From: a virus
Length of the DNA stretch: 22,406 nt
IMG/VR virus record: IMGVR_UViG_3300018424_005672
Location: 1-22,406 of that record
Reading direction: 5' to 3' (one strand)
In this document: positions 1-22,406 of the stretch, in pieces
How the letters are laid out: each line of letters opens with the position of its first letter
Position numbering within the stretch: position 1 is the stretch's first letter
Made by a program: the position numbers and the translations under genes
Notes under the pieces: model-generated
What the model saw: the letters and a program-made list of their open reading frames with translations, nothing else
The model's database searches: none
Told to the model about the DNA's origin: nothing

Positions 1-3000
1 AGATATCCAGGAGTTTCACCAGGAATACAACCACCAGGACCAGTATCTTGATCATTATCACTCCACTCCTCAAATGCTCTAATCCAAACAGGTTCGCCGT
101 TTGGATTAGAGTTGCCAGTAGGGCTGTTGGTTGTTCTGATAGTATCGAATTCATCTAATTGAATAACATCAAAGCATCCAAATCCCCATAAGTTAATGGC
201 AACAGCATTTTCCTCAACAATAGGATCGGCTTCTTCAAAATCATCTGTTGGTAATCTATTTCTATATCCACCATATGATCCCCAATTAACAATACCTTTA
301 AACGCAGGATCCGGTTGACCAGTTAGCAATTCATGAATATGGAATGGAACTTCAAATAGCTGTTGATCTTTCAAAGAAACAGGACCAGTAACCTGACCTG
401 ATGTAGTAAATTCAATAACACCAGAAACATTGGAATATCCAGAAGTTTTTAATGTTCCAATATCATAGAACTGAGAATCCTGTGGTGGTTGTCCTGTTGC
501 TGGTTTATCAACCTGTGGAATAACATTACTAGAGGGAGAAGCAATAGTATCAATAAACCACAAACCACCATGAGATCCAGGAATATCAGAAGATTTGTTA
601 GATGTTGTCTTTTGTGGTCCAAATTGTGGTGCCAAGGCAGGAGAAGATGCCGATTGACCATCAACAGGTCCAGTACCTACAAGTTTCTTATTTCTGAAAT
701 CAGGTAGTCTAAACTGATTAGCAAAATTTTGTCCGTAAGTATACCCAATTACGTCAAATAAGGCAGGATAATCATCTGGTTCTAATGCTTGTCCATAACA
801 CCATATGAATCCAGGGAATCTAGAATTCAAACTACCTTCTACATCACCAAATCCACTTGCTTCATCACCAGCAACACTATCTTTGAATGCAGGCATCATA
901 GTTCCGATTGGAAGACCATCAAACTTAGTATTAAACTTAGCAACAGGTAATCCAGTTACTCCGCCAAAATTAGGATCTTGAACTACATTCAAACTACTAT
1001 ACCATTGTCCTAATAGTGGTTCTGGGGATGGTACAGTCGTAAACACAGTGTAAGAACCAGCCCCAGAACCAATGATTACATCTCTTGTCGTACTAAATCC
1101 AGGGAAAGGAGGAGAATTTAATTGTGCTTGAACAGTATCGCCATTGACAGCACCCGTGTAAGGACTTGCTGCTGTATAAGGGGTGAATGGACCACCATTA
1201 ACACTAATTTCAATAACACCATCACCATAAACATCTACCCCACCGGGAGCAGTAATACCTGCAATAGTAACAATAACAATAGAGGGTGTTGGTGCCCCTG
1301 GTGTGGCATTAGTATTTGTTCCAAAATTAAAATCATTAGGTGTAGTTCCAAATGATCCAGTAACACCAACTGTCCAAGTAACAGGGGGTGCTGTTCCTGC
1401 TGTGACAGGGAATTGAGTAAATGCTCCGGGTGTTGCGGTAGTAGTATAATACAGTCTAATAATATCAAACTCAGAAACTGTTACTGTAGTTAAATCAGTC
1501 TCTGTGCCATTCAATTCGATATATGCTATTTCACCAGCAACAAAACTTCCTCCAAGGTTTGAAGAAGGATCTACAACAACACTGATGTCTTCACTGATAT
1601 CCGTAATTGTTTGGTAGTTACTGTATACTTTAACCAAAGGATCTTGATCGGTTTTTGTGATAAAAACAAGAGTATCTGGTTCGGTATCGGGTTCTGCTTC
1701 TGTTGTAACTGTCCACAAAACAGGATCGGATGTTCCTACAATGACTTGTGTTTGAACAATAGTAGAATATAATGCAGAAGATGTAATTCTAACTTGAATT
1801 CTGTCACCATTATTTAAAGTTCTATCTGCTACATTACCAGTTAGTCCATTTACATATGGACCATATACATACGAACCACCACTTAATACACCAACACGAA
1901 TTTCAGCACCAGCATCAGCCGTTGCTACAACAGGAACATTAATACCACTAATTGTCTCCTGGTTAGATTCTATTAATGTACTGATAGGAGCATTTATTAC
2001 ATTATCAAAGAAAGGAGGGTTTGGTTCTTCATCAGGAGCAGGACCAGTTTCAACTCTCCAAATCTGACCAGGAGTTTCGGTTCCAACAACAGAGGTAGCA
2101 CTGTAAACTAGATTATAGTTTGGACCAGTCTCAAGTTGAAGTTGTAAATATTGTCCATTAGTAATAAATCCACCAGCAGTAAATGGTTCAGACAAAATAC
2201 TAACAGGATCAGATCCAATTCTAAGGCTGGCACTATTACCAGTTCCTGATACACTTACACTAACAGGACCAGTAATACCTGTAATTTGTTCTACATTCGA
2301 TTGATAGAATGAGTTTGGTTCTTGTTCCTCAATGTCTGTCCAAGAATAAGCATCAGGCAATGTATCCTGTGGTGCCCATCCTACTAAAACATATCCATCA
2401 TTACCGGGAGCAGCACCATTTTCCCCTGGTAATAAATCTGCTGTATTCTGAACGAATCCGGTTGTTCCATCACTAGGAACAAAATACCATCCACCACCTG
2501 TTCCACCATCACCATCTAAATCTGTGGTGTTTAATAAACCACCAAATGAATCGAATTGTTGTGTGTTGGTGTTACCACCAGAACCCCAGCCACCACCGGC
2601 ACCACCACCGCCTCCACCTTGACCAGAATTACTTACACCATTCTCTCCGACAAAATTAATAGTTCCGATTGGCTGTAGTGATCCACCACCTAATCCTTGG
2701 TTGCCGTTTTGTTCATCAGTTTGAATAATAGTATCAGCACCAGCACCTGCTCCACCAGCGCCGCCACCAGCAACTAAAAGTGTACTAATAAACGCTGCTG
2801 TATCAGGATCTAGTAAGTTAATGGCACTAGCACCACCACCGCCTCCTCCACCACCGGAGTATTCTACGGTAGAACCATCACCACCAAAACCACCAGTAGC
2901 ATAACCAAAACCACCGTCACCGCCAGAAGCACCCTGATCAAAATCTTCTCCATTTGTTCCTCCCTGAGCAGCAACAACACCTAATCTTCTAGTAAATGGA

Positions 3001-5525
3001 GCGGGCCAAAAAGATTCTGGTGTTAGCAAAGTTCCAATAAGAATATTTCCAGGTGCTCCCTGTCCACCAAAACTACTTGGTAGATCTTGTCCACCATCTC
3101 CACCACCAGCACCTAGCATAAACACATCAATGGAGTCTGCCCATTGTGGTAGGAATAATGAAGCATCAGACCCACCCGATCTTAACACATAAGTGTAATC
3201 CGATTTTTGTGTATAAACAACAAATCTATCAACAGCTAAACCAGAAGCAGCACTTAATCCGATTTGATAAGTAGCACGTCTAAATGTTCCCTCTGGTCCA
3301 GCATCTATTCTAATATAAGCAAATGGAGTGCTGGGTGTTAAAGTTGCAATTGATGAAAAAATAACTCCATCTGAGCTCACAGCAGCGTTAGAGAATGGTG
3401 TAGAGGAAGCAGATACAATACTTATTGTAGTATTAGCATCTAATCCCTCAATAGGAATTTGTGCTATACAAGTTTGACCAGGAGTAGCATCAAACTTAGG
3501 TTCTGCTCTAAATCTATATGGGACAGTTCTAGGTGCCCTAGTTGTTAATGTTAGAGTTTCCTGAATATTAGAATATGTAGGAGATAATGGACCTGCTGAG
3601 GGATTGCCTGTAGGACCACCAAAAGGAGGACCAGCTAAACGAATTGTACTTGATATAGTAATATTATAATCAGAAGGGGAGTCTAATCTAAAGTTTAAAA
3701 TATCTCCATCTTGAACATATAATTGCTGAACCCACGTACCGGCACCATTTTTTCTAATTTGACCAGAACCTTGAGTAACATTTACTCTTATTTCAACAGG
3801 ATCATTAGATGTTGGAGTGGTATTATATGTTGGCGTTCCACTTGTTCCTTGATTAGATTGAGGTGCTTCTAAATCACTATATGTATTAGCAGGATATTCC
3901 GTCCCTAATCCAGTAATAGGAACATCTACATAATAAGTCCTGTTAATTTCAGCATTAGGGACAGTATCAGTAGATGATACGTTTACCTGTCTATATTGTA
4001 AAATTTGATATTGAGCGTTAACGATACCACCAAGAATTTCAAAGGTATCATTTTCTGTATATCCAATACCTCTTTCTACAAATTCACCAGCAAAAATTGA
4101 TCCATTAGCACCAACTTCGGTAACTCTAAAAGTTAATCCAGATCCAACACCAGTTAAAGTATTCGTATTATATACAGTTCCGACAGTATAACCTTCACCA
4201 ACTGTTGCTGGAGATAGTACAACGTTAGCATCAGAAAATGTAAATACTCTATTAGGTCCAAAAGGAATTGGATCAGGATATCTATCTACTTCAGTCCAAA
4301 CTTGCTGATTATCATTTGTTGTTCCGGCAACCTGAGTAACTTCGAAGTTACCATTTCCTTCATCAGCTCCAAATGTTCCCAGAGTATTATTTTCAAATCC
4401 ACCTGCTAATACCTGTCCAGGATTAGCAAATATAGTTAGAGATCCTGAAGTTTTAGTAGCGTAATCATTACCAATTAAAGTTCTTACAAAAACTACATCG
4501 CCAAATGTAAGATTTGGAATATTCTGAGACCAAGAGACTTGATCCAGAGATATTTCCATATCGCCGGTTGAAGTTGCCTCAACAATAGCATCGGCATCAA
4601 TACCAATAATATCAATACTGGTAGTTTTATAATCCCCAAAATTATCAGTTAGAGGAGTTGCTGTAGGTTGTAATCCAGGTCCTGTGTTGGTAGATCTTTC
4701 ATCAACATAGTCAACAAAAGTTGTTGATGTTAACGTACTAACCGTTTGATCTTGTGCTCTTGTTGTAAGACTCCATGTAGTAGAGAACTGATCGCCAGGA
4801 GTCCAATAATTATCAGAAAGAGTAAGAGTAACGTTTGAATTAGTGGTGTACCAATCTTCTGTCTGTACTCTTAGTCTAACAGTATCTCCTGGTTGAACTG
4901 TAAAATACGAATTACCACTACTAGATCCAGTAGCAGACGCTGGATCAACTAAAGTTACAACGTTTCCGACTCTCTGTAAAACTTCACCTGTAATGTTAGG
5001 GCTAATAATATATCTACCTACGGCAATATCAGCTTCATTGCCACTAGTAATGGTGGCAGTTCTACTACCAGATACTGTGTTTAATGTGACTGGTACAAAA
5101 GAATTTGCCTCGTTAATCCAAACACTGTCATTAATAGTAAATGCTGCTGACGATGCTAGATTAGGGAAACTTGGCCTTGGTCCAGAAGCAGAAGACGAGA
5201 TACGAATAGGTATACGTAATTCAATACCAGAAATAACTTTTGCTTCGGAATAATATGTAGTATTTCGTTGGATACCATTAGTTCCAGAGGAATCAAAGTC
5301 ACCAGGAAGAGTAGGAAATTGTACGCTTTCGGAAGCGTATTGATCAAAGAACTGAAATGCATCTGGAGCTGCATCAGGAACTTTAGTTCCAATGGTAACT
5401 GTATCTGTTCCTTGTCCAATCTGAATCTGGAAACTGACATTCGTATCCCATGTATCGGGAGTGGGATATCTAATCTCAATAGTATCTCCCGGAGATACTA
5501 TAACTGGTGTAGATGAAAATGGCAT
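1..5525 (-). CDS. Giant modular fibre/adhesin: Ig-like repeats, glycine-rich domain, tail-collar domain; 3' partial
   Basis: I read this frame through from the ATG at 5525 (MPFSSTPVIVSPGDT) to base 1: 1841 codons without a stop, so the C-terminus is outside. An in-frame TAG just upstream fixes the start. Domains: residues 1-770, beta modules with recurring V-x-x-GD-T/I-(I/L/V)-x-(I/L/F)-R strands (SPGDTIEIRY, QPGDTVRLRV, QDGDILNFRL) and two G-x-GY segments; about 775-1050, a glycine-rich domain opening FLPQWADSIDVFMLGAGGGDGG and closing NDGYVLVGW; about 1055-1500, roughly four Ig-like repeats (QTI-x-G/D-I, NGD, then W-x-V-x-T); about 1535-1610, a tail-collar domain (IGTMMPAF, RFPGFIWCYGQALEPDDYPALF, FRLPDFRNKKLVGTG); H1729-I-H1731, a probable metal-binding HxH. 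It combines in one chain modules that are separate genes upstream. Likely a long receptor-binding fibre; no clear Shine-Dalgarno is seen. Confidence 0.8.
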   Translation of the reverse strand, partial: MPFSSTPVIVSPGDTIEIRYPTPDTWDTNVSFQIQIGQGTDTVTIGTKVPDAAPDAFQFFDQYASESVQFPTLPGDFDSSGTNGIQRNTTYYSEAKVISGIELRIPIRISSSASGPRPSFPNLASSAAFTINDSVWINEANSFVPVTLNTVSGSRTATITSGNEADIAVGRYIISPNITGEVLQRVGNVVTLVDPASATGSSSGNSYFTVQPGDTVRLRVQTEDWYTTNSNVTLTLSDNYWTPGDQFSTTWSLTTRAQDQTVSTLTSTTFVDYVDERSTNTGPGLQPTATPLTDNFGDYKTTSIDIIGIDADAIVEATSTGDMEISLDQVSWSQNIPNLTFGDVVFVRTLIGNDYATKTSGSLTIFANPGQVLAGGFENNTLGTFGADEGNGNFEVTQVAGTTNDNQQVWTEVDRYPDPIPFGPNRVFTFSDANVVLSPATVGEGYTVGTVYNTNTLTGVGSGLTFRVTEVGANGSIFAGEFVERGIGYTENDTFEILGGIVNAQYQILQYRQVNVSSTDTVPNAEINRTYYVDVPITGLGTEYPANTYSDLEAPQSNQGTSGTPTYNTTPTSNDPVEIRVNVTQGSGQIRKNGAGTWVQQLYVQDGDILNFRLDSPSDYNITISSTIRLAGPPFGGPTGNPSAGPLSPTYSNIQETLTLTTRAPRTVPYRFRAEPKFDATPGQTCIAQIPIEGLDANTTISIVSASSTPFSNAAVSSDGVIFSSIATLTPSTPFAYIRIDAGPEGTFRRATYQIGLSAASGLAVDRFVVYTQKSDYTYVLRSGGSDASLFLPQWADSIDVFMLGAGGGDGGQDLPSSFGGQGAPGNILIGTLLTPESFWPAPFTRRLGVVAAQGGTNGEDFDQGASGGDGGFGYATGGFGGDGSTVEYSGGGGGGGGASAINLLDPDTAAFISTLLVAGGGAGGAGAGADTIIQTDEQNGNQGLGGGSLQPIGTINFVGENGVSNSGQGGGGGGAGGGWGSGGNTNTQQFDSFGGLLNTTDLDGDGGTGGGWYFVPSDGTTGFVQNTADLLPGENGAAPGNDGYVLVGWAPQDTLPDAYSWTDIEEQEPNSFYQSNVEQITGITGPVSVSVSGTGNSASLRIGSDPVSILSEPFTAGGFITNGQYLQLQLETGPNYNLVYSATSVVGTETPGQIWRVETGPAPDEEPNPPFFDNVINAPISTLIESNQETISGINVPVVATADAGAEIRVGVLSGGSYVYGPYVNGLTGNVADRTLNNGDRIQVRITSSALYSTIVQTQVIVGTSDPVLWTVTTEAEPDTEPDTLVFITKTDQDPLVKVYSNYQTITDISEDISVVVDPSSNLGGSFVAGEIAYIELNGTETDLTTVTVSEFDIIRLYYTTTATPGAFTQFPVTAGTAPPVTWTVGVTGSFGTTPNDFNFGTNTNATPGAPTPSIVIVTIAGITAPGGVDVYGDGVIEISVNGGPFTPYTAASPYTGAVNGDTVQAQLNSPPFPGFSTTRDVIIGSGAGSYTVFTTVPSPEPLLGQWYSSLNVVQDPNFGGVTGLPVAKFNTKFDGLPIGTMMPAFKDSVAGDEASGFGDVEGSLNSRFPGFIWCYGQALEPDDYPALFDVIGYTYGQNFANQFRLPDFRNKKLVGTGPVDGQSASSPALAPQFGPQKTTSNKSSDIPGSHGGLWFIDTIASPSSNVIPQVDKPATGQPPQDSQFYDIGTLKTSGYSNVSGVIEFTTSGQVTGPVSLKDQQLFEVPFHIHELLTGQPDPAFKGIVNWGSYGGYRNRLPTDDFEEADPIVEENAVAINLWGFGCFDVIQLDEFDTIRTTNSPTGNSNPNGEPVWIRAFEEWSDNDQDTGPGGCIPGETPGY

Positions 5526-5559
5526 TTTCTAGATATAATGGCACTTATCGTCCTAGTAT
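5526..5559 (-). other. Longest intergenic gap (34 bases) before the second giant fibre
   Basis: The only real spacer in the window. CTAAATA at its upstream edge differs by one base from the late-promoter core ATAAATA. CCTA-AATAC-TAGG around 5551-5563 could pair only over 4 bases, too short for a terminator. No good Shine-Dalgarno is visible. It may hold a weak promoter for the giant gene, but this is not established. Confidence 0.3.
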
Positions 5560-5754
5560 TTAGGCTTCTTCCAGGGGTCTAATATCTACCCACTCTCCAC
5601 CATTTATTCTTACCTGAATAGGTAAAGATGCTTTTATTTCTGTTGGGGTTTCAATATGATCTACTTGTACTCTAGCAGATTTGTACATGTCCGTTTTTTC
5701 AGGATGTACATCACTAACATTCATGTTAGTGTCTTTAAATTTTCTTTTGCTCAT
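5560..5754 (-). CDS. Small protein carrying the adhesin C-terminal tail motif (64 aa)
   Basis: The N-terminal half is charged and basic (MSKRKFKDTN). The C-terminal half, ETPTEIKASLPIQVRINGG then EWVDIRPLEEA, follows the tail of the three upstream adhesins (PVEIKTSDGDAQVQINNDG then NWLDMREI): EIK, a Q-V-Q/R-I-N core, then a tryptophan and D-(I/M)-R. So the tail that ends each adhesin also exists as a separate gene. The ATG at 5754 overlaps the previous stop (ATGA), and a weak GGA lies about 9 bases upstream. It is followed by the longest gap of the window (34 bases). If the tail is a docking or trimerisation element, this protein could occupy or cap the same site; that is inference. Confidence 0.66.
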   Translation of the reverse strand: MSKRKFKDTNMNVSDVHPEKTDMYKSARVQVDHIETPTEIKASLPIQVRINGGEWVDIRPLEEA

Positions 5755-5966
5755 AATAATGTCCAGTAATATTCAATTAGTTTTCTAACCATTTCTGGTT
5801 CTTCCGAAATATCATCTCCAGGCAAATAATGTTTAAATTTAGTTTGTTGATTATTGACGCGAGGAACATCATCAATAACAGTATAATTTTGGGTAACATG
5901 TTTTACAGAACATGTAGTCCCTTCAATATCAAATCGAACTTCGGGAATAAAATTAGTAACGCTCAT
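5751..5966 (-). CDS. Small protein with a partial adhesin-module motif (71 aa)
   Basis: I do not recognise a named family. The start at 5966 (MSVTNFIPE) is set by the ATGA overlap with the previous stop; a longer in-frame TTG version beginning inside the upstream gene is unlikely. Residues about 10-33 (VRFDIEGTTCSVKHVTQNYT, then VIDDV) line up with the last strands of the adhesin beta module in paralogue 1 (VEFDITGTTYSFNVTTRPP, then VIEES). The second half, with YLPGDDISEEPEMVRKLIEYYW, is different and looks like a short helix. So it may be a derived fragment of that module or an adaptor using the same strand pair. No signal peptide or membrane segment. Its stop overlaps the next ATG by 4 bases. 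It sits between the adhesins and the second giant fibre, so a virion role is plausible but unproven. Confidence 0.65.
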   Translation of the reverse strand: MSVTNFIPEVRFDIEGTTCSVKHVTQNYTVIDDVPRVNNQQTKFKHYLPGDDISEEPEMVRKLIEYYWTLL

Positions 5967-6199
5967 ATTTGTCTCATATCTAGCCAATTTCCATCACTAT
6001 TTATTTGTACCTGGGCATCCCCATCACTAGTTTTGATTTCATTAGGAATTTCAATATCATTGACACCAATAGGGTTAGATATAACAAAAGGTTCATTTAC
6101 ATCAGGAAACACAGCATCAATGTCTGGATCTGGGAAAGCATCCGGGGATAATGGTTGACCTTCAGCATCAAATGATTCTTCGATAACTGGTGGTCTTGT
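5963..6199 (-). repeat. Constant 3' block of adhesin paralogue 3 (DNA repeat)
   Basis: Partner of the block at 9074-9313: near-identical stretches at 5974-6034 and 6144-6199, separated by a divergent linker-coding segment. Confidence 0.75.
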
Positions 6200-7561
6200 G
6201 ATAGCTTGGAAAGAAACAGATTGTGGTCCTATTTGAAAACTTACAGTTTTACTATTTGGTTGACCAATAGCAAGTCCTTCTCCATTTGTACCACTTACAA
6301 CAGTAGATGTATTGAATGGCATTGATGTAAATCTAACATATACAAAATCTAACTGTGATACTACCTGAGAAGACCAATTACTAGCATTTAAAGAAAGATC
6401 TGTACCACCAGCAGTAGAAGTACAAACAATAGGCATATCAGTTCCACTCCAATCAACTATAATATAATATACAGTATTTGGTTCTAACGAATTTACCGGA
6501 GTATTTCCTGGTGTAGCGGTAGTACCTACATTAAACGTAGAGAAATTATTGTCATTTTGTATACAAACTTGTTGCTGGGCACTAACTGCTGTCGAATCAT
6601 TAGGACCACTATAAACTGTTAAGGTATACGTATAACATGCTGGTGAGTTCACCCCTGCTACAGATTGAGGCAATGGAACTTGAACTGGACCTATTGCAAA
6701 AAATCCCTGATTACTATACGGGGCAGGAAAATTAGCTGTAATATCAGATGTTAATCCACCTCCACTGATTCTATATCTAGTTCCATAAGTATTGGCGGTA
6801 AGGAGAGCTGTATAAACAGGAGTACCTAATGGTTGGAACTCGGGTACTATGTTTAAACTATCAATTTGAGCAGGAAGATCAGTATAAGCGTAGTTTGCTC
6901 CCCCAGCGCCGCCGCTGCCTTGACTTTGTAATTGAGCGGGAAAACGATACCCGCTACCACCGCCACCGCCACCATTGCCACCACTGGATCCATCACATCC
7001 ACCATTGCCGCCACCAGCGCCACCAGAACCAGCGCCCCCACCGCCGCCGCCTCCGCCGTCGCCACAACCGCCGCCGCCTCCGCCGCCGCCACCAGAAGGA
7101 CCACCCAAACCACCGAATCCACCAGCGCCACCGCCTCCATTGCCGTTACGGAATCTCGAACCTCCACCACCACCACCGCCACCTCCGGCGACTACCATCC
7201 AACGGTTTCTAGTGTTGTCATAGATAGCACCACAACCACCACCGCCGCCGCCAGACCCAGAGCAACCAGCTTTATTCCCGCCAGGTCCACCTCCAGCTGC
7301 TCCACCGCCACCATTGCCAGCATTACCAAAACATGATCCACCACCATTACCATTGCCGGATCCATACCCAGTAATAGTTATAGCTTGGTAATCAGGAAGT
7401 CTAAAATTTCCATTTCTACCCTGACCGCCCCCGCCGCCGCCGCCACCTTCATCACCGCCGCCGCTGCCGCCAGATCCACCTCTACACGATACAAATATAT
7501 TAAAAGCACTAGCGGGAATGTTTACAGATCCTAATCCCCCGGAAAAATTTTGTAAAGGCAT
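5963..7561 (-). CDS. Glycine-rich adhesin paralogue 3, most glycine-dense (532 aa)
   Basis: The head (residues about 25-225) is the most extreme of the three: runs of up to nine glycines, interrupted by short islands such as NRWMVVAGG, SRFRNG and GYRFPAQLQ, with several GGC motifs. The first Ig-like region (about 240-340) has diverged (ACYTYTLTVYSGPND). The second beta module returns clearly (SLEPNTVYYIIVDWSGTDMP, FVYVRFTSMPFNTS, TRPPVIEE), as do the linker (SFDAEGQPLSPDAFPDPD) and the tail (EIKTSDGDAQVQ...NWLDMRQI). The ATG at 7561 is 1 base after the previous stop, with AGGGAG 7 bases upstream. The TGA overlaps the next ATG (ATGA). Its 3' end is nearly identical in DNA to that of paralogue 1, closer than to the adjacent paralogue 2, which suggests gene conversion or an unequal duplication history. 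Likely a receptor-binding adhesin. Confidence 0.77.
   Translation of the reverse strand: MPLQNFSGGLGSVNIPASAFNIFVSCRGGSGGSGGGDEGGGGGGGGQGRNGNFRLPDYQAITITGYGSGNGNGGGSCFGNAGNGGGGAAGGGPGGNKAGCSGSGGGGGGCGAIYDNTRNRWMVVAGGGGGGGGGSRFRNGNGGGGAGGFGGLGGPSGGGGGGGGGCGDGGGGGGGGAGSGGAGGGNGGCDGSSGGNGGGGGGSGYRFPAQLQSQGSGGAGGANYAYTDLPAQIDSLNIVPEFQPLGTPVYTALLTANTYGTRYRISGGGLTSDITANFPAPYSNQGFFAIGPVQVPLPQSVAGVNSPACYTYTLTVYSGPNDSTAVSAQQQVCIQNDNNFSTFNVGTTATPGNTPVNSLEPNTVYYIIVDWSGTDMPIVCTSTAGGTDLSLNASNWSSQVVSQLDFVYVRFTSMPFNTSTVVSGTNGEGLAIGQPNSKTVSFQIGPQSVSFQAITRPPVIEESFDAEGQPLSPDAFPDPDIDAVFPDVNEPFVISNPIGVNDIEIPNEIKTSDGDAQVQINSDGNWLDMRQI
5998..6005 (-). promoter_or_regulatory. Possible T4-type late promoter element AATAAATA (second copy)
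   Basis: Same sequence and placement as the copy at 9109-9116, here 31 bases before the ATG at 5966. It lies in the homologous tail codons of paralogue 3, so the two copies are not independent evidence. Paralogue 2 lacks it. Confidence 0.25.
6955..7460 (-). repeat. GC-rich glycine-codon low-complexity tract
   Basis: Dense GGN codons appear on the plus strand as CCG/CCA/CCT triplet runs, most strikingly around 7039-7092. This is a sharp GC island in an AT-rich window and is in frame with adhesin paralogue 3. Confidence 0.8.
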
Positions 7562-7562
7562 T

Positions 7563-7644
7563 TTAAATCTCCCTCATATCCTGCCAGATTCCACTAAAAT
7601 TACGCTGAACTTGAGCATCTCCATCACTAGTTTTTATCTCTACA
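7563..7644 (-). repeat. Constant 3' block of adhesin paralogue 2 (DNA repeat)
   Basis: Encodes the same EIKTSDGDAQVQ...DMREI tail. 7615-7644 is identical to 9126-9155, while the codons between QVQ and DMREI differ from the other two copies. Confidence 0.65.
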
Positions 7645-9074
7645 TCAATCTCAATATCATTTAAATTTATCTGATTAGATTTAATAAATTCTTTTGGATT
7701 TGGACTAGGAAGTATGTCAATATCAGGGAATGGTAATTCATCCGGAGATGGAGATGATCCTTCGGCATCAAATGTTTCTTCAATAACAGGTCGTCTAGTA
7801 GTAGCGGTAAAAGATTTAGTATCAGTTCCAAACTGAAAACTATATGTTTGTGTATTAGTTTGCCCTACAGTTTCTCCACCAGTAGTTCCACCAGGAACCG
7901 TAGATGGATTGAAATCAGGAGATCTATATCTAACATAAAAAGTGCTTCCTCTAGGAACTAATATACTACCAGTTGTCCATCCACCGCTAGGACTATTACT
8001 GACCCGACAATTACTATTGCCAAATGCAAATGTATTCATATCAACTCCGGTATATGTAACAGCAGAATAATAGTTTGTCAACGGTTCTAATGCACCAGCA
8101 GTTCTACTAATATTTCCAGGAAAAGCACTATTTCCAACAGTAATACTACTAGGATTATTATCATTATAAACATTAGCTACTACTGACGCTGTAGTAGTTC
8201 CGCCAGGACCAGTTGCTGTTAACGTATATGTTCTTGTCGCCGGATTAGACAAACTATTGCTACTAGGTGCCGTAGATTGTAGTCCGGTATTTACATTTCT
8301 AGTTCCAGCTGGATTGGTCACACTACCAATTCCCTGATTAATACTAAGGGAAGACGCGAAATTTGTTGACCATGATAATGTAACTGTGCTCGATGGAGTT
8401 CCAGTATTGCTAAATTGTGTGGTAGAAGTGAAAGAGAAAATTTGTGGTGGATAATAATCCCATTCTATTCTAGCAGCGCCATTTCCACCAGAACCAGCAC
8501 CGCCGCCATCATTTCCAGCGCCGCCGCCACCAAAGTTACGACCGCTGCGACCACCAGGGCAACCTCCAATGTTGCCACTGTTTATATTTGTTCCAGCGCC
8601 ACCATTACCACCTCCACAACCACCTGTTCCTCCACTTCGATTTAGAGCACCAGCACTGCCACCATCCTGCCCATTATCATCATCGTCGCCTCGGGCACCA
8701 GATCTTAAAATCTGACCATCAGATCCAGCACCGCCACCGCCGCCGCCGGAATCATCATTTCCTGTTCTTCCGCCAGTTGCTCGAACATTATATCCACCAC
8801 CGTTTAATCTGCTAGCGGTTCCATTTTGCCCGGAGTCACATCCAGGAGATCCACCACCGTTGGCAACTCCTACAGTATAACTAAAACCAGAACCATTTCT
8901 AACAAAACTAGATTGAGCGAATCCACCTCCGCCGCCTCCGCCGCCTTCTTCATCACCATCACAATCCCTATATCCAGATGCACCGCCACCAACACATCGA
9001 ATCAGTACATTTCTAGTGGCAAATGGTAATCTATCGGAATAACTTCCAGGACTGGTGTAATTACGGGCTGGCAT
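7563..9074 (-). CDS. Glycine-rich adhesin paralogue 2 (503 aa)
   Basis: Same architecture as paralogue 1. The glycine-rich head (about 20-205) starts with RNVLIRCVGGGASGY and an acidic DCDGDEEGG stretch and ends GNGAARIEWDYYPP. It is followed by an Ig-like domain (VTLSWSTNFASSLSINQGIG, ATRTYTLTATGPGGT), a second beta module (LEPLTNYYSAVTYTGVDM, FYVRYRSPDFNPST, TTRRPVIEE), the linker (TFDAEGSSPSPDELPFPD) and the tail (EIKTSDGDAQVQ...WQDMREI). I chose the ATG at 9074 (MPARNY) and not an in-frame TTG at 9098. The ATG overlaps the previous stop as TAATG, AGGGAG lies 5 bases upstream, and its two paralogues also begin Met-Pro. The head differs strongly from paralogue 1 while Ig domain and tail stay close. 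It contains several cysteines, unusual for a phage fibre. Likely a receptor-binding adhesin. Confidence 0.78.
   Translation of the reverse strand: MPARNYTSPGSYSDRLPFATRNVLIRCVGGGASGYRDCDGDEEGGGGGGGGFAQSSFVRNGSGFSYTVGVANGGGSPGCDSGQNGTASRLNGGGYNVRATGGRTGNDDSGGGGGGAGSDGQILRSGARGDDDDNGQDGGSAGALNRSGGTGGCGGGNGGAGTNINSGNIGGCPGGRSGRNFGGGGAGNDGGGAGSGGNGAARIEWDYYPPQIFSFTSTTQFSNTGTPSSTVTLSWSTNFASSLSINQGIGSVTNPAGTRNVNTGLQSTAPSSNSLSNPATRTYTLTATGPGGTTTASVVANVYNDNNPSSITVGNSAFPGNISRTAGALEPLTNYYSAVTYTGVDMNTFAFGNSNCRVSNSPSGGWTTGSILVPRGSTFYVRYRSPDFNPSTVPGGTTGGETVGQTNTQTYSFQFGTDTKSFTATTRRPVIEETFDAEGSSPSPDELPFPDIDILPSPNPKEFIKSNQINLNDIEIDVEIKTSDGDAQVQRNFSGIWQDMREI
7569..7574 (-). promoter_or_regulatory. Shine-Dalgarno AGGGAG for adhesin paralogue 3
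   Basis: AGGGAG lies 7 bases before the ATG at 7561, again inside the Met-Arg-Glu-Ile terminus of the preceding gene. Confidence 0.75.
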
Positions 9075-10708
9075 TAAATCTCCCTCATATCTAGCCAATT
9101 TCCATCATTATTTATTTGTACTTGGGCATCTCCATCACTAGTTTTTATCTCTACAGGAATTTCAATATCATTAGTATTAACAGAATTAGTGTTTACAAAT
9201 TCTTCTACAATAAAATTGCCAATGGGAAGAGAGATCTCTGGATCGGGGAAAGCCTCTGGGGATAATGGTTGACCTTCGGCATCAAATGATTCTTCAATAA
9301 CAGGTGGTCTTGTAGTAACATTGAAACTATATGTAGTTCCTGTAATATCAAATTCAACAGTTTTAGTATTTGGTTGACCTATTGCTTCGCCAAATGAATT
9401 TACGCCGCTAGAAACAGTACTAGTGTTATATGGGAGAGAAGTAAATCTGACATAAAAAGGATTTCCCACAGGAACCAATACAGTTCCTGTAGTAAATCCA
9501 CCACCACTATTAGCACTAACTTGAACACCAGATCCACCAGTAACATTAAGTGGCATATCTGTTCCTGTTGTAGTTACAGTAGCAGTGTATACCGTAATTT
9601 CTTCTAAATTATTAGTCCTATTTCTACTACCAGGATTGACTAGGGTAGCTGCTGTAACAGTAGAAGGTTGATTGTCATTAAAAACTCTCGCTGTTGCCGT
9701 TGCCGTTACAGTTCCACCGGGACCAGATGCTGTTAGTGTATATGTTCTTGTTGCTGGCGAAGTACCGGGAGCAACTGATTGTAAACCCGTGTTTATAGTT
9801 AAAGATCCCCCACCTGCCGGTGATACTGCTCCAACTCCCTGATTAATACTAACATTTGTAGCATATTGGGTGGTCCAGGTAGCAGTTACATTACTACTAG
9901 GAATTCCAGTAGAACTAGTTTGCTCCGTAATTGAAAAACTATTAATAACCGGAGCTGCATAAATTTCTGTTATTCTTACAGCACCACCTGCTCCCCATCC
10001 AGTATACTGCCCGCTGCCACACCAAGGATTACCACCGTTACCGCCGCCACCGCCGCCATATCCTTGATCTGGATTGAATGAAGAAGGACAACCTGTTAGA
10101 CTTCCATTTAATAATCTACCTCGTCCACCTCTTCCGGGATATGCCGCGGTAACACCACCAAAACCATTAGAAATACAACATGCTAATACATAACCACATC
10201 CACTGCCTCCACCAGCAGCTCCACCCTGACCGCCTCTTACGGCAAAACTAGCACCACAAGGACCCCCTTGTCCACCTTGGTAATTAGTGTCACGACTTCC
10301 ACCATTGCCACCCGGAGCGAGTGTAAAAAGTGCTAATTGACCACTCGAAGTAGCACTCCCACCGCCGCCAGCGTCACCGGCAGCTCCTCCGCCAGCAGTA
10401 GCATCAAATTCTAAACCAGTAAAAAAAGATCTTACATAAGAAGCGGATCCAGATTCTCTACTGTCATTAATATATCTACCTCCACGTCCAGCTTGGATTT
10501 GTATAGTACTCCCAGGAACAGTTGGATATCTTCCTTGAACTAATCCCCCTCCACTGCCACCGCCACCGAGAGAATCTCCATCATTATCAGCAAATCCTGA
10601 TCCACCTCCACCAATAACTGTTACATTTATACTAGTACACGCAAACGGAACTGTCCAGTTGACATTAACGTTAGCGGTGCTATTTGAATTTCCAATCCAA
10701 TCCGGCAT
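9074..10708 (-). CDS. Glycine-rich adhesin paralogue 1 (544 aa)
   Basis: Domain order: (1) residues about 10-250, a glycine-rich domain that opens with a hydrophobic strand (CTSINVTVIGGGGSG) and closes with GAGGAVRITEIY, with variable stretches between glycine runs; (2) about 251-345, an Ig/PKD-like domain (TWTTQYATNVSINQGVG, ATRTYTLTASGPGGT); (3) about 365-460, a second beta module (GTDMP, PFYVRFTSLPYNTS, ending TTRPPVIEE); (4) an acidic proline linker (SFDAEGQPLSPEAFPDP); (5) a C-terminal tail DIEIPVEIKTSDGDAQVQ...NWLDMREI. Glycine-rich domains with this layout occur in phage proteins. The polyglycine-II adhesin gp38 of Salmonella phage S16, at the fibre tip, is a functional analogy only. 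GGGAG, 8 bases upstream, supports the ATG at 10708. Its TAA shares one base with the next ATG (TAATG). Likely a receptor-recognition protein. Confidence 0.78.
   Translation of the reverse strand: MPDWIGNSNSTANVNVNWTVPFACTSINVTVIGGGGSGFADNDGDSLGGGGSGGGLVQGRYPTVPGSTIQIQAGRGGRYINDSRESGSASYVRSFFTGLEFDATAGGGAAGDAGGGGSATSSGQLALFTLAPGGNGGSRDTNYQGGQGGPCGASFAVRGGQGGAAGGGSGCGYVLACCISNGFGGVTAAYPGRGGRGRLLNGSLTGCPSSFNPDQGYGGGGGGNGGNPWCGSGQYTGWGAGGAVRITEIYAAPVINSFSITEQTSSTGIPSSNVTATWTTQYATNVSINQGVGAVSPAGGGSLTINTGLQSVAPGTSPATRTYTLTASGPGGTVTATATARVFNDNQPSTVTAATLVNPGSRNRTNNLEEITVYTATVTTTGTDMPLNVTGGSGVQVSANSGGGFTTGTVLVPVGNPFYVRFTSLPYNTSTVSSGVNSFGEAIGQPNTKTVEFDITGTTYSFNVTTRPPVIEESFDAEGQPLSPEAFPDPEISLPIGNFIVEEFVNTNSVNTNDIEIPVEIKTSDGDAQVQINNDGNWLDMREI
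9080..9085 (-). promoter_or_regulatory. Shine-Dalgarno AGGGAG deciding the start of adhesin paralogue 2
   Basis: AGGGAG is encoded by the Met-Arg-Glu codons of the upstream DMREI terminus, 5 bases before the ATG at 9074. It favours 9074 over the upstream in-frame TTG at 9098. Confidence 0.75.
9109..9116 (-). promoter_or_regulatory. Possible T4-type late promoter element AATAAATA
   Basis: AATAAATA on the minus strand fits the NATAAATA late element reported for T4-like cyanophages and ends 34 bases before the ATG at 9074, a suitable distance. However, it is made by the codons for Q-I-N in the adhesin tail, and a similar match occurs inside the giant fibre gene at 14111-14118, far from any start, so it may be chance. 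Confidence 0.25.
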
Positions 10709-10711
10709 GAT

Positions 10712-11068
10712 CTACGCTCCCATTTTTATTTTAAAATTTGGTGTAATTTTTGGAGCACGGGTATGTGTTTTAACTGTAATAAAATCTACACCTACCTTAA
10801 CAGTTAAATCATATGGATTCTTTTCACCAGTAAGATCAAATGGTTTCGACACAAATTTTATATACAAACAATCAGAAACATCTAGAACAATAGGATCAAC
10901 ACCAAAATTTACATGATCCTTGCTAATCTGAAATACCATATTATATGGTTTAACTTCAGTAGGATCTTCAATATCTAATCTACCTAGATTAATTGTATAT
11001 ACTTCCGTTGGTTCTAACTCACCAACAGAAACGTTCTTACCATAAGAATTTTTGGCATATTTGATCAT
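10712..11068 (-). CDS. Stand-alone Ig-like module protein (118 aa)
   Basis: A small protein with no signal peptide or membrane segment. Its body parallels the third domain of the three downstream glycine-rich proteins. Here one reads GELEPTEVYTINL, then CLYIKFVSKPFDLTG, then TVKVGVDFITVKTHTRAPKI. The neighbours have LEPNTVYYII, then FVYVRFTSMPFNTS, then TVSFQIG...F-A-I-TRPPVIEE. So it looks like that beta-sandwich module encoded alone. The start is set by the ATGA overlap with the preceding stop (ATG at 11068). Its last codons (KMGA, then TAG) contain GGGAG, a good Shine-Dalgarno for the next gene's ATG at 10708, so the genes are translationally linked. A virion-associated accessory or adaptor for the adhesins is plausible. 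The module similarity is seen by eye; function is inferred. Confidence 0.72.
   Translation of the reverse strand: MIKYAKNSYGKNVSVGELEPTEVYTINLGRLDIEDPTEVKPYNMVFQISKDHVNFGVDPIVLDVSDCLYIKFVSKPFDLTGEKNPYDLTVKVGVDFITVKTHTRAPKITPNFKIKMGA
10717..10721 (-). promoter_or_regulatory. Shine-Dalgarno GGGAG for adhesin paralogue 1
   Basis: GGGAG lies 8 bases before the ATG at 10708 and is formed by the last sense codons (Met-Gly-Ala) of the 118-residue gene. It supports this start and coupling of the two genes. Confidence 0.7.
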
Positions 11069-11949
11069 ATTTTTATTAAATATTCTACAAAAATATAAGG
11101 AGAGATAGCATCATCTAGTTTTTGTACATTCTCAGTAGTAAGAGTTACCTCCGTAATAAGACCCTGAGGTTCAATAGAAGTATCTTGATATTGATATACA
11201 AATGATTGATTTTGTTTTAACTCTGCTGCTTTTGGTAGATTAATGCCGTGTGTATGACCAGGAGCCGGTTCTGCTCCCAATGGAGGATCAATCTGAACTA
11301 AATTGTTAGATCCTTCATTTGATCCATTATTACCACCAGAACCACCATTAGAAATCCAGTTAGTATCAGCCCAGTTGCCAAGATATGTAAAATATCCAGC
11401 GTTAGCAGTGTGTCCATGTGCTTGGAAATTTTCTTCTGTTAAAAAATCTTCTTGAGTTTTACCATCATTTTGAGTTGCTTCAAATAATGGATTTCCGTTG
11501 AATGGAATTGGATCGCTAGCAGCAACAACAAATTCACCATCATATGAAATAGTTAAATCATTACCAACTAAACTATTTGCTTGAACTTGAGCGCCAACTC
11601 TAAACAATTCAGTATCACTAGTAGTAACAAGATTATCAAAATATTGTCCAGAAGAAATAGAGGTTCTAATATACTTAGAACCCAAATCAGGTAGTTGAAA
11701 AAATTGTTCTGGCAGATCAGGATCTTTTGAAAATGTCGATGAACCACCTACACCTAAAACATCTGCTAGACCAGGATACAAAGATGCTAAAACAACAGCA
11801 CCATTACATCTTAAATAACCAGCTGGCACATATGTTTTAAAATCACCAAAGTTGGGAAAGTTATTTGCTGGTAATTGAATAGTGAAAGGAATAATTGTTC
11901 CGGTAGTTCCTCCAAATTTTCCCTTTTCGTTTGTATAGTATCTGGTCAT
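11065..11949 (-). CDS. Second tail-collar domain fibre protein (294 aa)
   Basis: The N-terminal third is a tail-collar domain: GTIIPFTIQ, then VPAGYLRCNGAVVLASLYPGL, then QFFQLPDLGSKYIRTS. Further on are two histidine motifs, AHGHT near residue 180 and APGHTHGINLP near residue 232. HxH pairs like these coordinate metal in trimeric fibre tips. The C-terminus ISPYIFVEYLIKI is the typical last beta strand of this class. The ATG at 11949 sits 1 base after the TAA of the first collar gene; upstream there is only a weak GAG about 9 bases away. Its stop TGA overlaps the next ATG by 4 bases (ATGA). It is about half the length of its neighbour and shares little with it outside the collar, so the two are probably different fibres rather than a recent duplication. 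Likely a receptor-binding or baseplate fibre. Confidence 0.8.
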   Translation of the reverse strand: MTRYYTNEKGKFGGTTGTIIPFTIQLPANNFPNFGDFKTYVPAGYLRCNGAVVLASLYPGLADVLGVGGSSTFSKDPDLPEQFFQLPDLGSKYIRTSISSGQYFDNLVTTSDTELFRVGAQVQANSLVGNDLTISYDGEFVVAASDPIPFNGNPLFEATQNDGKTQEDFLTEENFQAHGHTANAGYFTYLGNWADTNWISNGGSGGNNGSNEGSNNLVQIDPPLGAEPAPGHTHGINLPKAAELKQNQSFVYQYQDTSIEPQGLITEVTLTTENVQKLDDAISPYIFVEYLIKI

Positions 11950-11950
11950 T

Positions 11951-13663
11951 TTAATAAGCTCTAATTAAAGTTAAACACGACAATGATGGTGAAGTGGCAT
12001 TAATAATTAATTGTAAAGCACTAGGAAAATTATCAGGAATTACATTTGCCTGAACTGTATTTGTTTGGATCTGAGAATCAATATATAAGCTACCATTATT
12101 GTATGTAATAATAATTTCACCCTGGTGATCGTGCTTAGTAATAACATCAGTTACTGTTGTTGTAGCAGGATCAATCTGTGTAAAATTAACAGCAGCATTA
12201 TTAAACATTACATTAGTTCCTGTAGTGATGGGGTCATCACTAACTAAGTCAAAGTTAACAGAATTAATTTGAGTTCCCTGATCGGAAAATGGAATGAGAG
12301 TAGTTGTTCTAAAATATCCATTTTGAAACAAATATTGTAGATCGGCATTATCAAGGTTTGTTTGCCCATTTCTGGCACGTAATTTTTTTGCTCCATCCGC
12401 TGCCGTAAAACCGGTTTTTGCTATACCATGTCCAGATGCTGCAGTTTCGAAAGGAACGTGTTGCCTTGCTGGTTCTGATCCAGAAATAGATCCAAGAGAA
12501 TATCTTCCTACACCAGTAGTCCAAGGATTTAAAACAGTATTAATATCACCATCTGCCTGAGAATTCCCCCAGATGTTTCCAGATTCCAATTCATCATTGC
12601 CTTCGAAAACTCTTTGGCAATTAAGTGTAACAGCACCAAGAAATCCACCATCCAAATCTTCAAGTCCGTACCAGAACTCAAGAACCAAAATTTCTGGATT
12701 ATCCCAAACACAAACTCCTCTACCAGGGCGATCGGTATTATCGCCAATATTTAATGTTTCATAAGATCCTGGGTGGAGGTGTGCAGGTAAGTGGTTTCTT
12801 CCTAATTTTCTTCCAACAATGTTAACAGTTTCTACTCCAAATCCAGGAATAAATTCTAAAGCAGCACCTTCTCCGTCTTCTGTAATTTGTCCAGAAAAGA
12901 ATGGTGATCCAACTTTAATTACTGTAAGGAAAACATCATTAACGGTGTCAACACCACCTACTAAATTTCCAGGAATTCTAAGTAAATCTCCTTCTTCATA
13001 ACCCTCACCTTTAGATTTAATAGTAACAGTGTATGTGTTATCCGTGTTTTGAATAACATTAAACAAAGCATCTACGCCATTACTAGGTAATGGATCTCCA
13101 ACTTGATACTGTGCCGGAACATCCGTGTAAAGAACAGGTGTTGCTGCATTAGCAGCAGTAGAAGAAGGATCAATTTCTACTTTTAATATAGTTCCGTCTG
13201 GATCAGGTACAAAATCAAAATTTAAATCTGTTAGATAAAAATTAGTTCCTGGTGTTCCAAGATCTCCCTCTGTTCCAATAAATCCAGCCATGATTGAGGC
13301 TGCTGCTGGTCTAGGATAGTCGGGATCGCCATCACCAGATAGAGTATCAATCCCCAGGGTTGGTTGGTCAGCACCAAATGTAGTAGTATCATTGGTAAAA
13401 TAATCTATAGCAATATCAGCAAGAGTTTTTTGATTAGGTTGTGGCACCTGAAATGTACCAGTATAATTCGGGAAGTCTCCTCCGGAATTACCACCATAAG
13501 TATTTTTTAAAATCCTTCTCAATAAAGGATACTCGTCTGCTTCTAATTCCTGACCAGCACAGATTAACCATCCAGGAGGAATTTCAGTTAAAGGACCAGC
13601 CCAAGGAACAGCAGTTCCAATGGGCTGTGCTTCAGCAGTTCTAACTCTATTATATGATACCAT
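11951..13663 (-). CDS. Phage tail-collar domain fibre protein (570 aa)
   Basis: Residues about 14-75 match the phage tail-collar fold: PIGTAVPW near the start, then PPGWLICAGQELEADEYPLL, a YGG turn, and F-Q-V-P-Q-P. Residues about 205-245 contain a GEGYEEGDLLRIPG module common in marine phage structural proteins. Two histidine motifs, HLPAHLHPG and KHDHQ, resemble the HxH metal sites of trimeric phage fibres (in T4 gp37 they bind iron). The C-terminus, ending SPSLSCLTLIRAY, is the usual end of collar-type fibres. The ATG at 13663 lies 1 base after the TAA of the giant fibre gene; no strong Shine-Dalgarno is seen, so translation is probably coupled. The next collar gene starts 1 base after its stop. 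Role: likely a short tail fibre or fibre tip binding the host surface. Its functional equivalence to T4 gp12 is inference. Confidence 0.82.
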   Translation of the reverse strand: MVSYNRVRTAEAQPIGTAVPWAGPLTEIPPGWLICAGQELEADEYPLLRRILKNTYGGNSGGDFPNYTGTFQVPQPNQKTLADIAIDYFTNDTTTFGADQPTLGIDTLSGDGDPDYPRPAAASIMAGFIGTEGDLGTPGTNFYLTDLNFDFVPDPDGTILKVEIDPSSTAANAATPVLYTDVPAQYQVGDPLPSNGVDALFNVIQNTDNTYTVTIKSKGEGYEEGDLLRIPGNLVGGVDTVNDVFLTVIKVGSPFFSGQITEDGEGAALEFIPGFGVETVNIVGRKLGRNHLPAHLHPGSYETLNIGDNTDRPGRGVCVWDNPEILVLEFWYGLEDLDGGFLGAVTLNCQRVFEGNDELESGNIWGNSQADGDINTVLNPWTTGVGRYSLGSISGSEPARQHVPFETAASGHGIAKTGFTAADGAKKLRARNGQTNLDNADLQYLFQNGYFRTTTLIPFSDQGTQINSVNFDLVSDDPITTGTNVMFNNAAVNFTQIDPATTTVTDVITKHDHQGEIIITYNNGSLYIDSQIQTNTVQANVIPDNFPSALQLIINATSPSLSCLTLIRAY

Positions 13664-13664
13664 A

Positions 13665-16600
13665 TTAGATTTCTAGCAACCACCAACCTTGTTGTGTAAC
13701 TGGAGCACCAGTTCCTGCTCCATTGAACTTGACGCTTCCCAAGTAAACTAATCCAAAAGAAGCATTTGGAGTCTGGACTACAAGTTCGCCACCAGAATCA
13801 TAACCAGATCCCAATCCAGCAATAATACCAGAGTTGGTAACATCTCCTTGAATTCTTACACCATTTGGTGCTCTCATTCTTAGCGAGATATTATATGTCA
13901 GTAGTCCACCAACGTCAACAATTCTGACAATATCACCGTGAGTTGGGTTTTCTGGTAGTCTTATTGCTATATCAGCTGATGGAGCAATAAAGTAGTTGAT
14001 GTTAGAAACAGCATCTACAAATTCAATACCACCACTAATATATTCCCACTTTCTAGCACCAGATGGAGCAAAGAATCCAGACTGTTGAGCAAAATCAATA
14101 GATCCATCATTATTTATGCTGAAGATGGAATCTCCAACCTCTAAGTCTGGGAACAATGGAATGAGTTCATCTGCTAAGACATTGAAGTTACCACCCTCAA
14201 CTGTAACAGGACCACCGAAGATACTTTCGGTAGCATCTTCTGTTCTAATATTACCAGCAATAGTTAGATTGCCCGTGCTATTCTGGAGAATTAATTGTGT
14301 ATCGTTGGCATCATTAGCAATTCTAAGATTGCCTGAGGTAATTGTAGTAGATCCTGTATCAGACTCAACTACAAATCTATCAAAATTAGCCTCACCAATT
14401 CTTAAATCACCACGGATGAATGTCTGTCCATCACAACTATCAACAATGAACTTTTCGAAATCAGGATCAGTTGTTCCATCAGTAACAATTAATTTTTCAA
14501 CATCACATACATTAGATCCTTCTAGTATTAGATTATTATTAAGAGTTAGTTCACCATTAATAAATGTTTCACCAGTTACAGAGTCTACAGAGAAAGCAGT
14601 AATTGCTGGAGTTCCGCCATCGTTGATAACAAACAACTGATTAGAAACCAAATTAATTTGGTTAATGACCGTAAGTTCACCGAGAGTTCCATTATCAGCA
14701 GGAGATAATCTGAATAGATCACCGATAATCAAGCTACCAGCAAATGTTCCGGTGCTGATGTCATCGAGATCTCCAGGGTTAAGTGTTCCTAGTAGAGGAT
14801 CTACAATGAAAGAAACATTTCTAGAGCGAATATACTTAACAAGAACAGCATTATCTGGGTGATCATCTCTTAGATAACGATATGTCGCTGGGTTGCCATC
14901 TACATCAGGGCCAGGAACATACTCATTACCTTGTGTAATCTGGTTCTGAGCACGGGCAACAATAACACCTAACTGATCAGGTCCAACGTCGTTGAGATTT
15001 GTTTTCTCTACAACTCTTAGAAGTTCGCTGTATTGCTCACCTACAGGAGAAACAGCAACATTCTGACCAGCAACAGAATTAGTACGATCAATTAAGATGT
15101 ACTGGTTCTCAACAAATTCATCAAGAATAGAAACATCACTAATTGGTAAGAAGTATGTTGGTTGACCAAACTCATCAACACCAGAAGTGCCAGGGAATAC
15201 AGTAGAACTTAGATCATCAGGACCACCCCATGTTTCGACACCAGCAGTATCTAGAGTGATAGAAATACCAGTCTTCTTGTAAAGATCAATATTGAAGTTC
15301 TCGATGTCATCGCCAGCTCCATGAACTTGAACAGGAGTTCCATAAGAACCACGAACAATTTCAAACTGACCAGAGTTTAATCCACCTTCCATGGTGGTAT
15401 CACCAAATAGTGTGGTGGAACTTAGAACTTCTAATCCGTTGTTGATTGTAGTGCTTCCGCCGAGAGCACCAATGTTAATATCAGAAGCAGAGAGACCGAT
15501 ATTGAGTTCGATAACAGTATCAATAAAGATGTTAGCCGTTCCAGCATTTGTAGTTAGATTAGAAATACCTACAGATGGTACATTGAAGGCATTGATACGT
15601 AGATCACCATCAATTTCAGTAAATCTGCTGTAGATCTTAAAGATAGATCCACTTACTAAGCTGTTGGAGTTGTTGGCATAAGCGCCACCCATTTCAATGA
15701 CACTACTGTAAGAAGAATCATTGTTGGCTACCGTTCCGATATCAATCTTAGATTGAATAGCGTTGCTGTGGAGATTGAACTCAGTAATTGTACTAAATCG
15801 TCCAATATTAACTGTCTGGGTTCCAGCAATGTTACCAATGTTGATCTCTTGTGTATTTGTAGTCTGGTTGAAGAGATTAGCAAATTCACCGAAATTACCA
15901 AAATTAATATTTGTAGCAACAGAAGGAATAATATTAAAGTTCTGTGCTGTTGTTGTGATATTTTCTCCCTGAATCTCAAGATTAGATTCGAAAACAACAT
16001 CTTCAGTTACTCTTACATCACCAACTACAACAAAAGTAGCATCAAGGTTAGCAAAGTCTGTGTTGATACCGACTCTACCATTATTTGTAGTGGAAATTCT
16101 GAATGTAGCAACATCACCGGGAGCAGCACTGTTACCACCGACTAGTAAAGCATGATCTAAGTTAGAATAAGTTCTAACATCATTTGTCTCATTAGAGATA
16201 AACTCAGTATATGGAAGAGCAGTACCACTAAACCAAGCATTACCAACAACATCCAAGTTTGCTCTTGGTTGTACAGCAGTAGATACAAATCCTTCTTCCT
16301 GATCACCATCAATACCGTGATCAGCTCTTGCTAGAGTGTTAACACCTAACTTAAACTCACCATACAATTCTGTATCTGTTCTTAGTGCTTCAGCACCAAT
16401 AACTCCAACCTCTCTCCACTTATTGAGTCCTACTTCAATCGTAGGTTCGCCAGGGAGACCAGTGAGTAAAACTGGATCGTTAATGTTATCTCTGGCAATA
16501 ATAATGCCAGGAATGGTAACATCAAAAGTTCCGCCAGGAATATCATTAATGTTTTCTGCTTCTCTTAGTCCATTAATTGTTAGGAATCTACCAACGAAAC

Positions 16601-19600
16601 CAGTTAGTTTAATAACAGATCCCAATTCAATGTCAAGATCAGAAGGCGAAGTTCCGACACCACAAGTAAATGTAATAACGGAACTATCGTTACCTTCGAT
16701 AGTATTAACAGAAAGAGTAACGTCACTATAGAAGTTAGAATAAATCCATCCAAGAGATCCAGTCTTACCAACTTGCTCACCTTTTAATAGAATATCACCA
16801 GCCTTAGGAGGTTGATTACCAAATAGAACTGGTGTTCCAACAGTAATTAACTCTTGATCTGGAGTGTGATTAGAAGGAAGATTACCTAAAGCATTATCTA
16901 CATGAGTTCTAATGCTGTAATCTTGCCCAGCAAGAGACACAGTTCCTCTTGGGTTGAGACTAAAGATAGCAGCATAGATTCTATTCTGACTTAGAATAAT
17001 GTCGCCATCCGAAGGAATAGGACTAAAGTCAAAAGAACTTCTATCTAAAGTGGGATCGCCACCAGAAGCAAAGTCAATCTGTGAAGTGACAGTTAGAGCA
17101 GGTGGTTCAGAAGGTTCTACAGTAATAGTAACTGGATTGTTAAAGAAAGCATCACCATCTACAGTGATTTCTTTCTCGAATACAACTGGTAACTCGAATG
17201 TAGTTACCAATCCACCGAGATCTCCCTCTTCATCATCCGTCTCTTGTAGTTCGGCAGACTCTAGGAATGTCTCTTCGCCAGTAATAGCATTAATTTTTCT
17301 ATTACCAATGTAGAGATCACCATTAGAGTTTAGACCAGTATAGAATACAATACCAGCGTCTTCTCTCTTTGCCTGAGCATAGAAGTCTTGAGTGTCGGAT
17401 AGAACAACTTCCTGTCTAAGTGGGAAACCAGTAGAGTAGTTACCAGGACCGAAACCAAGGTATTCAAACGTGTGGTTACCAGATCTAGCAATAGAAGGAC
17501 GACGAAGTTCAACAAACAATCTTCTTTCTGTTGGATAGATAGAATCACCAGCAATAGAGATTCTTCTATCTTCGGAACCAGCACTGGAATTACCAGACTG
17601 TGCTTCAATAGTGTAATTATATCTAGAGAGAGCAGGGTTTTGAATTAGATCTTCAATAACTTCTCTAGTTTCACTATTCTTACTGTCGTTAGTTCTGACT
17701 AAACCATGTACATAGTTGTCAGCAGCACAAATTGTAGCAGGAGGATCAAGCTGTGTTACATCTCTGGTTCCATCTGGTCTAACTTGGAACCATAGTGGAT
17801 CGTTCTTATAGTTTAGAGGATAAAGTTGAGAGATAGGTTGAGAGAACTTAAAGTTTCTGAAGTTCTGACCTACACCAGGACCAGTTGGGAACGGAGAAAT
17901 ATTGCCTCTTAAGCATGTTAGGTAGTAAATACCTTCTTGCTGGTCAGGAATACGTCTCTGGATCTCATCAATATCAAAGATGTAGAAGGAATCTTCAAAG
18001 TCTCCAAGGTCCTCGACAGAAATAATCTTATAGTCATTGGTGGCATCATCAGTAATGATATCACCAGGAACCATAGTAAGAACATTAGCGTCCTTATTAC
18101 TGTATAGATAATCTTCTTTATCAGACTTGCTTAAAGAGTCATCAATAGATCCAGTGCTATCTGGTTTTGCTTGTAATGTAGCAAAGATTTCGATGGGGTT
18201 GCCGTTAATGTCAAATATTGGATCGTTGTCAACATTAAGAACAGGTTGAGCGAATCTAGTAGTAGCAAATCTGTCATACTTAATAGGATTCTGAGACTCA
18301 ATCGCTTTAATGATTAGATAATGATCGGTAACACCATCAGGGCTGAAATATCCTTGAACATAACCAGAACCAGAAGAATAACCACTCCAAGTAATTCTAT
18401 TTAAAGGAGTTGCCTGAAGAGCATCAAATCTAAATGCTCCACCTTGAGGTGCATCAATCTTAACAACTACAAACTTCTCATTCTTAAGGGCATTGTTGTT
18501 GATACTATGGTTGAATACAGTAAGTTCGAGACGATTATTTCCAGCAACATCAACTTGTCTAGCAGACATGATGCTGAAAGAAATCTTGGAGTCTGTTTGA
18601 TCACTATCAACAATCTTAACCTGATTGAGATTGTATGGATCGTAATCGAAATCTGGATTCAATCCAGGATCTCCATCAGCTAGTCCTAACTGCTGTTGAA
18701 TTGTTCCGCCACCTGTATCAAAATCAACATTAAAGATAGCGAGATCAGGTGATCCACCAGCATCAGGTTCTAGAACAATTCGTTGTGCTAGTAGTTTTCT
18801 AGTTTCATCAGTTCTAGATTTAATAACAAATCCATTTAAAGGATCACGAACTCCTCTAGCGTAACGGGGAATAACATAACGTAATCTGTATACTCTATCC
18901 TCTTTCTCTCTGTCATCATCAAGTCTAGTGAAACTAGAGTTCTTTGTTCTAGCGTCAGTAAATGTAATTCCTAAAGTTTGTAGTCTATCGATAATATTGT
19001 CAGTATTGCCAAGATCAGGAATAGTTTGGATATACCACTGACCTGTGGTAGTATCAGTATTGACTACTTCGGCATCAAACTTAACTGGAGATCTTCTCTT
19101 ATCCGAGAACACATAGAAATTCTCACCAATTCCAGGAGCAAAGATGATAGGTGTAGCACCAGAAATAGCGCCAGCTTCATCAGTAAAGACGGAGAATGTT
19201 TTTGGAGTGGTGAATCTAGCGTAGTAATAAGTATTTGGATCTAAGAAAGTGCCACCACTTACCTGTGGTAATTCAGAATTAAGTCCAAATGTTCTAAAGA
19301 AGATTTTTTGAACAGGACCACCAGTTCCAGGAACATCAAAAACGTGAGGAACTTCTGTTTGAAGAACTGTATTATTTCCAGGAACAGGGTTAGTGAGATA
19401 TTGATGTAGAGAATAATCGATATCCAATACATACTGCTGGATCTCAATCTCTACATCTGGATCAACGCTATCAGTTTCAGAAGAGTAGATGTAAATACCG
19501 GCAGCAGCATTATCTTTTGTTCTAGCAAGCATTAACTTGGTAGAAGAATCTGGCGTAAAGATACCGGGATAAGTTGCGCCATCGGCGTAGTTTTCTGGTT

Positions 19601-22406
19601 GTGTAGTTCTACCAGGAGCAATTACATAGTATTCTGTATTAGTTTCAAATCCTCTTGGTAGTCTTACTACTCTCTTATCTGGATTTGTTCCAGCTCTTGC
19701 TCTCGGAACAAGTCTAACCGGAGTGCCAGTTTCCCAGTTGTGAGGATTACTAACACCACCACCGGTATTAATAGTAAATAGTGTTGCTCTTGTAGCGAGA
19801 TTAGCAGTATTAACAGATGGTTCGACTCTAACAACACTAGCACCAACAACGGGTTCAGTTCTAGTAAATCCAGTCATGTCTCCGCTATCAACTGTTGTTC
19901 CAATACCGGCTTTAATTAACAGTTGTGCTTCACCTTCGGGACCAGGAGTAACACCAGCAAATGCTCTACTTAATGGGAAGTCGTTTGGATCGTATACACC
20001 AGGAAGTCCGGAGTTTGTTCCAATAATTTCGTTATCAAAAATCTGAGTAAATGTATGTCCACCAGGGATACCAATAGGAATAACAGGAGCTTGTAAGATT
20101 ACCTGATCGCCAACGGCAGCAACTTGATCATAAACATAATTGGTAAACGTTTCTTCACCGTTAACTACAGATGGATTAGCAACATAATATACACCTCTAT
20201 CAAATACCCTATCATTACCACCATATGTTAGATTGTAACCAATAGCTTCGATAGACTCAATAACATCTGCTATCAACTGTGCTTCATTGTTTAGAGTAAC
20301 AGCAGGATAGAATGCTTTTGCTCTATCAACAGCTTCTTCAGCAATAAACTGTTTATTAGCAAGATAAAGTTCTACAATTCCTTCGGAGGATCCAGGACCA
20401 ACTGGTTGTAACCCTTGGTTAAGAACAATATTAATGTCATCAAAATAGGTAGAAATAACAGAAGCAATGTTAACACACTCCGGATATGTGTTGTCACCTG
20501 CCCAAATATCTACAGGACCAGATAATGTTCCTTGATCTTGAATAATGCTGCTATCTCTAATAGCAGGAACTTGTGCCCAAGCGCCAGATAGATAATCATC
20601 TGGATCTAATAAAGTTCCTGTTTGTGGTAAGGAGAAGTATAGATATACAGCGTTAGTATTAACAGCAGATACAGGTAAACCATCATCTAATTTAGATCCA
20701 ACAACACCTAATTCAATTCTAGTGCTATCAATAATTCTCTTAATGTAAGCACCCGCGGGAATAGACTGGTTAACAGTAACTGGAACAGCAGTTGGAAGTA
20801 ATCTTCCATACTCGAAGTTTGTAGCATTGTACTCATACTCAGTTACCGACATGCCGATAATGAGACCAGAAGTATCACCAACATCAACAATAGACTCACC
20901 GTTAACAGCAATACAGTTTCTGATGAGAATATCATAATTTCTCATAGCAGCAATACATAGCTGCCTTACATAATCTAGAGCTTCTAGAGTTTCATTAAGT
21001 TCCCCTTCAATATACGCTAGTCCACCACCAACGTAATAAGCTTCTGCTGCCTGAATAGTTTGGATGTTACCACCAACTCTCAAGTCTTGTACAACAGCAT
21101 CTACAAAATATCCAATGTCTCTTTCACACTTACCAATCTCAATGCCAGGCTTAGTTAGAAGATATGGATATCTTTGAGTAATATAACCATATGCTTCCTG
21201 CTGAATAAACTGCTTGTTAACTTCGATAGAATTCGAAGCATCTTGAGCATAGTTATCGATTGTTAAACCATCTGGATTTAGAGTTTCAATAGAAGCAGTA
21301 TATCTCTGGAATCCAGTTTCAGATAGTTCTGCTTCATATGTTTGAGTTCCGCCACCAGTTCCTTTTAGGTTTAGGAATAACTTTTCTCCTGTTTTGGCAC
21401 CAAGACGGAAACCTTCTACGCTAGTAATAGGCTTATCAAAAGGATCATAAGTCTCATCACTACCGTAGTATAGTTTACCAGTAGTGTTAGAAGTAGACTT
21501 GGTTAGTTGAGCATCTAAAGAATAATACTTATAGGATTTTTCGTTAAAGGCAGAATCATCAACTGTCTTAACAGGAACAATATCAGTAATATATCCACCC
21601 TTATCTTGGTTAAAGGAGAATCCTTTGAAACCAATAGCATGTAGAGATGTATTACCGAAGTTAGAGTTAGAGTTGGTGATGGACATATCACCACCAGACT
21701 CCATCAAGAAGTGGTCGAAGAATCCAACAGCGAAGACCGAAACACACTGAATGAAGGCATCATCAGAAGCACGGATGTGGAAGTTTCTCCAATCATCCTT
21801 CCAGTAAGCATCTCCTCTGGTGTGGTATGGTTCTGTAGCGAAGGCATCAGTGATAGATGCTTGGTTCCAGGTGTTTGTGAACTCATCGTAGCGAATGTAT
21901 GCTCTGTCGTCTCTCTGGAGCGATACACCAGTGTACTGAGCAACAACCATCGACTTGAATCCAGTTGCTTTGGATCCATCTGCCCACATACCACACTGAC
22001 CCCAGGTGGATCTGATGGAGCAGTTAAAGACGTATGGAGAAGCAGATTCCACAGAGTCAATCTCTGCCTGTACTCTGGCAGCAACATTAAGAGCAGGAAC
22101 AGTAGTAGCGTCATACCCCAGAGCATTAATGTCAAGACCTAATTGTAGCTCGGTAACATTAAGTTCATACTTAAAGACTCTTGGATCTTCTTCATCAAGT
22201 TCAATAACTTTGAACGTTCCGTTTAGTAGATCATTTAGACCATTGTCGATGATGGCAACGTATTGATCTTTAAAGTATCCATGAGCAATCTTTGTAGTTA
22301 CAACAGCAGTTACTTTACTTGAATCAGCATTGTCTTCTAATCTGATATTGACAATGTTTCTGGTATCAGATAGAGGTCCAACAATTCTATTTTCCTGAAC
22401 CAATGC
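13665..22406 (-). CDS. Giant phage tail-fibre/virion structural protein, 5' partial
   Basis: The frame is open to the right edge, so the true start is outside. The first in-window start candidate is a TTG at 22403, preceded in frame by GCA; residues below are numbered from that TTG. At least 2913 residues are encoded. Residues about 38-80 form a small beta module of the type AHGY...LNGTF...FKYEL, and residues 230-260 contain a beta-rich SNFGNTSLHAIGFKG segment. A helical module starting NKQFI occurs twice (about 396-460 and 683-744). Near 1637-1660 is the HTFEYLGFGPGNYSTGFP stretch, which I remember from marine T4-like phage structural proteins. Residues about 2100-2770 are short repeats of the type F-V-x-S-x-T-G-x-T-x-I-x-G-x-L, with RVGINT typical of fibre shafts. 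The last 140 residues form a terminal domain ending GWWLLEI. Probably a long fibre or baseplate-attached fibre; whether it equals a given T4 protein is unclear. It is followed after 1 base by the collar protein. Confidence 0.8.
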   Translation of the reverse strand, partial: ALVQENRIVGPLSDTRNIVNIRLEDNADSSKVTAVVTTKIAHGYFKDQYVAIIDNGLNDLLNGTFKVIELDEEDPRVFKYELNVTELQLGLDINALGYDATTVPALNVAARVQAEIDSVESASPYVFNCSIRSTWGQCGMWADGSKATGFKSMVVAQYTGVSLQRDDRAYIRYDEFTNTWNQASITDAFATEPYHTRGDAYWKDDWRNFHIRASDDAFIQCVSVFAVGFFDHFLMESGGDMSITNSNSNFGNTSLHAIGFKGFSFNQDKGGYITDIVPVKTVDDSAFNEKSYKYYSLDAQLTKSTSNTTGKLYYGSDETYDPFDKPITSVEGFRLGAKTGEKLFLNLKGTGGGTQTYEAELSETGFQRYTASIETLNPDGLTIDNYAQDASNSIEVNKQFIQQEAYGYITQRYPYLLTKPGIEIGKCERDIGYFVDAVVQDLRVGGNIQTIQAAEAYYVGGGLAYIEGELNETLEALDYVRQLCIAAMRNYDILIRNCIAVNGESIVDVGDTSGLIIGMSVTEYEYNATNFEYGRLLPTAVPVTVNQSIPAGAYIKRIIDSTRIELGVVGSKLDDGLPVSAVNTNAVYLYFSLPQTGTLLDPDDYLSGAWAQVPAIRDSSIIQDQGTLSGPVDIWAGDNTYPECVNIASVISTYFDDINIVLNQGLQPVGPGSSEGIVELYLANKQFIAEEAVDRAKAFYPAVTLNNEAQLIADVIESIEAIGYNLTYGGNDRVFDRGVYYVANPSVVNGEETFTNYVYDQVAAVGDQVILQAPVIPIGIPGGHTFTQIFDNEIIGTNSGLPGVYDPNDFPLSRAFAGVTPGPEGEAQLLIKAGIGTTVDSGDMTGFTRTEPVVGASVVRVEPSVNTANLATRATLFTINTGGGVSNPHNWETGTPVRLVPRARAGTNPDKRVVRLPRGFETNTEYYVIAPGRTTQPENYADGATYPGIFTPDSSTKLMLARTKDNAAAGIYIYSSETDSVDPDVEIEIQQYVLDIDYSLHQYLTNPVPGNNTVLQTEVPHVFDVPGTGGPVQKIFFRTFGLNSELPQVSGGTFLDPNTYYYARFTTPKTFSVFTDEAGAISGATPIIFAPGIGENFYVFSDKRRSPVKFDAEVVNTDTTTGQWYIQTIPDLGNTDNIIDRLQTLGITFTDARTKNSSFTRLDDDREKEDRVYRLRYVIPRYARGVRDPLNGFVIKSRTDETRKLLAQRIVLEPDAGGSPDLAIFNVDFDTGGGTIQQQLGLADGDPGLNPDFDYDPYNLNQVKIVDSDQTDSKISFSIMSARQVDVAGNNRLELTVFNHSINNNALKNEKFVVVKIDAPQGGAFRFDALQATPLNRITWSGYSSGSGYVQGYFSPDGVTDHYLIIKAIESQNPIKYDRFATTRFAQPVLNVDNDPIFDINGNPIEIFATLQAKPDSTGSIDDSLSKSDKEDYLYSNKDANVLTMVPGDIITDDATNDYKIISVEDLGDFEDSFYIFDIDEIQRRIPDQQEGIYYLTCLRGNISPFPTGPGVGQNFRNFKFSQPISQLYPLNYKNDPLWFQVRPDGTRDVTQLDPPATICAADNYVHGLVRTNDSKNSETREVIEDLIQNPALSRYNYTIEAQSGNSSAGSEDRRISIAGDSIYPTERRLFVELRRPSIARSGNHTFEYLGFGPGNYSTGFPLRQEVVLSDTQDFYAQAKREDAGIVFYTGLNSNGDLYIGNRKINAITGEETFLESAELQETDDEEGDLGGLVTTFELPVVFEKEITVDGDAFFNNPVTITVEPSEPPALTVTSQIDFASGGDPTLDRSSFDFSPIPSDGDIILSQNRIYAAIFSLNPRGTVSLAGQDYSIRTHVDNALGNLPSNHTPDQELITVGTPVLFGNQPPKAGDILLKGEQVGKTGSLGWIYSNFYSDVTLSVNTIEGNDSSVITFTCGVGTSPSDLDIELGSVIKLTGFVGRFLTINGLREAENINDIPGGTFDVTIPGIIIARDNINDPVLLTGLPGEPTIEVGLNKWREVGVIGAEALRTDTELYGEFKLGVNTLARADHGIDGDQEEGFVSTAVQPRANLDVVGNAWFSGTALPYTEFISNETNDVRTYSNLDHALLVGGNSAAPGDVATFRISTTNNGRVGINTDFANLDATFVVVGDVRVTEDVVFESNLEIQGENITTTAQNFNIIPSVATNINFGNFGEFANLFNQTTNTQEINIGNIAGTQTVNIGRFSTITEFNLHSNAIQSKIDIGTVANNDSSYSSVIEMGGAYANNSNSLVSGSIFKIYSRFTEIDGDLRINAFNVPSVGISNLTTNAGTANIFIDTVIELNIGLSASDINIGALGGSTTINNGLEVLSSTTLFGDTTMEGGLNSGQFEIVRGSYGTPVQVHGAGDDIENFNIDLYKKTGISITLDTAGVETWGGPDDLSSTVFPGTSGVDEFGQPTYFLPISDVSILDEFVENQYILIDRTNSVAGQNVAVSPVGEQYSELLRVVEKTNLNDVGPDQLGVIVARAQNQITQGNEYVPGPDVDGNPATYRYLRDDHPDNAVLVKYIRSRNVSFIVDPLLGTLNPGDLDDISTGTFAGSLIIGDLFRLSPADNGTLGELTVINQINLVSNQLFVINDGGTPAITAFSVDSVTGETFINGELTLNNNLILEGSNVCDVEKLIVTDGTTDPDFEKFIVDSCDGQTFIRGDLRIGEANFDRFVVESDTGSTTITSGNLRIANDANDTQLILQNSTGNLTIAGNIRTEDATESIFGGPVTVEGGNFNVLADELIPLFPDLEVGDSIFSINNDGSIDFAQQSGFFAPSGARKWEYISGGIEFVDAVSNINYFIAPSADIAIRLPENPTHGDIVRIVDVGGLLTYNISLRMRAPNGVRIQGDVTNSGIIAGLGSGYDSGGELVVQTPNASFGLVYLGSVKFNGAGTGAPVTQQGWWLLEI
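20172..20357 (-). repeat. Helical module, copy 2, in the giant fibre protein
   Basis: Encodes NKQFIAEEAVDRAKAFYPAV, then IESIEAIGYNLTYGGN, then GVYYVANP. The NKQFI-x-x-EA start, YP turn and GGN-x(8-11)-YYV end match copy 1, so it is a diverged internal duplication. Confidence 0.6.
21024..21218 (-). repeat. Helical module, copy 1, in the giant fibre protein
   Basis: Encodes NKQFIQQEAYGYITQRYPYL, then IGYFVDAVVQDLRVGGN, then AEAYYVGG. It parallels copy 2 at 20172-20357 within the same gene. Confidence 0.6.

Follow-up and report, generated by a model that had tools for sequence, protein, structure and literature searches.

A gp12-type cyanophage fibre with an N-terminal half repeat that is probably completed by an upstream-encoded half

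Introduction

In donor-strand complementation, an approach to assembly used by chaperone-usher pili and TasA fibres, an incomplete Ig-like or beta domain is completed by another chain. In the literature consulted we found no precedent for phage fibres with a split immunoglobulin domain. For the cyanomyoviruses, a 2010 review listed T4 g10, g11 and g12 and the genes for the long fibres as absent, and assumed that structural proteins not yet known take their place; from S-PM2, late-promoter motifs are known that have the form NATAAATA or CTAAATA (PMC2984593). Pam3 gp24, a cyanophage fibre that carries at its tip a glycine-rich domain comparable to the one considered here, is described as recognising its receptor through that domain, to which the glycine-rich domain of ALK/LTK is related; the glycine-rich domain of the S16 adhesin is likewise held to be the receptor-recognition part (PMC9608196).

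We analysed an IMG/VR virus record of 22,406 bases (the window), off the end of which a giant fibre ORF runs. Here we describe this fibre, its relatives, and a repeat that is divided between the fibre gene and the gene preceding it.

Results

A long form of the cyanomyovirus short tail fibre

The giant ORF begins with an ATG at 5525 and continues in one open frame to the end of the window with no stop, in agreement with the original prediction of 1841 codons whose end lies outside. A TAG lies in frame 6 nt upstream of the ATG, and the N-terminus is therefore real; about 150 codons are missing at the 3′ end by comparison with the related locus L019. The modules are as follows.

3-5525, minus strand: gp12-type giant tail fibre, 1841 codons in the window, 3′ end beyond it
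5385-5525, minus strand: N-terminal acceptor half of an Ig-like repeat (residues 1-47; positions 55-99 of the 99 in the repeat profile)
3204-5384, minus strand: Ig-like repeats preceding the glycine-rich domain (residues 48-774)
2370-3203, minus strand: glycine-rich domain with a fold of the ALK/LTK ligand-binding type (residues 775-1052)
1038-2363, minus strand: four Ig-like repeats past the glycine-rich domain (residues 1055-1496)
333-1022, minus strand: collar region to the first HxH (HIH 1729-1731; residues 1502-1731)
3-332, minus strand: putative variable receptor-binding tip, beginning only, cut by the window end

Profiles, AlphaFold2 and structural comparison bear out the earlier list of modules (Ig repeats, a glycine-rich domain and a collar/HxH part). 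The collar family PF07484 matches residues 1571-1613 (E 1.1e-11), and iterated profiles place about six Ig-like repeats of roughly 100 residues before the glycine-rich domain and exactly four after it; across all long fibres there are four to six copies before and always four after. AlphaFold2 models residues 1-1165 with a mean pLDDT of 82 as Ig-like sandwiches in a row, and the Ig fold of the shaft repeats is further backed by Foldseek/VIA matches to Ig-type tandems. Because general Ig tandems fill the Foldseek list, we claim no specific relative for the stalk, and a PDB sequence search with the fibre alignment gave no match at E 0.1. The window holds one HxH motif (HIH, 1729-1731); complete relatives have a second about 150 residues past the cut and end in IKA(F/Y).

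The ORF matches PHROG 4924 (short tail fibre) with an E-value of 2e-97, and the gene order matches the fibre locus in Kyanoviridae (for example S-PM2, Syn1, S-CAM4 and ACG-2014i), in which its counterpart is annotated as gp12 or short tail fibre. Along the operon, another giant fibre (2913+ aa, PHROG 4527) is followed by collar proteins of 570 and 294 aa, a 118-aa protein, three glycine-rich paralogues of 544, 511 and 532 aa, and two ORFs of 71 and 64 aa that were absent from the original prediction, before the 1841-codon fibre is reached in the position of a gp12-type gene. Its N-terminal half repeat is homologous to the fibres of S-PM2, S-CAM and others, and homology with the short tail fibre of ordinary cyanomyoviruses covers both the N-terminal 60 or so residues and the last 800 or so; the extra Ig repeats and the glycine-rich domain are therefore internal to a gp12-type fibre. 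Judged by synteny, the PHROG match and the common N-terminus, the giant fibre is a long form of the gp12-type short tail fibre of a T4-like cyanophage. With the described fibres of this type (T4-GC 740, PHROG 4924; for instance S-PM2 gp12 and Syn1 gp12) it shares the N-terminal half repeat, the Ig-like shaft, the collar and the operon position, as well as, in its complete relatives, the second HxH motif and the IKAY/F ending. It differs in being nearly twice as long, the extras lying between the N-terminal head and the last four repeats, and in having a mini-gene as its direct upstream neighbour, where the ordinary fibre has a glycine-rich protein. The data support a composite fibre, as had been proposed, but not a simple fusion of upstream genes, since both of its ends are of the gp12 type and separate glycine-rich genes remain. 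Nor are those genes the pure single modules that they were taken for, as each also has Ig-like domains and a C-terminal half repeat.

A full-length equivalent is found in the isolate Sf-FR1. This protein, SfFR1_28 (XYM58625.1; 1853 aa), has the same architecture from end to end at 33-36% identity and is preceded by the same two small genes, though it is annotated only as a collar-domain protein and the Sf-FR1 mini-gene only as hypothetical. Scanning IMG/VR with the giant fibre as a single protein gave no matches; a scan with the two-sequence alignment of the giant fibre ORF and SfFR1_28 gave 52 loci, about 44 of them with an intact ORF of 1801-2232 aa. These intact fibres agree in having a single glycine-rich stretch, located alike in all of them, as well as two HxH motifs and a shared C-terminal motif. 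The presence among the records of some with psbA and some with T4-type gp23 identifies the group as T4-like cyanophages. When the collar regions are placed in a tree, the long fibres group as a single clade with support of 100/99, to be read with the caveat that the short forms have long branches. The order of modules, at first thought unusual, is thus that of a whole clade (Sf-FR1 and about 50 contigs) and no peculiarity of one contig.

Two further observations concern single loci. The long-fibre frame is broken in L064 (10979-10992, near the glycine-rich domain) and in L058 (at 3053-3072 and near 5818), through assembly error or real frameshift. The short tail fibres of S-RSM4 (L075) and S-WAM2 (L076), of 1406 and 1269 aa, begin near the collar region and lack the head, the repeats and the donors.

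The glycine-rich domain and variability along the fibre

The family Gly_rich_2 (PF21722) matches residues 791-1021 with an E-value of 0.002, below the family cut-off. Comparison of the predicted fold of residues 775-1052 finds the ALK/LTK glycine-rich ligand-binding domain (Z 13.6 over 197 residues, rmsd 3.1), the next match being a tail-tip protein of phage Bxb1 (Z 9.6). Through the ALK/LTK match the domain has the TNF-like sandwich and stacked glycine-rich stretches seen in Pam3 gp24 and in T-even gp38 (S16, T2). It differs from these adhesins in position: theirs is distal, whereas in the giant fibre the domain is mid-shaft, followed by four Ig repeats and the collar region.

Among the modules of the long fibre the N-terminal head is the most conserved (0.72), and the tip between the two HxH motifs is the most variable (0.37), with large insertions. 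In the glycine-rich domain the glycine lattice is conserved, and variation at the remaining positions is close to that of the shaft (0.38 versus 0.40-0.44). We therefore rejected the domain as a hypervariable specificity site, the tip varying most. This pattern fits a conserved joint and a variable receptor tip; the giant fibre may have two recognition sites, one on the shaft and one at the tip. Separately, the fibres of L048 and L049 have about 230 residues more between the tip HxH motifs (residues 1726-2133) than their close relative L046, to which they are otherwise nearly identical.

Two halves of one Ig-like repeat

The first 47 residues of the giant fibre are the second half of an Ig repeat and not a whole one, and the same is true of ordinary short tail fibres. 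The glycine-rich proteins encoded upstream terminate in the first half of the same repeat. To avoid circularity, the repeat profile was rebuilt from 276 internal complete repeats only. Against this 99-position profile the fibre starts cover positions 55-99, whereas the C-termini encoded upstream cover roughly 5-57, so that the halves are cut at the same point. When the upstream half (the donor) and the fibre half (the acceptor) of one locus are joined on paper, they score as one continuous repeat, the scores roughly adding, in nearly all of 32 loci.

At the level of sequence, the fibre begins with strands D to G of the repeat, and strands A to C close the preceding gene. Mapped onto the predicted fold of residues 1055-1160, a complete repeat, the cut lies after strand C and before strand D; with strands assigned to sheets by the usual Ig topology, each of the two sheets would therefore need strands from both chains. 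AlphaFold2 predicts complete repeats with high confidence, the N-terminal half with a pLDDT of 56-70 and only two strands, and the donor tail with low confidence, which is weak evidence for an unfolded half as chain ends often score low. Searching the donor alignment against the sequences of known structures gave no credible match.

The features upstream of the fibre are as follows.

5560-5754, minus strand: mini-gene, 64 aa, a free-standing donor half of the Ig-like repeat (EIKASLPIQVRINGGEWVDIR)
5751-5966, minus strand: orfA, 71 aa, its stop overlapping the mini-gene start by 4 nt
5963-7561, minus strand: glycine-rich protein, 532 aa, with a C-terminal donor half repeat
7563-9098, minus strand: glycine-rich protein, 511 aa, with a C-terminal donor half repeat; the listed start is TTG, an ATG at 9074 being likelier
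9074-10708, minus strand: glycine-rich protein, 544 aa, with two Ig-like domains and a C-terminal donor half repeat

Members of the long-fibre clade have, as the ORF immediately ahead of the fibre, a mini-gene of 55-72 codons with little beyond the donor half, which elsewhere is the tail of a glycine-rich virion protein. The mini-gene is present in all 42 long-fibre loci with enough upstream sequence, including Sf-FR1 (SfFR1_27), and is under purifying selection (median pN/pS of 0.16 in 41 close pairs). No other donor was found in the genome of Sf-FR1 or in the record of L055. In PHROG, which is independent of our repeat profile, the mini-protein aligns with the very end of the C-terminus in three virion-protein families. 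The small gene orfA precedes the mini-gene in most long-fibre loci and often ends in YWSTL; it has no Pfam match and only a weak one in PHROG (head-tail adaptor, E 0.04).

Several details of the upstream genes may be added. The donor tails of the three glycine-rich paralogues (5963-6093, 7563-7693 and 9074-9204) are 68-78% identical in DNA over 131 nt while their glycine-rich parts differ, and at other loci too the donor tails are alike within the locus, as if kept uniform. The 118-aa protein (10712-11068, minus strand), whose gene separates that of the 294-aa collar protein from the first of the glycine-rich genes, resembles a single Ig-type repeat by eye and has no profile match. In ACG-2014e (NC_026928, 38841-39002; L015) a donor half repeat lies within a 1789-aa glycine-rich protein that has another at its C-terminus, as if two donor proteins had fused.

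Donor and acceptor occur together

When 22 records were searched genome-wide, 17 were found to have one acceptor and one to six donors, all at the fibre locus. The other five (CH1b, MbCM7, S-H9-1, S-RSM4 and S-WAM2), which are few and partly interrelated, have neither as a terminal half. For an out-of-sample test we used the ordinary fibre's head to retrieve 80 loci, the majority of them, though not all, on contigs independent of the earlier set. The preceding ORF is donor-terminated in 75 of the 75 testable loci, ending 23-45 nt before the fibre, and among 2603 ORFs there were no donor matches on the other strand.

Separate chains that meet to complete one Ig domain would be the simplest account of both fibre and donor. 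A different history, in which a gp12-type fibre grew long by gaining Ig repeats and a glycine-rich domain, would make the half repeats remnants of old gene fission that have no joint function and are each stabilised in their own trimer. Repeats are gained and lost modularly across the family, and CH1b has a fibre though it lacks the terminal half repeats, both as such accretion would have it. Remnants of this kind nevertheless look improbable given that the head is the most conserved module, that the mini-gene retains only the donor half, under selection, at every long-fibre locus that could be checked, that adjacency extended to all 75 further loci, and that where one half is lost the other is lost too.

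A second alternative is that the donor half docks elsewhere, on the baseplate or a chaperone for instance, the mini-protein being an assembly factor and not a permanent part. The numbers of genes lend this some support: with one to six donors per genome to a single acceptor gene, several donor-tailed proteins face one acceptor, and these copy numbers count against a simple stoichiometry of a split joint. A further point for it, and against the joint, is that no co-variation was detected within the pair, the mini-protein and the fibre head showing none beyond shared descent in a partial Mantel test. Docking elsewhere is nonetheless unlikely, as the cut is exactly complementary and both the adjacency and the co-occurrence with the acceptor are strict.

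The boundary between the two genes

At the donor/acceptor boundary of the giant fibre lies a motif close to the late-promoter type of S-PM2.

5557-5564, minus strand: CCTAAATA, one difference from the cyanomyovirus late-promoter type NATAAATA

In 32 of 32 loci such a motif precedes the fibre ATG by 31-45 nt, where the background expectation is 0.024 per 60 nt; at mini-gene loci it overlaps the stop or the final donor codons. The gap between donor and fibre varies in length and in relative frame (0, 1 or 2), and all 32 loci have an in-frame stop before the ATG, from which it follows that the halves are not one frameshifted polypeptide. Since on the mRNA one half follows the other in the right order, with only 9-46 nt between them, one might suppose that frameshifting, read-through or ribosome bypass joins them, making the fibre longer still than its ORF; the variable gap and frame, the stop, and the late-promoter motif that each of the 32 loci has, either in the gap or where the donor gene ends, make this very unlikely. 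We give practically no weight to a chimeric contig linking unrelated genes, an idea suggested by the unusual length of an ORF that leaves the contig end and already refuted by the intact order in about 44 other ORFs and in Sf-FR1; the frameshift or assembly join that might have undone the original prediction is likewise excluded by the many contigs with the frame intact.

Discussion

We conclude that this is probably a gp12-type cyanophage fibre whose N-terminal half repeat is completed by an upstream-encoded half, giving an Ig domain split between two chains. We also lean towards the view that cyanomyovirus fibres are assembled via a natural split Ig domain, the fibre supplying strands D to G and either glycine-rich adhesins or a dedicated mini-protein of about 60 residues, encoded by the gene before it, supplying strands A to C. 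From the sequence pattern, its generality across loci and its boundaries we infer a physical complex of the two halves, which would meet after translation to give one complete Ig domain, each sheet with strands from both chains. In ordinary cyanomyoviruses the joint would anchor separately made glycine-rich proteins at the N-terminal end, or base, of the fibre. In the long-fibre clade, where the shaft has a glycine-rich domain of its own, a dedicated mini-protein (64 residues here) would supply the missing half and cap the fibre N-terminus. Final contact with the host would fall to the collar and the variable HxH tip, as in T4 gp12, and the glycine-rich domain may make an additional contact along the shaft.

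The arrangement resembles donor-strand complementation in that one chain lacks strands that another carries, a likeness seen here in the sequences of the two proteins. It differs in that the other chain would contribute about half a domain, some three strands, instead of a single strand, and in that a free-standing mini-protein could be the contributor. As the gene boundary and the late-promoter motif fall inside the domain, we propose that adhesin and fibre could thereby be made in different amounts and yet dock specifically.

A split Ig joint of this kind would be a natural two-part Ig coupling and a candidate for a protein-joining tag. It would also give a role to an unannotated gene of some 60 residues, and would predict, in a form open to testing, which fibre each virion protein attaches to.

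Follow-up and report, generated by a model that had tools for sequence, protein, structure and literature searches.

A probable bank of three virion adhesins with recombination-swappable glycine-rich heads in the tail-fibre module of a T4-like cyanophage

Three consecutive genes of a virus fragment (IMG/VR virus record IMGVR_UViG_3300018424_005672; the window hereafter, that is, the whole stretch of 22,406 bases that was analysed) encode glycine-rich proteins with dissimilar heads and similar 3' ends, which raises the question of whether such a locus serves to exchange receptor-binding heads by recombination or to furnish one particle with several adhesins at once. We propose that a T4-like cyanophage here probably keeps a bank of three virion adhesins whose heads can be swapped by recombination.

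Judged by its genes, the contig belongs to a T4-like cyanophage (Kyanoviridae) and represents its tail-fibre module: the relatives of its collar and short-tail-fibre genes were T4-like cyanophages, and among those with a name Synechococcus phage Sf-FR1 came closest. Every gene discussed here lies on the minus strand. In the order of transcription, the gene for a long tail protein (13665-22403) comes first, followed by those for two collar proteins, one gp12-like (570 aa) and the other a tail collar protein (294 aa, 11065..11949; phrog_4714, 1.6e-60), and for a 118-aa protein. Next come the adhesins A, B and C and two small genes (71 and 64 aa), and last the gene for a short-tail-fibre-like protein, which runs off the contig end and has at least 1841 aa (3..5525; phrog_4924, 2e-97). 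The tail collar gene, which forms the upstream border of the cassette, occupies the equivalent place in the surveyed Kyanoviridae cassettes, and the short-tail-fibre-like protein, encoded at the downstream border, is 33.6% identical over 84% to its Sf-FR1 homologue. The trio is thus placed between collar and short tail fibre as in annotated Kyanoviridae, where this interval holds from one to six large genes.

The sequence-only reading had given the three genes a common domain order, and this was borne out by the open reading frames, by alignment and by AlphaFold2 (AF2) models of C and B. In each protein, the glycine-rich head is followed by an Ig-like domain and then by a second beta module, and a disordered acidic linker leads to a C-terminal anchor of about 40 residues. 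Adhesin A (544 aa, 9074..10708; tail HMM, 217.6 bits) carries its head at about residues 1-250 (9959..10708), with a match to Gly_rich_2 (PF21722, 2.3e-9) over residues 13-246 and head L028.1 of a related cassette as its nearest neighbour. The start of adhesin B (503 aa, 7563..9074; AF2 pLDDT 78) was moved from the listed TTG at 9098 to the ATG at 9074 on the basis of an alignment of family starts, in which relatives begin at the equivalent position; this ATG overlaps the stop codon of A (TAATG). The head of B, about residues 1-208 (8451..9074), was 55-64% identical to heads L073.2 and L059.2. Adhesin C (532 aa, 5963..7561; AF2 pLDDT 80) matched the virion structural protein family phrog_2155 (5.5e-15), and its TG-like head, about residues 1-230 (6872..7561), was predicted with a pLDDT of about 81-94 from residue 11 on. 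In both models, head, Ig-like domain and second beta domain were confident and were followed by the disordered linker (residues 462-506 in C and 435-477 in B) and a low-confidence tail, in which the anchor region was poorly predicted (pLDDT about 40-66). The heads of A, B and C differed, as had been claimed, both in sequence (mostly 35-55% DNA identity per 20-codon block) and in glycine density, with peaks of 38, 45 and 62 per 100 residues, respectively. The short-tail-fibre-like protein also showed a glycine-rich domain of its own (PF21722 at residues 791-1021, below the cutoff) and weak repeats of the second beta module detected with the tail HMM.

We also compared the 3' ends of the trio. 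A block of 80 nt in A (9238..9317) was 90% identical to its partner in C (6124..6203), and so was a second block of 90 nt in the anchor (A, 9084..9173; C, 5973..6062), the two being separated by a more divergent linker. The best 20-codon stretch between A and C reached 93% DNA identity, and the last 129 nt were 78% identical between A and C, 78% between A and B, and 67% between B and C. The likeness of the ends of A and C is therefore real, but the figure of up to about 95% put forward for them was overstated and holds at most for short stretches. At the protein level, the tail of A scored 168 bits against that of C, a clear excess over chance, and a tail HMM built from other genomes matched A, B and C at 1e-60 to 1e-67. 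The anchor motif common to the paralogues, EIKxxxPIQVRxxxxxxWxDxRxI, is altered in A to C (TSDGDAQVQIN), yet the tail HMM matches all three; within four complete genomes, the motif was present in cassette genes only (three in Syn1, three in S-PM2, six in S-CAM3 and one in Sf-FR1).

Parts of this architecture were also found in small genes at both sides of the trio. The 118-aa gene (10712..11068), which adjoins the collar gene, encodes a free-standing second beta module with neither head nor anchor, as it matched positions 70-176 of the tail HMM with 41.9 bits (E 4e-14; the best of 200 shuffles gave 6.8 bits). It is possibly a remnant of a lost adhesin; no such gene was seen at the equivalent place in the nearest relatives, L027 and L028. 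Downstream, the ATG of the 71-aa gene (5751..5966) overlaps the TGA of C, and the 64-aa gene (5560..5754), 41% identical to the 58-aa SfFR1_27, contains the anchor motif only (tail HMM positions 184-237, 37.0 bits); its product may serve as a cap or a partner for the docking site. The two small genes recur before the short tail fibre in most of the closer relatives of the window.

Regarding the function of the heads, a PDB sequence search with the trio alone returned antibodies only. In fold, the head of C matched the TG domains of ALK/LTK (Foldseek E 1e-4, probability 1.00), and its family profile matched ALK sequences (1e-4). The model of B matched the tail tip of Bxb1 and, with E 3.3e-4, the fibre of cyanophage Pam3 (7ypx). 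The TM-score on target length was 0.33-0.42 for the ALK/LTK and Pam3 matches, which relate the heads to TG (TNF-like/glycine-rich) domains as partial matches. With regard to the suggested polyglycine-II sandwich, the models gave a TG-like fold matching ALK/LTK and Pam3. For Pam3, the glycine-rich domain has been proposed as the receptor binder, and docking is assigned to the N-terminus (PMC9608196). The window proteins carry the head at the N-terminus and the shared part at the C-terminus, so docking via the C-terminus would be the natural reading. The heads would bind receptors, and all three adhesins may be present in the particle; several adhesins on one particle would be consistent with the annotation of cassette relatives as virion structural proteins.

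In order to compare the locus across phages, relatives were found via alignments of the collar and short-tail-fibre genes; searching the phage collection with the DNA of the window gave no match, and an alignment of the three copies yielded 141 pattern matches and no confirmed relative in the viral contig collection. We extracted 90 cassettes between collar and short tail fibre, 59 of them distinct (labelled L0xx). When the tail, defined as the last 150 aa, was compared with the head in the 154 genes having a paralogue, the best match was a paralogue of the same genome for 92 of 154 tails and for one head, competing with genomes of less than 65% collar identity; at a cutoff of less than 80% it was so for 51 tails and no head, against a mean of 2 and a maximum of 8 in label shuffles, these counts not being independent events owing to kinship among the genomes. 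Likewise, the tail tree required 29 changes of genome label (shuffles: mean 38.5, minimum 35) and the head tree 41 (shuffles: mean 38.3). Between genomes, the correlation with collar similarity was stronger for tails (rho 0.79) than for heads (0.43), in keeping with a tail that has to fit the virion; glycine-rich sequence complicates such scores and can inflate similarity. The window itself is discordant, since the head of B groups with those of L059, L073 and L076 (support 96) whereas its tail falls in a group with L027 and L028 (support 81). Head families occurred in first, middle and last positions; some of them kept one position, such as family 5, whose heads were last in every case.

Direct replacements were observed among isolates. 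S-RIM44 Np_42_0711 and S-RIM44 Sn_08_0709/Syn1 are about 98% identical on either side of the cassette middle, but their gene-2 heads are unrelated (proteins of 486 vs 884 aa), with the right breakpoint 260 nt before the stop codon. The gene-2 head is likewise replaced between S-CAM4 and ACG-2014j (582 vs 1861 aa), with the right breakpoint 205 nt before the stop. In both pairs, whose backbones are about 90-98% identical, the left breakpoint lies at most 9 nt from the start codon. More generally, in clean head replacements between close relatives, the left breakpoint was within about 15 nt of where the gene starts, and the right breakpoint preceded the stop by about 200-780 nt, in the 3' part of the gene itself. 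The number of large genes per cassette varied from 1 to 6, and genes were gained or lost, L056 being L054 plus one gene and L044 being L041 minus one gene. Finally, L048 combines the gene-1 head of L047 with its gene-4 tail, and 715 and then 198 informative sites follow this pattern without exception, with the crossover located within 6 nt; this fits a single crossover between the 3' ends of copies 1 and 4, or, as the contig is metagenomic, could be an assembly join.

The comparison that had been called for thus revealed varying copy number, head swaps, and breakpoints that fell either on the start codon or within the 3' part. Head/tail discordance, different heads on near-identical backbones and the breakpoints therefore support head swapping in the relatives, and fixed orthologous copies, the outcome named beforehand as contrary to shuffling, are contradicted by the isolates. 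For the population of the window, the claim that recombination swaps or reorders heads extends by inference from these relatives. No swap was seen in the one near-identical contig found (99.85% over 11.4 kb), which ends inside head A. This break was rejected as evidence of a population swap, since it amounts to no more than 3 mismatches over the final 15 nt at a contig end.

The junctions between the genes suggest how an exchanged head could be put to use. A Shine-Dalgarno core directly preceded the start codon at 45 of 85 junctions, compared with 12% in random stretches, and most of these cores were located in the final codons of the gene before. The constant 3' end would then supply both the anchor of its own protein and the translation start of the next head. 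As the ribosome-binding site of the next gene is often encoded in this 3' end, a newly acquired head would be expressed immediately. We propose that each adhesin probably docks to the tail or baseplate via the shared C-terminal anchor, and that the N-terminal TG-like head binds a host surface structure at variable loops. Every head-coding stretch lies between two homologous 3' ends, one belonging to the gene before it and one to its own gene, so that homologous recombination between co-infecting phages, or between copies within a genome, could replace, add or delete whole heads while anchor and reading frame are kept. Signs of a diversity-generating retroelement were also looked for: no template-like repeat pair stood out in 4000-13000 of the window, and reverse transcriptase was absent among the genes examined of this contig, which is a fragment.

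Several other explanations have to be weighed against head swapping. Old tandem duplications, after which heads diverged fast under selection and tails slowly under constraint without any exchange of heads, would account for the tandem arrangement, the conserved domain order and the conservation of tails across all relatives. We nevertheless regard this history as very unlikely, since heads resemble those at other positions in other genomes more than those of their neighbours, while tails are closer to their neighbours, and it is contradicted by the isolate pairs, in which near-identical backbones carry unrelated heads. It could also be that only the tails recombine, gene conversion homogenising the anchor for one virion partner while the heads remain mostly stable orthologues. 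The fixed position of some head families, such as family 5, and tails that follow the backbone agree with this, and gene conversion or recent duplication can be other sources of the concerted evolution of tails. The clean head replacements and the gene gains and losses in close relatives speak against it, and the isolate swaps reduce tail conversion to a partial role, which makes it improbable as the whole explanation.

Head swapping could also be mimicked by assembly, given that several of the cases come from metagenomic (IMG/VR) contigs and that similar repeats, here the repeated 3' blocks, can confuse assemblers and be joined by them. We hold it extremely unlikely that the swaps are such artefacts, as the same pattern appears in the named phage records S-RIM44, Syn1, S-CAM4 and ACG-2014j, and positional shuffling occurs among named phages of different genera. 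A different doubt concerns the role of the proteins, which may be structural or decoration components with heads that do not bind the host, the relatives being annotated only as virion structural proteins. Against this stand the matches of the heads to receptor-binding folds (ALK/LTK TG and the Pam3 fibre), their being the most variable part, and the position of the genes between those for collar and short tail fibre; we consider a decoration role decidedly unlikely. Exchangeable heads on virion adhesins thus remain our preferred reading.

A broader version, in which all Kyanoviridae would share such a bank as their main host-range switch, built on the 3' ends as a recombination platform and fed from a cross-genus pool of non-redundant heads, can be offered only tentatively, and we think it somewhat doubtful. 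Heads would then be continually loaded, reordered and dropped, within genomes as well. The non-redundancy of heads is supported by the 59 distinct cassettes, as no genome had two heads of one family (60-bit threshold) where 9.5 such cases were expected, or 4.7 in thinned genomes (with 10 of 2000 shuffles as low as observed); this suggests that one head cannot stand in for another or that a second copy tends to disappear.

The glycine-rich hypervariable host-range protein gp38 of T-even phages, which is reportedly exchanged by recombination in conserved sequence (Trojet 2011; Tetart 1998), had been invoked as a parallel for the trio. The likeness to these adhesins (S16 gp38, PDB 6F45) lies in glycine richness, hypervariability and recombination in conserved sequence, but gp38 is a single gene whose N-terminal helices dock to gp37 and whose polyglycine domain is C-terminal, whereas the cassette has up to six genes, the products of which carry the head at the N-terminus and the constant end at the C-terminus and contain Ig/beta modules. 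Neither the listed PDB sequence matches nor the listed fold matches of the window proteins included gp38, and no gp37 gene adjoining the trio was found by gene calls or Pfam/PHROG. Given the reversed polarity, this absence of sequence or fold matches and the ALK/LTK TG and Pam3 matches of the heads, membership of the gp38 type is not supported and only the analogy stands. Pam3 gp24 (PDB 7ypx), also from a cyanophage, shares a TNF-like plus glycine-rich receptor-binding head; it differs in being a simplified fibre with an N-terminal docking helix, like S16 gp38, and a C-terminal head, one fibre gene and a chaperone being described (PMC9608196). The tailspikes TSP1-4 of Ackermannviridae (CBA120) resemble the cassette in that several receptor-binding proteins with conserved attachment ends occur per virion and receptor-binding domains are exchanged between genes and genera (PMC11721090). 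These tailspikes attach by the N-terminus and have beta-helix enzyme heads, in contrast to the C-terminal constant end and the TG-like or other folds found here. Pfam/PHROG gave no match to gp10-like XD or beta-helix domains, AF2 and fold searches indicated TG, Ig and beta modules, and the trio, having neither an N-terminal gp10-like XD nor a beta-helix catalytic domain, was not assigned to these tailspikes. In Hafunavirus, a glycine-rich adhesin encoded within a hypervariable region explains host range among viruses of one species, but a single adhesin gene with a small gene, and no tandem bank, is described there (PMC8651126).

The cassette genes themselves correspond to the Kyanoviridae virion structural proteins T4-GC 737-739 (S-PM2p223-225, Syn1_035) of Sullivan 2010 (PMC3037559), which cites proteomics of S-SM1, S-PM2 and Syn9. 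Their annotation as virion structural proteins is thus already known, and so is the hypervariability of the large tail-fibre region of cyanomyophages, recognised at region level only in the host recognition cluster of pelagimyophages and cyanomyophages (PMC7029224). The open-access literature searched contained no description of head/tail modularity, of the anchor or of head swapping in the cassette. A constant attachment end combined with an exchangeable receptor-binding part is a principle known from gp38 and Ackermannviridae tailspikes (PMC11721090); what is new here is a C-terminally anchored, multi-copy version, in which glycine-rich receptor-binding heads would appear with reversed polarity and in several copies per genome.

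T4-like cyanophages are abundant in the ocean. Recognisable homologues of genes 34, 35 and 37, which encode tail fibres in T4, are missing from them, and their replacement was left open by a review (PMC2984593); in a survey of 138 isolates, lineage and host range corresponded little (PMC5112629). If our proposal is true, heads independent of the backbone would explain both the missing fibre homologues and the weak link between lineage and host range, and this short locus would be a testable candidate for the host-range determinant of abundant cyanophages of marine-type cyanobacteria.

Some cassettes departed from the common plan. In Sf-FR1 (L006:14572-16480), gene 23 encodes a 304-aa head without a tail and gene 24 a 333-aa tail without a head, as if a frameshift had divided one adhesin in two; L063.2 (634 aa) is an example of an intact relative. 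Between adhesins 1 and 2 of L027 (5089-6235) lie four small genes of 96, 52, 173 and 50 aa, two of which resemble each other and encode cysteine. In S-H9-1, ACG-2014h, S-WAM2 and S-RSM4 (L015, L021, L025 and L026, respectively), the cassette is replaced by a single gene that ends in a collar-type C-terminus (YIIKAY or similar).
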